Below, piece by piece: positions 1 to 64,000 of a DNA stretch of 64,000 bases. The notes beneath the pieces were generated by a model. The model was not told the origin of the DNA. It did no database searches and saw only the letters and a program-made list of their open reading frames with translations. Position numbers and translations under genes: made by a program. Origin of the DNA: an uncultured Bacteroidales bacterium (GTDB lineage Bacteria > Bacteroidota > Bacteroidia > Bacteroidales > Muribaculaceae); assembly GCA_902779125.1 (NCBI GenBank), contig CACZAC010000001.1, forward strand, positions 106,071 to 170,070, read 5' to 3'. The first letter of the stretch is position 1. Every line of letters begins with the position of its first letter.

Positions 1-323
1 TAAACGGCAGCTGCTCCGGTCAGCATCAACACACACGAGAGGATGCCCGTGAAGCGCACACCCATCTTGTCGAGGATGATACCACCCACAAAGAGCATCA
101 ATAGGAACACGTTGAAGAAGCCGCGTGAACCGGCAAAAATGCCAAATTCTCCACTGGTCCAGCCCACGCCACCATCCTGAGTTGCCTTCTCAAGCATAAA
201 CTGCAATGGGGACATTTCTTTGGCAACAACATAGCCTGCCATCATCGTGAATGATACAATAGCAAGCACAGTCCAACGCGCCCACGCCTTGGTCGCAATC
301 GTGTTTCTTATCTCGTCTCTCAT
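1..323 (-). CDS. MFS transporter, N-terminal part (runs off the window)
   Basis: Reading the minus strand from an ATG at 323 gives an open frame to the window edge, about 107 residues (MRDEIRNTIATKAW...). Two hydrophobic segments are visible (residues about 17-35 and 70-85), followed by the MFS loop signature LDKMGVRFTG. The same loop and layout occur in the next gene, so the two are tandem paralogues. It is probably an inner-membrane secondary transporter of the major facilitator superfamily; substrate unknown. The C-terminal three quarters lie outside the window. It is probably co-transcribed after the gene at 411-2072, 87 bp away. Confidence 0.85.
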   Translation of the reverse strand, partial: MRDEIRNTIATKAWARWTVLAIVSFTMMAGYVVAKEMSPLQFMLEKATQDGGVGWTSGEFGIFAGSRGFFNVFLLMLFVGGIILDKMGVRFTGILSCVLMLTGAAAV

Positions 324-410
324 GTGTTTCAGTTAAATAATAGGGACCTTAAAGTCTAATGTCCTTAAGGTCCCTAAAGTCCTTATTAATTTCTAATAGC
401 TAACAGCAGA

Positions 411-2072
411 TTATGCCTCAGGCTTGATGTTGGGCTCCTCGAGGCCGAGGTGCTTCTGACGGTCAACGACCTTGAGGTACAAACCGATGAGCAGAGCGGC
501 AACGCCCAAGCATGCGAGCATCACGAGGGGCCAGGTGTAGTTATAGGAAACTGCAGCCTGTTCGGCCTCGATGGTACCGTTAGCAAGACCTTGAACGATG
601 TCGGGGTTAGTGCTGTCGAGCACCTTGCCGATGAGGATGGGGAAGAGCCACAGACCAATGTTCTGAATCCAGAAAATCAGTGCATAGGCACTACCGATAA
701 TCTTGGAGTCCACCAGCTTGGGAACGCTGGGCCACAAGGCTGCGGGAACAAGCGAGAACGACGAACCCAGAACAAGAATGGTCAGATAAGCTACAACGAA
801 GCCGGTGGCAGCGCTACCCTTGAACATGGGCAGGATGAAGGCGAACGTCAAGTGGCAGGCAATCAGCAGCAGCGAGCCCAACACGAGCATCGAAGCAGCT
901 TTACCCTTGTGGTCAACATAGTTGCCCAAAATGGGGGTGATACCCACAGCCAGCAGGGGGAATACGGCGAAGACGCTCTCGGCGCTCTGACGCATGTAAC
1001 CCATGTAGCAATAGCAAATCAGCGCGATGACCGACAAACACAGCAGACCATACTTGGCGCCCTTGTTCTTCATGAAGTTGCTCATAAAGGCGGTGGCGGC
1101 AACAACAAGCATCACGATATACTGGTAGATAGTCAGACTCTCGCTGGCCCAGAACGAGTTGGGGTCAACGGGCGAGAACGACAGGTTGCATTGCAACATG
1201 TTCACGGCATACTTCTGGAAGGGGAAGATGGCGCTGTAGTACAGTACGCACAGCAGCGATACCAGCCAGAAACCCTTGTTGGTCAAAATCTTGCCAATGT
1301 CGCTCACCTTGAACGGGTCGTCCTTCTCCTCGGCCTCGCCAGTCTGCTTGTCAAGCTTGCTGTCCATGAAGAAGTAAACGATGAACATAATCAGGGCGAT
1401 ACACATCAGTACGACACCGAAGGCCACCGAACGAGAAACGTCGATAGAACCGCCCAACTTGGCAAAATAGGGCGAGAAAATCATACAGGTGGCAACACCC
1501 AGGCGGGCCAGTGCCATCTCGCTACCCATGGCCAATGCCATCTCGCGGCCCTTGAACCACTTCACGATACCACGGCTAACAGTGATACCAGCCATCTCGA
1601 CACCGCAACCAAAGATCATGAAGCCGATAGCAGCCAACTTTGCGCTAGCAGGCATGCCCTGATAGAAGGGGGACACGCCCAGCTCGTCGAACAAGGGGAT
1701 GTAGTTCAGGTTGTTGGTGAACCAGGTCTCAAGACCGGTACCGATAAAGCCGTCGGTCACGGCATACCACTTAATGCAGGCACCAACAAGCATCACAGCG
1801 CCAGAGAGCAGCGCGGTGAAGCGCACCCCCATCTTGTCGAGGATGATGCCGGCAAAAATAAGGAAGAATACAAACACGTTGAGGAATACCTCAGCGCCTT
1901 CCTCGGTACCGAATGCTGATGAACTCCAACCGCGGGTTGACTCCATCAAGTCCTTGATGGGCGACAGGATGTCCATGAAAATGTAGCTGCAGAACATGCC
2001 CAATGCGAGCAACAGAAGCGCTGTCCAGCGCATTCCTGCAGAGTCTCTTAAAGTCTGAATCTTTTCTGACAT
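411..2072 (-). CDS. MFS transporter, large form (553 aa)
   Basis: Major facilitator superfamily permease with about 12 predicted membrane helices. Residues 79-86 read DKMGVRFT, the loop 2-3 signature (usually D-R-x-G-R-R). A long acidic/lysine-rich cytoplasmic stretch near residues 240-260 separates the two six-helix halves. At 553 residues it is longer than the usual 400-450 because of extra periplasmic loops. It starts 53 bp after the phosphohexomutase and precedes a paralogous MFS gene, suggesting a three-gene minus-strand unit. The substrate cannot be read from sequence; a sugar, sugar phosphate or organic acid would fit the neighbour. A 489-codon opposite-strand frame over it is a shadow. 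Confidence 0.9.
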   Translation of the reverse strand: MSEKIQTLRDSAGMRWTALLLLALGMFCSYIFMDILSPIKDLMESTRGWSSSAFGTEEGAEVFLNVFVFFLIFAGIILDKMGVRFTALLSGAVMLVGACIKWYAVTDGFIGTGLETWFTNNLNYIPLFDELGVSPFYQGMPASAKLAAIGFMIFGCGVEMAGITVSRGIVKWFKGREMALAMGSEMALARLGVATCMIFSPYFAKLGGSIDVSRSVAFGVVLMCIALIMFIVYFFMDSKLDKQTGEAEEKDDPFKVSDIGKILTNKGFWLVSLLCVLYYSAIFPFQKYAVNMLQCNLSFSPVDPNSFWASESLTIYQYIVMLVVAATAFMSNFMKNKGAKYGLLCLSVIALICYCYMGYMRQSAESVFAVFPLLAVGITPILGNYVDHKGKAASMLVLGSLLLIACHLTFAFILPMFKGSAATGFVVAYLTILVLGSSFSLVPAALWPSVPKLVDSKIIGSAYALIFWIQNIGLWLFPILIGKVLDSTNPDIVQGLANGTIEAEQAAVSYNYTWPLVMLACLGVAALLIGLYLKVVDRQKHLGLEEPNIKPEA

Positions 2073-2125
2073 AAAATGTTGTTTTTAAAATTGTTTGTTA
2101 TTTGGTTGATATTAATGGTTTCTAA

Positions 2126-3877
2126 TTATGCAATGCCCAAGGACTCACAGATGCGGTCAATCTTGGCATCTGCCCACTCGTTCTTGGCGTCGTAATTCTC
2201 CTTCTTGTCGAGGGTGTCATGTGCCTCGATGTAGAACTTGATTTTGGGCTCGGTGCCCGAGGGACGGATAGATACCTTGGTGCCGTCCTCGGTGTAGTAC
2301 TGCAGCACGTTGCTGGTGGCGGGCATGACGAGTTTGGTCACCTCGCCGGTGCGCATGTCGCGCTGCTCAAGTTTCTGGAAGTCTTTGATGAGCACTACGG
2401 GCGAGCCATCAATGGTCTGCTGCGGGTTCTCGCGGAAATTGACCATCATCTGGGCAATCTCGTCGGCACCAGTCTTGCCGGGGCGAACGACGCTGATGCC
2501 GCGCTCCTTGCTGTAGCCGTAGTGGATATAAAGGTCGATGAACAGGTCGTTGAGAGTCATGCCCTTGTCCTTGGCCCATGCAGCAATCTCGCACATCAGG
2601 GGGATGGACGATACAGCGTCCTTGTCACGAACAAACGTCTCGGGCAGGAAGCCGTAGCTCTCCTCGCCACCGCCCAGATAGCGTCCCTTGCCTTCCATCT
2701 CGCGCATCACGGTAGCAATCCACTTGAAGCCGGTGAAGCAGTCAAACATCTTGATGTTTTCCTTACGGGCAATCTTGGCGATGGTCTCGCTGGTAACGAT
2801 GGTCTTAACGATGTACTCGTCGCCGGTCAAGCGGCCCAACTCACGGTTGCGCACCATCAGGTAGTAGAGGAAGATGATCTGAATCTGGTTTCCGTTCACG
2901 AGCTCATATTTGCCCTTGGTATTCTTGATGACCAAGCCGATGCGGTCGGCATCGGGGTCACTGGCAAGTACCACGTCGGCATCCACTTCCTCGGCCTTCT
3001 TGATAGCCATGGCCATAGCACTGGGCATCTCGGGGTTGGGGGAATCAACAGTGGGGAAGTCGCCACTCATTACGTCCTGTTCGGGAACGTGGATGATGTT
3101 GTCAAATCCCCAACGCTCGATTGAGCGAGGGATGATGTAGCGTCCTACGCCATGGATAGGAGTATAAACAATCTTCAGGTCGTGATGGCGCTTGCACACA
3201 TCGGGGCTCAGCGACAGGGTATGGATTTCCTCGATGTAGGGACCATCCACGTCCTCACCGATAATCTGAATCAGGTCAGGATTACCTTTAAACTTGATTT
3301 CGCTGACGTCCTTGATGGCATTGACGTAATTGATGATGTTCACGTCGTGGGGAGCCACCACCTGGGCACCATCATCCCAATAGGCTTTGTAGCCGTTGTA
3401 AATTTTGGGGTTGTGAGAAGCCGTGATGTTCACACCGCTCTGGCATCCCAAGCGACGGATGGCATAGCTCACCTCGGGAGTGGGGCGGGGACCCTCAAAC
3501 AGATACACCTTGATGCCGTTGGCGCTGAAGATGTTGGCAACGGTCTCGGCAAACAGGCGACTATTGTTGCGCACGTCATGACCCACAACCACCGAAATCT
3601 GGTCCAGGTCCTTGAAGGCTTCGTTTAGGTAGTTGGCCAAGCCTTGTGTGGCACTGCCCACCGTGTAGATGTTCATGCGGTTACAGCCGGCACCCATGAT
3701 GCCACGCAGGCCACCGGTACCGAATTCGAGCGTTTTGTAGAATGACTCTACCAGTTCGGTTTTGTCCTCGTTGTCGAGCATGGCTTGAACTTCAGCTCTC
3801 GTCTGCTCGTCATAACTCTCACTAAGCCACGTCTGGGCCTTTGCGGTCACTTCCTGTAATAATTTCTCGTCGTACAT
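2126..3877 (-). CDS. Phosphoglucomutase/phosphomannomutase family (PgcA-like, 583 aa)
   Basis: Alpha-D-phosphohexomutase interconverting hexose 1- and 6-phosphates in the cytoplasm. All family signatures are present: the phosphoserine loop TASHNP at 152-157 (Ser154 is the expected catalytic residue), the Mg-binding DPDADR at 307-312, the sugar-specificity loop GGGEESYG at 402-409, and the C-terminal phosphate-binding RPSGTEPK. The length of about 580 matches the PgcA-type bacterial subgroup rather than the 450-residue ManB/GlmM group. It is first in a minus-strand unit with two MFS genes, and divergent from the polysaccharide cluster, for which it could supply hexose 1-phosphate. A consensus promoter lies at 3931-3961. 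Confidence 0.95.
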   Translation of the reverse strand: MYDEKLLQEVTAKAQTWLSESYDEQTRAEVQAMLDNEDKTELVESFYKTLEFGTGGLRGIMGAGCNRMNIYTVGSATQGLANYLNEAFKDLDQISVVVGHDVRNNSRLFAETVANIFSANGIKVYLFEGPRPTPEVSYAIRRLGCQSGVNITASHNPKIYNGYKAYWDDGAQVVAPHDVNIINYVNAIKDVSEIKFKGNPDLIQIIGEDVDGPYIEEIHTLSLSPDVCKRHHDLKIVYTPIHGVGRYIIPRSIERWGFDNIIHVPEQDVMSGDFPTVDSPNPEMPSAMAMAIKKAEEVDADVVLASDPDADRIGLVIKNTKGKYELVNGNQIQIIFLYYLMVRNRELGRLTGDEYIVKTIVTSETIAKIARKENIKMFDCFTGFKWIATVMREMEGKGRYLGGGEESYGFLPETFVRDKDAVSSIPLMCEIAAWAKDKGMTLNDLFIDLYIHYGYSKERGISVVRPGKTGADEIAQMMVNFRENPQQTIDGSPVVLIKDFQKLEQRDMRTGEVTKLVMPATSNVLQYYTEDGTKVSIRPSGTEPKIKFYIEAHDTLDKKENYDAKNEWADAKIDRICESLGIA

Positions 3878-3930
3878 ACTTGGTTCGGTTTATAAGGTTG
3901 ATGTTACATTGTTTTATCTTTTTAAACTGC

Positions 3931-3962
3931 CAAAGATACACTAAAATCCCCAATTGCCAAAA
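3931..3962 (-). promoter_or_regulatory. Consensus Bacteroidetes promoter of the phosphohexomutase gene
   Basis: On the minus strand TTTG (3961-3958), 19 bases, then TATCTTTG (3938-3931), matching TTTG-N19-21-TAnnTTTG. Transcription would start near 3925, giving a leader of about 50 nt before the ATG at 3877. The -33 element is inside one arm of an inverted repeat (3954-3982). Confidence 0.75.
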
Positions 3963-3982
3963 TAAAATCTTACTTTTGGCAA
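3954..3982. repeat. Inverted repeat TTGCCAAAA-N11-TTTTGGCAA over the -33 box
   Basis: Perfect 9-bp arms at 3954-3962 and 3974-3982 with an 11-bp spacer. The left arm contains the -33 TTTG of the phosphohexomutase promoter, so a bound protein could block or recruit RNA polymerase. An operator role is inferred from position only. Confidence 0.45.
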
Positions 3983-4117
3983 AAAAGAGGGGTTTTTATG
4001 TCCTATTCTATCTGTTTTTATGTTACATCCACGCTAATGCCACATCATCGGGAAGCATAGCAATTTGCTAGAGAAGCCCGTGTTCTGGCAAGGATTTCTA
4101 TCAATTATGAGGTTACA

Positions 4118-4174
4118 TAAAAAAAGCGCCTCGTCTCACGACGAAGCTGCCTTGCTAGGAAAAAAGTATCATAT
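4118..4174 (-). ncRNA. Possible short RNA or attenuated leader (about 57 nt)
   Basis: A perfect TTTG-N20-TAATTTTG promoter on the minus strand predicts a start near 4174. Transcription then meets a hairpin with arms at 4140-4147 and 4128-4135 (8 pairs, one G-U) and loop GTGA, followed by seven T on the minus strand (4125-4119), an intrinsic terminator layout. The interval has only a 5-codon frame. It could be a small RNA, or an attenuated upstream start for the phosphohexomutase about 240 bp further on. Predicted from sequence only; no Rfam family was recognised. Confidence 0.4.
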
Positions 4175-4179
4175 TGCTG

Positions 4180-4211
4180 CAAAATTATAACCTTGATTCG
4201 ATTTGTGCAAA
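4180..4211 (-). promoter_or_regulatory. Consensus promoter, minus strand, feeding a short terminated transcript
   Basis: TTTG at 4211-4208, a 20-base spacer, and TAATTTTG at 4187-4180 on the minus strand, a full match to the Bacteroidetes consensus. The only thing immediately downstream is the hairpin terminator at 4118-4147. Confidence 0.55.
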
Positions 4212-4360
4212 TTTTTTAGATAAAAAATTGTTTATTTAATGCAAATAAACGCAAATCCTACCGATTTCAAAGAGATTTCTGATTCGTTTTGAATAGCTAT
4301 TGCAAATATACGGAAAGCAATAAATAGTACATGAATGATTCGTGGTTCATATTTTTTATT

Positions 4361-4368
4361 TACATTTG
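4361..4368 (+). promoter_or_regulatory. -7 box (TACATTTG) of the small secreted protein gene
   Basis: TACATTTG matches TAnnTTTG. I see no TTTG at the expected -33 distance. Transcription starting near 4374 would exclude the upstream ATG at 4342 and supports a start at 4387 or 4396. Confidence 0.5.
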
Positions 4369-4395
4369 CAGCATCAAACAAAACAAATGACTGAG

Positions 4396-4845
4396 ATGAA
4401 AAAATTTTTTTTGACTTTTATTACGCTGATTGCGTTGATGTTTGTAGATCCTAACGCACAAGCAGCAGAATGGTTTGACGTGTTGTCTAACGGTGGTGAG
4501 ACCCTTGCTATAAATCCCGACATAACTACTAATGATAACGGTGTGAGCTACCTAGTTTGGGTTCGCAATTCGTACAACCTCCCTGAGAGTCGCGCCAATT
4601 ATACGAGAGAACGTGGCTACAATGAAACCGTGGCTTATAAACTGACTCTTTACAAATTCACAGACAATTGGAACAAATTCAACATCGTCCAAGTCTCTGT
4701 TTACGGAGAGAATGGCAACATCATCGACCAGTATGCTAATCCAGATATTGCCTCAACTGAAAGTGAGATACCATCAGGCTCACCCATTGAGACAATTGCC
4801 GAAAACGCCAAAGTAATCTACGAAATCACTACCAACCCGGAATAA
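4396..4845 (+). CDS. Small secreted protein of unknown function
   Basis: Predicted 149-residue exported protein. The N-terminus from ATG 4396 is a clear signal peptide: MKKFF, a hydrophobic core, and an Ala-Gln-Ala-Ala cleavage region after about 22 residues. The mature part is about 125 residues, rich in aromatic, Asn and Thr residues, with no motif I recognise; beta structure is likely. An ATG at 4387 is an equally possible start; one at 4342 lies upstream of the -7 box and is rejected. It is monocistronic: own promoter, then a strong terminator at 4877-4908, with 800 bp of noncoding sequence beyond. I assign no function. Confidence 0.7.
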   Translation: MKKFFLTFITLIALMFVDPNAQAAEWFDVLSNGGETLAINPDITTNDNGVSYLVWVRNSYNLPESRANYTRERGYNETVAYKLTLYKFTDNWNKFNIVQVSVYGENGNIIDQYANPDIASTESEIPSGSPIETIAENAKVIYEITTNPE

Positions 4846-4876
4846 ACTCTTAAATAATTAAATAAACAACTCATAT

Positions 4877-4908
4877 AATAATATCCGCACACAAATGCGG
4901 ATATTATT
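4877..4908 (+). terminator. Rho-independent terminator after the small secreted protein
   Basis: Perfect 13-bp stem AATAATATCCGCA / TGCGGATATTATT (4877-4889 and 4896-4908) with a 6-base loop, followed by a T-rich stretch. It starts 31 bp after the stop codon. Confidence 0.8.
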
Positions 4909-4910
4909 TC

Positions 4911-5462
4911 ATTATTATGACATTCATACTGTATGTAATTGTATAATGATTTGCTTCAGAATTCTCATTAATTGTGAGATGGCATATCCATATATGCCGC
5001 CCAGAAATACAAATTTCATCTAAGAAGAAACAAGACGTTGTACTGCTACTTAAATCTAGCCACAATCACAAGGCGCACTGTTTCCAATCGGGTGATATGT
5101 ATTCAAAACAGCCTATAGTATCACTTTAGATTATTAATCTTTCACATTTGATTTACATAACAATAAATTACTATTATATTAATCTCCAATGGTATGCCAA
5201 GCAAATGAGTCCATTGTGATTATTGTGACTTAATTTTTCCATAACTCGAACATCAATTGCACTCGTTAACTAATCAAACAGCATCTTTAGACTAAAGAGG
5301 TATCAACTGTAAGTCTTCTTGCTCAAGGTCATTTCTTTGTTGGCTTTTAAAACGTATAAATATCGAAATATTCGAGCTGTCTGATTTAACCATTATGTGA
5401 CAACATCGTTGAATTGGGCATTGGGTCTATTCTATTACATTTCATGTAAAATTGACTTTTAA
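4911..5462. other. Noncoding AT-rich region upstream of the polysaccharide cluster with several palindromes
   Basis: No supportable gene in about 550 bp. Palindromic elements: a hairpin at 4981-4998 (GGCATAT-CCAT-ATATGCC), TCTTTAG-A-CTAAAGA at 5284-5298, TCGAA-ATA-TTCGA at 5363-5375, and TTACAT-TTC-ATGTAA at 5435-5449. The last sits 13 bp before the -33 box of the cluster promoter, as expected of an operator. I found no inverted-repeat pair flanking the promoter that would make it an invertible segment. Confidence 0.5.
5435..5449. promoter_or_regulatory. Palindrome next to the cluster promoter (candidate operator)
   Basis: TTACAT-TTC-ATGTAA, a 15-bp perfect dyad ending 13 bp upstream of the -33 element at 5463. 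Symmetry and position suggest a dimeric regulator site; the regulator is unknown and no regulator gene is seen nearby. Confidence 0.35.
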
Positions 5463-5494
5463 TTTGTCCAAGTGCGAGAAATTCATTAATTTTG
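5463..5494 (+). promoter_or_regulatory. Consensus promoter of the polysaccharide cluster
   Basis: TTTG (5463-5466), a 20-base spacer and TAATTTTG (5487-5494): a full consensus match. Transcription would begin near 5500, leaving a leader of about 200 nt before the first gene at 5700. A second -7-like box, TAGCTTTG at 5666-5673, lies within the leader hairpin and lacks a -33 match. Confidence 0.65.
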
Positions 5495-5629
5495 CAAGTT
5501 GAATGTTGTTCTGTGAGTACCACTTTGAGGCACTCGTTAGAATGACCATAAATTGACATAGAAAGGTAACTTGCTGATAATGACTACTGAGATAGTGTCT
5601 GCAGCTTTGCCAGCGATACTCCAATTCGC

Positions 5630-5683
5630 TAGTTCCATTAGAACTGGTGACCCTTGTTATATCATTAGCTTTGCTAATTTTTG
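5630..5683 (+). promoter_or_regulatory. Leader hairpins, one terminator-like (candidate attenuator)
   Basis: Within the predicted 200-nt leader, CTAGTTC/GAACTGG (5630-5648) can pair, and ATTAGC-TTT-GCTAAT (5664-5678) is followed immediately by TTTT (5679-5682). The second has the shape of a weak intrinsic terminator ending 17 bp before the first start codon, so read-through control of the operon is possible. Known Bacteroides capsule loci use leader antitermination by UpxY proteins, but no upxY-like gene is present here. Confidence 0.35.
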
Positions 5684-5699
5684 ACCTTTGGCTTCTCGG

Positions 5700-6680
5700 A
5701 TGATATCCGTTATCGTGACCATATACAAAGTGGAGCGTTTTCTCAAGGATTGTGTTGGCAGCATCCTTCGTTCTACCTACCGAGATATCGAGGTTATACT
5801 TGTTGAGGACGGGTCACCTGATGGTTCCGGTGCTATATGCGATGATTTTGCATCGCGAGATGGTCGAGTACGAGTAATTCACAAGGAAAATGCCGGTGTT
5901 TCAGAGGCACGAAATAGCGGCATAAATGCAGCTAAGGGCGACTATATCTTGTTTGTTGATGGCGATGACGTGGTACACCCTCGCATGATAGAGGTACTGC
6001 TCGATGGCATCGAGAGCGGTGACTATGATTTTGCGATGGTCAACGTTGTCCCAATCACGGAAAATGGCTATCACGAGAAGATAAACGACATGGATATAGA
6101 CACCTCGTCTCGTCGAGTGCTAGAGCAGTCATACTGTGTGCGTCGGCTGTTGGATGTCGGGGCAGCATCGTTGCAGTTCCATGTACCAATCAACAAGCTA
6201 ATCAAGAGGTCCTTGGTTAAGGATATGTTTTTTAAAACAACAGGTGGTGAGGACTTCGAATGGAATTTGCGCATGTTTCTCAGATCACGGCAGGGCATAG
6301 CTATAGATGCCAATCTGTACTATTATATCCAGCATGAGGCATCGATGACCCATAGCGGAATCAATTCAACCTATATTGACCGGATACGTTCCTACTACCT
6401 GTGTTTGAACGATATACCTGCCGACAACCGCACCTACCGCGCCCAGTGTCTCAAGGCAATGTACTCGATGTTGCTGGGCGTGCGGTATGCTTCCCGCGGC
6501 ACATCCTTTTACCAAGAAGCTAAAGAATGTGGCAAAAAAATATATAACAAAACCAAGGACGAACTCTTGGCAAGCGACCTTAGCTGGTCAAGGAAAATGC
6601 GTTTCCTGTGCTTGTACCACATGCCGTGGATGTACACGTTCCTGATAAACTTTGTTTATGGATTTTTGCGCCGCTCGTGA
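5700..6680 (+). CDS. Glycosyltransferase family 2 (first gene of the polysaccharide cluster)
   Basis: 326-residue GT-A fold glycosyltransferase adding a sugar from a nucleotide donor to a lipid-linked glycan at the inner face of the cytoplasmic membrane. It begins with the family beta-strand (MISVIVTIYKVERF), has EDGSPDGSG at 36-44, and carries the metal-binding acidic motif DGDD at 87-90 in place of the usual DSDD. The C-terminal hydrophobic segment (WMYTFLINFVYGFL) may anchor it to the membrane. I chose ATG 5700; an in-frame TTG at 5688 adds four residues. It is 10 bp before the pyruvyltransferase-like gene. Confidence 0.88.
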   Translation: MISVIVTIYKVERFLKDCVGSILRSTYRDIEVILVEDGSPDGSGAICDDFASRDGRVRVIHKENAGVSEARNSGINAAKGDYILFVDGDDVVHPRMIEVLLDGIESGDYDFAMVNVVPITENGYHEKINDMDIDTSSRRVLEQSYCVRRLLDVGAASLQFHVPINKLIKRSLVKDMFFKTTGGEDFEWNLRMFLRSRQGIAIDANLYYYIQHEASMTHSGINSTYIDRIRSYYLCLNDIPADNRTYRAQCLKAMYSMLLGVRYASRGTSFYQEAKECGKKIYNKTKDELLASDLSWSRKMRFLCLYHMPWMYTFLINFVYGFLRRS

Positions 6681-6690
6681 ATAATCAGTT

Positions 6691-7767
6691 ATGCGGATAG
6701 GCATAGTTACACAGCCGCTGGAAATGAATTATGGCGGCATCATACAGAACTGGGCTTTGCAGCAGGTGTTGCGAGGTTTAGGACATGAGCCAATCACAAT
6801 TGACGCCTATCAGCTTTACTCAACGCCCCACATGCTGTACAACTATATCCACACCTGGTACAGGCATCGGCGTGGCAAGAAGTGGTATAATTACCCCAAG
6901 CGATATCGAGGAGCAATGCGCAACGAGTTGATGGGGCGGTTCATTGAGGAACACATTTCAAAAACTCGGGTAATATGGCATTACAAGCGCAGCGTGGTAA
7001 AAAACTACCGGATGGATGCTTTGGTTGTTGGCAGCGACCAGGTTTGGCGTGTAGGGTACAACGAAAACCACATTGAGGACATGTTTCTCAAATTTGCTGC
7101 TGGTCTTCCATTAAAACGCGTTGCCTATGCAGCATCATTCGGTTTGGATAAATGGACTTATAACGAACAGCAGACTGCTGCATGCGCCACACTAGCCCAG
7201 CAAATGGACGCCATCTCGGTGCGCGAGCTCAGCGGAGTGGACCTGTGCCGTGATTATCTGGGAGTGAAGGCGTGTTGCACACTTGACCCCACATTATTGC
7301 TGGAATCAGGCGATTATGATAAAATCATCGATGACGAATGGGATTGCTCCACTCCATACTTGGCCGTGTACTGCTTGGACATCACCAAGGCAAAAAAAGA
7401 CTTCTTCAACCGCTTGGCAGCCGAGAGAAACCTTAGTGTGCGCTATTTCTCTGCTGGCTGGAAAGCCGCTCTATCAATCGAACAATGGCTGGCAATGTTG
7501 AAGAATGCCTCAATGGTTGTTACCGATTCATTCCATGGCACTGCGTTCAGTATTATCTTCAACAGGGAATTTTACACTCTTTGCAACTTTAAACGAGGCA
7601 ATGCCCGTATTTCCGGCTTGTTAAATGAACTGGGGCTTGGAGAACGCATGGTATCTGACTCTGAGCCTGTTGAACCTAAAGGACATGAAATAGATTGGGC
7701 AACCGTGCATTCACGTTTGGACGTTATGCGTGAAGAGAGCAAAGCTTTCCTGTCAAGCAGTTTGTAG
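6691..7767 (+). CDS. Polysaccharide pyruvyl transferase family protein
   Basis: 358-residue member of the polysaccharide pyruvyltransferase family (PF04230 type; CsaB/WcaK-like). Family marks are the N-terminal glycine-rich NYGGIIQNWAL (13-23), VGSDQVWR at 113-120, and the nucleotide-site-like TDSFHGT at 278-284. Characterised members transfer pyruvate from PEP to a sugar as a ketal, adding negative charge to a surface glycan; some relatives act otherwise, so the reaction is inferred. It follows the GT2 gene by 10 bp and precedes a nucleotidyltransferase by 17 bp within the same operon. Confidence 0.85.
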   Translation: MRIGIVTQPLEMNYGGIIQNWALQQVLRGLGHEPITIDAYQLYSTPHMLYNYIHTWYRHRRGKKWYNYPKRYRGAMRNELMGRFIEEHISKTRVIWHYKRSVVKNYRMDALVVGSDQVWRVGYNENHIEDMFLKFAAGLPLKRVAYAASFGLDKWTYNEQQTAACATLAQQMDAISVRELSGVDLCRDYLGVKACCTLDPTLLLESGDYDKIIDDEWDCSTPYLAVYCLDITKAKKDFFNRLAAERNLSVRYFSAGWKAALSIEQWLAMLKNASMVVTDSFHGTAFSIIFNREFYTLCNFKRGNARISGLLNELGLGERMVSDSEPVEPKGHEIDWATVHSRLDVMREESKAFLSSSL

Positions 7768-7784
7768 CTCTATTATCAAAATCT

Positions 7785-8516
7785 ATGAGACCATTACATA
7801 TTATCATGCCTATGGCGGGAGAAGGTTCCCGTTTTGCCAAAGCCGGGTGGACGACACCAAAGCCATTAATTGAGTTGCGGGGCATCCCTTTGTTCCAGCG
7901 TGCAATAGGCAGTGTTGCCCTGCCTGATGTAAAGATGAAATACAGTTTCATCGTCAGACAAGAACACATTGATAAACAACATATTGACCGACTTATTCAG
8001 AACATTCTGCCAGAGTCACAAATTTTTTCGGTTCTCAAGACCACAAGGGGTGCTGTCGAGACCTGCCTGGTGGCAGAGAACGCCATCGATGACGATGATG
8101 CCATAGTCGTTATAGATTGTGATTTGGAATTCCGCAGCAAGGGCTATAACGAACTCGTGAAAGAGGCTTTGTCTCAACCAGCCAGTGAGGCTGATGGCGG
8201 TGCTTTAGTATCATTTGAATCAGTCAACCCGCGTTACAGTTATGCTCTTGTGGATGATGATGGTCGAGTATTACGAACGGCTGAAAAAGAACCGATTTCC
8301 AATCATGCTTTGTGCGGTGCTTACTTCTTCGGTAGTGGCAAGGATTTCAAGCGCATAGCTCATCAGTTGCTCTACGATGGCACCCACGGCAAGGCTGAAT
8401 TTTACGTTTCGCTACTGTATAACTACCTGTTGGCCGAGGGCAAAGTAGTCCGATTGGCAACAATGGAAGAATACTATTCCTACGGCACTCCCGAGGAACT
8501 GAAAAACTACTTGTAG
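7785..8516 (+). CDS. Sugar/alcohol-phosphate nucleotidyltransferase family protein
   Basis: 243-residue GT-A fold nucleotidyltransferase. The NTP-binding loop is PMAGEGSRF (9-17) followed by PKPL at 25-28, and the metal-binding DCD is at 111-113. The C-terminal YSYGTPEEL matches the closing motif of sugar-nucleotide pyrophosphorylases. It should couple a phosphorylated sugar or alcohol to CTP, UTP or a similar NTP. An APH-type kinase and a HAD phosphatase lie within 3 kb in the same operon, so together they may build an NDP-activated decoration. Donor and substrate cannot be told from sequence. Confidence 0.85.
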   Translation: MRPLHIIMPMAGEGSRFAKAGWTTPKPLIELRGIPLFQRAIGSVALPDVKMKYSFIVRQEHIDKQHIDRLIQNILPESQIFSVLKTTRGAVETCLVAENAIDDDDAIVVIDCDLEFRSKGYNELVKEALSQPASEADGGALVSFESVNPRYSYALVDDDGRVLRTAEKEPISNHALCGAYFFGSGKDFKRIAHQLLYDGTHGKAEFYVSLLYNYLLAEGKVVRLATMEEYYSYGTPEELKNYL

Positions 8517-8526
8517 TATTTCTGCA

Positions 8527-9528
8527 ATGCGCGTAGCATTACCGACCGCCTTCACACGTGATGACACTTTGGCATTGAAGGGTCTCGCAGTATTACTGAT
8601 GATCATGCATCACGTGCTAATCAGTGATTATTATGATGATCCATCCGTCCTTCGCGAATCAAAGTTCCTATTCGATCGTTATCGTTTGATTGTACTGGGT
8701 AAAGTATGTGTCGGTTTGTTTATGTTTGTGACTGCTTATGGGTATTCGCTGAAGAATAATCGCAGTTGGCATTACTCGTTTTCACACATCAAGCAATTGC
8801 TGGTTCGGTATTGGGCTTTGCTAGTTGTGTTTATCATTCTTGGAATTATAGCTGGAAATCAACCCAATGTGGAGATCGTCTTGCTCAATATGTTAGGCTT
8901 GTCCAGTACATACTCTTGTGCCAACTGGTATGTTTACTTTTACATCTACGCTATGCTCATTTTGCCTATGCTTGTGCGATTGATCGATTCATATCGTGTA
9001 TTCGCTCTCGCATTGAGTGTGGTGCTTTGTGGGATTGCTGCTCTGATACTAAGAACAGATAACCAATGGTTGGACATAGTACAACAATGCCTTTTTTATA
9101 CTCCCGTCCTGACGATAGGTTGTTATATCGCCAGATGCGGTTTGCCGTCTATCCGATATCAATTCAACATATTTGAACTGATATTGATGTTAGTCATTCT
9201 ATTGGTTGCCGGATGCTTTTCAAGGGACATCGGTGGATTTTGCACTTATACTGTAATCATTCCTGCATTGGCATTTGTTCTCTCCATGCTTTTTCATTAT
9301 AATGGCACTCAGACAATAAAGACTTGTCTGGTTTTCATGGGTAGTCTGTCATTGTATATGTGGTTTGTTCATACTGTGTTCTTCTCGATAATGACTCGCT
9401 CGCTGTTCCAGCAATCTAGTCTATGGCCAAACAGTATTATGCTTATCTTCTTGCTAGTGTTCTTCTGCAGCCTGACCGTATCGTTCTTATTGTCACGTGC
9501 CGAGAGGGTCATTTTTAGAATTAGATAA
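8527..9528 (+). CDS. Acyltransferase family 3 membrane protein (OafA/WecH type)
   Basis: 333-residue integral membrane protein with about ten helices. It starts with the acyltransferase-3 signature: LKGLAVLLMIMHH at 17-29, with the His residues expected at the active site. These enzymes move acetyl or other acyl groups to sugar hydroxyls of O-antigen, exopolysaccharide or lipid-linked oligosaccharide across the cytoplasmic membrane. No SGNH periplasmic domain is attached. It lies between the nucleotidyltransferase (10 bp upstream) and a HAD gene (10 bp downstream). A second member of the family is at 13879. The acyl group and acceptor are not known. Confidence 0.88.
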   Translation: MRVALPTAFTRDDTLALKGLAVLLMIMHHVLISDYYDDPSVLRESKFLFDRYRLIVLGKVCVGLFMFVTAYGYSLKNNRSWHYSFSHIKQLLVRYWALLVVFIILGIIAGNQPNVEIVLLNMLGLSSTYSCANWYVYFYIYAMLILPMLVRLIDSYRVFALALSVVLCGIAALILRTDNQWLDIVQQCLFYTPVLTIGCYIARCGLPSIRYQFNIFELILMLVILLVAGCFSRDIGGFCTYTVIIPALAFVLSMLFHYNGTQTIKTCLVFMGSLSLYMWFVHTVFFSIMTRSLFQQSSLWPNSIMLIFLLVFFCSLTVSFLLSRAERVIFRIR

Positions 9529-9538
9529 TAACTGCAAA

Positions 9539-10090
9539 ATGATAAAGGCAATAGTAACTGATTTTGACGGGACGCTTGTGGACACATTCCAAGCCAACTT
9601 CCATGCCTATCAGGAAGCGTTTAACCATGTTGGGCTGTCATTGAGTGAAGAGCAGTACCGCAAGTGTTATGGGCTGCGTTTCGATGGCTTCATGGACGAA
9701 ATGGAAATCGTGGATTCCGATGTACGCAGGCGAATACGAACAGTTAAGGGCGAGTGTTATCCCAATCATTTCGCCATGTTGCGTGTCAATCAGCCACTAT
9801 TAGACTTCATCAGGATGTTTCGTCGCTGTGGCGGTAAGACTGCGGTTGCATCTACCGCGAGAGGCAAGAATCTGTTAAATGCTCTCGCTCATATTGGTGC
9901 AACTGGGGACTTTGACCTGATACTTGCTGGAGAAGATGTAAAAGAAGGAAAACCATCTCCTGAGATTTACAATACAGTGATGCAGCGTTTGGGTGTATTG
10001 CCTGACGAGACATTAGTATTTGAAGATTCGTCAGTAGGGCTCCAGGCTGCTCAGGCGGCAGGTGCCAATTACATAAAGATTAACCTATAA
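9539..10090 (+). CDS. HAD-superfamily phosphatase (beta-phosphoglucomutase/phosphoglycolate phosphatase type)
   Basis: 183-residue HAD hydrolase with a helical cap. Motif I is DFDGTLVD at 8-15 (Asp8 nucleophile, Asp10 acid/base), motif II is the Thr of VASTARG, motif III the Lys of KEGKPSPE, and motif IV the acidic FEDSSVG. All catalytic residues are present. It probably dephosphorylates a small phosphorylated metabolite, perhaps a sugar or polyol phosphate made for the glycan. The start at ATG 9539 is chosen over an upstream in-frame codon at 9497 that would overlap the preceding gene by 30 bp. Confidence 0.85.
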   Translation: MIKAIVTDFDGTLVDTFQANFHAYQEAFNHVGLSLSEEQYRKCYGLRFDGFMDEMEIVDSDVRRRIRTVKGECYPNHFAMLRVNQPLLDFIRMFRRCGGKTAVASTARGKNLLNALAHIGATGDFDLILAGEDVKEGKPSPEIYNTVMQRLGVLPDETLVFEDSSVGLQAAQAAGANYIKINL

Positions 10091-10115
10091 TCCCAATAAC
10101 TTATAGCCTAAAACT

Positions 10116-11000
10116 ATGAAACTTGACATTCAAGGGCATTCTGGTTGTGAAATCGCTATAGTCCATGAGGATAACGACCTGCATATTCATAAGAGTACTT
10201 ATGATCCGGCTTATGTACCTCGGCTAATCAACCAGGCAAACAAACAGATTGCCGCATCAAAAATAGCCTATCAGAACATTCGAGTTCCTAAAGTCTTTGA
10301 GGTCGTGCAGAATGAGAAAGATGCCACCATCAAGATGGAATACATCTACTCCAAAAACTTTGTAGAATATTTTGAAAATGCTGGATTTGAGCAGATTAAG
10401 TATCTCATTGGAGCTATCAAGTATTTCATCGATTTGGAAATTGATGCATCAGAGATGAAGACCGTACCATCCTGCATTTTAACTGACAAGATGGCGGACG
10501 TTGCACGCAAGGTTCAGAATAATGTCCATTTAAAGAATGATAAAGTAGCTGTTGATCTTGTGATTCAGTCACAGGATATTATGAACAAAGTAGGGGATAT
10601 GGTGATGCCAGTAGGCAGATGCCATGGAGACCTTACATTCAGCAATATCCTGTTTAATGGCAACAACTATTACTTGATTGATTTTTTGGATTCGTTTATT
10701 GAATCACCATTATTGGATATTGTCAAGATTCGACAGGATACTGCTTATATGTGGTCAACTCTTATGTATAACAAGCCGTTTGATAAAGTCCGCTTAAGCA
10801 TTATCAGTTCCAAGATTGATTCAGCAATAGATGAGTATTTCAAAGAAAACTATGAGTGGTATAGACGGTATTATATGCCATTACAGTTGATGAATTTCCT
10901 TCGCATTCTGCAATACGCACATGAAGACCGTGTAATCTCATATCTCAAGAATGTGATTTCTAGCCAGTTATCTTTCATTAACAACCAAAAACCATCATGA
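10116..11000 (+). CDS. Aminoglycoside/choline kinase-like phosphotransferase
   Basis: 294-residue protein with the APH/choline-kinase fold. The catalytic loop is CHGDLTFSN at 169-177 (Asp172 catalytic base) and the metal-binding aspartate lies in LIDFLD (187-192). The N-lobe is divergent. Family members phosphorylate aminoglycosides, choline, ethanolamine, homoserine or sugars. Inside a polysaccharide operon, with two nucleotidyltransferase-fold proteins and a HAD phosphatase, a role in making a phosphorylated precursor for the glycan is more likely than drug resistance. It overlaps the next gene by 4 bp (ATGA). Confidence 0.8.
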   Translation: MKLDIQGHSGCEIAIVHEDNDLHIHKSTYDPAYVPRLINQANKQIAASKIAYQNIRVPKVFEVVQNEKDATIKMEYIYSKNFVEYFENAGFEQIKYLIGAIKYFIDLEIDASEMKTVPSCILTDKMADVARKVQNNVHLKNDKVAVDLVIQSQDIMNKVGDMVMPVGRCHGDLTFSNILFNGNNYYLIDFLDSFIESPLLDIVKIRQDTAYMWSTLMYNKPFDKVRLSIISSKIDSAIDEYFKENYEWYRRYYMPLQLMNFLRILQYAHEDRVISYLKNVISSQLSFINNQKPS

Positions 11001-11680
11001 TGACACTGATAGTACCTATTGCAGCAGATAAAGCTGAATACATTGAAAAACTGCCCCAGCCATTTCGTTTTGATGACAGGGGTACAATGTATTGCGTCAA
11101 GGCAATCACTGGTTTGCCTCTCAAAGAAATCAGTGACATCTATTTTGTGATACTGCGAGCTCATGATAACCGTTTTATGCTCAGCGAACAACTCGCGATG
11201 CAGTTCAGAAAACAGAATCTGACGAATGCTCACGTTACGATTCTTGATGAGCCAACTACAAGCCAAGCCGAAACCGTTACGCGTGCCATAGAATTGAATA
11301 GCATAAAGGGAACCGTGTTCATCAAGGATGCCGACTGCTATTTTACAGCCGATGAGATCATGCCTCAAAACGGTGTGGCAATCTATGCTCTTGAAAACCT
11401 ACCAATTGTTGACCCTCAACACAAGAGCTATGTGTCTGTCGATGACATGTTCTATGTGACCAATATCATTGAGAAGCGGGTTGTAAGCCATTTCTTCAGT
11501 GCCGGTGGATACTGCTTCGAGGACGCAAGGGTCTTTTGTGATTATTATAACAAACTGAAAGATTACGCTCCATTGTATCTGTCTCACATCATCTATGCAA
11601 TGTTGCTAGACAAACAGATATTCCGCCCTATCGAAATCGATGATTACGAGGATTGGGGTGTAACTAGTAGCACCCGCTAA
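10997..11680 (+). CDS. Divergent nucleotidyltransferase-fold protein lacking the NTP-binding loop
   Basis: 227 residues. I identify the fold by comparison with the nucleotidyltransferase at 7785: both have an acidic DxD at residues 111-113 (DAD here, DCD there), a similar central GGY/GAY-F strand, and a C-terminal aromatic-x-x-G motif (EDWGV here, YSYGT there). The canonical G-x-G-x-R loop near residues 11-16 is replaced by AADKAEY, so nucleotide binding may be changed or lost. It could be a partner subunit, a different transferase, or an enzyme with an unusual donor. It starts by an ATGA overlap with the kinase, arguing for a coupled function. Confidence 0.6.
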   Translation: MMTLIVPIAADKAEYIEKLPQPFRFDDRGTMYCVKAITGLPLKEISDIYFVILRAHDNRFMLSEQLAMQFRKQNLTNAHVTILDEPTTSQAETVTRAIELNSIKGTVFIKDADCYFTADEIMPQNGVAIYALENLPIVDPQHKSYVSVDDMFYVTNIIEKRVVSHFFSAGGYCFEDARVFCDYYNKLKDYAPLYLSHIIYAMLLDKQIFRPIEIDDYEDWGVTSSTR

Positions 11681-11721
11681 TGTGCTGTTTTCCGGACGAA
11701 TTACAATACCAAAACCAATTT

Positions 11722-12930
11722 ATGAGAATAGTCTTTGTAAATCTTCATGGCAATGAGTTCTTAGTCAAGACCTTGAATAAATTTATTTTCAAGCAATCTG
11801 TGGCTATCAAGCATAAATACATTTTAGATTACCTGCTATCTCGCGATGATATTGAAGTATGTTCCTACATCAATCATCGCGGATTGTCGTTATCTTATAG
11901 TACCAGAAACCGATTTCTTCAGTCATTTCGTTTTCTTGAACACCGAATCACCTTAAAGAAAAACGGCATACCGTACAACAAAATCAAGGTGCTCAAGAGC
12001 GAAGACGAATTAAGGCATGACGACCTGATTATTGTGTATCAGCTCTTCGGACCGCAGTTGGAATTCAGGTGTCGCCCCGATGCATTCATTGCACTGAGTC
12101 AGCTGCACTTTACTGTGTCACAGGCTAAAGTGATGGAAAAAGTGGACCCTGACCTCATGTACAATGAGAGTGATATGCAAAAGCGATTCATTGCTTTCAA
12201 TAAATACTTCGGTTGGTTCCACAAACAGTATCTGGTCATCCCATTTGTGTTTGCTGAGCGATTTAAAGTGGTCAAGCCTTTTGCTGAACGCCAAAACAAA
12301 GCAGTCTCAGTTGGCACTATTACCTATCCAGATTATCTGATTCAGTATTATGGCCACAATTGCCTCCAACCTGCCCGCAAGCAGATATATGACAACGCCA
12401 AGAGTCTTGAACCATGGGTTGACTGTTTCAACAGCGACTATCTAGAGGACGTAAAAACAGCCAAGAGCACATCTAATAAGTATTTAAGAACATTAAAACG
12501 CTTACACGATAAAATCTTTGTCGGTCATCAAAAGAAGTATTATTCTTTTGATATGGTAGAGAAATTCAATGACTACAAGATGTGCATTGTGGGCGAAGAA
12601 ATAATTGGTCTTCCTGGAATTGGTTTTGTTGAAGGCATGGCATGTGGTTGTGCATATATTGGCCAAACCGTAGGGTATTATGAGGATTATGGAATGAAAG
12701 AGGGTGTTCATTATATCGGTTATGATGGCACGCTTGATGACTTGAAAGCCAAAATCACTTATTACCAGCAATCAGAGCACCAAGAGGAATTGGAGACAAT
12801 TGCCAAGACAGGCTGTGAGTATGTCCGATCACACTTCAACAGCATGGCTGCAGCCGAAGCCCTTCTCAACAATTTACTTGAGGCACAACACCGATGGCTT
12901 GATTCACACCCACTGCACTCAATCAATTAA
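11722..12930 (+). CDS. Glycosyltransferase, GT4-like
   Basis: 402 residues with a GT-B fold layout. The N-terminus (MRIVFVNLHGNEF) is a typical first strand, and near residues 290-330 the protein has GLPGIGFVEGMACGCAYIG, resembling the E-x(7)-E/acidic donor-binding region of GT4 enzymes (EAMACG core). It likely transfers a sugar in repeat-unit synthesis. The frame is open from an ATG at 11680 overlapping the previous stop (TAATG); I prefer 11722 because homologous GT-B proteins begin at the beta-strand, but the longer form (416 aa) is possible. It is 6 bp before the next GT2 gene. Confidence 0.75.
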   Translation: MRIVFVNLHGNEFLVKTLNKFIFKQSVAIKHKYILDYLLSRDDIEVCSYINHRGLSLSYSTRNRFLQSFRFLEHRITLKKNGIPYNKIKVLKSEDELRHDDLIIVYQLFGPQLEFRCRPDAFIALSQLHFTVSQAKVMEKVDPDLMYNESDMQKRFIAFNKYFGWFHKQYLVIPFVFAERFKVVKPFAERQNKAVSVGTITYPDYLIQYYGHNCLQPARKQIYDNAKSLEPWVDCFNSDYLEDVKTAKSTSNKYLRTLKRLHDKIFVGHQKKYYSFDMVEKFNDYKMCIVGEEIIGLPGIGFVEGMACGCAYIGQTVGYYEDYGMKEGVHYIGYDGTLDDLKAKITYYQQSEHQEELETIAKTGCEYVRSHFNSMAAAEALLNNLLEAQHRWLDSHPLHSIN

Positions 12931-12936
12931 TAATTC

Positions 12937-13860
12937 ATGGTCTCAATTCTCGTTCCTGTTTATAATTCAGCGGAATATTTGCAGAAGTGTGTTGAGTCTC
13001 TTACAGGACAGACATACACAGACCTGCAGATAGTTCTAATTGATGACGGCTCAACTGATGAGTCATGGACAATCATGCAGGAACTAGCCCATAGTGATAA
13101 GCGAATAGAAGTTTATTCCCAACCCAATAGGGGAGTCGCTGCAACGCGTAATCAGTTACTTGACAAAATAAGAGGTGATTTCGTATTGTTCGTTGACAGT
13201 GACGACTGGATTGACCACAATACAATCGAGATTTTGTTGAATAAACAACGAGAAAACGATTTTGATATTGTGGGCTTTCAGATGAAGGGAGTATTAATCA
13301 AGGACGAAAACTATTATAATCAAGAACAAATAATCAAACTGTTTCTTGAGCATATCGTTTTTACAGGTTCTTTGTGCAATAAATTCATCAAAAGCCAATT
13401 ATTTACTGGTCTAAGAATTGATGAGAACGTATCTTATGGTGAGGATGCTTTATTAGTGTGGCAAGTGATACAGCATGTAAAAAGAGTAGCCACTATAAAA
13501 ACGCAGCTTTACTATTATCGAATTAACAAACAGAGCCTATCTCATCAGAAGTTTAATGGGAGGAAATGTACCGCTTATACTTCATGGGAAAGAATCTGTA
13601 GTGATACTGATTGTACATGGCCACAGTACAGTGATTTGGCCCATGCCCGATTCGCATGTGAGATGACTAAAATTTTACGTGACGCGATTATTTGTGGTTA
13701 TAATAACAAGGCCAGTATTATGGTACTTCAAGATGAGATTCGCCGTGATGGTCATTTGATATATAAAACTAGAGTATCCTCGTTTAAGATGCAATTGTTC
13801 GCTTGGATAGTGTCGCATAGCTACAGTGCAGCCAAGTATCTCAGGCGCTATTTTCATTGA
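12937..13860 (+). CDS. Glycosyltransferase family 2
   Basis: 307-residue GT2 enzyme. Marks are MVSILVPVYNSAEYL at the start, IDDGSTDES at 35-43 and the metal-binding DSDD at 87-90, followed by the acceptor-side motif YGEDALLVW near residues 168-176, where the Glu-Asp is the usual catalytic-base region. It is more distant from the tandem GT2 array at 17-23 kb, so it is probably a different linkage. It begins 6 bp after the preceding glycosyltransferase and is followed 18 bp later by a membrane acyltransferase. Confidence 0.88.
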   Translation: MVSILVPVYNSAEYLQKCVESLTGQTYTDLQIVLIDDGSTDESWTIMQELAHSDKRIEVYSQPNRGVAATRNQLLDKIRGDFVLFVDSDDWIDHNTIEILLNKQRENDFDIVGFQMKGVLIKDENYYNQEQIIKLFLEHIVFTGSLCNKFIKSQLFTGLRIDENVSYGEDALLVWQVIQHVKRVATIKTQLYYYRINKQSLSHQKFNGRKCTAYTSWERICSDTDCTWPQYSDLAHARFACEMTKILRDAIICGYNNKASIMVLQDEIRRDGHLIYKTRVSSFKMQLFAWIVSHSYSAAKYLRRYFH

Positions 13861-13878
13861 CAATACACAAATTGCTTT

Positions 13879-14871
13879 ATGGACAAACGTGTTTTTGGAT
13901 ATGATGCGATGAAGGCTCTAGCTGCATTTTTTGTAGTACTTTTTCATCTTGGCGTTAATGAATTTGAATATCATGAAGGTGCGTTTTATTATCCATCACT
14001 TGCTCAAACATTAAGTCTTTTCACATCATGTGGTGTTCCTTTGTTCTTTGCAGTGAATGGCGCTTTAACGATTAACCGTAATTATAATTTCAAAAAAACG
14101 ATAACCAAGGCTGTTCGTTTGTTATTGATAGCCCTGTTTTGGGGATTCGTTGCGAGATGTGTTTATGCAGTTAAATCAAATAGAATGCCTCAAATCTCAT
14201 GGGAATCATTGCATTATTATTGGTTTTTGTTTTCGTTGGCCTATTTTTATATAATCAATTATTTTTTAAATCATTTTCCACGTTGGTGCAAATTGATCAT
14301 CTTTTTCTCTCTACTGGTATTTCCGTTTATCACAAATTATATTTGGAACGTTGTGGTCTTCATTAACCCATCTGTCTCTATGCCGAAATGGGGGCATATC
14401 GGAGTCTTTACTCTGTATGGTCTTGTTTATATGTATGTTGGGGATTATTTAGCCCATCATCAAATAAAAAAGTACATGTCCATATTTTGTATACTCCTTG
14501 GTTTAGCACTTTCTGTTTTTGAGGTCATTGCTGTCGTTAATTATCGTCATGTGCCTTATGCCGGAGCTAATTATGCGTTCCCAACACTTGGGGCTTTATT
14601 CATGACCATTGGTTTATTCATCTGGTTAAAGGAAGCTGACATTAAGAATCACGAAATAAAACGATTCGTCTCTTTCCTTGGAAATAATGCTTTAGGTATT
14701 TATATTTTCCATATGATTTTAATGGCGATATCTAGTAGTGTTTTCCAATGGTCAAGTTTCTTGCCCCACAGCATATCTGTTCCATTATTAGCGATTGGGT
14801 ATACTACTCTTTCTGCATTAATATCAGAATTGATTCGTAAGTCTCCTATCGCTTTTCTTTTAAAATTATAG
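13879..14871 (+). CDS. Acyltransferase family 3 membrane protein (second in cluster)
   Basis: 330-residue multi-pass protein with roughly ten helices and the acyltransferase-3 N-terminal signature YDAMKALAAFFVVLFH, where the helix-1 His is near residue 23. It probably O-acetylates or otherwise acylates a residue of the lipid-linked glycan. It differs from the family member at 8527, so two acyl modifications or acceptors are likely. The codon use is markedly AT-rich, as in the next gene, which is common for membrane proteins in polysaccharide loci. A 141-bp gap follows before the polymerase gene. Confidence 0.85.
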   Translation: MDKRVFGYDAMKALAAFFVVLFHLGVNEFEYHEGAFYYPSLAQTLSLFTSCGVPLFFAVNGALTINRNYNFKKTITKAVRLLLIALFWGFVARCVYAVKSNRMPQISWESLHYYWFLFSLAYFYIINYFLNHFPRWCKLIIFFSLLVFPFITNYIWNVVVFINPSVSMPKWGHIGVFTLYGLVYMYVGDYLAHHQIKKYMSIFCILLGLALSVFEVIAVVNYRHVPYAGANYAFPTLGALFMTIGLFIWLKEADIKNHEIKRFVSFLGNNALGIYIFHMILMAISSSVFQWSSFLPHSISVPLLAIGYTTLSALISELIRKSPIAFLLKL

Positions 14872-15012
14872 TAAAAGATAATCTTTACATACCGATAATT
14901 AATTGTTAAATCTATTATTTAAGCATATCACTATTAAAATCGTTAATGTATATATGTAAGCGTCAAATCGAATGGATTACCAAATACATTAACAACCATA
15001 ATTAAGATAAGT

Positions 15013-16191
15013 ATGGATGCAATTGAATTTATAAAACCGTGGTATTACTCTACAGTATATTATTTTTTTCTGCTAGCGATAACCTGGACTACGGTGCTAT
15101 ATTATATGGGCTCAAACGGTCAAAAAATCTTACAGGCAGAAGACCAACCGTTCCAGATGAGTTCATTTTTGCTCACTCTTCTTTTTGGATTCTTTATGGG
15201 CCTAAGGCCTTTAGCAACTGAATTTGGAGACACAATGGGCTATGCTCGCTTTTATAGTAATAGTGTTTCATCGTTTCAACCCATTAATATTCATACAGAA
15301 TGGCTTTGGTATGACATCCAAGTAGTTTGTAAAAGCATAGGACTGAATGCACATGAGTTCTTATTATTTGTGGATCTCATTTATTACGGAGCTATGTATG
15401 TTTGCTCTGCAATTTTGATGCGCAAGAACATATGGATAGCTTTATTATTCTTTTTAACTGCTTTTCAAACTTATACATATAGTGCGAATGGAATCCGCAA
15501 TGGGTTTGCTTGTAGCCTTGAGCTCTTGGCTATCAGTTTGGTCTCAGGAACCAAGCCTCAACGATATTTCAGTTTTCTTCTTATGTTTATGGCCTTTAGT
15601 GTTCATCGCTCTACAATGATTCCAACTGCAGCAGTATTAATGACTTTATTTTATGTAAAGGACACTCACATGGCATTACGGTTTTGGTTAGCATCAATTG
15701 CAATATCACTTCTGGCCGGTCCTGTGGTAGAGCAAATATTTGTAGCATTAGGATTCGATGACCGTATGTCAGCATATATTGGAGGACAGAATAATGAGTA
15801 TAACCAATCTCTTTTTTCATCGACTGGTTTTCGTTGGGATTTCTTGTTATACAGTTCAGCGCCAGTTGCAATGATATGGTATGTGACAAAATACCGCCGT
15901 TTCTCTGACCCTGAATATACAGCAGTCGCAAACGCATATCTTCTTTCAAATGCCTTCTGGATCATGGTAATTAGGGCATCATTCTCAAATAGATTTGCAT
16001 ATCTGTCGTGGTTCATTTATCCCATTGTGATTGCGTATCCGTTATTAAGGATGAATGTATGGAAGGACCAGGACAGAAAAACAACAATTATTCTGTTCTT
16101 TTATTCAGCATTTACATTCTTTATGTTTTTCATTTATTATTTTGGGACCACCGGTTTTAGAGGCTTTGACCTCTACTGGTGGAGAGATTAA
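15013..16191 (+). CDS. EpsG/Wzy-like polysaccharide polymerase
   Basis: 392-residue integral membrane protein with about 11 helices. The first periplasmic loop contains RPLATEFGDTMGYARFY, matching the (R-x-x-x-x-x-x-D-T-x-x-Y) pattern of EpsG-family proteins, which polymerise lipid-linked repeat units at the periplasmic face. It is the only polymerase candidate in the cluster and supports a Wzx/Wzy-type pathway, although no flippase is visible in the window. It is preceded by 141 bp of AT-rich noncoding sequence, and its stop codon precedes the ATG of the next GT2 gene by 11 bp. Confidence 0.78.
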   Translation: MDAIEFIKPWYYSTVYYFFLLAITWTTVLYYMGSNGQKILQAEDQPFQMSSFLLTLLFGFFMGLRPLATEFGDTMGYARFYSNSVSSFQPINIHTEWLWYDIQVVCKSIGLNAHEFLLFVDLIYYGAMYVCSAILMRKNIWIALLFFLTAFQTYTYSANGIRNGFACSLELLAISLVSGTKPQRYFSFLLMFMAFSVHRSTMIPTAAVLMTLFYVKDTHMALRFWLASIAISLLAGPVVEQIFVALGFDDRMSAYIGGQNNEYNQSLFSSTGFRWDFLLYSSAPVAMIWYVTKYRRFSDPEYTAVANAYLLSNAFWIMVIRASFSNRFAYLSWFIYPIVIAYPLLRMNVWKDQDRKTTIILFFYSAFTFFMFFIYYFGTTGFRGFDLYWWRD

Positions 16192-16202
16192 CACTACAGA
16201 TA

Positions 16203-17105
16203 ATGGCCACATTAACCATTTTTACTCCTGCTTATAATCGGAGTCACACGATTGGGCGAACTTATGCCAGTCTGTGCCGACAAACCTGCAAGGATTTTTG
16301 TTGGTTAATCATTGATGACGGCTCTACCGATAACACAAAAGAACTTGTAGATTGCTGGATTAATGAGGGAATTGTTGATATCACATATATCTATCAGCAA
16401 AACCAGGGAATGCATGGTGCCCACAACACTGCTTATCGCAACATCGAGACACCTTTAAACACATGTATCGACAGCGATGACTATATGCCAGATGATGCAG
16501 TTGAGAAAATCCTTAGCTGCTGGCGCACATACGGAAACAACAATGTTGCAGGTATCGTTGGGCTAGATGTCACACAAGATGGTGCAATTATCGGAACAAA
16601 GTTTCCGGAAGGATTGACAACCACCACACTTCAAGGTTTCTATCAAGCAGGAGGCAAAGGGGACAAGAAAATTGTTTATCGTACAGATATCATTAAACAA
16701 TACCCTGAGTATCCTTTATTTGAGGGAGAGAAATATGTTGGATTGGCATATAAGTATATGCTTATTGATCAGGATTATGAATTGATTACGCTTAATGAGC
16801 CTCTCGTTATAGTTGAGTATCAATTGGATGGTTCCAGTTTCAATATGTTTAAGCAATACTGGAAAAATCCACGCGGATTTGCCTTCTTTAGAAAGGCAGA
16901 AATGCTGACAGCCAAGAGTCTGAAACGCAAATTGCAGGTTTGCACACACTATGTATCAAGCTGCATTATAAGCCGCAATTGGCATTTTTTACAAGAAAGC
17001 CCTTTGAAATTATTAACATTGCTTTGTATTCCTAGCGGCATTGCATTGTTCCTATTAATTCGCCATAAGGTTAAAAATGACGCAAAAATGCAATTAAAGA
17101 AGTAG
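16203..17105 (+). CDS. Glycosyltransferase family 2
   Basis: 300-residue GT2 enzyme. It opens with MATLTIFTPAYNRSHTI, contains IIDDGSTDNT near 36-45 and DSDD at 90-93. It lacks the C-terminal features of the tandem array that follows and is closest in style to stand-alone GT2 proteins with the FTPAYNR start. Start ATG 16203 is chosen; an in-frame ATG at 16179 would overlap the polymerase by 13 bp. A C-terminal hydrophobic stretch (LLTLLCIPSGIALFLLI) may bind the membrane. An 88-bp gap holding a stem-loop follows before the GT2 array. Confidence 0.87.
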   Translation: MATLTIFTPAYNRSHTIGRTYASLCRQTCKDFCWLIIDDGSTDNTKELVDCWINEGIVDITYIYQQNQGMHGAHNTAYRNIETPLNTCIDSDDYMPDDAVEKILSCWRTYGNNNVAGIVGLDVTQDGAIIGTKFPEGLTTTTLQGFYQAGGKGDKKIVYRTDIIKQYPEYPLFEGEKYVGLAYKYMLIDQDYELITLNEPLVIVEYQLDGSSFNMFKQYWKNPRGFAFFRKAEMLTAKSLKRKLQVCTHYVSSCIISRNWHFLQESPLKLLTLLCIPSGIALFLLIRHKVKNDAKMQLKK

Positions 17106-17113
17106 TTCTTTTC

Positions 17114-17151
17114 AATAATCAACAAAAAGCAAAGATGCTTAGTTGATTATT
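17114..17151. repeat. Nested stem-loop just upstream of the GT2 array
   Basis: Perfect 10-bp arms AATAATCAAC (17114-17123) and GTTGATTATT (17142-17151) enclose a smaller AAGC/GCTT stem. No T-run follows directly, so this may be a weak terminator, an mRNA-stability or processing element, or an operator between the first cluster genes and the array. Confidence 0.4.
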
Positions 17152-17193
17152 AATCATTTACTTGCAATTTTGTTCAAATATAAAGAATCCGTC

Positions 17194-18276
17194 ATGAACA
17201 ACAACCAGACTCAACCCAAAGTGAGTGTCTTGATTCCATTGTATAATCAGGAGCGATACATAGATGCGTGCCTCGATTCCATCTGCAACCAATCATATAA
17301 GAACCTCGAGATTGTCATTGTCAATGATGGTTCAACAGACCGCAGCCCATTAATGGCAAAGGAATGGGCCGCCCGTGATTCACGCATAAAAATTGTTGAC
17401 AAGCAGAATGAGGGTCTAACCTTTGCCCGTCGTGATGGATTTAGAGAAGCTACAGGTGACTACATCGCCTTTGTGGACAGTGACGATATGTTAACGCCCA
17501 AGGCGATAGAGGTCCTTGTCCATCACATGCTGGACAAGGATGTAGACCTGGTATTGGGAGGGATTGTCCGCAAGCTTGGTTTCTTGAAGAAAAAAATCCG
17601 TAATCATGGCATTTTCCCTGTTAATCAAGTCGTAACCCAGCCCGAGTTATTTGATAAGTACTATGTTGGCTTTTTTGGCAAGAGTTGTTTCACGGTTTCG
17701 ATGTGGGGACGCTTGTTCAAAAAAAGTATCATCGATAAGGCACTTAAGGAAACTGAACTTTTTTCATCTGAAATTCGGTTCATGGGAGAAGATGAACATT
17801 TCAATGTGATGATTTTCCCATATTTGAATTCCATGTATATGACAGATGAAAACGTTTATTATTATCGCTATGGTGGAACGGCAGATAAGTATAACCGGTT
17901 TTTTCCAGAACTATTGAGTTTCTCTACCAAACGACTAGGATTGCTTGATAAATATAATTACTCTGAAGGCTACCAGTACCTGTTTGCTGAGTATGTGGCC
18001 ATTTTTTACCAGCAAGCCAAACAACTCATTGGCCACAATAAGGCTGATAAAAATGGTGTAATGGAGTATTTCAGAAATGAAATGGAAACCAATGAACTGG
18101 TTCCACGGCTAATCGAGTATTACACCCAACAAACCACACAGAAACCGCAAGTTCAACTCATGATCAATCATGATTATGAAGGGATGTATGATTATGTTGT
18201 TGGATTGATAACAACTGGTCGGAAGAGCATTCGATATAAGGTAAAAAAACTATTGTTTAAATTACTGAAGGCATAG
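17194..18276 (+). CDS. Glycosyltransferase family 2, tandem array member 1 of 5
   Basis: 360-residue GT2. Marks: KVSVLIPLYNQERY at 9-22, VNDGSTDRSP at 43-52, ARRDG at 78-82 and DSDD at 95-98, then IRFMGEDEHFN, which contains the probable catalytic acidic pair, and a C-terminal HDYEGMYDY segment shared by all five array members. I chose ATG 17194; the frame extends to 17143 but the extra residues do not match the paralogues. All catalytic motifs are intact, so the copy is probably active. Together with the next four genes it forms a block of expanded, diverged paralogues that may add successive sugars. Confidence 0.9.
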   Translation: MNNNQTQPKVSVLIPLYNQERYIDACLDSICNQSYKNLEIVIVNDGSTDRSPLMAKEWAARDSRIKIVDKQNEGLTFARRDGFREATGDYIAFVDSDDMLTPKAIEVLVHHMLDKDVDLVLGGIVRKLGFLKKKIRNHGIFPVNQVVTQPELFDKYYVGFFGKSCFTVSMWGRLFKKSIIDKALKETELFSSEIRFMGEDEHFNVMIFPYLNSMYMTDENVYYYRYGGTADKYNRFFPELLSFSTKRLGLLDKYNYSEGYQYLFAEYVAIFYQQAKQLIGHNKADKNGVMEYFRNEMETNELVPRLIEYYTQQTTQKPQVQLMINHDYEGMYDYVVGLITTGRKSIRYKVKKLLFKLLKA

Positions 18277-18451
18277 AAGTCCCATTCTCAAACAGCATGC
18301 CCTTATCTGTCTAAGATTCAAAAAATCAATAGACTGTTACATTCATCTACTGTTTTTTAGTGTATGTCTTTCCACCCTGCAGCATTGAGTTAATCTTAAA
18401 TTAAGACACGTCCCTATTACTCGTTATACAACAGAAGAATAAGAATTATTA

Positions 18452-19537
18452 ATGGAAATGAATTCACAACCCAAGGTAAGCATATTGGTGCCTTTGTATA
18501 ATAAAGAAAGATACTTTAAGGCCTTTATTCAATCCATAACAAACCAAACATATAGTAATTTTGAGGTGATTCTTGTCAATGATGGTTCAACAGATAAAAG
18601 CCCATTCATGGCAAGAAAATGGAGTTGTCGCGACAATCGTATATTTGTTATCGATAAACCTAATGAAGGTCCAGCACTCGCACGCCGAGATGGTTTAAAG
18701 AAAGCCCAAGGCGAATATATTATGTTTGCCGATAGCGATGACTTGCTACCACCAAGAGCTATTGAAATCTTGGTGACTAAGATTGTTGAACTTGACGCTG
18801 ATTTAGTTATTGGTTCAAGTGATAAGAAACTGGGGTTTATCACTCGCCATCATTTGGATAGCATATATTCTTTTCCTACCAATGTATTAATAAAGCAACC
18901 TGAACTATTTGAGAAGTATTATTTAGGTTTCTTTAGCAATACGATTCTGCCTGTGTCAATGTGGGGGCGTATTTACAGAAAGAGTGTGATTGATACCGCA
19001 TTAAAAGAGAACACGATGTTCAGTGAGGACATTAATTTTATGGGAGAAGACCAGTATTTCAACTTATTGCTTTTTCCATATTTGCACTCTATGTATCGGA
19101 CCAATGAAACTGTTTATATCTATCGATACGGTGGTTATACGCTTCATTTTAATCGTCATTTTACACAACTATTAGATCTGTCCAGCATTAGACATCATTT
19201 ATTAGATAAATATAAATATTCTTCAGGATATGGTCCTTTATACGATGAGTACATTGAATGTTTATATTATCATGCATCAGAATTGATTCACTATAAACAA
19301 ACAGATCGTGAAGGTGTTATTGACTTTTTCGAACACGAATTGGATACACGGGATTTTATTCCAAGACTAAAGGACTACTATAAAAATGAGGTTCCATCTA
19401 ATCCTGGAGCATTGCTGTTGATAGAGCAGAACTATGATGGAATGTACCGACATGCAAGTAGAATTGCACATCAAAACCACAAAAATATAAAGAATATAAT
19501 AAAACGATCCATTTTGGCTGTTATCGAACGCTTCTAA
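18452..19537 (+). CDS. Glycosyltransferase family 2, tandem array member 2 of 5
   Basis: 361-residue GT2, paralogous to its neighbours over its whole length (VSILVPLYNKERYF, VNDGSTDKSP, ARRDG, DSDD at 94-97, INFMGEDQYFN, NYDGMYRHA). It departs from the others at several shared positions: FADSDD rather than FVDSDD, and NFEVI in place of NLEIV. A 175-bp gap without obvious promoter or terminator precedes it, the longest in the array. The start could also be the Met two codons later (18458). Confidence 0.9.
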   Translation: MEMNSQPKVSILVPLYNKERYFKAFIQSITNQTYSNFEVILVNDGSTDKSPFMARKWSCRDNRIFVIDKPNEGPALARRDGLKKAQGEYIMFADSDDLLPPRAIEILVTKIVELDADLVIGSSDKKLGFITRHHLDSIYSFPTNVLIKQPELFEKYYLGFFSNTILPVSMWGRIYRKSVIDTALKENTMFSEDINFMGEDQYFNLLLFPYLHSMYRTNETVYIYRYGGYTLHFNRHFTQLLDLSSIRHHLLDKYKYSSGYGPLYDEYIECLYYHASELIHYKQTDREGVIDFFEHELDTRDFIPRLKDYYKNEVPSNPGALLLIEQNYDGMYRHASRIAHQNHKNIKNIIKRSILAVIERF

Positions 19538-19572
19538 CAGTTTGCTTATCAAATCATTAATGCAACACAAAA

Positions 19573-20673
19573 ATGCATGTGACTGATATCATTACTAATC
19601 AAAACAAGGTGAGTATAGTTGTACCGCTGTATAATCAGGAACGGTATCTAGATGCATGCTTGCGTTCCATCACAAACCAGACCTATAAAAACCTTGAGAT
19701 AATCGTTGTAAATGACGGTTCAACAGATGGTAGTCTGGAAATTGCAGAAAAGTGGACGGAAAAAGATCATCGTATCAAAGTCATTAACAAGGCTAATGAA
19801 GGGGTAACCATGGCTCGACGTGATGGTTATCTTAAAGCCACTGGCGAATTCATCGCTTTTGTCGATAGCGATGACCTGTTGCCACGACATGCACTTGAAA
19901 GCATGTTGGCGCACATTGTCAAACAGGATGTAGATGTTGTTTTGGGCACAGCAAAAAGAAAACTGGGGATTTTGGAATGGGGGACATTCAACGGTTCTTT
20001 TCCACTTCATCAAGTAGTGAGCCAGCCCGAGTTATTTGACAAGCACTATATCTCATTTTTCGGTAAAGCCAGTTTTCATAACAACATGTGGGGACGCTTA
20101 TATCGCAAGAGCGTCATAGACAAGGCATATCAAGATACCGAATTATTCCCGACTGATATCCGTTTCATGGGTGAGGACTTGTTTTTTAACATGAAATTGT
20201 TTCCTTACTTAAGGTCTATGTACCACACTGATGATCTGGTTTATTATTATCGTTATGGCGGCGAGGTTGAATCCTTCAACCCTAATTACACGTCCTTGTT
20301 CTTATTATGTGACAAGCGTCTGGCTCTTCTAGACAAGTATGACTATAATGATGGTTACGGACCACTTTATGGAGAGTATGTGAACATAGTTTATCATTAT
20401 ATCAGGAAATTGATTGCTTTCAAGCAAGCTGGCAAAGACATAATTATTCCTTTTCTGGAAAACGAGTTTTCATCAAGGGAGTTAATGCCACGATTGTTAA
20501 ACTATTTTGATAAAAACAAATCACCCAACAAATCAGTGCAATTACTTGTTGCTCGTGATTTTGAAGGCATGTACCAATATGCCTACGATGCTCTTCAAAA
20601 CAGGCGAAGCTCGCTGAAATTTAAAACAAAGCGGCTTTTCCTCAAAACATTGGATCATTTTGCTCGGCAGTAA
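19573..20673 (+). CDS. Glycosyltransferase family 2, tandem array member 3 of 5
   Basis: 366-residue GT2 with an N-terminus a few residues longer than its paralogues. Motifs: VSIVVPLYNQERYL at 13-26, VNDGSTDGS, ARRDG, DSDD at 98-101, IRFMGEDLFFN, and the array-specific RDFEGMYQYA near the C-terminus. It lies 35 bp after member 2, and its stop codon abuts the ATG of member 4 with no spacer. It shares VVSQPELFDKHY and MWGRLYRKS with the other members. The sugar specificity region between residues 110 and 200 diverges most, as expected for changed donor or acceptor. Confidence 0.9.
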   Translation: MHVTDIITNQNKVSIVVPLYNQERYLDACLRSITNQTYKNLEIIVVNDGSTDGSLEIAEKWTEKDHRIKVINKANEGVTMARRDGYLKATGEFIAFVDSDDLLPRHALESMLAHIVKQDVDVVLGTAKRKLGILEWGTFNGSFPLHQVVSQPELFDKHYISFFGKASFHNNMWGRLYRKSVIDKAYQDTELFPTDIRFMGEDLFFNMKLFPYLRSMYHTDDLVYYYRYGGEVESFNPNYTSLFLLCDKRLALLDKYDYNDGYGPLYGEYVNIVYHYIRKLIAFKQAGKDIIIPFLENEFSSRELMPRLLNYFDKNKSPNKSVQLLVARDFEGMYQYAYDALQNRRSSLKFKTKRLFLKTLDHFARQ

Positions 20674-21765
20674 ATGGTGGTGAATAATCAGCCTTTAGTG
20701 AGTGTACTCGTTCCCTTGTATAACCAAGAGCGTTATTTTGGGACGTGCATTCGTTCCATCTGCAACCAGACTTATCGCAATCTAGAAATTGTGGTGGTTA
20801 ACGATGGCTCTACCGACAAGAGCGGGATTTTGCTGGAACAGTGGGCAAAAAAAGACAATCGTATCATAATCGTCAACAAGTCAAATGAGGGACTTGTCAA
20901 GGCTAGACGTGATGGATATCTCAAAGCAACAGGAGAATTCATAGCTTTTGTCGACAGCGATGACGCACTGCCTCCTAGAGCGATTGAGGCCCTTGTCCGA
21001 CATATCACAGAAAAAAACGTGGACTTAGTCATTGGGGCAATAACCAGAAAATTGGGGATATTTACTTGGGGTAACAGCAAATCATACGGTAGTTTCCCCA
21101 CTGGTCAAGTTGTCAATCAGCCGGAATTGTACGATAAATACTTCGTTGGTTTCTTTGGTCAAGCATGCTTTCTTTTCTCAATGTGGGGGCGTCTGTTCAG
21201 GAAGAGTGCGATTGATAGAGCATTGCAGCATACCGAACTGTTCCCTGACAGTATCCGTTTCATGGGTGAGGACCTGAACTTCAACATGAGGATTTTTCCA
21301 TATCTGCAATCAATGTACCGTATCGACGATTTAGTCTATTATTATCGATATGGTGGTGCTGTTGACCATTTCAATCCTCATTACAATGAGTTGTTAAAGA
21401 TGGCAGATGATCGTCTGCAACTGCTTGATGATCTGAAATACAACAAAGGATACGCTCCACTTTTCGGCGAGTATGTAAATATGTTTTACTTTCGCGCACA
21501 ACAGTTGATTGATTTCAAACAAGCTGATAAAGATGGTGTGATAGCTTATTTCAAAAACGAACTGAACGAACGCAAACTCATACCGCGTCTGATGTCATTC
21601 ATTGCAGATGATGGGACGCATAATCAAGCAGCATTACTCATACAACAGCGAGACTACGAGGGAATGTATAACGAAGCCTGTAAACGAGTACGGCAGTTGC
21701 ACAGCACATGGCAATGCAATGTCAAGGCTGCATTATTGTGGACATTAGAGCATTTATCATTGTAA
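20674..21765 (+). CDS. Glycosyltransferase family 2, tandem array member 4 of 5
   Basis: 363-residue GT2. Motifs: VSVLVPLYNQERYF at 9-22, VNDGSTDKSG, ARRDG, DSDD at 94-97, IRFMGEDLNFN and RDYEGMYNEA. The start codon follows the stop of member 3 directly, so translational coupling is likely. It shares long stretches with members 3 and 5 (YLKATGEFIAFVDSDD here and in member 3), pointing to recent duplication. It probably acts on the same lipid-linked oligosaccharide with a different acceptor or donor. Confidence 0.9.
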   Translation: MVVNNQPLVSVLVPLYNQERYFGTCIRSICNQTYRNLEIVVVNDGSTDKSGILLEQWAKKDNRIIIVNKSNEGLVKARRDGYLKATGEFIAFVDSDDALPPRAIEALVRHITEKNVDLVIGAITRKLGIFTWGNSKSYGSFPTGQVVNQPELYDKYFVGFFGQACFLFSMWGRLFRKSAIDRALQHTELFPDSIRFMGEDLNFNMRIFPYLQSMYRIDDLVYYYRYGGAVDHFNPHYNELLKMADDRLQLLDDLKYNKGYAPLFGEYVNMFYFRAQQLIDFKQADKDGVIAYFKNELNERKLIPRLMSFIADDGTHNQAALLIQQRDYEGMYNEACKRVRQLHSTWQCNVKAALLWTLEHLSL

Positions 21766-21777
21766 TTTTGAAACAAG

Positions 21778-22854
21778 ATGATTGATAATCAGCCTTTAGT
21801 CAGCATACTGATACCATTATATAATCAGGAGCGCTATTTCGAGAAATGCATACGGTCCGTTTGCAACCAAACCTATAAGAATCTCGAAATCATCGTCGTC
21901 AATGACGGTTCAACTGACGGAAGTCCAAACATTCTCTCTAAATGGACCTCAAAGGACAAACGCATCAAGGTTGTAAACAAGCAGAACCAAGGCTTGCCGA
22001 TGGCGCGTAGAGATGGATATTTGAATGCAACAGGAGAGTATGTCTGCTTCTTGGACAGCGATGATCAACTTGTTTCCAATGGCATTGAGGTGATGGTAAA
22101 GCACATCATGCGACATCAGGTAGATATGCTCATTTGTACGGCAAAACGCATGTTGGGCTTTTTTAAATGGAGTCGTATCTCTGGACCATTTCCAAAGGAC
22201 CATGTGGTTCGACAGCCAGAGCTATTTGATCATTATTTTGTAAACTTCTTTGGTAAATCAAGTTTCCCATTTAATATGTGGGCTCGACTAATCAAGAAAA
22301 CTGCAATCGATAAGGCATATCAACAAACCGAGATTTTTATGACAGAACTCCGGTTTATGGGAGAGGATTTATTTTTTAATATGAAATTATTCCCTTATTT
22401 GCAATCGATGGTAATGACAGATGATATTGTTTATTACTATCGATACGGTGGGGCTGTTGATCATTTTAATAAGTATTACCCTGAGTTGTTTAGACTTGCT
22501 GATATCCGACTTGAGCAACTTGACCGATATTCCTATCGCGAAGGATATGAACCTTTGTTCATAGAGTATTCCAATATGGTATACTATTATGCAGAACAAT
22601 TACTTGAATTCAAAAAGTCAGATCGTCAGGATATCATTGATTTCTTCCGCCAAGAGCTATCCTCTCGTGCTTTTTTTCATCGAATGCAGCAGTTTTTTGC
22701 CAATCATGATTGCAACTATCCAGGCGCCAAGCTGATGCTGAATTTTGACTACGATGGTATGTACAATTATGCAAAAGAATCTTTCAATCGACGATACTAC
22801 TCAATAAAATATAGAGGTCAACGGTCGTTATTATGGTTGATGGAGAGGTTATAA
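21778..22854 (+). CDS. Glycosyltransferase family 2, tandem array member 5 of 5
   Basis: 358-residue GT2. Motifs: VSILIPLYNQERYF at 8-21, VNDGSTDGSP, ARRDG, DSDD at 93-96, LRFMGEDLFFN and FDYDGMYNYA. It varies at conserved array positions: FLDSDD, and NMWARLIKK where the others have MWGRL. It begins 12 bp after member 4. The array ends here; the next gene is a GT4 enzyme after 34 bp. The C-terminal 100 residues, probably acceptor or membrane-facing, are rich in aromatic and basic residues. Confidence 0.9.
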   Translation: MIDNQPLVSILIPLYNQERYFEKCIRSVCNQTYKNLEIIVVNDGSTDGSPNILSKWTSKDKRIKVVNKQNQGLPMARRDGYLNATGEYVCFLDSDDQLVSNGIEVMVKHIMRHQVDMLICTAKRMLGFFKWSRISGPFPKDHVVRQPELFDHYFVNFFGKSSFPFNMWARLIKKTAIDKAYQQTEIFMTELRFMGEDLFFNMKLFPYLQSMVMTDDIVYYYRYGGAVDHFNKYYPELFRLADIRLEQLDRYSYREGYEPLFIEYSNMVYYYAEQLLEFKKSDRQDIIDFFRQELSSRAFFHRMQQFFANHDCNYPGAKLMLNFDYDGMYNYAKESFNRRYYSIKYRGQRSLLWLMERL

Positions 22855-22888
22855 TCATATAAGGATTGATTTTTCGTTTTTGTTCCTT

Positions 22889-23962
22889 ATGAGGATACTT
22901 CATGTAATAACTTCACTCCAAACAGGCGGAGCAGAGCATCTGATGGTTGATTTGCTTCCTTTGTTGCGTTCCAGTAGAAATCATACTGTGGAACTGTTAG
23001 TGTTTGATGGGCGTTGTACGCCTTTTATGGAGGAGTTAAAGAGTCGCGGAATATGTATACACAAACTGGGTTACGGTGGCAGTGCATATCACCCGAAGTA
23101 TATTTTTAAGTTAATACAATACATGGGGCAGTACGATATCATTCATGCCCACAACACAGCATGCCAACTGTTTGTTCCGATATCCAAAATGTTAAGTTTC
23201 ACACGCAAGCCCCTTGTAACTACCGAACACAGCACAAATAATCGCCGTCGCAGCAAGTGGTGGTGCAAACCATTGGATAGGTGGATGTACAATCGATATG
23301 CAGCCGTCATTTGCATTGCAGACCAAACACGTGCCAGTTTGGAACAGTACCTAGGCAAGAAAAAAAACTTTTATACTATTTGGAACGGTGTCAATTTTAC
23401 CCGTTTTAGTAGAGCCATCAAGAATATAGCAGGGCAAAAAGATTTTGTGGTCACAATGGTAGCGGGATTGCGTATTGAAAAAGATCACGAGACATTGCTA
23501 AAGGCGATTGCTCAGCTGCCCGCTAATTACCGATTGCTACTTGTCGGTGATGGAGAGAGAAAAGAATTCCTCAAAGTCATGTGCATGGAATTAGGATTAG
23601 AGAGCAGAGTATCTTTTTTGGGTGTGCGCATGGATGTACCTGATATCCTGGAACAGAGTGACGTTGCTGTGCTTTCTTCACATTGGGAAGGCTTTGGCTT
23701 GGCGGCCGTAGAAGCCATGGCGGCCGGTCGACCGTTGGTTGCTACTGATGTGGGTGGATTACATGATGTGGTAAGTGGAGCAGGTCTATTGTTTCCTCAT
23801 GGTGATGATAAGGCCTTGGCCGAGAAGATACAGTGGTTGTGTGAACATCCCGACGAATACCGTCAAGTTGCATTGAAATGCCAAGAGAGGGCCAGCAAAT
23901 ATGATATTTCAATAATGGCAAGGAAATATCTTCAGCTTTATGAGAGGGTTATAAACAGGTAG
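22889..23962 (+). CDS. Glycosyltransferase family 4
   Basis: 357-residue GT-B enzyme. The N-terminus RILHVITSLQTGGAEHLMVDL is the canonical GT4 start, with the GGAE loop at 13-16. The donor-binding region has WEGFGLAAVEAMAAGRPLVATD (E-x7-E pattern). It retains sugar configuration and probably adds hexose or N-acetylhexosamine to the growing repeat. ATG 22889 fits the family; a TTG nine bases upstream also keeps frame. Neighbouring genes on both sides are glycosyltransferases in the same direction, 11 bp from the next. Confidence 0.9.
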   Translation: MRILHVITSLQTGGAEHLMVDLLPLLRSSRNHTVELLVFDGRCTPFMEELKSRGICIHKLGYGGSAYHPKYIFKLIQYMGQYDIIHAHNTACQLFVPISKMLSFTRKPLVTTEHSTNNRRRSKWWCKPLDRWMYNRYAAVICIADQTRASLEQYLGKKKNFYTIWNGVNFTRFSRAIKNIAGQKDFVVTMVAGLRIEKDHETLLKAIAQLPANYRLLLVGDGERKEFLKVMCMELGLESRVSFLGVRMDVPDILEQSDVAVLSSHWEGFGLAAVEAMAAGRPLVATDVGGLHDVVSGAGLLFPHGDDKALAEKIQWLCEHPDEYRQVALKCQERASKYDISIMARKYLQLYERVINR

Positions 23963-23973
23963 AGAGTCAAATC

Positions 23974-25146
23974 ATGAAAATCGTATATAGTTTAAATTCA
24001 ATTCGAGGGCAAGGAGGTATTGAACGCATTACCCTTATTATTGCGAATGCCTTGGCCCAGATTGATGGTAATGAGGTGTTTATTGTTGTGGCCGACAATA
24101 AGAGTTTAGAGCAAGTGTACGAAATCTCTCCATTAATTCATCTAATTGACTTGAATGTAAACAGCCATGAGTGGAATCCTGCCTTCCCTGATTTGATTAA
24201 CAACATGATATCATGGACTACAAAACCCAGACATCGCAGTTTACTCAGAAATGCCCTAAAAAGAATTGCACCAGATATAGTCATAACTTGTGGGAAGACT
24301 GACAAATACTTGTTCCCATCAAAATGGAAACGTCAATGGAAACTAGTAAGAATCTTTCATGAGGAAAAGTATATTGAGGTAAAAAACTCGCCTACAAAAT
24401 TCTTGAAGTGGATGACACGAGTTTTGATTTTTTTAGATCATCTGATTAATGTACCCAAATGTGATAGAATTATAGTCTTGACCCATGAAGAAAAAGAGCG
24501 AAACTGGCAGGGGAAGAAGAATGTACTCATCATACCAAATCCAGTGACTTTTTCTTGTGAAACGCCCTCATTGTTGAATCAAAAGTGCGTTATTTCCGTT
24601 GGCCGTTTGGACAGATTGAAGAATTATTCTGCATTGATTAATGCTTTTAAGATCGTTTGTGAAAGACATAATGATTGGTGTCTGAATATTTATGGAGATG
24701 GTCCTGAAAAGCAACACTTACAACAGCAGATTAATGACCTGGAGTTGCAGAATAATGTCTATCTGATGGGATTCGTAAAAGACATCAGGACAGCAATGCT
24801 TCAGTCTTCTATTTTTGGATTCTCTTCATTAAGCGAGGGCTACGGTATTGTCTTGATTGAAGCTATGGAGTGTGGGCTCCCCGTTGTGTCATATCAATGC
24901 GCCAATGGCCCAAAGGATATCATTACTGATGGCGTAAATGGCTTTTTGGTCCCTGTTGGTGAAGAAAAAATGCTTGCTGACAAAATATGCACAATTATTG
25001 AGGATAAAGAGTTGCATCATAAAATGGGTATAGCGGCAAAAGCAAATGCAAAGAATTATCAACTTGATCATATCGCAAACCAGTGGATGAGTTTGTTCTA
25101 TGAATTGACTTCCGCTCAGGCCAGAAGAATCTTAACTAAAATGTAA
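23974..25146 (+). CDS. Glycosyltransferase family 4
   Basis: 390-residue GT-B enzyme. GT4 features: N-terminal KIVYSLNSIRGQGGIERI with the glycine loop, a domain-2 start VISVGRLDRLKNYSALI around residue 205, and the donor motif SLSEGYGIVLIEAMECGLPVVS with the E-x7-E pair. It is 11 bp downstream of the previous GT4 and 13 bp upstream of the next, so three GT4 genes follow each other. It resembles WaaG/PimB-like and GalNAc-alpha-1,4 transferase-type proteins, but specificity cannot be assigned. Confidence 0.9.
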   Translation: MKIVYSLNSIRGQGGIERITLIIANALAQIDGNEVFIVVADNKSLEQVYEISPLIHLIDLNVNSHEWNPAFPDLINNMISWTTKPRHRSLLRNALKRIAPDIVITCGKTDKYLFPSKWKRQWKLVRIFHEEKYIEVKNSPTKFLKWMTRVLIFLDHLINVPKCDRIIVLTHEEKERNWQGKKNVLIIPNPVTFSCETPSLLNQKCVISVGRLDRLKNYSALINAFKIVCERHNDWCLNIYGDGPEKQHLQQQINDLELQNNVYLMGFVKDIRTAMLQSSIFGFSSLSEGYGIVLIEAMECGLPVVSYQCANGPKDIITDGVNGFLVPVGEEKMLADKICTIIEDKELHHKMGIAAKANAKNYQLDHIANQWMSLFYELTSAQARRILTKM

Positions 25147-25159
25147 TTGTGATAAACAG

Positions 25160-26293
25160 ATGATAGATAAAAAGCAGAAGATTATCCGTGCAGCCACAGT
25201 GCCTCAGTCGTTGTACTCTTTCTGTGCTGGAATGTTGGAGGAGCTCTCTCAAGAGTATGAGGTTGTTGCAGTATCTTCTCCAGGGGAAGCATTGGAAAAA
25301 GTAGGACAACGAGAAGGTGTCCGTACCATTGCCGTGCCCATGGAGCGCCATATCTCGTTGATAAACGACCTACGCTCACTATGGAGAATGTGGAAAGTCA
25401 TGAAAAGCGAGAAACCAGATATGGTTCATTCTATGACCCCCAAGGCAGGACTCATCTGCATGATAGCAGCCTGGCTTACAAGAGTACCGCGCCGTGTTCA
25501 CACGTTCACGGGCCTTGTGTGGCCCACAGCTACAGGTTTGAAGCGTCTCATTCTGATGGCAACGGACTGGTTGACTTGTGCCTGCGCCACCCACATTATC
25601 CCTGAGGGCGAGGGTGTAAAGAGTGATTTGCTCAATCATCACATTACACGCAAACCCATCAAGGTTTTGGGATATGGTAATGTGAAAGGCATTGACATGG
25701 AACATTATAATCCAGCATTGTTCGATAAAGGACCTCATCCTGATGGTTTCACATTCGTGTTTGTAGGACGAATTGTTCGTGACAAGGGCATCAACGAGTT
25801 GATTGCTGCTTTTGACCGCCTACATAGAGATTATCCAGATGCGAGACTTGTACTGATTGGGCCACGTGAGGACAACTTGGATCCGGTGCTGCCTTCAACA
25901 CTTGACCGCATCAATAGTGGAGATGGTATTCAAGCCACCGGTCCACAGAGTGATGTCCGCCCATTTTATGCTACGGCCGATGCGTTGGTATTCCCCAGTT
26001 ACCGAGAGGGATTTCCTAATGTCGTGATTGAGGCAGGTGCTATGGGCTTGCCTAGCATAGTTACCGACATCAACGGTTCTCGTGAGATTATCATCGATGG
26101 AGAGAATGGTGTTATCATTCCTCCGCGTAACGAGGAGGCTTTGTATCAGGCCATGAAGTGGTTTGTCGAACATTCCGATGAAGTAGCTGCTATGGCCCAA
26201 AATGCACGACATCTCATCGCCTCACGCTATGAGCAGGGATATGTGCGGCAGTGTCTCTATGACTTCTATCATGAAATATTAAAGGACAATTGA
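25160..26293 (+). CDS. Glycosyltransferase family 4, probably second-step transferase
   Basis: 377-residue GT4 of the type often encoded directly before a PglC/WcaJ-type initiating enzyme, where it adds the second sugar (CapM, WbpX and PglA-like). It has HSMTPKAGLICMIAAWLTRVP-like sequence around 95-115 typical of this subgroup, FVGRIVRDKGINELI as the domain-2 strand, and PSYREGFPNVVIEAGAMGLP as the donor motif. Its stop codon overlaps the region of the next start: GTG at 26295 begins one base after the TGA at 26291-26293. Confidence 0.9.
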   Translation: MIDKKQKIIRAATVPQSLYSFCAGMLEELSQEYEVVAVSSPGEALEKVGQREGVRTIAVPMERHISLINDLRSLWRMWKVMKSEKPDMVHSMTPKAGLICMIAAWLTRVPRRVHTFTGLVWPTATGLKRLILMATDWLTCACATHIIPEGEGVKSDLLNHHITRKPIKVLGYGNVKGIDMEHYNPALFDKGPHPDGFTFVFVGRIVRDKGINELIAAFDRLHRDYPDARLVLIGPREDNLDPVLPSTLDRINSGDGIQATGPQSDVRPFYATADALVFPSYREGFPNVVIEAGAMGLPSIVTDINGSREIIIDGENGVIIPPRNEEALYQAMKWFVEHSDEVAAMAQNARHLIASRYEQGYVRQCLYDFYHEILKDN

Positions 26294-26294
26294 T

Positions 26295-26912
26295 GTGAGA
26301 GATATATACAAAAACTATATCAAGCGAGGACTTGGTTTCTCCTTGGCTTTGCTTGCAATTATATGCTTGTCACCTGTTTTACTAGTTGTAACGATTTGGT
26401 TGCATTTCGCGAACAAAGGAGCTGGAGCGTTCTTTCTTCAGGAACGTCCAGGTAAAGACGGTAAAATTTTTAAAATCATCAAGTTTAAGACTATGACCGA
26501 TGAGCGTGATGCTGATGGAAAATTATTGCCCGATGCTAAACGTCTTACCAAGATTGGCCGTTTTGTGCGTTCCACCAGCATCGACGAGCTGCCCCAATTG
26601 ATTAATGTTTTGAGAGGCGATATGGCACTGATTGGGCCACGTCCTCTGTTGGTTCAATATATGCCCTTGTATTCCCGAGAACAGGCCCGCCGGCATGAGG
26701 TCAGGCCTGGCATTACGGGGTGGGCTCAATGCCATGGCCGCAACACGTTGTCATGGAGCGAGAAATTCAGTTATGATGTGTGGTATGTTGACAACTGCAC
26801 GTTCAAAACTGATCTCAAGGTGATTTTCACCACTATTAAGAAAGTGATTGTCCGAGATGGTATTTCACAGGACGGTCAAGCAACAATGGAAGAATTTAAC
26901 GGAAAAAACTAA
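26295..26912 (+). CDS. Initiating phosphoglycosyltransferase (PglC/WcaJ-family sugar transferase)
   Basis: 205-residue monotopic phosphoglycosyltransferase that moves a sugar 1-phosphate from an NDP-sugar to undecaprenyl phosphate, the first membrane step of the glycan. It is the short PglC form: one N-terminal hydrophobic hairpin (about 15-35), FKIIKFKTM at 59-67, the catalytic Asp-Glu dyad in SIDELPQL (97-98), and GDMALIGPRPLL at 108-119. The start is GTG, supported by alignment of MRDIYKNYIKRGL to the family N-terminus. It overlaps the following acetyltransferase by 1 bp. The sugar is unknown; the nearby aminotransferase and PglD genes suggest an amino sugar. Confidence 0.93.
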   Translation: MRDIYKNYIKRGLGFSLALLAIICLSPVLLVVTIWLHFANKGAGAFFLQERPGKDGKIFKIIKFKTMTDERDADGKLLPDAKRLTKIGRFVRSTSIDELPQLINVLRGDMALIGPRPLLVQYMPLYSREQARRHEVRPGITGWAQCHGRNTLSWSEKFSYDVWYVDNCTFKTDLKVIFTTIKKVIVRDGISQDGQATMEEFNGKN

Positions 26913-28156
26913 TGTATCTTTACGGAGCTAGCGGACACGCTAAAGTCATCATTGACATGTTGAATGCATCAGGTGTTAAAATTGATGCTTTATTTGATGA
27001 TGATAAAACGATCAGTGAGTTGATGAGTATTCCTGTGAAACATCAGTGGAATCGCGAATCCCCCATAATTATCAGCATTGGTAATAATTTCACACGCAAG
27101 CAGATTGCTGAAAAATTGTGCTGTGAATACGGCATAGCTATTCATCCTTCTGCTATTATTTCACCATATGCTTCAATTGGAGAAGGGAGCGTAGTGATGC
27201 AGGGGACAATTGTCCAAAGTTCTGCTCATATCGGGAAACACTGCATTGTGAATACCGGTGCAACAGTGGATCATGAATGTGTTATCGAAGATTATGTCCA
27301 TATTTCACCTAAGGCCACACTGTGTGGCAATGTCTATGTGGAAGAAGGGGCTTGGATTGGCGCATCTGCTGTAGTGGTGCCCGGAGTAAGGATTGGCAAG
27401 TGGAGCTTAATCGGAGCAGGAAGTGTAGTTGTTAGCGATATCCCTGATGGCGTTATTGCCTATGGAAATCCCTGTAGAGTAAAGTCTGTTCATAAGACCT
27501 GTTGCTCAAAACGCATTGCTATTTATGGAGCTGGAGGCTTAGGACGGGAGGTAGCAGGCGGTATTCAGCGTATCAATCAAGCCGGTTTGGGCAACTGGAA
27601 TCTAGTGGGCTTCTATGATGATGCCAAGCCTAAGGGTTTCAAGGTGTCTCATTTAGGCGAAGTGCTTGGAGGTATGGATGAGTTAAATGCTATGGAGCAA
27701 CCAATGGCGCTTGCTATTGCAGTGGGCACTCCGATGTCACGAAGGATGATTCATGACCGCATCACCAATCCAATGATTAGTTTTCCCAACCTAATTTCAC
27801 CCTCGTTCAAAGTGCTTGATCCTTCGACATTTAAAATTGGTGAAGGCAATATTATTCAGGACAATTGTAGCGTGACTTGTGATGTTGAAATTGGTGATTA
27901 CAACGTTCTCAATGGCTCTAATGTAATGGGTCATGACGTTAAAGTCGGTAATTTCAATGTGATGATGCCAGGAGTGCGCCTTTCTGGAGAAGTTTCAATT
28001 GGCGATAATAACCTTTTAGGTGTTGACAGTGTTGTCCTTCAGCGGGTAAAAGTAGGTAATAACATCACTCTGGGCGCTGGTAGTGTTCTGATGACAAAGC
28101 CTAAGGATGGATTCACCTATATCGGTGTTCCTGCTAAAAAGTTTGACTTTAAATAA
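26912..28156 (+). CDS. Bimodular PglD-like sugar O/N-acetyltransferase (two fused copies)
   Basis: 414 residues composed of two complete PglD-type units. Unit 1 (about 1-195) has a Rossmann-like start YGASGHAKVIIDM and a left-handed beta-helix with the expected catalytic His in GATVDHEC. Unit 2 (about 202-414) starts again at RIAIYGAGGLGREVAG and ends IGVPAKKFDF; its His is in VMGHDVKV. Single-unit PglD proteins are about 200-215 residues and trimeric, so this is a tandem fusion. Unit 2 is clearly paralogous to the stand-alone protein at 34997. PglD N-acetylates a UDP-4-amino sugar using acetyl-CoA; two units could act on different positions. It follows the initiating transferase, as pglC-pglD pairs do. 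Confidence 0.85.
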   Translation: MYLYGASGHAKVIIDMLNASGVKIDALFDDDKTISELMSIPVKHQWNRESPIIISIGNNFTRKQIAEKLCCEYGIAIHPSAIISPYASIGEGSVVMQGTIVQSSAHIGKHCIVNTGATVDHECVIEDYVHISPKATLCGNVYVEEGAWIGASAVVVPGVRIGKWSLIGAGSVVVSDIPDGVIAYGNPCRVKSVHKTCCSKRIAIYGAGGLGREVAGGIQRINQAGLGNWNLVGFYDDAKPKGFKVSHLGEVLGGMDELNAMEQPMALAIAVGTPMSRRMIHDRITNPMISFPNLISPSFKVLDPSTFKIGEGNIIQDNCSVTCDVEIGDYNVLNGSNVMGHDVKVGNFNVMMPGVRLSGEVSIGDNNLLGVDSVVLQRVKVGNNITLGAGSVLMTKPKDGFTYIGVPAKKFDFK

Positions 28157-28168
28157 AAGGATAAGGAT

Positions 28169-28921
28169 ATGGATTATAATCCCTTTTCATTGGTCGGTAA
28201 GACTATATTGGTGACAGGTGCGTCATCTGGCATCGGACAGGAAACCGCTATTGCATGTTCAAAATTGGGTGCCCGCGTCATTGTGACGGCCCGCAACCAA
28301 GAGCGTCTACAGGAAACATTTGACCAACTTGAGACGATAGATGAAGGGCACATGCAATTGTTGGCTGATATGACTTCTCAAGAAGACTTAGAACAGCTGA
28401 TTGCTTCTTTACCCTCGCTTGATGGAGCAGTTCTTTGTGCCGGCAATTCCACTACCTTACCCCTACAGTTTGGTTCGCGACAGAAATTTGATGAGATGTT
28501 TGACGTGAATTTCTTTGCACCAGTGGAACTGTTGCGCTTAATGTACAAGAAGAAGGTTCTCCAAAAGGGTGCTTCTGTTGTCATGATAGCGTCAATTGGC
28601 GGCACTCACAGTTTTATGCCAGGCAACGGTGTGTATGGCGCATCCAAAGCTGCTCTCAACTCGGTGATGAAATATGCAGCCCGCGAGTACGCCTCACGAA
28701 AGATAAGAGTCAACAGCATCTGCCCCGGTATGGTGGACACGCCACTTATCCATCGAGGCACCATCACTGAGGAACAACTGGCCGAAGACGCTAAGAAATA
28801 CCCATTAGGTCGTTACGGCCGTCCTGAGGACATTGCCAATGGAGCAATATACCTCTTAAGTGATGCCTCAAGTTGGCTCACAGGGCATGATTTGGTTATT
28901 GATGGAGGTTTTTCAATATAG
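28169..28921 (+). CDS. Short-chain dehydrogenase/reductase (SDR), FabG-like
   Basis: 250-residue classical SDR. NAD(P)-binding TGASSGIG at 16-23, the catalytic Ser142, Tyr156 and Lys160 (YGASK), and the C-terminal LLSDASSWLTGHDLVIDGG characteristic of FabG relatives. It could reduce a 3-ketoacyl-ACP or a keto sugar; both fit because a PglD gene is upstream and acyl carrier protein genes are downstream. The operon appears to break after it: a consensus promoter is at 28937-28967. Clean full-length gene with 12 bp to the upstream neighbour. Confidence 0.88.
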   Translation: MDYNPFSLVGKTILVTGASSGIGQETAIACSKLGARVIVTARNQERLQETFDQLETIDEGHMQLLADMTSQEDLEQLIASLPSLDGAVLCAGNSTTLPLQFGSRQKFDEMFDVNFFAPVELLRLMYKKKVLQKGASVVMIASIGGTHSFMPGNGVYGASKAALNSVMKYAAREYASRKIRVNSICPGMVDTPLIHRGTITEEQLAEDAKKYPLGRYGRPEDIANGAIYLLSDASSWLTGHDLVIDGGFSI

Positions 28922-28936
28922 TTTTTTAGCTTTTTC

Positions 28937-28967
28937 TTTGTTGAAAGAAAATTTGTATGTACATTTG
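28937..28967 (+). promoter_or_regulatory. Internal consensus promoter for the acyl-carrier section
   Basis: TTTG (28937-28940), 19 bases, TACATTTG (28960-28967), a full match to the Bacteroidetes consensus. Predicted start near 28973, about 50 nt before the first ACP gene. It makes the ACP/KAS III section separately transcribable. Confidence 0.65.
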
Positions 28968-29023
28968 CCCTCTCAATCATTAATTTTTGATACTTTTGAC
29001 TAGAAACTCAAATTCATTTATGT

Positions 29024-29257
29024 ATGAATATACAGGATTTTATTGAAAACTTCGCGGCACAGTTTGATGATACTGATGAAGCACTATTTACCGCTGAAAC
29101 CGAATTTAAAGCACTGGATGAATGGTCCTCGTTAACTGCATTGTCTATTATTGCAATGGTTGATGACGAGTATGACGTTATAATCAAGGGTAGTGATATA
29201 TTGAATTCCAATACGATTCAGGATTTATTTGAAATTGTTGAAAATCAACAACAATAA
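29024..29257 (+). CDS. Acyl carrier protein (ACP-1)
   Basis: 77-residue acidic four-helix carrier protein. The phosphopantetheine site is EWSSLTAL, where Ser36 (in S-S-L, replacing the usual D-S-L) should carry the prosthetic group. It is not the housekeeping AcpP (no DSLD). It is closely paralogous to the ACP at 35826: I count about 43 identical positions of 77, including the N-terminal FIENFA and AMVDxEYDV. It carries an acyl thioester for the ligase, KAS III or transferase encoded downstream. First gene after the internal promoter. Confidence 0.87.
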   Translation: MNIQDFIENFAAQFDDTDEALFTAETEFKALDEWSSLTALSIIAMVDDEYDVIIKGSDILNSNTIQDLFEIVENQQQ

Positions 29258-29284
29258 AGCAATCCAAATCGATTAATATCAGTA

Positions 29285-29515
29285 ATGGAGAATAAGGTCA
29301 AGGCAATCATCGCTCGGGTATTGAATGTTGACCCCGTGGTGATAACAGACGGACTGTGCTCTGGTGACATACCCGAGTGGGATTCTGTTGGAAACTTGGC
29401 CATTATAAGTACACTCGAGCAGGAACTAGAAATTGAATTCCCGCTTGAAGATTTGTTCGACTTGACATCTGTTCAGTCAATTGTCGACGAAGTCAACCAA
29501 TTAATGCATGTTTGA
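29285..29515 (+). CDS. Acyl carrier protein (ACP-2)
   Basis: 76-residue acidic carrier protein with the attachment site EWDSVGNL, Ser34 in D-S-V. It differs from ACP-1 and resembles carrier proteins paired with adenylating ligases or FkbH proteins. Its last 8 bp overlap the start of the AMP-forming ligase gene (29508), implying translational coupling and that this ACP is the ligase's partner. Confidence 0.85.
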   Translation: MENKVKAIIARVLNVDPVVITDGLCSGDIPEWDSVGNLAIISTLEQELEIEFPLEDLFDLTSVQSIVDEVNQLMHV

Positions 29516-30980
29516 TGCTCCTCACAGCCATGTGCTCAGTTGTATAGCTGGCCTTGCGCGACATAACCCCGACAAGGTTGCCCTTGTTGAGGGCAATCAG
29601 CGCATCACTCGCGGCCAACTCGTTACAAATATTGAGATTGCTGCATCCTTTTTGACATCAATCGGCTTAAAACCGGGTGACCGAATACTGTTGTCTGCCC
29701 GCAAGGAACTTGAGTTTGTCTATTTGTATTTTGCAGCCCAACTGCTTGGGATTGTCAACGTAGTTGTTGATCCAACTTCTCCGCAGGACAGACTGGATTA
29801 TATTCTGAGGACCACTAATCCCGTAGCAGTTATTGGGCTCAACCTTCTAACAGGAAACCATCGTTGTATCCAGTTTGATGATGTCAATGTCAACCACAGC
29901 AATTGGGGAGACTCCATATACACATGGCCCAAGGTGAACGCTGATGATGTGGCGGATATCATGTTCACCACAGGGACAACAGGAGCTCCCAAGGGCGTTT
30001 GCCTTTCTCACGCCAACTTATCAGGTTCAGCCAGCAACATCAATGGCTTTATCGGCAACCGCGAGGAAGATATTGAGGCTCTAGGATTGCCATTAAGTCA
30101 CTCATTCGGACTTGGACGTCTGCGTTGCGTGATGATGGCAGGCGGCACAATGGTCCTGGTGGGCAATTTTGCTAATCTCAAGGCCTTTTTTACGATATTA
30201 GAACAAGAACATGTAACAGGGTTTGGAATGGTTCCTGCTGTATGGCAATACATCAAGCGGTTAAGTGGCACCCGCATTGCCAAGTTCAGCAACCAGCTTC
30301 GTTATATTGAGGTGGGCAGCGCTGCTTTGCCAATCGAAGACAAGCGTCTATTAATGGAATTGTTCCCCAATACCCGACTCTGCATCCATTACGGTTTAAC
30401 CGAAGCATCAAGGGCATTATTCAGCGAGTTGCATCTTAATGCCAAGAATCTAGAATCAATAGGTAAACCCGTTTCCAGTCATGTTGAGGTGTGTATTCTG
30501 GACGAGAATGGTGAACCTGTACCTGACGGCACCGATGGAGAGCTGTGTGTCTGCGGTAATATGGTCATGAAGTCCTATTTGTTACCCGATGACAATGCAG
30601 ATGCCTTTTATGACAGATGGTTCAGGACAGGAGATTGGGGACATCGTGATAGCAATGGTTATTTCTATTTGACTGGCCGTAAAAAAGAACTCATCAATGT
30701 GGGAGGGGAGAAGGTAAGTCCTGCTACTATCGAAGCTGCCATAATTTCGCTTGGAGTGCCTGATTGTGCCTGTATTGCAATACCAGATCCTAATGGAGTG
30801 TTAGGTGAAGTGCCCAAAGCCTTTTTGCAGCGCTACGATAACCCATTGACTATCGATGAGATAAGACAACATTTAGCCCATTTGCTGCTCAGTAATGAAA
30901 TTCCAGTTCAATACGAATGGGTTGATGTGATTCCCCGTTCTTCTTCAGGTAAAATACAGCGTCTAAAGCTGAAAAGATAG
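29508..30980 (+). CDS. AMP-forming acyl-ACP/CoA ligase (ANL superfamily)
   Basis: 490-residue adenylating enzyme. P-loop-like A3 motif TTGTTGAPKG at 154-163, the A5 region HYGLTEASR, A7 WFRTGDWG, and the A10 catalytic lysine in PRSSSGKIQR (Lys482). All core motifs are present, so it should activate a carboxylic acid as its adenylate and pass it to a thiol, most likely ACP-2, whose gene it overlaps. The acid could be a hydroxy, amino or short fatty acid. No condensation or thioesterase domain is attached. Confidence 0.88.
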   Translation: MFDAPHSHVLSCIAGLARHNPDKVALVEGNQRITRGQLVTNIEIAASFLTSIGLKPGDRILLSARKELEFVYLYFAAQLLGIVNVVVDPTSPQDRLDYILRTTNPVAVIGLNLLTGNHRCIQFDDVNVNHSNWGDSIYTWPKVNADDVADIMFTTGTTGAPKGVCLSHANLSGSASNINGFIGNREEDIEALGLPLSHSFGLGRLRCVMMAGGTMVLVGNFANLKAFFTILEQEHVTGFGMVPAVWQYIKRLSGTRIAKFSNQLRYIEVGSAALPIEDKRLLMELFPNTRLCIHYGLTEASRALFSELHLNAKNLESIGKPVSSHVEVCILDENGEPVPDGTDGELCVCGNMVMKSYLLPDDNADAFYDRWFRTGDWGHRDSNGYFYLTGRKKELINVGGEKVSPATIEAAIISLGVPDCACIAIPDPNGVLGEVPKAFLQRYDNPLTIDEIRQHLAHLLLSNEIPVQYEWVDVIPRSSSGKIQRLKLKR

Positions 30981-31011
30981 AAACTACTATATCAATAAAC
31001 TGTTAGTATCT

Positions 31012-32073
31012 ATGTCACGACTAACAATTAATAATATACGCATTGCCGGATTGAGCGCCTGTGTTCCTTCGACAGTAGAAGACAACCTCACTTTGCCCAT
31101 CTACAAAGATCAGAACGAAGCTCAAAAAGTCATCACTTCAACCGGTATCGAACGTCATCACAAGGTTGAAGTTGGGACTACGGCATCCGATTTGACCGTT
31201 AAAGCAGTTGAGGACTTGCTTAGCAATTTAGGTTGGGAATCTCAAGATGTGGACTGTTTTGCCTATGTATGTACATCACGAGATTATATTGCTCCCCAAA
31301 CTGCTTGTGTATTGCAAGATAGACTGAAATTGCGCAGTGACTGCTGTGTGTTTGATTTGCCGTTCGGCTGTTCGGGGTGGGTCTATGGTATGAGTATCGT
31401 AGGGTCGCTGATGTCTCACGGTACTCTCAAGCGTGGCATCCTGGTAGCTGCCGAAACCAATACGCAGAACCGCAATCCTCGCGATACGACCGTGCGTCCC
31501 TTGTTTGGCGACGCTGCTACAGCAACCGCTCTCGTGTTTGACCCAGACAACTCACATCCCATGAATTTCATGTTTGGGGTTGACGGCAGTGGTTTTGACG
31601 CGGTGTGGGCTCCATATGGTGGCATGCGCAATCCAGTCACACCCGATGCCCTTGAAGAAAAAGAGGTCTCTCCTGGGGTCTACAGGCGTGGTGTTGACAT
31701 GGTTGTCAATGGCATGGACGTATTTGGTTTTGCTATTAAGCAACCTCCCCGTTCAATCAAGGAGCTTATCTCCACATTCAGTATTGATGTGGAAACTGTG
31801 GACTTGCTGCTTCTGCATCAAGCTAACAAGTTCATCGATGAGAAAATACGCAAATCCATTAAGATGCCCCCCGAGAAAACACCTTATTGTCTTGAAGAAT
31901 ACGGCAATGTCACCAGCGCTTCTATCCCACTGACTATGGTGTCTAGATGCCGCGAACAGTTATCAGGAGATGATAAACATTGCATCGCATGCGGATTCGG
32001 CGTTGGACTGGCATGGGCAAGTATGGAATTTTATGCTGGCGGAATAAAAGTTGGAGATGTCATTGATTATTAA
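31012..32073 (+). CDS. KAS III family enzyme (FabH-like), copy 1
   Basis: 353-residue thiolase-fold protein. Cys120 in PFGCSGW, His269 in LLHQANKF and Asn299 in YGNVTSAS form an intact KAS III triad. Housekeeping FabH starts fatty-acid synthesis, but relatives such as CerJ acylate sugars from carrier-bound acyl groups, and others such as RkD build tetronates with glyceryl-ACP. Position in a glycan locus, beside ACPs and a ligase, argues for such a specialised role. It is paralogous to the enzyme at 36193; both share GMRNPxTP and the placement of Cys120. Confidence 0.88.
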   Translation: MSRLTINNIRIAGLSACVPSTVEDNLTLPIYKDQNEAQKVITSTGIERHHKVEVGTTASDLTVKAVEDLLSNLGWESQDVDCFAYVCTSRDYIAPQTACVLQDRLKLRSDCCVFDLPFGCSGWVYGMSIVGSLMSHGTLKRGILVAAETNTQNRNPRDTTVRPLFGDAATATALVFDPDNSHPMNFMFGVDGSGFDAVWAPYGGMRNPVTPDALEEKEVSPGVYRRGVDMVVNGMDVFGFAIKQPPRSIKELISTFSIDVETVDLLLLHQANKFIDEKIRKSIKMPPEKTPYCLEEYGNVTSASIPLTMVSRCREQLSGDDKHCIACGFGVGLAWASMEFYAGGIKVGDVIDY

Positions 32074-32079
32074 ACACTG

Positions 32080-33180
32080 ATGGGGCATTATATCAATACA
32101 AATAAGGAATTTTACTGGGGCGACTGGTACTTCAAGTCCCATGTGATGTCTGACGGCTTTGACTACAAAGCTCACAAGAAGGAACTGTCTCCTTACTATG
32201 AATCACGTGGCTTTAAGGTCTCGATGATGTTTGCCGATTACTTCTCGAGGCTAAACGGCATCCACAGTGACCGATACCTGTCTATGGACGTGTACTACTT
32301 CTTTGTAATACCGTCACTTAACCGTTACGATTTTAAGGACGCCTATCTCGACAAGAACATCTACAGCGAATTGTTCCCTAACGTGAAGCAACCACTAGCT
32401 ATTGTCAAGAATATACATGGTCACTTGTATCGTGATGGACAAGAGATTTCTCTTGAGCAAGCCATAGCCGCAATCCAGAGTCATGAAGGAAATCTTATTA
32501 TCAAGCCAACAGTAGAAACCTGCAACGGGGAAGGAGTCGAGCAGATAGGTGACTGCTCAACCGAGCAATTGAAGGCTTTGCTTGAGCACTATGGCATCAA
32601 CTTCATCGTACAGGAGAAAGTAAAACAGCATCCTGATCTGCAACGTGTTAATCCAACATCACTCAATTCGATGCGGTTATACACTTATCGCCGCCTGGAT
32701 GGCACCTACGAGTTCTTGTATCCGTTTGCACATCTTCGTTTCGGTGGCAAGGGAGCCATCAAGGATAATGTATCGCAGGGTGGGGGAACCTGCTTGATTC
32801 ATCCCGACGGACGGGTTGACGACAGGGTGTATCGCTTCAAGGACATGAACGTCAGCTCACTAAGCAAGGAAACAGGGGTTGACAATCTTGTGATACCCTG
32901 TTATGAGAAGGTCATTCAGACGCTCTTCCAGATGCATAGCCGCTTGCCCTACTTTGATTTTGTGGGATGGGATGTGACGGTTTTGCCCGACGGCGAGCCC
33001 TTACTGATAGAGTTTAACCTGGTTCCCAGTGTTGAAGGGCCGCAAATGATGGCTGGTCCCATGTTTGGAGAGTATCTTGATGAGGTCATTGAACGAGCAA
33101 GTCATGTAGAGTGTTCACGGGAGCAAAACTATAAAAAAGTTTTCCCCAAAAACTCACTATTCTATCTCCACATGCAATGA
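32080..33180 (+). CDS. Sugar-transfer-associated ATP-grasp ligase
   Basis: 366 residues. The ATP-grasp layout is visible: GNLIIKPTVETCNGEGV as the small ATP-binding strand-loop (about 143-160), FIVQEKVKQH, the basic SLNSMRLYTYR segment, and the metal-binding GWDVTVLPDGEPLLIEFN near 300-320, matching the PF14397-type sugar-transfer ATP-grasp family. Such enzymes form an amide or ester bond between a carboxylate and an amine via an acyl phosphate. It could attach an amino acid or acid group to the glycan or amino sugar. It starts 6 bp after KAS III copy 1. Confidence 0.8.
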   Translation: MGHYINTNKEFYWGDWYFKSHVMSDGFDYKAHKKELSPYYESRGFKVSMMFADYFSRLNGIHSDRYLSMDVYYFFVIPSLNRYDFKDAYLDKNIYSELFPNVKQPLAIVKNIHGHLYRDGQEISLEQAIAAIQSHEGNLIIKPTVETCNGEGVEQIGDCSTEQLKALLEHYGINFIVQEKVKQHPDLQRVNPTSLNSMRLYTYRRLDGTYEFLYPFAHLRFGGKGAIKDNVSQGGGTCLIHPDGRVDDRVYRFKDMNVSSLSKETGVDNLVIPCYEKVIQTLFQMHSRLPYFDFVGWDVTVLPDGEPLLIEFNLVPSVEGPQMMAGPMFGEYLDEVIERASHVECSREQNYKKVFPKNSLFYLHMQ

Positions 33181-33206
33181 GAATCCTATAACACCGTTGT
33201 TTATCA

Positions 33207-33788
33207 ATGAGCATGACAATCCATCAAGTAGTTAACACTATCTTCAGGTCTTGCAGCTATGTGCTGTCCCAGGAGCATTGCTCATGGGTTGTGGATTGTG
33301 GGGATGTTGATAAGCTCTTGCCTTTCATTGATGGTAAACTGAGCGGGATTCTGCTCACTCATGCCCATTTTGATCACATCTATGGCTTGAATACCTTGAC
33401 CTCGTTATTCCCCAAAGTACCAGTCTATACCAATCAAGCTGGACTCGAGAGTTTGACTAATGACAAACTTAATTTCTCAAGATATTATGGTGAACCGTTC
33501 ATCTTCGACAATCCCCAACTTGTCCAACTTATTGATGATGGCAAGTATATCGACTTGTTTGAAGAGACTCGGGTCAAAGCAGTTTTTACTCCCGGCCATA
33601 GCAACGATAGTATAACCTGGGTGGTAAACGACGTATTATTTACAGGTGACAGTTATATACCAGGAGTAAAAACAGTAACCAATTTACCGCACTCCGACAA
33701 GATATTAGCTTCTCAAAGCGAAATCATCATCAAGCAGCTGGCCGAGAACCGTACTGTATATCCCGGTCATGCACCAGAACAGATATAA
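33207..33788 (+). CDS. Metallo-beta-lactamase-fold hydrolase
   Basis: 193-residue MBL-fold protein with two-metal motifs: HAHFDH at 52-57, the His of FTPGHSNDS, the Asp of FTGDSY, and the His of YPGHAPEQ. It resembles glyoxalase II-like and thioesterase-type MBL proteins. Beside ACP and KAS III genes, hydrolysis of an acyl thioester (product release or editing of mis-loaded carrier) is a reasonable inference, not demonstrated. It ends 27 bp before the aminotransferase gene. Confidence 0.83.
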   Translation: MSMTIHQVVNTIFRSCSYVLSQEHCSWVVDCGDVDKLLPFIDGKLSGILLTHAHFDHIYGLNTLTSLFPKVPVYTNQAGLESLTNDKLNFSRYYGEPFIFDNPQLVQLIDDGKYIDLFEETRVKAVFTPGHSNDSITWVVNDVLFTGDSYIPGVKTVTNLPHSDKILASQSEIIIKQLAENRTVYPGHAPEQI

Positions 33789-33815
33789 ACACTTCTAAAA
33801 TATTTATTTAATCAA

Positions 33816-34958
33816 ATGGCTAACAACAGAATACTACTTTGTCTCGCCCACATGAGCGGGCAGGAAATGAAATACATCAAAGAGGCTTTTGATACCAACT
33901 GGGTGGTTCCTTTGGGTCCAAATGTCAATGCATTTGAAGAGGACCTGGAACGACTCTGTGGCGAGGGCAAGCGCGTAGTTGTTCTTAGCGCGGGCACCGC
34001 TGCTATCCATTTAGCACTTGTTAACCTTGGAGTGGGTCGTGGCGATGAGGTGATTTGCCAGTCCATGACTTTCTCGGCCAGTGCCAATCCCATTGTCTAT
34101 CAAGGTGCAACGCCAGTATTCGTCGATAGTGAACGGGACTCTTGGAACATGGACCCCAACTTGCTTGAGGACGCCATCAAGGATCGTATCGCTAAAACAG
34201 GTCGCAAACCCAAAGCCATCATCCCCGTATATCTGTATGGAATGCCTGCCATGATTGATGAGATTATGGAAGTGGCGCAACGCTACGAAATACCTGTCAT
34301 TGAGGACTCTGCTGAAGCCTTCGGTTCCCGCTATCGTGACCGGTTATGCGGCACGTTCGGCATGTTCGGCATTATGAGTTTTAATGGCAACAAGATGATT
34401 ACCACAAGTGGCGGAGGCGCGCTTATTTGTCCTGACGAGGCTACCAAGAAGAAGACCATGTTCTATGCGACACAGTCCCGTGAGCCAATGCCTTATTATC
34501 TGCATAAGGAAATTGGCTATAACTATCGCATGAGCAATATCTGTGCAGGAATCGGTCGCGGCCAGATGACCGTATTGGATGAGCATTTGGCGCATCACAA
34601 GCATTTATGTGAACGTTATGTAGAATTATTTAGCAAAGTTGACGGTATTAGTGTTCACGTTAACCCTGATAGCCGTTTTGACAGTAACTATTGGCTCAAC
34701 ACGATTCTGATAGACCCTGCCAAAACAGGCGTGGATTATGATACCGTTAGACTTCATCTTGATGCGTGCAATATTGAGTCCCGCCCGTTGTGGAAACCAA
34801 TGCATACACAACCCGTGTTTGCTGATGCTCCAGCTTATGTCAACGGGGTGAGTGAAGAATTATTTACCATGGGGCTCTGCCTTCCCAGCGGTCCCTGCGT
34901 GAGCGATGAGGATGTAGAACTCGTTGCTCATGAGATTATAGCTTGTTGCAAGCATTAA
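33816..34958 (+). CDS. DegT/DnrJ/EryC1/StrS-family sugar aminotransferase
   Basis: 380-residue PLP-dependent aminotransferase. The PLP lysine is Lys193 in SFNGNKMITTSGGG; SAGTAAIHLAL at 58-68 and EDSAEAFGSRY at 163-173 bind the cofactor. The sequence is PglE-like: these convert a UDP-4-keto-6-deoxy sugar to the 4-amino sugar with glutamate. The downstream PglD-like gene would acetylate that amine, the order seen in bacillosamine-type pathways. The needed 4,6-dehydratase (PglF) is not in the window. Confidence 0.92.
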   Translation: MANNRILLCLAHMSGQEMKYIKEAFDTNWVVPLGPNVNAFEEDLERLCGEGKRVVVLSAGTAAIHLALVNLGVGRGDEVICQSMTFSASANPIVYQGATPVFVDSERDSWNMDPNLLEDAIKDRIAKTGRKPKAIIPVYLYGMPAMIDEIMEVAQRYEIPVIEDSAEAFGSRYRDRLCGTFGMFGIMSFNGNKMITTSGGGALICPDEATKKKTMFYATQSREPMPYYLHKEIGYNYRMSNICAGIGRGQMTVLDEHLAHHKHLCERYVELFSKVDGISVHVNPDSRFDSNYWLNTILIDPAKTGVDYDTVRLHLDACNIESRPLWKPMHTQPVFADAPAYVNGVSEELFTMGLCLPSGPCVSDEDVELVAHEIIACCKH

Positions 34959-34996
34959 GACGTTATCAGAATATTAACTCAAAAAAAAATAAGATT

Positions 34997-35638
34997 ATGA
35001 AAATTGCAATCTATGGTGCTGGAGGATTTGGCAAGGAAGTTGCCTGCCTTATAGACCGAATCAATGCCTATGGTGGTGACTGGCAGTTGATTGGATTCTT
35101 TGATGACAGCAAGCGCGTTGATTCATCAGTATCACGCTATGGTAAGGTGTTAGGCGGCATGGATATGCTGATGGGCATCGATAAGCCGCTAGCTATCGCC
35201 ATAGCCATCAATGACAACAAGGTTGTTCGTCGTATCCGTGAGAGTATCACCAATCCTAACATCACATTCCCCAATCTCATCGACCCCTCATTGTTTCTGG
35301 TTGATGGACAGACAGTTAAAATGGGTGAGGGCAATATCATCCAGAACGACTGCATGATATCATGTGATGTTACAATTGGTAACTTCAACCTCTTCAATGA
35401 CCATGTCGTTGTGGGCCACGATAATGTCATCGGCAACTTTAACGGACTCATGCCTGGAGCGCACTTGTCAGGAGGCATCACTATTGGTGACAACAATCTG
35501 CTGGGAGTAGCCAGTGTTGTTTTACAGGGCATGTGCATTGGAAATGAAGTGACACTGGGAGCCAACAGCGTACTCATGACTCAACCCAAGAACAATTCCA
35601 CATATCTGGGCGTACCGGCCAGGAAGTTTGATTTCTAA
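34997..35638 (+). CDS. PglD-like sugar acetyltransferase (single unit)
   Basis: 213-residue NeuD/PglD-family protein: Rossmann-like start KIAIYGAGGFGKEVACLI, then a left-handed beta-helix of hexapeptide repeats with the expected His in VVGHDNVIG, and the ending YLGVPARKFDF. It should N- or O-acetylate the amino sugar made by the aminotransferase 38 bp upstream. It is closely paralogous to the second half of the bimodular protein at 26912 (shared KVLGGMD/EVLGGMD, ITNPNITFPNLI/ITNPMISFPNLI, IGDNNLLGV). ATG 34997 is preferred to 34943, which would overlap the aminotransferase. Confidence 0.9.
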   Translation: MKIAIYGAGGFGKEVACLIDRINAYGGDWQLIGFFDDSKRVDSSVSRYGKVLGGMDMLMGIDKPLAIAIAINDNKVVRRIRESITNPNITFPNLIDPSLFLVDGQTVKMGEGNIIQNDCMISCDVTIGNFNLFNDHVVVGHDNVIGNFNGLMPGAHLSGGITIGDNNLLGVASVVLQGMCIGNEVTLGANSVLMTQPKNNSTYLGVPARKFDF

Positions 35639-35772
35639 AAAAGAGGCCATTTCCTGGAAACTCTAATGTCAATACTTGGCAAATGTCCAGTTACATCATT
35701 GTTTCCGGTACAAAAACCACAAAAAAATTGACCGTTATTACTATTCTTGGTGCTTAATTAAGATTTTTTATT

Positions 35773-35810
35773 TAATTTTGCACGCCGTAAAAATATTTTA
35801 GGTATTTTTG
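35773..35810 (+). promoter_or_regulatory. Two -7 boxes upstream of ACP-3
   Basis: TAATTTTG (35773-35780) and TATTTTTG (35803-35810) both match TAnnTTTG. The TTTG within the first box lies 22 bp before the second and could act as its -33 element, slightly longer than the usual 19-21. The second box ends only 15 bp before the ATG. A restart of transcription is plausible in the 187-bp gap. Confidence 0.45.
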
Positions 35811-35825
35811 CGTTATTATTAAACA

Positions 35826-36059
35826 ATGAATTTGGAACAATTCATAGAGAATTTTGCGGGGCTGTTTGATGAAACAGAGCCCGATACCATAAAGGCCACC
35901 ACTCAATTTAAAGATATCGAGGAATGGTCTTCACTTGTTGCTTTATCGGTCATTGCGATGGTCGATGAAGAATATGACGTGGAATTCCACGGAGATGATA
36001 TCCGCAACAGCAACACGGTCGAAGACTTGTATGACATCGTTTTATCAAGGGTTGAATGA
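35826..36059 (+). CDS. Acyl carrier protein (ACP-3)
   Basis: 77-residue carrier protein with the phosphopantetheine site EEWSSLVAL (Ser36). It is a paralogue of ACP-1 at 29024 (about 43 of 77 residues identical by hand alignment), sharing FIENFA at the start and AMVDEEYDV in the centre. It precedes KAS III copy 2 by 133 bp. A weak stem (CTCCGCC/GGTGGAG) in that gap may lie in the transcript. Confidence 0.87.
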   Translation: MNLEQFIENFAGLFDETEPDTIKATTQFKDIEEWSSLVALSVIAMVDEEYDVEFHGDDIRNSNTVEDLYDIVLSRVE

Positions 36060-36192
36060 TGGCAAGGAACACGGCAAATAATCTCCGCCTCGACTATTGT
36101 TGATGGTGGAGGTGTGTTGTGTAGTGTTTGTTGTTATATTTATAACTCATAGCACTGGAGAACCCTCTTTTAACTAAAAACCATACGAGCCT

Positions 36193-37242
36193 ATGGCAAA
36201 GATAACATTTCACGGTGTGGGTATTAAAGCTTTAAGTGCTTGCGTACCACCTGAAGTAATCTATAACAAGGACTTGGGTTACCTTGTCCCTGAGGAAGAA
36301 ATAGAAAAAACAATCAATAATATCGGTATTATTGAACGTCGTATCGCTGCTCCCGATGTTATGGCCAGCGATTTATGTTACAAAGCGGCTCAACAACTCA
36401 TGGCCGACAATGATATCGCACCTGACAGCATAGATGTGCTGCTCTTTATGAGTCAGACTCCCGATTACCGCATACCTGCAACATCTTGTCTGCTGCAACA
36501 CCGACTGGGTCTTCCCCGTGAGACAATGTGCTTTGACATCTCTTTGGGCTGCTCGGGATATCTTTTTGCTCTGAGCACTGCTTTTGCCTATGCTTCGATG
36601 GAAGGTATTAACCGTGTGCTTCTACTTGACGGTGAAACGTTTTCCAAGATTGTCAACCGTCGGGACAAAGTAGACTGGCCCTTATATGGAGATGCAGGAA
36701 CTGCTACTCTTATCGAAAAGGGAGATTACGGAGATTCCACTTTTATGCTCTATACTGATGGAAGCGGGGAGGATACGCTGAAGATTCATGCCGGTATGCG
36801 CAATCCCATCACACCCGAATCTTGTGTCGAACGTGAGCAGGAGGATGGCAACATCCGCAGTGACCTGGAGGTCTATATGGACGGGATGGATGTATTCAAC
36901 TTTGCCATAAGCAAGGTTCCCAAGAGCATTAAACAACTGCTCAAGGAAGCAGAAAAATCGGTTGATAACGTGGACTATCTTATCTTCCATCAAGCAAATC
37001 GATTCATGATGGACTTCTTCGTTAAGAAGCTCAAGATGGACCCCGACCGTGTGCCTTATTGCATCCACAAGTATGGCAACACAAGCAGTGCTTCTGTCCC
37101 TTTGACCATTTCCAGTGAACTCTGTGGCAAGCTGGATGGTAACCACACAATGCTCATGAGTGGTTTTGGAGCCGGATTGAGTTGGGGCTCCGCACTCATG
37201 TCAATGCACGACTGCAAGGTGTCGCCAGTCATTGAGTATTGA
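36193..37242 (+). CDS. KAS III family enzyme (FabH-like), copy 2
   Basis: 349-residue FabH-like protein with an intact triad: Cys120 in SLGCSGY, His266 in IFHQANRF and Asn296 in YGNTSSAS. Copy 1 (31012) has Cys at the same residue number and shares ASDL, HRLGL/DRLKL and GMRNPITP-type segments, so the two are paralogues that have diverged. With ACP-3 immediately upstream, it likely uses ACP-3-bound acyl groups. Possible roles are acyl transfer to a sugar, or condensation with the glyceryl-ACP expected from the downstream FkbH. It overlaps the next gene by 1 bp (TGATG). Confidence 0.88.
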   Translation: MAKITFHGVGIKALSACVPPEVIYNKDLGYLVPEEEIEKTINNIGIIERRIAAPDVMASDLCYKAAQQLMADNDIAPDSIDVLLFMSQTPDYRIPATSCLLQHRLGLPRETMCFDISLGCSGYLFALSTAFAYASMEGINRVLLLDGETFSKIVNRRDKVDWPLYGDAGTATLIEKGDYGDSTFMLYTDGSGEDTLKIHAGMRNPITPESCVEREQEDGNIRSDLEVYMDGMDVFNFAISKVPKSIKQLLKEAEKSVDNVDYLIFHQANRFMMDFFVKKLKMDPDRVPYCIHKYGNTSSASVPLTISSELCGKLDGNHTMLMSGFGAGLSWGSALMSMHDCKVSPVIEY

Positions 37243-37652
37243 TGGAAACGCAACTCATTTTTCACCATATCGGCATTGCCTGTCGTAGTATCGAGAAGAC
37301 CAAGCGCTTCTATGTCTCAATGGGATATGAAGCAGCGACCACAGTGGATGACCCCATTCAGCATGTGCGTGTATGTTTCCTGACGAATCCAGAGGCTCCG
37401 TGTATCGAACTGCTCGAACCGCTTGATGATATGAATCCATTATCCCGCACTCTCGAGAGTGCGGGGGTTTCACCTTATCACACTTGCTATGAAGTTCAGA
37501 ACATCAAGGCTGCCATTGATGATTTGCGCAGCCAGCGTTTTCTGCTGGTGAGCGGTCCAGTGCCTGCTTGTGCAATGAATGACAGACAAGTGGCTTTTCT
37601 CTATAAAAAAGACAATGGTCTTCTAGAATTAGTTGAAGCCCAACGCTCATGA
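37242..37652 (+). CDS. VOC-family protein (methylmalonyl-CoA epimerase/glyoxalase-like)
   Basis: 136-residue vicinal-oxygen-chelate protein. Paired beta-alpha-beta-beta-beta units are visible; probable metal ligands are His in FHHIGIA, Glu in CIELLEP, His in PYHTCYEV and Glu in GLLELVEA, the pattern of methylmalonyl-CoA epimerase and glyoxalase I relatives. It may epimerise or isomerise an acyl thioester made by the neighbouring enzymes. Start ATG 37242 overlaps the KAS III stop. Small and complete; the function is inferred from family only. Confidence 0.82.
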   Translation: METQLIFHHIGIACRSIEKTKRFYVSMGYEAATTVDDPIQHVRVCFLTNPEAPCIELLEPLDDMNPLSRTLESAGVSPYHTCYEVQNIKAAIDDLRSQRFLLVSGPVPACAMNDRQVAFLYKKDNGLLELVEAQRS

Positions 37653-38659
37653 AAGAGATTCTATTATCATATGTCGTACCGGTATATAATACCGAAGCCT
37701 ATGTGATTAAATGTCTGGAAACAATTGTTAACCAGGATATTAATCCCGATGAGTATGAGGTAATCGTTGTTGATGACGGCTCTCCCGACAACAGCCGGAC
37801 TATCGTTGAAGATTATACCCGCACCCATCAACAAGTACGTTTGATTTCCCAGCCTAACGGAGGCCTGAGCGCCGCCCGTAATACGGGTATCAAACATGCC
37901 CGTGGGCGTTATCTGCATTTTGTGGACAGTGACGACTACCTTGTACCAGGAATGATGAATTCCCTGTTACAGCGTGCAGTGAATCAGAATCTTGACATCC
38001 TTTTCTTCAACTATCAGAATGTGGATATGCAGGGGCAACCCATTTCTACTGATAGGGTCGTAGAATTCCCTTCAACATCGCCCATGTCAGGTTATGATTT
38101 CCTTTGTACACATCCAATGATTCCCTATGCATGGCGCTTCCTGCTGAGCCGTGAATATCTTGATAAAAACGGACATCGCTTTGATACATCTATCCTCATC
38201 TGTGAGGATGGACCTTTCATGGCTCATATTCTGCCCAATGCGGGTAACGTGGCCTATGAGGATGCCGTTGCCTATTGCTATGTGAACCGTGGAGACAGTT
38301 TCATGCATAATCCTGATCCCGAGCATCTGCGCCGACGCTTGCTGAGTCAGGTGGATGCTGCAGCCTCTATAAATGAGGCCATCACTCATTTCGAGTCAAC
38401 GACTGGACTGACTTCTCCCAAAAGCGTCGCAGGCATGAGAAACGTGTATCTTTATTTTTCGATGACCAAGGCTTTGACCTGTGGATGTGTTGACGATGTC
38501 TTGCAACACATCAAGCAGGCAGGGCTATATCCGTTTCCATGCGTTGGACCCGAGGCGAATTATTTCGGTAAAAAGTGGGCTGTTATACATCGCTTGATGA
38601 TGTGTCCAGGCATTTGGAAATTCTTGAGTAAAATTTACTGCTTGATTAAGAAAAAGTGA
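37649..38659 (+). CDS. Glycosyltransferase family 2
   Basis: 336-residue GT2. It starts LLSYVVPVYNTEAYVIKCL, has VVDDGSPDNS near residue 42, and the metal-binding DSDD in FVDSDDYLVPG near residue 90. ICEDGPFMAH carries the likely catalytic acidic pair. Its ATG overlaps the VOC stop codon (ATGA) and its own end overlaps the FkbH start, so it is locked between acyl-metabolism genes. That coupling suggests the acyl product and the sugar linkage belong to the same pathway. Confidence 0.88.
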   Translation: MKEILLSYVVPVYNTEAYVIKCLETIVNQDINPDEYEVIVVDDGSPDNSRTIVEDYTRTHQQVRLISQPNGGLSAARNTGIKHARGRYLHFVDSDDYLVPGMMNSLLQRAVNQNLDILFFNYQNVDMQGQPISTDRVVEFPSTSPMSGYDFLCTHPMIPYAWRFLLSREYLDKNGHRFDTSILICEDGPFMAHILPNAGNVAYEDAVAYCYVNRGDSFMHNPDPEHLRRRLLSQVDAAASINEAITHFESTTGLTSPKSVAGMRNVYLYFSMTKALTCGCVDDVLQHIKQAGLYPFPCVGPEANYFGKKWAVIHRLMMCPGIWKFLSKIYCLIKKK

Positions 38660-40251
38660 TGACCACATTTGTTTTTAGAAACCACACGGTCGAAGCCTTC
38701 TTCGGTTATGATGGCGTGACTTACTCGGGATATGATGATATCAGTTCCGTACCCGGGGATGTGGATCGTTACATTTGGTTCTTCCAGGTTCCTGTCAATG
38801 CTGATAGTGCTCAGCTTGTACAAGAAATAGATTCCTACTGCGACCAACTTGACTTAGTAATTGCCAGTGTCAATGAGAACAAGCCCTTCATTGTGTTCTC
38901 CCTGGAGAATCTATTCCCACTGCGGCTTACAGGTAATGAGACTTCGGTTAGTGAATCGGTCAACCGATTCAACCACCATGTCATTGAACTGGCGAAATCA
39001 CACCAAAACATCAAATGGGTTGATTTCAGTGAGTTCACATCCCGGTATAATGCCGAGACGCTTGTGAACTGGAAATACTATCTCATGTCTCAGACCTTGC
39101 TTAATCCCAAACTGGCCCATGATTTCCACGCATGGTGGCAACAAATCAACAGCCAATTGGATTTACAGCGCAAGAAATGTCTTGTCCTGGACCTCGACAA
39201 TACATTGTGGGGTGGGGTACTAGGTGAAGACGGCATCGACGGCATCAAACTGGGCGGAGACTATCCTGGCAACGCTTTCTTCTATTGGCAGCGCTCACTG
39301 CTGCAATTGGCAAAGAATGGTGTTATTCTGGCCATCTGTAGCAAGAATAACGAGAATGATGTGATTCAGGCATGGCAACTCAATCCCAATATGGTGCTCA
39401 AGCGTGAGCACTTTGCCGCTGTTCGCATCAATTGGAATGATAAAGCGACTAATCTGAGTGAACTGGCCGATGAACTCAACATCGGTCTGGACAGCATGGT
39501 CTTTGTTGATGATAATCCTACCGAGCGTGAACTCATCAAGCAGATGCTGCCTCAAGTCGAAGTACCAGATTTTCCTGAAAAGCCCTATCAATTGATGCCT
39601 TTCTTCAAACAATTGACAGAGAGGTTTTTCCGCATCTATGCCGTAACCAACGAGGACTTGGTAAAGACCCGTCAATATCAGGAGAATGCAATGCGACATG
39701 CCGAGAGGTCACAATTTGCCGACCTTGAGAGCTATCTTTATAGCCTTGACATCGCCATCGATGTCATTCCTGTCGATGAGCATCGGGTGCCCCGAGTGGC
39801 CCAAATGACACAAAAGACCAACCAGTTTAATCTGACCACCCGCCGCTATACCGAGAGCGATGTGCGACAGCTCATGGAACAGGGTTGGCACCTGTTTTGC
39901 ATGAATGAGAGTGACCGTTTTGGCGACAACGGCGTCACAGGAACCATATTTCTTGAACCTCTTGACGATGTCACTGTAAACATCGACACATTGCTGCTGA
40001 GCTGCCGCATTTTGGGCAAGGGGGTTGAGGATGCCTTTGTCAAAACCGTACTCAACTTGTTGAGACTTGACGGATACCGGCACGTGAAAGCGCAATATCT
40101 GCCCACTGCCAAAAACATGCAGACGGCTGATTTCTATGACAGGTTGGGAATGACTTGCGTCAAGATAAGTCCCGATGGTGTCAAGGACTATGAGATGGAT
40201 TTGAAACAAGTTTTTGAAATTAAGAATTGCTATAATATCAGAGTATTATGA
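38659..40251 (+). CDS. FkbH-like HAD-IIIC protein with C-terminal GNAT-like domain
   Basis: 530 residues. An N-terminal domain of about 170 residues is followed by a HAD core with DLDNTLWGG at 178-186 (Asp178 and Asp180 catalytic) and the motif IV strand MVFVDDNPTERE; the C-terminal 200 residues resemble a GNAT acyltransferase fold (ESDRFGDNGVTGT, LLSCRILGKGVE). Characterised FkbH enzymes take 1,3-bisphosphoglycerate and load a glyceryl group on an ACP. The downstream ACP-4 gene overlaps this one by 4 bp, which is the classic partner arrangement. Product probably glyceryl-S-ACP for ester formation or tetronate chemistry. Confidence 0.9.
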   Translation: MTTFVFRNHTVEAFFGYDGVTYSGYDDISSVPGDVDRYIWFFQVPVNADSAQLVQEIDSYCDQLDLVIASVNENKPFIVFSLENLFPLRLTGNETSVSESVNRFNHHVIELAKSHQNIKWVDFSEFTSRYNAETLVNWKYYLMSQTLLNPKLAHDFHAWWQQINSQLDLQRKKCLVLDLDNTLWGGVLGEDGIDGIKLGGDYPGNAFFYWQRSLLQLAKNGVILAICSKNNENDVIQAWQLNPNMVLKREHFAAVRINWNDKATNLSELADELNIGLDSMVFVDDNPTERELIKQMLPQVEVPDFPEKPYQLMPFFKQLTERFFRIYAVTNEDLVKTRQYQENAMRHAERSQFADLESYLYSLDIAIDVIPVDEHRVPRVAQMTQKTNQFNLTTRRYTESDVRQLMEQGWHLFCMNESDRFGDNGVTGTIFLEPLDDVTVNIDTLLLSCRILGKGVEDAFVKTVLNLLRLDGYRHVKAQYLPTAKNMQTADFYDRLGMTCVKISPDGVKDYEMDLKQVFEIKNCYNIRVL

Positions 40252-40472
40252 ATTTAGAAGAAAAAGTACTGGAGATCATGCGTGAGGCCTTTGAGACACA
40301 AGATGTCTCGCCGTCATCTTCACAACGCAACTGCGAGCGATGGGATTCCTTGCGGCACCTCACTTTGGCATCCGAGCTTGAAGAAGCTTTCGATATTGAG
40401 CTGGAGCCAGAGGAGATAGCCACAATGACCGACTTCTCGCGCGTCATTGAGATGTTGCAGTCAAAATTGTGA
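40248..40472 (+). CDS. Acyl carrier protein (ACP-4), FkbH partner
   Basis: 74-residue carrier protein with the attachment site RWDSLRHL (Ser34 in D-S-L). Its ATG overlaps the FkbH stop (ATGA), as usual for glyceryl-ACP systems. It is the fourth ACP in the cluster and distinct from ACP-1 and ACP-3, with the consensus Asp kept. It is the last gene of the cluster; a strong hairpin terminator follows at 40506-40537. Confidence 0.87.
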   Translation: MNLEEKVLEIMREAFETQDVSPSSSQRNCERWDSLRHLTLASELEEAFDIELEPEEIATMTDFSRVIEMLQSKL

Positions 40473-40505
40473 TTTCCCATTTTCCTGCAGCATTGACGAT
40501 TTTAC

Positions 40506-40537
40506 ACGGCGCAAGGTGGACCGTCTCCTTGTGCCGT
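40506..40537 (+). terminator. Terminator ending the polysaccharide/acyl cluster
   Basis: ACGGCGCAAGG (40506-40516) pairs with CCTTGTGCCGT (40527-40537), 11 pairs with one G-U, followed by TTCGTTT. It begins 34 bp after the last ACP stop. Confidence 0.7.
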
Positions 40538-40619
40538 TTCGTTTGTATAAGTCTCAGTATAAAGCCTGTAATGACCAGAGACTATTTCTAATGCCTTCAC
40601 CTCTTTTCACATCCGTTCA

Positions 40620-41675
40620 ATGAAATACATTTGTCATCTGATTGCTATAATTGCCTCCTTTGTGCTACTGTTTGCGGCCTATGGCGGTCGCGTGAATCCC
40701 ATGGAGTGGACATTGCCGTCGATTGCGACACTAGCGTTGCCGGTGATTGCAATGATTGCTATCGTCCTGCTTGCTTTACTGGCGTTGTTCCGGCAATGGC
40801 GCTCAGTCGCTGTCATTGTAGGTGCACTGCTTCTCTCATGGCCCACGTTGCGCTTGATATCACCCTTCAACCTGAGCCACCCTGATGCCGACCCCGACAA
40901 AGTCCAACTCAAGGTGCTCTCGATTAACGTTCAAGAGTTCAATTGGTTTGACGGCAATACTGAACCGAACAAAACCATGCGCTATATCCTGGATCAGGAC
41001 GCCGATATTGTAGCTATTCAAGAGGCCACTGTCTACTTCACATTCGAACAGCTCAAGCCCATCAAGCCAATGCTTGAGGAATTATATAAAAAATATCCTT
41101 ACCGCAAGGATGGTTATTATGATGTGGGCATCCTGTCGAAGTACCCGATAACCCCGGTGGAATCGCCAGTGCTGGCTCAGGATTCGTTATCCTACTTTAT
41201 CAAGGCCTGGGATGTGGATGCTCCTGGTGGAGAATTGAGGGTTGTGAACATGCATCTGAGTTCACTGCGCTTCTCCGGCAACGATACACGCATACTAGAC
41301 TCGATGAACAAGCCATCGGGACGGAAACAACGGGCGCAATCCGTATTAAAGAAACTCACTGATGGATTCCGTTCACACACGCGGTTATCCGAAACGATAA
41401 GGGAGTTACTGAATGTGACCACAGGTGATGTCCTGGTCATGGGGGACATGAATGACACCCCGGGGTCCTATGCCTACCGTACCATTTGTGGTGAAGACAT
41501 GCGCGATTCATGGGCCGATGTCGGCTTTGGACCCATTTATACATTTCATGACCATCATTTGTACGTCAAGATAGATCATATTCTGTATCGTGGCGATATG
41601 AAGGTGTTATCCAGCCGTCGTGACAAGGAGGGCGAGAGCGACCACTATCCGCTTGTCGCTGTCTTTGAGCGGTAA
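40620..41675 (+). CDS. Endonuclease/exonuclease/phosphatase-family protein with N-terminal membrane helices
   Basis: 351 residues. The first 85 hold three hydrophobic helices; the rest is an EEP (DNase I-like) domain with the metal-binding IQEATVYF, the Asn/Asp loop MGDMNDTPGS, and the terminal ESDHYPL that carries the catalytic His. EEP proteins cut phosphodiesters in nucleic acids, lipids or small metabolites. With a membrane anchor and the catalytic domain probably periplasmic, a lipid or nucleic-acid phosphodiesterase is possible. It is not part of the cluster (separated by a terminator), but precedes a lipoprotein gene by 72 bp. Confidence 0.85.
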   Translation: MKYICHLIAIIASFVLLFAAYGGRVNPMEWTLPSIATLALPVIAMIAIVLLALLALFRQWRSVAVIVGALLLSWPTLRLISPFNLSHPDADPDKVQLKVLSINVQEFNWFDGNTEPNKTMRYILDQDADIVAIQEATVYFTFEQLKPIKPMLEELYKKYPYRKDGYYDVGILSKYPITPVESPVLAQDSLSYFIKAWDVDAPGGELRVVNMHLSSLRFSGNDTRILDSMNKPSGRKQRAQSVLKKLTDGFRSHTRLSETIRELLNVTTGDVLVMGDMNDTPGSYAYRTICGEDMRDSWADVGFGPIYTFHDHHLYVKIDHILYRGDMKVLSSRRDKEGESDHYPLVAVFER

Positions 41676-41710
41676 AAGAAATCACTTGACCATACACTAA
41701 CATGCTGTTT

Positions 41711-41736
41711 TTATCGTTCTTTATATAAAACGATAA
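41711..41736. repeat. Inverted repeat TTATCGTT-N10-AACGATAA upstream of the lipoprotein gene
   Basis: Perfect 8-bp arms (41711-41718 and 41729-41736), ending 11 bp before the ATG at 41748. It could be an operator or an mRNA hairpin controlling translation; there is no further evidence. Confidence 0.35.
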
Positions 41737-41747
41737 TATTAGTTGCA

Positions 41748-43175
41748 ATGAATCACACAAGAATAACCCTGTGGATAGCTGCCGTCATTTTGGCCTTGTC
41801 AACGCTGTTCTCATCATGTATTGAGGATGGCTTCACAACCTCGTCAAGCGATGTGCTGGCTTTCAATAAAGATACAGTCGCATTTGACACGGTCATTACA
41901 CTGCAAGGCACTGCCACCAAGCAGATGGTCGTCTATAACCACAGCAAAAAGCAGATTAACATATCATCCATCAAGGTGGCAGGTCAGGCAAGCAAAGGAC
42001 ATTTCCACCTGAATGTGGATGGCGTGCGAGGTGATGAGTTTCAAAATGTTGAAATTCGTGGCAACGACTCGATTTATATCTTCATTGAGGCCTATCTCGA
42101 TGAGATGAATAAAGATGAGCCCACTTTGCTCGAGGACCATCTTGTATTTGAGACCAATGGCATGACCCAAAAAGTACTGCTGAGCGCGTGGGGTCAGGAT
42201 GTCGTGCGTATTAAGGGCGACACCATCAAGCGTAATACACGCTTTACAGCAGACAAACCCTATCTCATCTACGACACAATGTTTGTATCGCCCGGAGTGA
42301 CACTGACGCTGGATGCCGGCACAACACTGTTGTTCCACGACAAGGCGGCACTGAGGTGCGCTGGTCGCATGCGTGCTAACGGCACCGCCGACGAGCCGGT
42401 GACCTTCAGAGGTGACCGTCTGGACCGCGTTGTCGGTTCAACCAGTTTTGACATCATGTCAGGACAATGGGGTGGTGTCATCTTCACGCCTCCCACGATG
42501 GGCAACATCTTGAATCACGTCATCATGAAGGGGAGCACTATCGGCATGCATTGTAGTGCCAATGGTGACACGACCCAGTGCGCCCTTAAATTGGTCAATT
42601 GTGTTTTGACTAATTCAGCATCTACCTGTCTAGCAACAGCGACCTGCTATGTAAGGCTCATAGGCACTGAAATCAGTGATGCAGCCGAAGAAGTAGGGTA
42701 TTTTGCTGGTGGTAAAGTGGAAGCGATTCAATGCACATTCGCCAACAACTATTTGTTCAAAGTGCCTTCTTTGCCCATCTTGAATGTATTTGATGTGGAA
42801 TACAGCAACGGCACTAAAGGCAAGATTAAAGCCTATTTCGACAACTGCATTATTTATGGTCTTTCATCCGATATCAATGAGAGCAACCTAGATATTTTTA
42901 ATGTCTATCTGAGATATTGTCTGCTCAAGAGTGCAGGCACCAATGATAACCATTTCATCAACTGCGTTTGGGAAGGAGACCCAGATTTCCTCACTGTTCG
43001 AGACGACAATTTCTTTGATTATCGACTGGGTAACGAGAGTGATGCCATTGGTCAAGGTAATCCAGCGCTGTGTCCCGATGAGGCACGCTACGACCGCTAT
43101 GGTAACGACCGCAGGGCAAGAAGCGCCATTGATTTGGGTGCCTACGTTTGGGTATACGTCCCTGAAGAGGAGTGA
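41748..43175 (+). CDS. Surface lipoprotein, probable beta-helix/choice-of-anchor type
   Basis: 475-residue predicted lipoprotein: signal peptide with lipobox LFSSC (Cys24), followed by Ile-Glu-Asp-Gly, an acidic start consistent with outer-membrane surface export in Bacteroidetes. The body is beta-rich, with repeating segments such as VSPGVTLTLDAGTTLLF, RGDRLDRV and WGGVIF resembling right-handed parallel beta-helix proteins, then a final SAIDLGAYVW motif often seen in such proteins. It lies between the EEP gene and the GHL10 hydrolase gene. Function not assigned beyond surface location. Confidence 0.8.
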   Translation: MNHTRITLWIAAVILALSTLFSSCIEDGFTTSSSDVLAFNKDTVAFDTVITLQGTATKQMVVYNHSKKQINISSIKVAGQASKGHFHLNVDGVRGDEFQNVEIRGNDSIYIFIEAYLDEMNKDEPTLLEDHLVFETNGMTQKVLLSAWGQDVVRIKGDTIKRNTRFTADKPYLIYDTMFVSPGVTLTLDAGTTLLFHDKAALRCAGRMRANGTADEPVTFRGDRLDRVVGSTSFDIMSGQWGGVIFTPPTMGNILNHVIMKGSTIGMHCSANGDTTQCALKLVNCVLTNSASTCLATATCYVRLIGTEISDAAEEVGYFAGGKVEAIQCTFANNYLFKVPSLPILNVFDVEYSNGTKGKIKAYFDNCIIYGLSSDINESNLDIFNVYLRYCLLKSAGTNDNHFINCVWEGDPDFLTVRDDNFFDYRLGNESDAIGQGNPALCPDEARYDRYGNDRRARSAIDLGAYVWVYVPEEE

Positions 43176-43221
43176 TTTCTCAGCCCTTTATTCTGATTAC
43201 AACAACTTAATTCAAGTATTT

Positions 43222-44739
43222 ATGAAACGTGGCTTTCTATTATTGTTGCTCATCACAGCATTAACCAGTTGCCTTGTGGCAAAGGATACTGATGAGCACG
43301 AATCTGCTCTGCCCAAATATGAGTTCCGTGGAGCTTGGATGCACATCATTGGACAGAAACAATATGCCCAGATGACGCCCGAGCAGACCCAAGAATACCT
43401 TATCAATCAACTGGACCTGTTGCAACGTGCCAATTGCAATGCCGTTATCTGGCAGATTCGCCCTCAAGCCGATGCGGCCTATCAGAGCGATTTGGAACCT
43501 TGGACCCGTTGGCTCACGGGCGAACCGGGCAAGGCTCCCCAGCCGGTGTGGGATCCTCTGCAGTTCATGATTGAGCAGACCCACAAGCGCGGCATGGAGT
43601 TGCATGCGTGGATAAATCCATACCGTGTCACCAGCAGCGAAGAGGACAAGCCTGCTCCAGGGCACATCTACTATGAGCACCCCGAGTGGTTCCTCAAGTA
43701 TGCCGATGGCAAGCTCTATTTCGACCCGGGTCTGCCCGAGAGCAGAGATTTTATCGATACTGTTGTCAGGGACATCCTCACCCGCTATGACATTGATGCC
43801 CTGCACATGGACGATTATTTTTATCCTTATCCCGTAACTGGAGCGGAATTTCCTGACACGGCATCCTATAATGCTTACGGAATAGGCTGGGACAAGAATG
43901 ACTGGCGCCGACATAACGTGGATTTGCTTATCGAACAGCTTCACAACACCATTCAAGAGGTGAAACCCTGGGTAAGGTTTGGAATCAGCCCATTCGGCAT
44001 CTGGCGCAACAAGGCGAACGACCCTGATGGCAGTGAAACCAACGGATTGCAGTGCTATGACGCCTTGTATGCCGACTGTCCCAAATGGACCGCCGAAGGA
44101 TGGGTCGACTATATGGTTCCGCAACTTTACTGGGAACTTGAACACAAGGCCGCCAGCGACTTGACTCTCATGCACTGGTGGAACGACCATGCCAACGGAC
44201 GCCACATGTACTACGGTCAAGCTGTGAACAATGTAATGAACCACCAGGACATCGCCGATGAAGGAGGAGACACATCCAATCCCACACAACTTGACCACAA
44301 GTTACGCTTGCAACGCGGCATGAACAATGTTCATGGTGTGACCTGGTGGCCCGGTTATTCCATCACAGCCAATTTCAAGGGTGTGCTTGACTCGCTATCA
44401 ACCAACCAGATGAAGCATCCCGCACTGGTCCCGGCATATACCTGGCTTGACAGCGAAAAACCGCATCGCGTGGATGGTCTGAAAGTCAAGAAAATGAACG
44501 GTAAAAAATGCCTCGTCTGGAATGCGCATAAGTCGGATGACCCGATGCAGCAGACAATTCGCTACGTCATTTACCGCTATCCCAAAGGCAAAAAAGGCCA
44601 ATTAGACAATCCTGCCGACATTCTTGCTATCACCGGTGAAACTTCATATGTCTTGCCTGATGGAGGCAAAGGCAACTGGCAATATGCAGTAACTGCCCTC
44701 GACCGATGCTGGAACGAGAGCGACCCAGCGTGGAAATAA
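43222..44739 (+). CDS. GHL10-type glycoside hydrolase lipoprotein (YddW-like)
   Basis: 505 residues. Start ATG 43222 gives a lipoprotein signal peptide with ALTSC (Cys17); the frame is open further upstream (42931) but overlaps the preceding gene. The catalytic domain starts YEFRGAWMH and has WQIRPQADAAY, LHAWINPYR and DALHMDDYFYPY, the hallmarks of the glycoside-hydrolase-like 10 family (PF02638). A fibronectin-like C-terminal region follows (about 410-505). The substrate is unknown; related proteins act on glycans, possibly peptidoglycan. It is followed by a strong terminator shared with the opposite gene. Confidence 0.88.
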   Translation: MKRGFLLLLLITALTSCLVAKDTDEHESALPKYEFRGAWMHIIGQKQYAQMTPEQTQEYLINQLDLLQRANCNAVIWQIRPQADAAYQSDLEPWTRWLTGEPGKAPQPVWDPLQFMIEQTHKRGMELHAWINPYRVTSSEEDKPAPGHIYYEHPEWFLKYADGKLYFDPGLPESRDFIDTVVRDILTRYDIDALHMDDYFYPYPVTGAEFPDTASYNAYGIGWDKNDWRRHNVDLLIEQLHNTIQEVKPWVRFGISPFGIWRNKANDPDGSETNGLQCYDALYADCPKWTAEGWVDYMVPQLYWELEHKAASDLTLMHWWNDHANGRHMYYGQAVNNVMNHQDIADEGGDTSNPTQLDHKLRLQRGMNNVHGVTWWPGYSITANFKGVLDSLSTNQMKHPALVPAYTWLDSEKPHRVDGLKVKKMNGKKCLVWNAHKSDDPMQQTIRYVIYRYPKGKKGQLDNPADILAITGETSYVLPDGGKGNWQYAVTALDRCWNESDPAWK

Positions 44740-44774
44740 GCTTCATTCCTTCCTAGCAACTAGGATGATAAACA

Positions 44775-44807
44775 AGAGAGGGACGCGTGTCGAACGCGTC
44801 CCTCTCT
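44775..44807. terminator. Bidirectional terminator between converging genes
   Basis: Perfect 14-bp stem AGAGAGGGACGCGT / ACGCGTCCCTCTCT (44775-44788 and 44794-44807) with a 5-base loop, followed on the plus strand by CGTTTTT. It lies between the converging genes ending at 44739 and 44839. Confidence 0.85.
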
Positions 44808-44838
44808 CGTTTTTAAGAGCAATTTCTTACGATAGAAA

Positions 44839-46830
44839 TTAGTCAAACCATTCTCCGTTCAAAATGTAGTCAATGAGTGAGGCCACGTCATTGACGCCTA
44901 CCGAACCATTCTGGTCGCAATCAGCTGCATCCAGATTCAAATCAGTGGCATCGTTAGAAAGCAGGTAGTCGGCCAAGGCAGCCACGTCAGCGATGGTCAC
45001 AGCACCGTCATCATTCACGTCACCACGCAGGAACGTAGGCGGTGCAACATAAGTCTCCCAGGCAACGGGTTCGAATACCAATTTGTCGCCAGACTTCCAA
45101 ATGATACCATAGATGTTGTAATTGCCCATGGCAGGCTGATTTCCTGTTCCGGTCAACGAAATGTTCGTGCCGTCCTCCAGGGTAATTGAGCGAATCGGTA
45201 AGAAGCTCTTGTACACATTCTCGACGTAAACATAGGCATTGAGCATGCTCTCATCTACAGAAGTGATTTTTTGGGCAGCTGCCAGTTCGGCATTGGTCTC
45301 ACCGCTGGCACTGAGATTAGTGTCATCAATGAACTTAACCCAACCGTTTACGCTGGTCTTGGTGGCATTCCAGCCCGGGTTCAACACCTGGCCATTCTCA
45401 AAGACGGCGAGGCTGTCGACAATCTGGCCATAGCCACTCTCGTCGCGCAGGTACACACTGCCCTTCCAGCAGATGGTTACAACAGCATCGCCGTTAAAGG
45501 TAAAGTTCTCGCCATCTTCAAGAGCGTTTGCTTCGCTCAGGGTGGTGATTTCTTCTTCCTCCTGGGGTTCATACTCTACATAGAGGACAGCGGGCTGCTG
45601 GCTGGTGGTATAGCAAGCAAAACGGGGGCTACTTGGATTGTACTGAAGCTTGCGAGCGTTATCAGACTTGTTGAGCAGTACAACACCATCGTCGGTGGCA
45701 TCAGCAATCCATTGAGCACCGGTAGCACTAGTGGCGGCGTTTCCGGTGACAGCGTCCAGCGAATTACCTGAATTCCAGATAATATAGCTTCCTGAGCCAT
45801 TGATTTCAAAGGTCCAAGTGTCATTGCCGAGGACGTCCATAGTACCCTTGCCCAAGGTCAGCTCTACCACGTCGGTGCCGCCGATATAAGCAACATCTTC
45901 AACGATGGGAATCTCGATATGGCTACCATAGTGGGTCGAGCCGCCAGTAATCTCACCCATGGCGAGTTTTCTTTCCTCATTGACGAGGATGTACTTCTTG
46001 CCTACTTCCAGCTCGTCAGCGCTGTTTACTTTCACATAAGGCTTGGTATAGACAACAGGCTCAACCTTGGTGTAGGTAGCACTAACTACTTCACTCTCGA
46101 CATCGCCTTTGACAGCCTTGGCATAAACCGTGGTGGTCTCGGTGATAGTGAGGGCTTCAGTGTATTCAGTAAATTCGCCATCATTGAGGGCGTACATGAG
46201 GTCGGCACCTTCCTCATTGTTGGTGATGCTTACGCTGAGGCTGTTTTCAAACTCCTGAGATTCAGGCAGCGTGGGTGCAGCAACAGTCACGGGAGGCGTA
46301 TAACCAGCATCCTGAACATACAGGACAGCAGGTTTCTGGCTGCTCGTGTAGCAAGCAAAACGGGGGCTAGTGGAATTGTACTGAAGAATGCGGCTCTCAT
46401 CGTTCCTGCTCTTCAGGATAACACCGTCGTCGGTAGCAGTAGCGTACCATTGTTCGTTAAGGGAAATAGCGCCCGTGGTATTGTGGGTGGAAGTGAGCGA
46501 ATTGCCACTAATCCAGGCAATAAAATGATTTTCGTCAAACTCGAAAATCCAACCTCCCTGATCGCCATTGGCTTTGTGAGCAGTCAGCTCAAGAACGGAA
46601 GCACCCTCGATGTCTACGGCTTCGTTGTCGATGGTAATGGCTACAGTTGTGCCGTACATGGTGCTGGTGGTGCTGAGGGCACCCATACCGACATTAGCTT
46701 CCTCATTGACGAGGATGTACTTCTTGCCGATTTCCAGTTGGTCAACGCTGGCCACCTTCACATAGGTGTTAGCAGCCCATGCCGACATAGTCAGCATGCC
46801 AAGTGCAAATAGAGAAAAAAGTTTCTTCAT
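44839..46830 (-). CDS. Large secreted protein with duplicated N-terminal modules and C-terminal dockerin
   Basis: 663-residue exported protein with a signal peptide ending AWA-AN. Two similar modules of about 155 residues follow (each starting xYVKVxSxDxLExGKKYILVNEE and ending PRFACYTxSQxPAVLYV), separated by a chitobiase-type linker (LMYALNDGEFTEYTEALTITE). Then comes an OB-fold-like region, and at the C-terminus two dockerin-type calcium repeats (GDVNDDGAVTIADVAAL and DQNGSVGVNDVASLIDYI). ATG 46830 is chosen over 46875 because the signal peptide begins there and it fits the promoter. It may bind or digest surface glycans; the catalytic nature is unknown. Confidence 0.82.
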   Translation of the reverse strand: MKKLFSLFALGMLTMSAWAANTYVKVASVDQLEIGKKYILVNEEANVGMGALSTTSTMYGTTVAITIDNEAVDIEGASVLELTAHKANGDQGGWIFEFDENHFIAWISGNSLTSTHNTTGAISLNEQWYATATDDGVILKSRNDESRILQYNSTSPRFACYTSSQKPAVLYVQDAGYTPPVTVAAPTLPESQEFENSLSVSITNNEEGADLMYALNDGEFTEYTEALTITETTTVYAKAVKGDVESEVVSATYTKVEPVVYTKPYVKVNSADELEVGKKYILVNEERKLAMGEITGGSTHYGSHIEIPIVEDVAYIGGTDVVELTLGKGTMDVLGNDTWTFEINGSGSYIIWNSGNSLDAVTGNAATSATGAQWIADATDDGVVLLNKSDNARKLQYNPSSPRFACYTTSQQPAVLYVEYEPQEEEEITTLSEANALEDGENFTFNGDAVVTICWKGSVYLRDESGYGQIVDSLAVFENGQVLNPGWNATKTSVNGWVKFIDDTNLSASGETNAELAAAQKITSVDESMLNAYVYVENVYKSFLPIRSITLEDGTNISLTGTGNQPAMGNYNIYGIIWKSGDKLVFEPVAWETYVAPPTFLRGDVNDDGAVTIADVAALADYLLSNDATDLNLDAADCDQNGSVGVNDVASLIDYILNGEWFD

Positions 46831-46906
46831 AATGAATTTAATCTCATTAAAGTTAATATATTTACTAATAAACACAAATTCAATAGGGTATGTTGGCTAT
46901 GCTTTG

Positions 46907-46938
46907 CAAATGTAGTCACATTTTACGATATATGCAAA
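46907..46938 (-). promoter_or_regulatory. Consensus promoter of the dockerin protein gene
   Basis: TTTG (46938-46935), 20 bases, TACATTTG (46914-46907) on the minus strand, a full consensus match. Transcription would start near 46901, about 70 nt upstream of ATG 46830. Confidence 0.7.
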
Positions 46939-47020
46939 TAAATTTTGGGAAAGAGCGGCACATGTAATATCTCTAAACTCTAACCCCTAAACTCAAAACT
47001 CACACTTGCACTAAACCAGT

Positions 47021-47089
47021 TTAGAACAAATGTGATATATTCTCTGTCATCATCTTCACGCTCATTGCCAGCAAGATGATACCGAAGAA
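47021..47089 (-). other. Severed C-terminal codons of marC beyond an in-frame TAG
   Basis: After the TAG (minus strand 47092-47090) the same frame continues as FFGIILLAMSVKMMTENISHLF and stops at TAA (47023-47021). This is the expected last membrane helix of MarC-family proteins. One base change (TAG to AAG) would restore a 192-residue protein. It is either a nonsense mutation, a sequencing error, or a suppressed stop. Confidence 0.65.
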
Positions 47090-47599
47090 CTAGCGAGAGA
47101 ACATCATGCCTCCCTCGCCAAGCAGTTTCTGAATCTTGCTAGTACTCTTGATGACAAGAAACACCCAAATCATGTTGATGGCAAGGCCAATGAAGATATT
47201 CACGTCATCATACATCGCCTTGAGCGAAATCAGCGTCGTTAACACACCGGCGCCAGCGATGAGCGGGAACACCATGGGCACCATTGTCGCCCCCTTGTTG
47301 GGCGTGTTGTTCTTGAAAATCTCCACGTCAAGAATCATCTCCAGCGCCATCAGGAACATCAGGAAACCGCCCGCCGTGGCAAACGAATGGATATCGCAGT
47401 TGAAGATGCGCAGCAGCCAGTGTCCGCCATAATAGAATCCCACCATCAGCAGGGTAGAGTAGAGGGTCGCCTTCCATGCATCGACATGCCGTCCTTTTTC
47501 CCTTAACTGCAAGATGATTGGTATCGAGCCAACAATGTCGATAATACTGAGCAAAACCAGCGTAGCGCTAAGAATCTGAGTAAAATTAATCGTCCCCAT
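47090..47599 (-). CDS. MarC-family membrane protein, truncated by an in-frame TAG
   Basis: 169 residues with about five membrane helices, typical of the MarC/UPF0056 family of inner-membrane proteins of unclear function. Family members are about 190-210 residues and end in one further helix; here that helix is coded after the TAG (see 47021-47089). All other parts look intact, including IDIVGSIPIILQL near the start and the central helix pairs. The truncated product lacks its last helix and may be unstable. It is followed on the same strand by the dockerin gene after 190 bp. Confidence 0.75.
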   Translation of the reverse strand: MGTINFTQILSATLVLLSIIDIVGSIPIILQLREKGRHVDAWKATLYSTLLMVGFYYGGHWLLRIFNCDIHSFATAGGFLMFLMALEMILDVEIFKNNTPNKGATMVPMVFPLIAGAGVLTTLISLKAMYDDVNIFIGLAINMIWVFLVIKSTSKIQKLLGEGGMMFSR

Positions 47600-47657
47600 A
47601 ATAAATCATCACTTTTTCTTCACTGCAAAATTAATACTTTTTTACCACATAAAAGCA

Positions 47658-47688
47658 GCAGCTGCCTGCATTCATGCAAGGCAGCTGC
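47658..47688 (-). terminator. Terminator of the outer-membrane barrel gene (47717-48337)
   Basis: Arms GCAGCTGCC-TGCA (47658-47670) and TGCA-(A)-GGCAGCTGC (47675-47688) form a 13-pair stem with one bulge; on the minus strand it is followed by TGCTTTTATG. It lies 29 bp past the stop codon. Confidence 0.7.
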
Positions 47689-47716
47689 CAAATCAAACTA
47701 AATGGAATTTTAGTTT

Positions 47717-48337
47717 TCAGAATTTCATACCAAAGGCAATCTGTACGTTGCCGTTCTTGGCGTTGTACTCGCCAATGACCTCTTCTTCCTTAAATACTTT
47801 GGTAAGACCCATGGTATAACGGGCCTGAACAAAGGCATTATCGGTGAGGTTGTAGGTTGCACCCAGACCCAGTCCGTAATCAACAGGCTTTGTGCTGTCC
47901 TTGATATCAACTGATTCTTTCCCGTCGCTCCACTTGGCGCTGACCTTGTTATACACGTTGAAACCCACCTGAGGACCAAAGTCGATGCTGAACTCGGGCG
48001 CAGCATAGAACTTGAACATCACAGGAACATTGATGTAGTTGGCATTATATTTAACGTCAGTTGACGAGACATCAACGTGGTAATCTTTGATGTCGAAGGC
48101 AAGAGCCTTGGTTTTACCACCCTGGGCAGCAAACACAACTTCGGGGGCAATGGCAAATCTGGAGGAGAACTTATATTCCATCATCAGACCGACCTGATAG
48201 CCCGGCTTCATGCCATGGTCCACATTAGAACCCAAGAAGTTAGTCATATCAAAACCAACCTTTCCACCAAACTGAACTTGAGCCATTGCACTCATACACA
48301 CGATTGCAGATGCAATCAAAACAAATACTTTCTTCAT
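47717..48337 (-). CDS. Outer-membrane beta-barrel protein (PorT/OmpX-like), copy 1
   Basis: 206 residues: signal peptide MKKVFVLIASAIVCMSAMAQ, then alternating beta strands (GGKVGFDMTNF, YQVGLMMEYKFS, IDFGPQVGFNVY) ending in a C-terminal aromatic strand (NVQIAFGMKF) typical of outer-membrane barrels. It belongs to the outer-membrane beta-barrel domain proteins common in Bacteroidetes (PF13568 type). It is closely similar to copy 2 at 50423 (shared KFAIAPEVVFAAQGGK-like segment, PQVGFNVY). Role is structural or unknown; no substrate suggestion. Confidence 0.88.
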   Translation of the reverse strand: MKKVFVLIASAIVCMSAMAQVQFGGKVGFDMTNFLGSNVDHGMKPGYQVGLMMEYKFSSRFAIAPEVVFAAQGGKTKALAFDIKDYHVDVSSTDVKYNANYINVPVMFKFYAAPEFSIDFGPQVGFNVYNKVSAKWSDGKESVDIKDSTKPVDYGLGLGATYNLTDNAFVQARYTMGLTKVFKEEEVIGEYNAKNGNVQIAFGMKF

Positions 48338-48437
48338 GATTCTCTTTTTTCTTTATATATCTTTAAAGACTAATTGTCCTACTTGTTATAACAGCCTTTT
48401 AAGCAAAAAATTACTTTAACGACACAAAATTTCACCC

Positions 48438-48462
48438 AAAGTGTCAAAAAATTGGACACTTT
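48438..48462. repeat. Inverted repeat AAAGTGTC-N9-GACACTTT between divergent genes
   Basis: Perfect 8-bp arms in the 270-bp divergent gap between the outer-membrane barrel gene (minus) and the LRR gene (plus), about 44 bp upstream of the LRR promoter -33 box. Candidate operator controlling one or both. The T-run after it could also make it a weak terminator. Confidence 0.4.
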
Positions 48463-48505
48463 TTTGCCAAAGAATCTGACAATCTCAATTTTCCCGTAAA
48501 AAAAT

Positions 48506-48538
48506 TTGCATACACATATCTGTCGTGAGTATATTTGC
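48506..48538 (+). promoter_or_regulatory. Consensus promoter of the LRR gene
   Basis: TTTG (48506-48509), 21 bases, TATATTTG (48531-48538). Start near 48545, leaving a leader of about 60 nt; this rules out the upstream start at 48506 for the LRR gene. Confidence 0.7.
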
Positions 48539-48607
48539 ACACAGGCAACACTTTGCCGACAACGAGACAATTACTTATTATTCACAAAATCTAAACAATT
48601 CACCGTT

Positions 48608-50227
48608 ATGAAACAAAAAATTCTCCTAAGCCTTCTGCTCCTATTCGCAGCCTCCAGTGCCTCCGCTTATGACTTCGTAGTCAATGGCATTTATTACAAC
48701 ATCAATGGCAATGAAGCCACAGTTACCTTTAAAGGATATGGCAATATGCAAACAGGGTACTACTCAGGCGACGTCACTATTCCCGAAACGGTCACTCATA
48801 ATGGTGTGACCTATGCGGTCACTGCCATTGGCAGAAATGCATTTGCGAGCTGTACGGACCCGACAACCGTTACTATCCCCAAATCTGTTACTGATATCGC
48901 TTCATTCTCATTTAATGGCTCTAGCGGCATCACGAGCATTACGATAAGTAGTGATAATCCAATCTATGATTCACGAGACAATTGTAATGCCATCATCAGG
49001 ACGGCAAACAATAAATTGATAGCCGGCTGTAAGAATACAGTAATTCCTAACACCGTAACCACCATCGGCAACGGAGCGTTTTGGGGCTGCAACAGTTTAA
49101 CTAGCGTGGATATTCCCAACTCCGTGACCACACTCGAAGTCCAAGCTTTTGCATACTGTACAGGTTTGACGAGCGTAACCATTGGCAGTTCCGTGACACT
49201 CATCGACCAGGACGCGTTCGGTTGCTGTAGCAGCATCACGAGCATTACGATAGATAGTAGTAACCCAAGATATGATTCTCGAGACAATTGCAATGCTATT
49301 ATCCGGACGGCAAGCAATACTTTGATATTCGGCTGCCAGACAACAGTTATTCCCAACACCGTCACTACTATCGGCTCCTGGGCATTTCAAGAGTGTACTG
49401 GTCTGACGAACATTACCATCCCTAACTCAGTCAAAACCATCAATGATCATGCGTTCTTGAACTGTACCGGTCTGGCTAACGCGACCATCCCCAATTCCGT
49501 TAAAACCATTGGCGACTACGCATTCTCTGGTTGTAGCGCTCTGACGAGTGTGAACATACCCAAGTCAGTGACTACCATCGGCAATAACCCATTCAGTAGC
49601 TGCGCTGGCGTGATGAGCATTACGGTAGAAAGTGGTAACCCTAAGTTCGATTCCCGAGACAATTGCAATGCCATTATCAGCACTGCTAACAATAAGTTGA
49701 TCATCGGCTGCAAGAATACAATTATCCCCAACTCCATCACCTCCATCGGCCGAAGCGCATTCAATGACTGCATCGGTCTGACGAGTGTCACTCTCCCCAA
49801 CACTATCACCTCCATTGAGGAGAATGCGTTTGAAGACTGCAAAGACCTGAAAGATGTTTACTCATATATTACTGACTTGACTAATGTGTCAATCGGGGAA
49901 GGCGCGTTCAAGTTGTTCAGATATACCAGTAACTATTCCCAACGCACGCTTCATGTGCCCAATGGAACAGCCGATGCCTATCAAGCCGATAATAATTGGG
50001 AGCCCTATTTCGGTACTATCGTGGAAATGGATCCTGTTAATATCCCTGGTGACATTAATGGTGATGGCGAGGTCAATATCGCTGACTTTAACGCTCTCGC
50101 CTACATGCTACTTGAAGTAAATGCCACCATCGAGGACTCACCAGCCGCCGACGTGAACGGTGACGGCAAAATCGATATCGATGACATCCCTGCAATGATC
50201 GACAAGATTGTCAATTTTCTCCAATAA
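48608..50227 (+). CDS. BspA-type leucine-rich-repeat surface protein with C-terminal dockerin
   Basis: 539 residues. A signal peptide (MKQKILLSLLLLFAASSASA) is followed by many LRR_5 repeats of about 23 residues (VTIPKSVTDIASFSF; NSVTTLEVQAFAYC). Three insertions of nearly the same 30-residue block (YDSRDNCNAIIRTANNKLI...) interrupt them. The last 60 residues are two dockerin-type calcium loops (GDINGDGEVNIADFNAL and VNGDGKIDIDDIPAM). BspA proteins bind host or bacterial surfaces. Start ATG 48608 fits the promoter. It sits between two outer-membrane barrel paralogues, with a strong terminator after it. Confidence 0.88.
   Translation: MKQKILLSLLLLFAASSASAYDFVVNGIYYNINGNEATVTFKGYGNMQTGYYSGDVTIPETVTHNGVTYAVTAIGRNAFASCTDPTTVTIPKSVTDIASFSFNGSSGITSITISSDNPIYDSRDNCNAIIRTANNKLIAGCKNTVIPNTVTTIGNGAFWGCNSLTSVDIPNSVTTLEVQAFAYCTGLTSVTIGSSVTLIDQDAFGCCSSITSITIDSSNPRYDSRDNCNAIIRTASNTLIFGCQTTVIPNTVTTIGSWAFQECTGLTNITIPNSVKTINDHAFLNCTGLANATIPNSVKTIGDYAFSGCSALTSVNIPKSVTTIGNNPFSSCAGVMSITVESGNPKFDSRDNCNAIISTANNKLIIGCKNTIIPNSITSIGRSAFNDCIGLTSVTLPNTITSIEENAFEDCKDLKDVYSYITDLTNVSIGEGAFKLFRYTSNYSQRTLHVPNGTADAYQADNNWEPYFGTIVEMDPVNIPGDINGDGEVNIADFNALAYMLLEVNATIEDSPAADVNGDGKIDIDDIPAMIDKIVNFLQ
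48964..49700 (+). repeat. Three near-identical coding blocks in the LRR gene
   Basis: Blocks beginning near 48964, 49268 and 49648 each encode YDSRDNCNAI or FDSRDNCNAI followed by a threonine/lysine segment. At DNA level they share CGAGACAATTG and TAATGC-like runs. Spacing of about 304 and 380 bp, so copy number could vary by recombination. Confidence 0.6.
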
Positions 50228-50246
50228 TTCTCAATATATGTAAACG

Positions 50247-50294
50247 CAAGAAGGTCAAACCGTCAATATCTATCAGTTTGACCTTCTTGTTTTT
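50247..50294 (+). terminator. Terminator of the LRR gene
   Basis: Perfect 14-bp stem CAAGAAGGTCAAAC / GTTTGACCTTCTTG (50247-50260 and 50276-50289) with a 15-base loop and a run of five T. It begins 20 bp after the stop codon. Confidence 0.85.
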
Positions 50295-50347
50295 CTTGAC
50301 GCCAAGAAACTAGCGACGGTTGTTTTGTCTGCATAAACGATGAAAAG

Positions 50348-50379
50348 AGTGGCTGCCCCAATCGCATGGGACAGCCACT
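50348..50379 (-). terminator. Terminator of the outer-membrane barrel gene (50423-51052)
   Basis: AGTGGCTG-C-CCCA (50348-50360) and TGGG-A-CAGCCACT (50367-50379), 12 pairs with one mismatch, then CTTTTC on the minus strand. It lies 44 bp past the stop. Confidence 0.65.
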
Positions 50380-50422
50380 GCTATCAATAATTGTTTTCTC
50401 TCTCTTGTATTCTGTTGTGATA

Positions 50423-51052
50423 TCAGAACTTCATACCGAAGGCAACCTGAATGTTACCGTTCTTCTCGTTGCTTTCAGCAACGTCAAATACCTTGGTCAA
50501 GCCCATGGTGTAACGAGCCTGTACAAAAGCATTATCAGTCAAGTTGTAAGTAGCGCCCAGGCCCACACCGAAGTCAACTTTCTTGGTGGCTTCCTTCAGG
50601 TCAATAGTCTCTTTTGCCTCAACGGAAGCAGCTTTGCCCGAAGCAGTCATTTTGCTATACACGTTGAAACCCACCTGAGGACCAAAGTCGATGCTGAACT
50701 GAGGAGTTGCATATAACTTGAGCATCACGGGGACATTGATATAGTTGGTGTGGAATGTACCCTTGGCCTTAACCGTTACAGCGTCAAGGATTCCGGGGAT
50801 AGCTTCGTTCTCAACAGTTCCATTTGCTTTGCCACCCTGTGCAGCAAAAACGACTTCGGGAGCAATGGCAAACGTAGGCGAGAACTTGTATTCCATAATC
50901 AGGCCGACTTGGTAGTTGGGATTAAAGCCTTTAGGAGCATCTTTACCCCAAAAATGGGTCATGTCAAAACCGACCTTTGCACCAAATTGAAATTGAGCGT
51001 TGGCGCTCATGCACACGATTGCAGCAGCAATCAAAACTAAAAATTTCTTCAT
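50423..51052 (-). CDS. Outer-membrane beta-barrel protein (PorT/OmpX-like), copy 2
   Basis: 209 residues: signal peptide MKKFLVLIAAAIVCMSANAQ, then a barrel pattern like copy 1 at 47717 (GAKVGFDMTHF, YQVGLIMEYKFS, FAIAPEVVFAAQGGK, PQVGFNVYSK) and a C-terminal QVAFGMKF strand. The middle part (about 75-140) differs most, as expected for surface loops. Both copies are on the minus strand and flank the plus-strand LRR gene. Likely a recent duplication with loop divergence. Confidence 0.88.
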   Translation of the reverse strand: MKKFLVLIAAAIVCMSANAQFQFGAKVGFDMTHFWGKDAPKGFNPNYQVGLIMEYKFSPTFAIAPEVVFAAQGGKANGTVENEAIPGILDAVTVKAKGTFHTNYINVPVMLKLYATPQFSIDFGPQVGFNVYSKMTASGKAASVEAKETIDLKEATKKVDFGVGLGATYNLTDNAFVQARYTMGLTKVFDVAESNEKNGNIQVAFGMKF

Positions 51053-51231
51053 AATCTTTTTTTAAAATTAAAAATAAACACTTAGTGTTATCTAGTTCAG
51101 TATAAATAGCTTTTTGGCTAAATGCAAAAAAAACGCATTTTAGACATCATTTCTAACGATAGGTTTAAACCACCACTGAAAAAAATGACACATAGCGAAA
51201 TTTAGAACACTTTGCGAGCGATACAAGACAC

Positions 51232-51861
51232 TTATTTGCTGTACTGCTTACAATACTGTTGAATGCCACAGTTCAAGCAATCGGGCCGCAACGCCTTGCA
51301 CACATATCGCCCATGCAGCAATATCCAGTGGTGTGCCTTGAAACGCAATTCGGCTGGGATGTGGCGTGACAGGTCTTTCTCCACGTCATTGGGCGTCTTG
51401 CCTTGTGACAAGCCCAAGCGGTGCGACACACGATAAACATGGGTATCCACTGGAATAGTGGCTTTGCCGAAAGCGGCTCCCATCACCACATTGGCAGTCT
51501 TACGACCCACGCCTGGCAGCGAAGTCAAGTCCTTCATGTTATCGGGCACCTGGCCGTTATACTCCTCGACCAGTTTTTGTGCCATCTGACGCAGGTGTGC
51601 TGCCTTGCTGTTAGGATAAGATACGCTCTTGACAAATTCCAGAATGTCTTCGACACTTGCAGCAGCCATCGCTTGAGGAGTAGGGTAGGCCTCAAACAGC
51701 GGGGGAGTAACAATATTCACGCGCTTGTCGGTACACTGGGCGCTCAGCATTACAGCAACCAGCAATTGAAATGGGTTGTGATGCTGCAACTCGGTCTCGG
51801 GGTTGGGCTGCGCCTCATTGAAATAGTCCAGGATTCCCTCGTATCTCTCCTTAATCGTCAT
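51232..51861 (-). CDS. nth: Endonuclease III (DNA glycosylase/AP lyase)
   Basis: 209-residue base-excision repair enzyme removing oxidised pyrimidines. It has the helix-hairpin-helix LPGVGRKTANVV with the catalytic Lys, the catalytic Asp in VDTHVYRVSHRLG, and the C-terminal iron-sulphur cluster Cys-x6-Cys-x2-Cys-x5-Cys (C-KALRPD-C-LN-C-GIQQY-C). Length matches E. coli Nth (211). It lies 71 bp downstream of pheS on the same strand and may be co-transcribed with it. Confidence 0.95.
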   Translation of the reverse strand: MTIKERYEGILDYFNEAQPNPETELQHHNPFQLLVAVMLSAQCTDKRVNIVTPPLFEAYPTPQAMAAASVEDILEFVKSVSYPNSKAAHLRQMAQKLVEEYNGQVPDNMKDLTSLPGVGRKTANVVMGAAFGKATIPVDTHVYRVSHRLGLSQGKTPNDVEKDLSRHIPAELRFKAHHWILLHGRYVCKALRPDCLNCGIQQYCKQYSK

Positions 51862-51932
51862 ATCGGTCTGGATAAAAAATGAGGAAATAGGACATGCAAT
51901 AAATCCCTAATTCCTCATTTCTAATTATTCAA

Positions 51933-52970
51933 TCAATGTGCGCTCTTGAACTCGTCAAGGAAGCGTACATCGTTCTCGCTGAACATGCGCAGGTCCTTCA
52001 CCATGTATTTCAGGTTGGTGATGCGCTCCACGCCAAGGCCGAAAGCATAGCCACTGTACACCGTGCTGTCGATGCCACTGGCTTCAAGCACGGCAGGATC
52101 TACCATGCCGCAACCCAGAATCTCGACCCAACCCGTGTGCTTGCAGAAACCGCAACCCTTGCCGCCACACAGCATGCAGGTAACGTCCATCTCGGCACTG
52201 GGCTCGGTGAACGGGAAGTAGCTGGGACGAAGACGAATCTCGGTCTCGGTGCCGAACAGTTCCTGGGCAAAGTGCAGCAGCACCTGCTTCAGGTCGGCAA
52301 ACGACACGTTCTTGTCAATATAAAGGCCCTCAATCTGGTGGAAGAAGCAGTGGGCACGGGCGGTAATAGCCTCATTGCGGTAAACGCGGCCCGGGCAAAT
52401 GATGCGGATGGGAGGCTGCTGGCGCTCCATCGTGCGCACCTGTACCGAACTGGTGTGGCTACGCAGCACGATGTTGCGGGTCACGTCCTGCTCGTTCTTC
52501 TCGATGAAGAAGGTGTCCTGCATGTCGCGGGCAGGATGGTCGGCAGCAAAGTTCAGCGCACTGAACACGTGCCAGTCGTCCTCAACCTCGGGACCATCGG
52601 CGATGGTAAAGCCCAAACGCGAGAAGATATCGATAATCTGCTTGCGCACCACCGAGATGGGGTGACGCGTTCCCAACTCAGCCGGGAAGGCGGGGCGGGT
52701 GATGTCAATCTTGTTCTGCTCCTTGGCCTGCTGCTTGGTGGCCTCACGCAGGGCATTAATCCTCTCGGTAGCAAGGTTCTTGAGTTCGTTAAGTTTCTGG
52801 CCTAACTCACGTTTTTCCTCGGGTGCTACTTCACGAAATTCGTTGAACAGTGCCGTTATCTCACCTTTCTTACTCAGGTATTTGATACGCAATGCCTCAA
52901 GAGCTTCCTCATTATCTGCCTTGAGTTCAGCAATTTGCGCCTTCAGCGCTTCTATCTTGTCCTTTAACAT
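51933..52970 (-). CDS. pheS: Phenylalanyl-tRNA synthetase alpha subunit
   Basis: 345 residues. An N-terminal coiled-coil (LKDKIEALKAQIAELKADNEEAL) binds the tRNA; the class II catalytic domain follows with motif 2 in RTHTSSVQVR-like sequence (LRSHTSSVQVRTM), TEPSAEMDVTC and the motif 3 arginine region GLGVERI. It charges tRNA-Phe with the beta subunit, which is not in the window. I chose ATG 52970; the ATG at 52997 lies before the predicted transcription start (-7 box TACCTTTG at 53002-52995). Confidence 0.96.
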   Translation of the reverse strand: MLKDKIEALKAQIAELKADNEEALEALRIKYLSKKGEITALFNEFREVAPEEKRELGQKLNELKNLATERINALREATKQQAKEQNKIDITRPAFPAELGTRHPISVVRKQIIDIFSRLGFTIADGPEVEDDWHVFSALNFAADHPARDMQDTFFIEKNEQDVTRNIVLRSHTSSVQVRTMERQQPPIRIICPGRVYRNEAITARAHCFFHQIEGLYIDKNVSFADLKQVLLHFAQELFGTETEIRLRPSYFPFTEPSAEMDVTCMLCGGKGCGFCKHTGWVEILGCGMVDPAVLEASGIDSTVYSGYAFGLGVERITNLKYMVKDLRMFSENDVRFLDEFKSAH

Positions 52971-52994
52971 AATCTCATTCTTTGAATAATCGTG

Positions 52995-53002
52995 CAAAGG
53001 TA
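52995..53002 (-). promoter_or_regulatory. -7 box (TACCTTTG) of pheS
   Basis: TACCTTTG on the minus strand at 53002-52995 matches TAnnTTTG; no clear -33 match. Transcription starting near 52990 supports the pheS start at 52970. Confidence 0.5.
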
Positions 53003-53249
53003 GTAAATAGTTTTCAGTTAGCAGTTAAGAGAGAAAAGTTTTTTTCAGCAATGCTCACCGACGGAAATATTGAAGTTTTCTTGCATACGCCAAGAATAAT
53101 GACGTAATTTGCATACGAATTGTGGATACAGTGATTTAGATAAATTATTTTTCTCCGCTAGATTGCTATAAGACAATGACATGAACCTCTAAAGACCATT
53201 TTATATTAACTTTTATATTCCTCCACAGGGATAATTAATTAGTATTTTT

Positions 53250-53846
53250 ATGATGAAAAAGATTCAATTTCTTCTCATTGGGCTGATGTTTATCATGCCC
53301 TGCAGCCTATTTGCCCAGAATTATGTATATGGCGACGTAAACGGTGACGGCGAGGTGAGTATCGCTGACGTCAATGCCGTTATCGGTGTCATCTTGGGAG
53401 AGCATCAGTCTAAAAGCATAGTCGGTAGCTGGGTATCGGAGTATTTCATTGATGAGAGTGGTGAGAGATATGAGGTTCCTGATGCAATCAAGGTAAGCTA
53501 TGACTTTTATGAAGACCAAACAGGTGAATGGGGCTATTGTACTAAATACAATAACAACATTATTATAGATTATGTTGACTTGAAATGGGAGCAGCAATTC
53601 AACCGTTTGTTTATCTGGTATGCTGACGGCGACCATGAAGAATTGTTCTATAGAATTAATGAGGACGGCTATTTGCTGTTGTCGCTCAACGCGCAATTAA
53701 CCCAATACACAGCCTACCGTCCTGTCGACCATACCCATCCTCTCGAGGCCAGCAGGGCTGCCAAAGAATCCCGCCGCACAAATAGTTCAGCCGCAATCAA
53801 GTCGATTTCGCGTGCCGTTGGCTTAGGCCATCAACAAGGGAAATAG
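53250..53846 (+). CDS. Secreted protein with a dockerin repeat right after the signal peptide
   Basis: 198 residues. The signal peptide (MMKKIQFLLIGLMFIMPCSLFAQ) is followed within ten residues by one dockerin-type calcium loop, GDVNGDGEVSIADVNAVIGVIL, and then by a lipocalin-like or META-like region of about 100 residues (SKSIVGSWVSEYF, WEQQFNRLFIWYADG) and a basic Ser-rich tail. The dockerin unit at the N-terminus rather than the C-terminus is unusual. Start could be the second Met (53253). Function unknown; third dockerin-bearing gene within 10 kb. Confidence 0.78.
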   Translation: MMKKIQFLLIGLMFIMPCSLFAQNYVYGDVNGDGEVSIADVNAVIGVILGEHQSKSIVGSWVSEYFIDESGERYEVPDAIKVSYDFYEDQTGEWGYCTKYNNNIIIDYVDLKWEQQFNRLFIWYADGDHEELFYRINEDGYLLLSLNAQLTQYTAYRPVDHTHPLEASRAAKESRRTNSSAAIKSISRAVGLGHQQGK

Positions 53847-53878
53847 GACGCTTCTCTTGATGAGCCTCAATAAACAAA

Positions 53879-53910
53879 CCCTGAACTTGACGATAAGCGC
53901 AAGTTCAGGG
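53879..53910. terminator. Bidirectional terminator between the dockerin protein gene and ackA
   Basis: Perfect 10-bp stem CCCTGAACTT / AAGTTCAGGG (53879-53888 and 53901-53910). On the plus strand TTT follows, on the minus strand TTTGTTTATT, the stronger side, so it probably ends ackA transcription as well. Confidence 0.75.
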
Positions 53911-53957
53911 TTTATGATGACTATAGCTCAGCTTTTAGCTTTGCTGCAGAACGTGTT

Positions 53958-55172
53958 TTACGGCTCGCGTCCCTCAACGATGGCCTCGGTGTCGTGGGCA
54001 ATCATGTATTCCTCGTCGGTGAGGACGACAACGACCTTAACCTTGCTGTCGGGCGTGCTGATTTCGCCTTCCTTGCCACGCCACAGGGTATCGTTCAATT
54101 CCTCATCAATCTTCACACCCAGGTAGGAAAGGTTGCGGCACACGCGCTTGCGGGTCTGGAACTGGTTCTCGCCGACACCACCTGTGAAGGCAATGATGTC
54201 CACACCATTCAGCTCGGCAGCATAAGCACCAATGTACTTCAAGATGCGCAGTTCATACATGTCGAGTGCCAACTGAGCACGCTTGTTGTTCTGTTCCTCG
54301 GCAGCGTCAACGACATCGCGCATGTCACTGCTCAGGCCGGTGATGCCCAGCACACCGCTCTTCTTGTTGATGATGTTGAGCATTTCGGCGGGCGTGAGGT
54401 TATATTTCTCCATGAGGAAAAGCAAAGCTCCCGGATCAACGTCACCCGAACGGGTACCCATCATCAGACCCTCGGTGGGAGTGAGACCCATCGTGGTGTC
54501 GATGCTCTTACCGTCCTTGATAGCGCTGATGCTGGCGCCGTTGCCGATGTGGCAGCAGATGATGCGCTTGCCCTCGGGGGTAGTGCCCAGCATTTCACAC
54601 ACGCGCTGGGTAATGAAGCGGTGGCTCGTGCCGTGGAAACCATAGCGGCGCACATGGTCGTTGGTGTAATACTCTATGGGCAGGGGATACATGAACGCCG
54701 ACTTGGGCATCGTCTGGTGGAAAGCGGTGTCAAACACAGCCACCTGGGGGACATTGGGCAATACGGCCTCGATAGCCTCGATGCCTGCCATGTTCACGGG
54801 GTTGTGCAGCGGAGCGATGCCGTAGCACTCACGAATCATGTCCTTCACCTCGTCGGTGATGAGGACGCTGCGGCTGAACTTCTCGCCACCATGCACCACG
54901 CGGTGACCCACGGCGTCAATCTCCTTCAGGTCCTTGATGCAACCATACTCAGGATTTACAAGGGCATCGAGAATGGCCTTGATGGCACCCTTGTGGTCAG
55001 TAAGACCCAGGTCGATGTTCTTCTTGCTGCCGTCATCAAATTTCAGCTTGATGAATCCGTCGGGCAGACCGATTTTTTCTACACCGCCCTCAGCGAGGGT
55101 CTTATTCTCCTTGGTCTCGAGCAATTTATACTTGGCAGAGCTGCTGCCGCAATTTAAAACTAAGATATTCAT
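53958..55172 (-). CDS. ackA: Acetate kinase
   Basis: 404-residue ASKHA kinase. N-terminal LVLNCGSSSAKYKL, HRVVHGGEKF near residue 90, GFHGTSHRFI near 178 and GVGEN near the C-terminus are all present. It makes ATP and acetate from acetyl phosphate, the last step of acetate fermentation. It sits 65 bp downstream of pta on the same strand, the usual pair. A 387-codon frame on the opposite strand is a shadow of this conserved gene. Confidence 0.97.
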   Translation of the reverse strand: MNILVLNCGSSSAKYKLLETKENKTLAEGGVEKIGLPDGFIKLKFDDGSKKNIDLGLTDHKGAIKAILDALVNPEYGCIKDLKEIDAVGHRVVHGGEKFSRSVLITDEVKDMIRECYGIAPLHNPVNMAGIEAIEAVLPNVPQVAVFDTAFHQTMPKSAFMYPLPIEYYTNDHVRRYGFHGTSHRFITQRVCEMLGTTPEGKRIICCHIGNGASISAIKDGKSIDTTMGLTPTEGLMMGTRSGDVDPGALLFLMEKYNLTPAEMLNIINKKSGVLGITGLSSDMRDVVDAAEEQNNKRAQLALDMYELRILKYIGAYAAELNGVDIIAFTGGVGENQFQTRKRVCRNLSYLGVKIDEELNDTLWRGKEGEISTPDSKVKVVVVLTDEEYMIAHDTEAIVEGREP

Positions 55173-55237
55173 TTTTATTATGATTATTTTTTGGGATTGT
55201 CGTTGTATAGCGAGCCTATGGCCCGTATTATAAAAAG

Positions 55238-56248
55238 TTATCTGTTGATTGCCTGGTTACAGGTCAGGATGACGGTGCGGTAGATGTCATCCTCGTTGCA
55301 GCCGCGAGACAAATCATTGACAGGAGCAGCGAGACCTTGCAGAACAGGACCCACAGCCTTGGCGCCAGCGATGCGCTGCACGAGTTTATAAGCGATGTTG
55401 CCTACACCCAAGTCGGGGAACACGAGCACGTTGGCGTGACCTGCGATGTCGCTGCCGGGAGCCTTGCTGGCACCCACGCTGGGCACGATGGCTGCGTCTG
55501 CCTGCAGCTCGCCGTCAATCTTCAGGTTGGGATTCATCTCCTTTGCCAGACGGGTAGCCTCAACAACCTTGTCCACGCGTTCATGCTTGGCACTGCCCTT
55601 GGTCGAGAAGCTCAGCATAGCAATTTTGGGGTCGTCGATCTCGGCCAATGCACGGGCGGTGCGGTCAGCACTCACTGCAATCTGTGCCAACTGCTGCGCA
55701 TCGGGGTCAGGAACAACAGCGCAATCGGCAAATACCATCACACCATTGTGACCGTAGGGTGAACCCTCGGGCAACAGCATCAAGAAAGCACCACTAACCG
55801 TGCTGATGCCAGGCGCAGTCTTCAGTACCTGGAAGGCAGCACGCAGTACGTTGCCAGTTGTGTTCATTGCACCAGCAACCTGTCCGTCGGCATCACCGTT
55901 CTTAATGAGCAGACAACCCAGATAGAGCGGGTCAAGCACCTTCTTGCGGGCATCCTCGATGGTAACGCCCTTGGCTTTACGCAGTTCATAGAACAACTGG
56001 GCATACTTCTCGACAGCCTCTGCATCATTAGGATTGATGACGGTCGCCTTGTCGATGCCAGTAAGGCCCAATTCCGAAGCCTTGGCAAGAATCTCAGCCT
56101 TGTCGCCAATGAGCATCACGTCGGCGATGCCGTCGGCAATAATGCGGCTGGCAGCTGTCAGTGTGCGGGGTTCAGTACTCTCGGGAAGAACGATGCGCTG
56201 CCTGTTGGCAATCGCGTTGCTTTTGAGTTTCTCAAATAAAGGTTCCAT
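55238..56248 (-). CDS. pta: Phosphate acetyltransferase
   Basis: 336-residue single-domain phosphotransacetylase (class I length, about 330). Marks are RQRIVLPESTEPRTLTAA at the start, AMNTTGNVLRAAFQ near 132-145 and GPVLQGLAAPVNDLSRG near the C-terminus. It converts acetyl-CoA and phosphate to acetyl phosphate for AckA. It lacks the N-terminal DRTGG regulatory domain of long Pta forms. Promoter -7 box TACCTTTG at 56312-56305; upstream are repeated TTTGACAAC elements and a palindrome at 56411-56430. Confidence 0.97.
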   Translation of the reverse strand: MEPLFEKLKSNAIANRQRIVLPESTEPRTLTAASRIIADGIADVMLIGDKAEILAKASELGLTGIDKATVINPNDAEAVEKYAQLFYELRKAKGVTIEDARKKVLDPLYLGCLLIKNGDADGQVAGAMNTTGNVLRAAFQVLKTAPGISTVSGAFLMLLPEGSPYGHNGVMVFADCAVVPDPDAQQLAQIAVSADRTARALAEIDDPKIAMLSFSTKGSAKHERVDKVVEATRLAKEMNPNLKIDGELQADAAIVPSVGASKAPGSDIAGHANVLVFPDLGVGNIAYKLVQRIAGAKAVGPVLQGLAAPVNDLSRGCNEDDIYRTVILTCNQAINR

Positions 56249-56304
56249 GTCTCTTTTTTAAATAGTATTTTAGGAAAATGATTTAGTAATTCTTTTTATA
56301 GCCC

Positions 56305-56312
56305 CAAAGGTA
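56305..56312 (-). promoter_or_regulatory. -7 box (TACCTTTG) of the pta-ackA unit
   Basis: Minus-strand TACCTTTG at 56312-56305 matches TAnnTTTG; the ATG of pta is about 57 bp downstream. No exact TTTG at the -33 distance. Confidence 0.5.
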
Positions 56313-56361
56313 CTGCTTTTTTATAAATATGATGCTACAATGAGGATAAAAAACAAACAAC

Positions 56362-56430
56362 TTTGACAACATTTTGACAACCACTACAACTATAATGTAG
56401 TTCGTGTTGCCAACTTTGATGTCAAAGTTG
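56362..56430. promoter_or_regulatory. Repeated TTTGACAAC elements and 20-bp palindrome upstream of pta
   Basis: TTTGACAAC occurs at 56362-56370 and 56373-56381, spaced 11 bp (one helical turn). A perfect palindrome CAACTTTGATGTCAAAGTTG is at 56411-56430; it contains GTCAAAGTTG, close to the inverted form of the repeats. It lies 50-120 bp upstream of the pta -7 box and downstream of the pgk end. Arrangement suggests binding sites for a regulator; a pgk terminator is less likely because the loop is 2 bp and no T-run follows. Confidence 0.45.
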
Positions 56431-56490
56431 TCTGAAATAATAAATCTTAGCGCCCTAGCGGCTTTGCGTGAGGCACATTGTCAGGCTGTG

Positions 56491-57744
56491 TTACTCACCA
56501 AGGATGGCTGCTACACCGGGCAGGGTCTTACCCTCGATGGCCTCGAGCATAGCGCCGCCACCTGTTGAAACGTAGGATACCTGATCGGCAAGGCCGAACT
56601 TGTTGACGGCTGCTACCGAGTCGCCACCGCCCACGAGCGAGTAAGCGCCATTCTGGGTTGCCTCGGCAACATACTTGGCGATTTCGCCGGTGCCATGGGC
56701 AAAGTTCTCGAACTCAAATACGCCGACAGGACCGTTCCACAGGATGGTCTTGGAGTCGAGGATAATCTTCTTCCAGTTCTCAAGCGATGCTTCGCTGGCA
56801 TCCATGCCTTCCCAACCATCGGGGATGTTGTAGATGTCCACCGTCTGGCGGTTAGCGTCGTTGGAGAAACTGTCGCCGGCAACGGTAGCAACCGAGAGGC
56901 TCAGGTTAACACCTTTCTCCTTGGCTGCGGCAATGACGTTCAGAGCCTCGGGCATCAGGTCGTCCTCATGCAGCGAGTCGCCGATGTGACCACCCTGGGC
57001 CTTGATAAAGGTGTAGCCCATACCACCGCCGATGATGAGGTTGTCCACCTTGTCGAGCAGGTTCTTGATAACAGACAGCTTGGACGATACCTTGCTGCCG
57101 CCAATGATAGCGGTGAAGGGATGCTGAGCGTTCTTCATCACATTATCGATAGCGGTAACTTCCTTCTCCATGAGGTAGCCCAGCATCTTGTGGTCGTCAT
57201 CAAAGAAGTCGGCAATCACAGCGGTTGAAGCGTGACGGCGGTGAGCGGTGCCGAAGGCATCGTTCACATACACGTCGGCATAGCTGGCCAGCGTCTTGGC
57301 GAACTCGGTCTGGCGAGCCTTCATGTCCTTCTTGGCTGCATCATAGTTGGGGTCATCCTTCTCGATACCAACGGGTTTGCCTTCCTCCTCGGGGTGGAAA
57401 CGCAGGTTCTCGAGCAGCAGTACCTCACCGGGCTTGAGTGCGTCTGCCTGTACTTTGGCTTCAGCGCTGTCCTGAGCGAACTGCACGGGCCTTTCCAAAG
57501 CAGCAGCTACGGCACTGGTGATTTGGTTCAGCGAGAGTTTGTGGTTGATTTTGCCTTTGGGTTTACCCATGTGAGACATGACGATGAGGGCACCACCATC
57601 AGCAAGAATTTTCTTCAAAGTGGGAACCGCACCACGAATGCGAGTATCATCGGTGATTTCTCCCTTTTCGTTCAGGGGCACGTTAAAGTCAACGCGTACA
57701 ATTGCCTTTTTACCGGCAAAATTGAAGTCATTAATCTTAGCCAT
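56491..57744 (-). CDS. pgk: Phosphoglycerate kinase
   Basis: 417-residue glycolytic enzyme transferring phosphate from 1,3-bisphosphoglycerate to ADP. Marks: [13 protein letters not shown] (14-26), DDTRIRG, RLGKP-type [21 protein letters not shown] and the C-terminal nucleotide loop VGGGDSVAA. It is notable that FkbH in the cluster would use the same 1,3-bisphosphoglycerate. A -7 box TACCTTTG at 57808-57801 lies 57 bp upstream of the ATG. Confidence 0.97.
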
Positions 57745-57800
57745 TTCTTAAAAAATATGAATTATTTGTGATTTTTGGTAGTTTCTTAAAAACTTGGGTG

Positions 57801-57808
57801 CAAAGGTA
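57801..57808 (-). promoter_or_regulatory. -7 box (TACCTTTG) of pgk
   Basis: TACCTTTG on the minus strand; identical to the boxes of pheS and pta. No -33 TTTG at the usual distance. Confidence 0.5.
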
Positions 57809-58009
57809 CTAAATTATTTATACATAGACGATAATTTGCCACAAAAAACGCCAATCGGTTTACGAAACAGTCATCAAAGTGTTTTTCCTCACGTCAATTA
57901 GTAGGTCAAAACCTCCCTTTTTATGGATTTTTGTTGAAAAAGTATAGGGAATAATATCATTTTTGGGAATTTTAAGAAAAGATAATGTGCAACATCCCAC
58001 ATTTTTTCA

Positions 58010-58017
58010 TAATTTTG
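58010..58017 (+). promoter_or_regulatory. -7 box (TAATTTTG) of the DUF4252 gene
   Basis: TAATTTTG matches TAnnTTTG, with no good -33. Start near 58023 excludes an upstream ATG at 57985 and supports translation from 58039 or 58054. Confidence 0.45.
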
Positions 58018-58053
58018 TCATCTATTTATATTAACGTAATGATTAATAATCTC

Positions 58054-58545
58054 ATGAACAAAACGCTGAGAACAGTGACAATGTTGCTATTGTCACTGAT
58101 AGTAATGTCCTGCGGCATGATGATTCACAATGCCGATGATATCATTAATGAGATGCGCGATGCCAGGCATGCCGAGTATGTTAACGTGGGCAGTGGCCTA
58201 TTGGGGCTTGGACGCCTGATTTCGCCCACATTGTCGGATGCAAGCATCGGTATTAATTCAGTTCGAGTGCTTGACTTGAGCAAGTGTAGCGGTAATGTTC
58301 GCGATAAGTTCCGCAAATGCCTCCAGAATCTCTCCAGGCAAAACTACTATGAGGAAATCGTCGCCACCCAGCAGGGGCGTGACAACCTGATGGTGCTCGT
58401 CCGCCGTGATGGCCAGTATGTCAGCGAAATCGTCCTTGCGAATGCGAGCATGTCAACCGATGCGCTGGTTGTCATTAACGGCCACATCAGCCTCGAGAAC
58501 CTCGACCGCATCATTAACGACCAGAGCAACGTCTTCATCAAGTAA
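58054..58545 (+). CDS. DUF4252-type lipoprotein
   Basis: 163 residues from ATG 58054, with a lipoprotein signal peptide ending LIVMSC (Cys20) and then Gly-Met-Met. The body has the pattern of DUF4252 proteins: IIxEMRDARHAEYVNVGSGLLGLG, RDKFRKCLQNL, YEEIVATQQGRDNLMVLVRRDG and a C-terminal VVINGHISLENLDRII. DUF4252 proteins are often encoded near sigma-factor genes in Bacteroides, but none is here. An ATG at 58039 is an alternative start. Function unknown. Confidence 0.8.
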   Translation: MNKTLRTVTMLLLSLIVMSCGMMIHNADDIINEMRDARHAEYVNVGSGLLGLGRLISPTLSDASIGINSVRVLDLSKCSGNVRDKFRKCLQNLSRQNYYEEIVATQQGRDNLMVLVRRDGQYVSEIVLANASMSTDALVVINGHISLENLDRIINDQSNVFIK

Positions 58546-58677
58546 ATAGAATCGCCATTTAGAGGGGCCAGGAATTACCGAATCAAGTACATTCCTTGCT
58601 GCTTTGCGGATGTCCTTATTCCATCAGTCACTACCATCTAAATCAAATAATAATCAATAATTTAACTTTACATAACA

Positions 58678-59814
58678 ATGAAAGAAAAGATTCAAGAGAA
58701 TTTCAATCAGCGTTTCGGCACGGATTCCGTGGTTTATGCTTCGGCTGGCCGTATCAACCTGATTGGTGAGCACACCGACTATAATGGCGGATTCGTGTTT
58801 CCTGGAGCCATCGACAAGTATATCATGGCTGCCATCAACATTAACGGTACCGACAAGGTGCGCGTCTATAGCATGGATATGGACGCCTACTGCGAGTTTG
58901 GTCTCAACGAGGAAGATGCTCCCCAAGAGCAGTGGGCACGCTACATTTTCGGCGTTTGCCGCGAGACCATCAAGCGCGGTGGCACGGTCAAAGGTTTTGA
59001 CACGGTATTTGCTGGCAATGTGCCTCTGGGTGCTGGCCTGTCATCATCGGCAGCGTTGGAATCCTGCTTTGCCTTCGCCCTCAACGATATGTTCAACGAC
59101 AATAAGATTGACAAGTTCGAATTGGCCAAGATAGGGCAGAGCACTGAGCACAACTATTGTGGCGTGAACTGCGGTATCATGGACCAGTTCGCCAGCGTTT
59201 TCGGCAAGAAGGACTGCCTGATGCGCCTCGACTGCCGCTCGCTGGAGCATGAGTATTTCCCCTTCCATCCCGAGGGTTACAAACTCGTGCTGCTTAACAG
59301 CAAGGTGAAACACGAACTGGTGGATTCACCCTACAACAAGCGCCGTGCTTCGTGTGAGAACGTGGCTGCCATTCTGGGTGTAGAAACCCTGCGTGACGCG
59401 ACCTATACCATGCTTGCCGACATCCGCGACAAGATTTCGGACGAGGACTATCGCCGTGCCCGTTTCGTCATCGGCGAGAAGCAGCGCGTGCTCGATGTGT
59501 GCGACGCATTGGAACGTGGTGATTATGAAACCGTTGGTCGCTGCATGTTCGAGACCCACGATGGTCTTTCACGCGACTATGAGGTGAGCTGCGAGGAGCT
59601 GGATTACCTCAACGACGTTGCCCGCGAGTGTGGCGTGACCGGTTCGCGCATCATGGGTGGCGGTTTCGGTGGCTGCACCATCAATCTGGTGAAGGAAGAC
59701 TGTTATGACAACTTCATTGCCACAGCCAAGGAGAAATTCAACGCAAAGTATGGACATGAGCCCGAGGTGATCAATGTCATCATCAGCGACGGCGCTCACA
59801 AAGTGGTAGATTGA
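58678..59814 (+). CDS. galK: Galactokinase
   Basis: 378-residue GHMP kinase phosphorylating galactose to galactose 1-phosphate. GHMP marks: GRINLIGEHTDYNGGFVFP at about 23-41, the ATP-loop PLGAGLSSSAALE near 118-130, and GGGFGGCTINL near the C-terminus. It is followed by galM after 1 bp, which makes the substrate anomer available. The region just upstream has TAACTTTA, only a weak -7 match. Confidence 0.96.
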   Translation: MKEKIQENFNQRFGTDSVVYASAGRINLIGEHTDYNGGFVFPGAIDKYIMAAININGTDKVRVYSMDMDAYCEFGLNEEDAPQEQWARYIFGVCRETIKRGGTVKGFDTVFAGNVPLGAGLSSSAALESCFAFALNDMFNDNKIDKFELAKIGQSTEHNYCGVNCGIMDQFASVFGKKDCLMRLDCRSLEHEYFPFHPEGYKLVLLNSKVKHELVDSPYNKRRASCENVAAILGVETLRDATYTMLADIRDKISDEDYRRARFVIGEKQRVLDVCDALERGDYETVGRCMFETHDGLSRDYEVSCEELDYLNDVARECGVTGSRIMGGGFGGCTINLVKEDCYDNFIATAKEKFNAKYGHEPEVINVIISDGAHKVVD

Positions 59815-59815
59815 A

Positions 59816-60868
59816 ATGAAAAGCATCCGTATTGATACCTTTGAAACCGAGCGTGGTGAAATCACCACCTATGAACTCATTAACGCCAGCGGAGCCAGCG
59901 TGAAACTTTCGTCGCTGGGCGCCGGCATCATTGAAATCAAGGTGCCCGACCGTGACGGCAATCTCGCCGATGTGGTGCTGGGCTACAAGGATTTGAATGA
60001 TTATTTCTTTGACGGTCCCTGCGCTGGCAAGGTGCCTGGCCGTTTTGCCAACCGCATCTTCAAAGGGCAGTTTGAACTGGATGGAAAAGCTTATCAGCTC
60101 AACTGCAACCATCAGGGCAAACACCACCTGCACGGCGGCAATGTGGGCTTCCAGAACAAAATCTGGGACTGCGAGATGGACGGTGACACCGTCGTGTTCT
60201 CACTGGAGAGCCCTGATGGTGACGAGAATTATCCTGGCTGCCTCAATGCACGCGTCGCCTATACTTGGAGCGATGACAACGTGCTCAAGATTGAACTTGG
60301 TGCCGTGACCGATGCCCCCACAGTCCTGAACCTTACCAACCACACCTATTTCAATTTGGCTGGCGAGGACAAGGAAGGCACAGCGCTCAACCAAGTGTTG
60401 CAACTTAACTGCTCCCGCTATCTGGTGACCAATGAGGACAATGTCCCCACTGGTGAGATAGCATCAGTAGAGGGCAATCCGATGGACTTTACAGAGCCCA
60501 AGGTAATAGGGCGCGACATCAAGATGGATTTCCCCGCCTTGAATATCGGCAAGGGATACGACAGCTGCTGGGTTATCGATGGCTATGAGGACGGCGACAT
60601 GCATCTGGCAGCTGTGTTGTGCGACGAGGTTTCGGGCCGCAAGCTAGAAATCAGCACCGACCAACCCGCAGCACAGGTCTATACCGGCAACTGGCTTGAA
60701 GGATGTCCCATCAGCAAGAGCGGCAAGCCCTACCACGATTACGACGGTGTTGCTATCGAGTGCCAGGGCATGCCCGATGCCCCCAACCACGACAACTTCA
60801 TGTCTCAGGTGCTGCGCCCCGACGAGGAATATCGCCGCACAATCATCTTTGATTTCCAGACCATATAA
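59816..60868 (+). CDS. galM: Aldose 1-epimerase (galactose mutarotase)
   Basis: 350-residue galactose mutarotase. It has the family catalytic His in LNLTNHTYFNLAG (about residue 175) and Glu in YDGVAIECQGMPDAPN near 315, plus NRIFKGQF and the NHQGKHHLHGG segment. It interconverts alpha and beta galactose for GalK. Start ATG 59816 follows the galK stop with one base between. The next gene, a nucleotidyltransferase, starts 54 bp downstream. Confidence 0.95.
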   Translation: MKSIRIDTFETERGEITTYELINASGASVKLSSLGAGIIEIKVPDRDGNLADVVLGYKDLNDYFFDGPCAGKVPGRFANRIFKGQFELDGKAYQLNCNHQGKHHLHGGNVGFQNKIWDCEMDGDTVVFSLESPDGDENYPGCLNARVAYTWSDDNVLKIELGAVTDAPTVLNLTNHTYFNLAGEDKEGTALNQVLQLNCSRYLVTNEDNVPTGEIASVEGNPMDFTEPKVIGRDIKMDFPALNIGKGYDSCWVIDGYEDGDMHLAAVLCDEVSGRKLEISTDQPAAQVYTGNWLEGCPISKSGKPYHDYDGVAIECQGMPDAPNHDNFMSQVLRPDEEYRRTIIFDFQTI

Positions 60869-60921
60869 AAACAAAGATCAAAAACTAGAAACTAGGGACT
60901 AAAAACTTAAAACTAAAATAA

Positions 60922-61827
60922 ATGAAACCGACATTATTTGTACTTGCTGCAGGTATGGGAAGCCGTTACGGTGGCCTCAAGCAGCTCGATGGTCTCGGCC
61001 CTCATGGCGAGACAATTATGGACTATTCAATTTATGACGCTATCCATAGCGGATTTGGTAAGGTGGTCTTTGTGATTCGTAAAGACTTCGAGGCTGATTT
61101 CCGCGAGAAGATTTTATCAAAATATGAGGGACATATCCCTGTTGAACTCGTCTTCCAGGGTCTCAACGACTTGCCTGAGGGCTTTACCTGTCCCGCCGAA
61201 CGCGTAAAACCTTGGGGCACTAACCATGCCCTGTTGATGGGTAAGGATGTCATCAATGAGCCTTTTGCCATCATTAATGCCGACGACTACTATGGCCGTA
61301 ACAGCTTCGAGGTTATGGCAGCCGAATTGTCGTCACTGCCCGAGGGCAGCAAGGGCCACTACAGCATGGTAGGCTTCAAGGTGGGCAATACCATGAGCGA
61401 GAGCGGCACTGTGGCACGTGGCGTCTGCGAGACCCGCGACGGCCTGCTCACCGGTGTGGTGGAACGCACCAGCATCGGCTATGATGCCGACCACAACATC
61501 GTCTTCACCGACGAGAACGGCGATGTCCAGCAACTGGCATTCGAAACCCCCGTATCGATGAATTTCTGGGGCTTCACACCCGACTACTTTGTGCACAGCG
61601 AGAAATGTTTCGTTGACTTCCTCAAGGAAAACCTTGATAAGCCCAAAGCCGAGTTCTTCATTCCCACGGTGGTTAACGAAATGGTCAATAACGGAACCGC
61701 CCAGGTGAAGGTCCTCACCACCGAGAGCAAGTGGTTTGGCGTGACCTATGCCGCCGACCGTCAAGGTGTAGTCGATAAGTTTGCTGAGTTACATACTACA
61801 GGCGTCTATCCCGACAAGATGTTCTAG
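60922..61827 (+). CDS. Sugar nucleotidyltransferase family protein
   Basis: 301-residue GT-A fold nucleotidyltransferase. NTP-binding loop LAAGMGSRYGG at 8-18, then KQLDGLGPHGETIMDYSI, AFPVxxADDYYG-type INADDYYG near residue 115, and the C-terminal WFGVTYAADRQGVVDKF. Relatives couple sugar 1-phosphates to UTP or other nucleotides. Placement after galK and galM suggests that it completes a galactose-1-phosphate or related activation route, but the substrate is not certain. It ends with a strong terminator at 61875-61914. Confidence 0.85.
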   Translation: MKPTLFVLAAGMGSRYGGLKQLDGLGPHGETIMDYSIYDAIHSGFGKVVFVIRKDFEADFREKILSKYEGHIPVELVFQGLNDLPEGFTCPAERVKPWGTNHALLMGKDVINEPFAIINADDYYGRNSFEVMAAELSSLPEGSKGHYSMVGFKVGNTMSESGTVARGVCETRDGLLTGVVERTSIGYDADHNIVFTDENGDVQQLAFETPVSMNFWGFTPDYFVHSEKCFVDFLKENLDKPKAEFFIPTVVNEMVNNGTAQVKVLTTESKWFGVTYAADRQGVVDKFAELHTTGVYPDKMF

Positions 61828-61874
61828 ACATTTACATGGTTTCCCATGCGGCTGCATTATAGCCGCCACCTAAT

Positions 61875-61914
61875 AAAAATCCCGCACTAGGACTTAAACA
61901 GTGCGGGATTTTTT
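61875..61914 (+). terminator. Terminator after the nucleotidyltransferase, abutting the next promoter
   Basis: 14-bp stem AAAAATCCCGCACT / AGTGCGGGATTTTT (61875-61888 and 61900-61914, allowing one T in the run) with an 11-base loop and a T-run. The T-run merges into the -7 box of the next gene. Confidence 0.8.
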
Positions 61915-61915
61915 G

Positions 61916-61923
61916 TATTTTTG
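61916..61923 (+). promoter_or_regulatory. -7 box (TATTTTTG) just before the DUF3667 start codon
   Basis: TATTTTTG matches TAnnTTTG and ends 4 bp before the ATG at 61928. Transcription would begin at or next to the start codon, suggesting a leaderless mRNA. No -33 TTTG at the right distance. Confidence 0.4.
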
Positions 61924-61927
61924 CGCC

Positions 61928-62890
61928 ATGAAATGGATGAAACAGGAAAAAGCCAAGAAGGCTCCACAAAAGAAAACCATCAAGAAGAATACGTTGTACC
62001 GTAATTTTCGTGCTTGGATTTTGCGTTTGGAGCATCGACAAAAGTACGACACGCCTTCTATTGTAGTGCGGGATACTGAATCTCATGTCTGTTCACATTG
62101 TGGAACAGAGTACACTGGCGCCTATTGTCCCAAGTGTAGTATGCCTGCCAGATGGAAACGCTTTAACTGGAAGCTTTTATTCTTGAATTTTATGGACATT
62201 TGGGGGATGGGCAATCGTCCCATGTTCCGTACGATTCGAGACCTTTTTTGGCGTCCTGGTTACATGATCAAGGACTATCTGCGTGGACATCACCTGTCTT
62301 ATTTCCCCCCCTTCAAAATGCTTGCTGTATGGACTATCATACTTATGTTCTTCATCTGGTTGCTGAAATATTTCAATCAAGTAAGTCCAAGTGATATAGA
62401 GGGTATTGTTGAGCATGCAAATAGTACGTTTAGAGATCGTTTATCGCCTTTGTCATCCCTTCTGTTAGAGCAAATAAGAATTGTTTCAGAATACTTGGAC
62501 AATCATCTGCTCTATAAATTCATATTACAGAATGTTCTGGTGGTGATTGCCGTTAAGTGGGCTTTTAAAAAGGTGAGTGATTTCAATTATGTCGAAACTT
62601 TCATTTCACAAATATATATCAACTGCCAGTTCCATATTTTGGCCTTTGCAACTATGTTATTGACGTGGCAAATCCCAAAAACTGAACCTTTCTTTCCATA
62701 CATGGAAGGATTTATTTTTCCTCCTTTGGTATTGGCATATGACTTCCATCAGCTATATGGTGTTAAATGGAAGAACGCCTTGTGGAAGACGGTTGTTGTT
62801 ATGTTTAACTTGATGATATTTTATTTGATTCTTGTACTGATAGTGATGGGTATTATCACTCTCGTCGAACATTTTACCAACCCAACATAA
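61928..62890 (+). CDS. DUF3667 membrane protein with zinc ribbon
   Basis: 320 residues. The N-terminal 75 are basic and cytoplasmic, with a zinc ribbon Cys55-x2-Cys58 and Cys67-x2-Cys70 (CSHC...CPKC), matching DUF3667. Four or five membrane helices follow (VWTIILMFFIWLL, FILQNVLVVIAV, VVMFNLMIFYLILVLIVMG). Function unknown; proteins of this family may sense or transport. The frame is open 27 bp upstream, but ATG 61928 follows the -7 box. It converges on the GH18 gene with 7 bp between stops. Confidence 0.82.
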   Translation: MKWMKQEKAKKAPQKKTIKKNTLYRNFRAWILRLEHRQKYDTPSIVVRDTESHVCSHCGTEYTGAYCPKCSMPARWKRFNWKLLFLNFMDIWGMGNRPMFRTIRDLFWRPGYMIKDYLRGHHLSYFPPFKMLAVWTIILMFFIWLLKYFNQVSPSDIEGIVEHANSTFRDRLSPLSSLLLEQIRIVSEYLDNHLLYKFILQNVLVVIAVKWAFKKVSDFNYVETFISQIYINCQFHILAFATMLLTWQIPKTEPFFPYMEGFIFPPLVLAYDFHQLYGVKWKNALWKTVVVMFNLMIFYLILVLIVMGIITLVEHFTNPT

Positions 62891-62897
62891 CCGATTG

Positions 62898-63923
62898 TTA
62901 ATCCCGCTCCATAACTCCGCGCCACGCGGTTTCGCGCAGGGAGCCCACTTCATCGTCGCAGCGGTATTCCCAGTACATCGCTCCGCGCATTCCCGTCTCA
63001 TGGATGAACCGGCATTTCCAGGCCAGTGACTCAGCGTCCTCATAGGTGCAGACCATTTCGCCGTCCTTGACCAGATAGGGCACTTTTGCTACATCGTCCC
63101 ACATGCGGGTAACGTCTGTCCGCTTCACGAGGGCCCCGTATGCCGTGTCCCCGAATCCTTTCACCGATCGCCCGTAAAAGGGCACTCCCAGTACCAACTT
63201 ATTGACGGGCATTCCTGCGTCTAGGTGCGCCTGTAAGGCCTCCTGTGCCGTCACGCGGCCCGACATCTCACTGCGGTATAGCGCCGCGTGGTGATAGGGT
63301 GGGTTGTCCACGTCATACATCATGATGTTCACCAGGTCAACGTAGGGTTCTATCGCCTTGAAATCCACATAGCGGGCATCGGCAATCGTAGCGCATGACA
63401 ATAGGTAACTCTTACCTAGAGCCTTGCGCAGTTCCTTCATTAGCAACGTGAAATTGTCAATGTCGGCAGGCGATGACGAGATACCCGCCTCGTTGCTGCT
63501 GGGATATTCCCAGTCGATGTCGATGCCGTCCAGGTTGTAGTCCTTGACAATGCGCTTGCAATCCCTGGCAAATGCCTTGCGACGCCTCTCGGTCGATGCC
63601 ATCTCACTGAACCCGCCAGCCGTCCAGCCACCGATGCTCAGTACGATATAAATCTGGTGATCCTTCTTCAATTCCACCAGTTGGCGCAGCCGCTCAGGGT
63701 GCTGGATGGTCACCCCGTCGTATGTCTTATTCACGTTCCCAAAAGCGTAGTTGATATGCGTCAGTACCGAACAGTCAGGAATTGGCATGTCAGCATTCCA
63801 TCCTGTCACATACGCCGCTACCACAGCCCCGTTATCCTTATGCTGGCCAGCCCACGTCGTCAACGCCACCGCTAACAGGCAAGTCAAGGTCAATATCCTC
63901 CTCATCATAATCATTTTCTTCAT
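62898..63923 (-). CDS. Glycoside hydrolase family 18 (chitinase/endo-beta-N-acetylglucosaminidase-like)
   Basis: 341 residues from ATG 63923, with a signal peptide (MKKMIMMRRILTLTCLLAVALTTWAGQ). The GH18 active-site motif DGIDIDWEYP is complete at 132-141 (Glu139 acid), preceded by LSIGGW at 95-100 and followed by YDVDNP-type and MYWEYRCDDE strands. It cleaves beta-1,4 linkages after N-acetylglucosamine; targets include chitin, glycoprotein N-glycans and peptidoglycan-like material. Predicted periplasmic or secreted. The -7 box TAATTTTG is at 63942-63935. Confidence 0.9.
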   Translation of the reverse strand: MKKMIMMRRILTLTCLLAVALTTWAGQHKDNGAVVAAYVTGWNADMPIPDCSVLTHINYAFGNVNKTYDGVTIQHPERLRQLVELKKDHQIYIVLSIGGWTAGGFSEMASTERRRKAFARDCKRIVKDYNLDGIDIDWEYPSSNEAGISSSPADIDNFTLLMKELRKALGKSYLLSCATIADARYVDFKAIEPYVDLVNIMMYDVDNPPYHHAALYRSEMSGRVTAQEALQAHLDAGMPVNKLVLGVPFYGRSVKGFGDTAYGALVKRTDVTRMWDDVAKVPYLVKDGEMVCTYEDAESLAWKCRFIHETGMRGAMYWEYRCDDEVGSLRETAWRGVMERD

Positions 63924-63934
63924 TAGTTCGTTCC

Positions 63935-63942
63935 CAAAATTA
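63935..63942 (-). promoter_or_regulatory. -7 box (TAATTTTG) of the GH18 gene
   Basis: TAATTTTG on the minus strand, 12 bp before the ATG at 63923. No -33 TTTG at the expected distance. Confidence 0.45.
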
Positions 63943-64000
63943 CAAAAATTTCCTAATACCACCAGTCGTCTCTACAAAATGTTTAACGTATCTTTGTTAA

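Follow-up and report, generated by a model that had tools for sequence, protein, structure and literature searches.

A gene block combining FkbH, KAS III and carrier proteins in a Bacteroidota glycan locus: a proposed route to an acylated amino sugar

Extent and gene content of the block

Within the 64,000-nt stretch of DNA analyzed here (the window), the open reading frames between 29024 and 40472 all lie on the + strand. Their matches to Pfam and TIGR01686 bear out the gene set listed by the initial annotation: four acyl carrier proteins (ACPs), two KAS III enzymes, an AMP-forming ligase, FkbH, and ATP-grasp, MBL-fold, VOC, DegT, PglD and GT2 proteins. Although these genes are real, the left edge had been drawn too far to the right, as 26295–28921 also belongs to the block. 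The block begins with a PglC-type phosphoglycosyl transferase, the type that initiates by placing a sugar onto a lipid carrier (26295–26912, +; PF02397, 200 bits), whose best NCBIfam matches are EPS sugar transferases below the cut-off. It continues with PglDD (26912–28156, +), two PglD-type acyltransferases in one ORF (TIGR03570, 367 bits over the whole, in two stretches), and with an SDR that is a probable 3-oxoacyl-ACP reductase (28169–28921, +; PF13561, 188 bits; FabG models below cut-off). The initial annotation had overlooked this ketoreductase, the duplication of the PglD/ACP pairs and the modular organization of the block.

The remaining genes follow on the same strand. ACP1 (29024–29257; PF00550) is 56% identical to ACP3. 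ACP2 (29285–29515; PF00550, 34.5 bits) is the partner of the AMP-forming ligase (29508–30980; PF00501, 241 bits), which overlaps it by 8 bases and probably loads an acid on it; KAS1 (31012–32073; PF08541/PF08545) is in turn the partner of this ligase and ACP2. An ATPgrasp_ST protein (32080–33180; PF14397, 94 bits) precedes an MBL-fold hydrolase (Lactamase_B; 33207–33788; PF00753, 62 bits), possibly an acyl-ACP thioesterase. The DegT sugar aminotransferase (33816–34958; PF01041, 302 bits) is of the PglE/LegC kind; it scores 358 bits against the LegC-family model, below the cut-off of 420, and its best solved matches, 1o61 and 4ztc, are titled only "aminotransferase" and are presumably PglE. PglD2 (34997–35638; PglD_N/Hexapep) is a predicted N-acyltransferase that reaches 154 bits against TIGR03570, the NeuD model (cut-off 160.8); its nearest solved structures are a pilin glycosylation protein and a perosamine N-acetyltransferase, and also VioB. 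These two sub-threshold scores are counted against the pathway proposed below. PglD2 is 58% identical to the C half of PglDD and 25% to the N half, and the two halves occur as separate matches in relatives. ACP3 (35826–36059; PF00550), the extender and product carrier in our proposal, is followed by KAS2 (36193–37242; PF08541/PF08545), the partner of FkbH, then by a methylmalonyl-CoA-epimerase-like VOC protein (37239–37652; PF13669, Glyoxalase_4, 77 bits) and a GT2 glycosyltransferase (37649–38659; PF00535, 116 bits). The block closes with FkbH (38656–40251), which carries a HAD and a GNAT-like domain, and its partner ACP4 (40248–40472), the overlap between them being 4 bases. The Pfam PP-binding model PF00550 matches all four ACPs, with ACP4 0.1 bit below the cut-off (20.7 against 20.8). 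The window thus tallies three PglD domains, two KAS enzymes and one SDR, and this imbalance is likewise counted against the proposal.

Catalytic residues and enzyme assignments

The initial annotation had pointed to attachment serines in the ACPs and to complete Cys-His-Asn triads in the KAS III enzymes, and both are invariant in aligned relatives. The serine is kept, with the window included, in 78/78 ACPx (the ACP that travels with KAS and SDR in relatives, distinct from ACP2 and ACP4), 23/23 ACP2 and 58/58 ACP4 sequences. The triad is kept in all 90 aligned glycan KAS, comprising 43/43 FkbH-linked, 26/26 ligase-linked and 21/21 other enzymes.

W32, R36 and R249 of E. coli FabH, which we take to be CoA-site residues, are kept in none of these 90 enzymes (0/43 FkbH-linked, 0/26 ligase-linked), and R151 is kept in only 3/43 and 3/26. 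Of the two features of a CoA-dependent FabH, these enzymes thus have the triad and lack the CoA-site residues. Judged from the alignment, the loss would suit an ACP-bound rather than a CoA starter; it is family-wide and not specific, because it also occurs in the 21 KAS without a neighboring FkbH or ligase. A search of the window's own genome found one further KAS III, which is FabH-like and retains W32, R36 and R249; KAS1 and KAS2 are thus not the housekeeping copy. In a KAS tree from which rows below 100 bits or shorter than about 250 residues were excluded, and in which the window itself is not represented, the FkbH-adjacent enzymes form one clade (support 97/98), requiring one change compared with 29.9 in shuffles. 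Window KAS2 is 82–88% identical to 18 FkbH-linked rows of this tree.

FkbH scores 285 bits against TIGR01686, above the curated cut-off of 146.65; its HAD motif DLDNT is invariant in 12/12 alignment rows, and an ACP adjoins it. A fold search with its predicted structure (pTM only 0.51) matched HAD and GNAT-like folds. It is therefore predicted from its sequence to be a glyceryl-ACP synthase. In the VOC protein, H10 (100%), Q41 (97%), H81 (100%) and E130 (100%) are kept among 41 rows, and D38 is near-invariant. The first four we take to be the His-Gln-His-Glu metal ligands of methylmalonyl-CoA epimerase. Although these positions are kept, TIGR03081, the methylmalonyl-CoA epimerase model, gives 59 bits against a cut-off of 114.95; the protein is possibly a glyceryl-ACP epimerase.

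Linkage and modularity in relatives

The genes stay linked rather than scattered in relatives, in keeping with the initial annotation, and because the same block recurs there it is not a chance assembly. We defined the window FkbH type as at least 590 bits against our own FkbH profile, a grouping by score alone. Of 80 loci chosen solely for their FkbH, 26/32 with this type have a KAS, against 0/48 with other types, as scored with HMMs trained on loci L033–L074 and with several of the 80 loci coming from the same genomes. In the family sample, a KAS match (1e-60) lies nearby on the same contig for 25/28 FkbH places of at least 48% identity. These two comparisons are free of KAS selection. The counts for a set of 50 loci of the window FkbH type lean towards KAS, as L033–L074 were selected by KAS2 matches; FkbH rows with identical C-terminal stretches were removed and L001–L032 left out, the loci are related, some species may count twice, and the rows are neither independent nor unbiased. 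In this set, 42 loci have KAS, accompanied by ACPx in 42/42 and SDR in 39/42, while the eight loci without KAS, one of them (L110) a short contig, all lack ACPx and SDR as well. An ACP4-type ACP lies within 1.5 kb of FkbH in 50/50. Two travelling units are thus present: VOC-FkbH-ACP4, which stands alone in some loci, and KAS-ACPx-SDR.

Within 10 kb of FkbH, where many stretches end early, PglD is found in 39/50 loci, DegT in 37/50 and PglC in only 15/50, and VOC is missing in 10/50. The scarcity of PglC and the loci without VOC are both counted against the proposal, as are the 8/50 loci without KAS, in which the FkbH product can have other uses.

Among loci without KAS, one (L075) has VOC-FkbH-ACP4 together with PglD, DegT and PglC, and another (L076) has the VOC-FkbH-ACP set within a pseudaminic acid operon, which suggests a route to N-glyceroyl nonulosonates. 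A PseI-like match was absent from the far-type FkbH stretches of six genomes. Such KAS-less loci, the three PglD domains of the window and the known GATDH of Neisseria would fit a reading in which PglD puts the glyceryl of FkbH directly on the amino sugar, giving an N-glyceroyl group as in GATDH, with the KAS enzymes making a distinct 3-hydroxyacyl group destined for a different amine. We consider this unlikely: the FkbH-adjacent KAS are a separate clade, and three minimal operons (L053, L054 and L114) carry both FkbH and KAS with only one PglD and one DegT. Each of these operons consists of one PglD, ACPx, KAS, SDR, VOC, FkbH, ACP4, DegT and a PglC; in Chryseobacterium jejuense CC143 (L114) the order is PglC-PglD-ACP-KAS-VOC-FkbH-ACP-SDR-DegT.

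In three loci of the same genus (L039, L040 and L045), ACP1, ACP2, the ligase, KAS1 and the ATP-grasp gene are missing as a block and the FkbH module is intact, from which we infer a second, separable module. This independence, together with the ACP and the ligase that KAS1 has to itself, makes it improbable that both KAS enzymes work in line on one chain to give a longer polyhydroxy acyl group. That arrangement would nevertheless accommodate L051, L052 and L109, which each combine two KAS with a single ACPx and a single PglD match, L055 (from the genome of L100), which has the same plus a weak second PglD match on the other strand, and L103, which has two KAS and no PglD match.

FkbH searches recovered 3/395 genomes in the phylum sample at 1e-120, the window genome among them, and 28/393 in the order sample at 1e-40, of which four reach at least 600 bits, again including the window genome. 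In the other three, KAS lies beside FkbH in two, and the remaining locus (L199) has only ACP4. The window FkbH type therefore seems rare outside the family. Related gene sets recur in other Bacteroidota.

Proposed pathway and comparison with known systems

With glycerate as the starting point, the block, which is part of a surface-polysaccharide gene cluster, probably assembles a small hydroxylated acid on carrier proteins and joins this acid to an amino sugar. The proposal draws on gene content, conserved catalytic residues and modular co-occurrence, and its chemistry is read from these. More specifically, we give an even chance to a pathway of the viosamine type, started with glyceryl, in which the N-acyl group of a 4-amino sugar takes shape on carrier proteins. 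DegT would aminate UDP-4-keto-6-deoxy-GlcNAc, the product of a dehydratase whose gene would lie outside the block; a candidate, by family match, is the protein of a 676-aa frame elsewhere in the genome, which has one strong PF02719 match. FkbH would load glyceryl from 1,3-bisphosphoglycerate on ACP4, where the VOC protein may invert C2. KAS2 would then condense this unit with malonyl-ACP3, adding two carbons to give 4,5-dihydroxy-3-oxopentanoyl-ACP3, which the SDR would reduce to 3,4,5-trihydroxypentanoyl-ACP3. PglD2 or the C half of PglDD would transfer the trihydroxypentanoyl group to the 4-amine of the UDP-sugar, and PglC would start the polysaccharide by loading the acylated sugar onto undecaprenyl phosphate. 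The second module would build another acyl group from a free acid loaded on ACP2.

The closest parallel is the viosamine island of Pseudomonas syringae, whose vioA/B/S/R/acp genes are assigned to N-(3-hydroxybutyryl) viosamine, with homologues in the flagellin glycosylation island of P. aeruginosa PAK (PMC3927599). Like that island, the window joins KAS III (VioS), a ketoreductase (VioR), an ACP, a PglD-family acyltransferase (VioB) and an aminotransferase (VioA, here DegT) in one glycan locus. However, the island works with dTDP-viosamine and one ACP, and its seven named ORFs include no FkbH, AMP-ligase or VOC, whereas the window has two modules. A dTDP-glucose dehydratase was not found among the family matches of 5688–40472; a weak nucleotidyltransferase match lies at 7785–8516. 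This parallel and the linkage of PglD, DegT and SDR in most loci uphold one half of the initial annotation's interpretation, a carrier-protein route by which an amino sugar receives unusual acyl groups.

Its other half, a free tetronate-like small molecule, gained no support and is very improbable. Tetronate and methoxymalonyl pathways share FkbH and a stand-alone ACP with the window; one account attributes the formation of glyceryl-ACP in polyketide loci to FkbH and describes a FabH-like enzyme that uses glyceryl-ACP (PMC7489565). In place of a PKS chain, the window has sugar-acylation partners. FkbH, an ACP and a FabH-like enzyme are there, but neither the acyltransferase/dehydratase pair of the five-gene tetronate operon nor a PKS is among the block's Pfam and NCBIfam matches (a general family search, with pair-specific models outside it); moreover, PglD, DegT and glycan genes are the usual company, and FkbH loci without KAS exist. 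The other known fate of glyceryl-ACP, conversion to hydroxymalonyl- or methoxymalonyl-ACP as an extender unit, deserves equally little credence, as it needs two dehydrogenases and an O-methyltransferase, none of which, one SDR apart, is among the block's family matches.

The Neisseria PglB2 pathway leads to GATDH, in which a glyceramide sits on the acetamido trideoxyhexose at the start of an Und-PP-linked glycan (PMC11130364). There, an ATP-grasp domain is fused to the phosphoglycosyl transferase, whereas the window would rely on FkbH, for glyceryl bound to a carrier, and on PglD transferases; unlike PglB2, window PglC matches PF02397 only, and the ATP-grasp protein is a separate gene. In Parabacteroides distasonis, the capsule locus NZ_OY725812.1 has the order PglD-type acetyltransferase-ACP-ACP-ligase-KAS-SDR, and NZ_OY725780.1 has the same gene kinds reordered beside RfbA, dTDP-glucose dehydratase and DegT. 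Both lie near a sugar transferase and, unlike the window, have neither FkbH nor VOC in the annotated stretches examined. We also take the neighbors of cj1302 to include fabH and ACP genes. Among the matches listed, no open-access paper brings FkbH and KAS III together with a polysaccharide locus of Bacteroidota, which is a weak negative.

More broadly, FkbH, ACP and a VOC glyceryl-ACP epimerase may form a portable cassette that provides bacterial glycan pathways with glyceryl bound to a carrier. On its own, the cassette would yield N-glyceroyl sugars, N-glyceroyl pseudaminic acid among them; in company with a dedicated KAS III, a second ACP and an SDR, it would become a miniature polyketide-like line for trihydroxypentanoyl amino sugars, the first residue of surface glycans. 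This generalization is tentative, and we put it at clearly below even chances. It would connect the acylation of surface sugars with the glyceryl-ACP chemistry of polyketides, and it points to candidate genes behind the glyceroyl groups of Bacteroidota glycans. For the glyceroyl group of Tannerella forsythia, a candidate gene "remains elusive" according to a 2018 paper (PMC6120980), and a 2025 review states that it is not known if such modifications are present on the nucleotide sugars from the outset or follow assembly (PMC12871550). The neighboring genes described above favor the first of these, acylation of the nucleotide sugar. The new acyl group comes with an exact mass: the predicted sugar residue is C13H22N2O7, with an oxonium ion at m/z 319.150, compared, by arithmetic, with 229.118 for diNAcBac and 275.124 for the glyceramido analogue.

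Gene content and setting of the predicted acylation block

The block occupies 26295-40472 on one strand and encodes, in order, PglC, a double PglD-type acyltransferase in one ORF (PglDD, 26912-28156), an SDR, the acyl carrier proteins ACP1 and ACP2, an AMP-ligase, a KAS III enzyme (KAS1), an ATP-grasp protein, an MBL hydrolase, a DegT aminotransferase, a separate PglD (PglD2), ACP3, a second KAS III (KAS2), a VOC protein, a GT2, FkbH and ACP4. The gene set of the initial annotation was thereby confirmed and widened to include PglC, the double PglD and the SDR. In the window's ORF list, 4-base overlaps successively join KAS2, VOC, GT2, FkbH and ACP4; the VOC ORF starts with TTG, with an ATG three bases further on. 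A polysaccharide cluster ends on the right with this block. The cluster's upstream part (5688-26293) contains, by family matches, numerous glycosyltransferase genes (GT2 and GT4), two acyltransferases, a polysaccharide pyruvyl transferase and an EpsG-family protein. Despite the EpsG-family protein, no flippase family appeared among the matches to this part. The next gene after the block (40620-41675) encodes an endonuclease/phosphatase-family protein with no clear link to it. The draft genome comprises 97 contigs.

One guess is a LicC/LicA-like pair, made up of a weak nucleotidyltransferase match (7785-8516) and, further along, an APH-family kinase (10116-11000). Type I dockerin domains were observed in two proteins, at 44839-46875 (-) and 48506-50227 (+), one of which carries BspA-type leucine-rich repeats.

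Linkage of the gene set across genomes

A genome-collection scan with an FkbH alignment retained at least 80 loci, the nearest named ones being from uncultured Prevotellaceae and Bacteroidales assemblies. Among these FkbH-selected loci, a KAS III was present in 26 of 32 with the window's FkbH type (at least 590 bits) versus 0 of 48 with other types; the six exceptions were L097, L105, L110 (a short contig), L111, L113 and L118. In the family sample, a KAS match lay nearby on the same contig in 25 of 28 FkbH places of at least 48% identity, the others being in genomes G252, G271 and G065.

In 50 non-redundant loci of the window's type, which include KAS-selected loci, KAS was accompanied by a carrier protein of the ACP1/ACP3 type (ACPx) in 42/42 cases and by SDR in 39/42; two of the three loci without SDR ended at contig ends, and in the third the SDR lay 10.7 kb off. 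Both were absent from the KAS-less loci (0/8 each). ACP4 lay within 1.5 kb of FkbH in all 50 loci, and VOC was present in 40. Same-strand genes within 10 kb also distinguished the window's type (n=50) from other types (n=51): PglD 39 versus 12, DegT 37 versus 8, SDR 39 versus 5 and PglC 15 versus 3. The gene set recurs in linked form in other genomes. An ACP adjoining FkbH is also found with other FkbH types (48/51). After removal of 22 same-genus-block loci, KAS remained in 20 of 28, accompanied in these 20 by ACPx (20), SDR (20), PglD (17) and DegT (15). Gene order varies among loci while gene company stays constant, which argues for selection on function. A MAG labelled as a Methanofastidiosia archaeon carries PglC-PglD-ACP-SDR-KAS-FkbH-ACP-DegT (L101), reflecting transfer or contamination.

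In a tree of 89 KAS rows, the 42 FkbH-adjacent KAS form a single clade (support 97/98), while shuffles average 29.9 changes; ligase-linked KAS need three changes. A further KAS III type branches deep in the tree, apart from KAS1 and KAS2; it is 332-334 aa long in the measured cases and occurs in relatives' loci L038 (162-1172), L063, L070, L072 and L080.

A putative route from glyceryl to an N-acyl amino sugar

The P. syringae viosamine island, as described in PMC3927599, carries a KAS III, ketoreductase, ACP, VioB acyltransferase and aminotransferase assigned to an N-(3-hydroxybutyryl) sugar, and mutants of several of these were examined by mass spectrometry. The block has the same five kinds of gene; what it adds are the presumed loading pairs, FkbH plus ACP4 and ligase plus ACP2. 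Glyceryl-ACP is the product ascribed to FkbH (PMC7489565). The Chryseobacterium jejuense CC143 operon (L114, 7058-13716) contains one of each gene, followed by a second sugar transferase, and so suggests the simplest line: FkbH would load glyceryl on ACP4, and the chain would become a 3,4,5-trihydroxypentanoyl group on an amino sugar. A possible source of the 4-keto sugar is a protein encoded elsewhere in the genome, where one strong PF02719 match was found. We infer every catalytic step, and the chances of this full mechanism being correct are roughly even. The novelty would lie in viosamine-type carrier-protein acylation started from glyceryl. The broader reading, a carrier-built N-acyl amino sugar, is very probable. 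The initial interpretation is partly supported: the carrier-built acyl group on an amino sugar is backed, and the alternative tetronate-like product is unlikely.

The catalytic residues Cys112, His244 and Asn274 (E. coli FabH numbering) are kept in 90/90 aligned glycan KAS, including both from the window, while W32, R36 and R249 are kept in 0/90; the genome's own FabH-like enzyme retains these three. Since their loss is shared by 21 KAS without an FkbH or ligase partner, it indicates only that KAS of this family probably depart from FabH in its use of CoA starters.

The FkbH model (pLDDT 81, pTM 0.51) gave B. fragilis BF1531, with a phosphatase domain, as its top fold match (TM 0.38 of query) alongside many GNAT folds, as would be expected for FkbH. 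In the VOC alignment, Asp38 is invariant and the four metal-ligand residues of methylmalonyl-CoA epimerase are conserved, but the VOC protein scores below that family's cut-off.

Separable modules and KAS-less variants

ACP1 and ACP3 share 56% identity (remaining ACP pairs at most 24%), and the C half of PglDD is 58% identical to PglD2 (N half versus either, 24-25%); the PglD/ACPx pair is therefore present twice in the block, once near ACP2, ligase and KAS1 and once near KAS2, VOC, FkbH and ACP4. The PglDD halves match separate stretches in relatives, some almost abutting, and certain relatives have only the C half. Among 20 same-genus loci fetched via KAS2 matches (L033-L052), three (L039, L040, L045) jointly lack ACP1, ACP2, ligase, KAS1 and ATP-grasp but keep the FkbH module, probably through one event because they are close relatives. 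L051-L056 have FkbH, KAS2 and ACP4, with ACP2 and ligase absent on that strand; L065-L067, on contigs of about 9-14 kb, have ACP2-ligase-KAS1 without FkbH.

A same-genus locus (L075) retains VOC, FkbH, ACP4, PglD, DegT and PglC and lacks KAS, ACPx and SDR. By analogy with Neisseria GATDH, an N-glyceroyl precedent (PMC11130364), its product is expected to be N-glyceroyl, made by another route. Two ORFs between its DegT and PglC resemble, by eye, ATP-grasp and a GNAT/PLP fusion, so further acylations are possible there. In a KAS-less pseudaminic acid operon (L076, 3582-11689) with PseB, PseC, PseF (two pieces), PseH, PseG and PseI, VOC-FkbH-ACP4 sits between PseH and PseG; PseC and PseG score slightly below cut-offs and PseH slightly above. 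This makes L076 a fitting candidate locus for the synthesis of N-glyceroyl pseudaminic acid. T. forsythia is known to have this sugar, and its gene there was described as elusive (PMC6120980).

In five Bacillota loci (L138, L142, L144, L145 and L154; Lachnospiraceae and one Eubacteriales MAG), FkbH of other types is accompanied by nearby PseI-like genes and weak PseH-like matches (30-60 bits). Another FkbH family of about 575 aa, with an ACP, lies near a membrane protein resembling, by eye, an MBOAT O-acyltransferase (L204, 6933-10624; L208, 8653-12043; L209, 6093-10938), a possible O-glyceroylation system. In the named gut species Parabacteroides distasonis, L074 (2312-16056) combines RfbA, dTDP-glucose dehydratase and DegT with an acetyltransferase-ACP-SDR-SDR-ligase-ACP-KAS set and is likely a dTDP-linked counterpart of the block.
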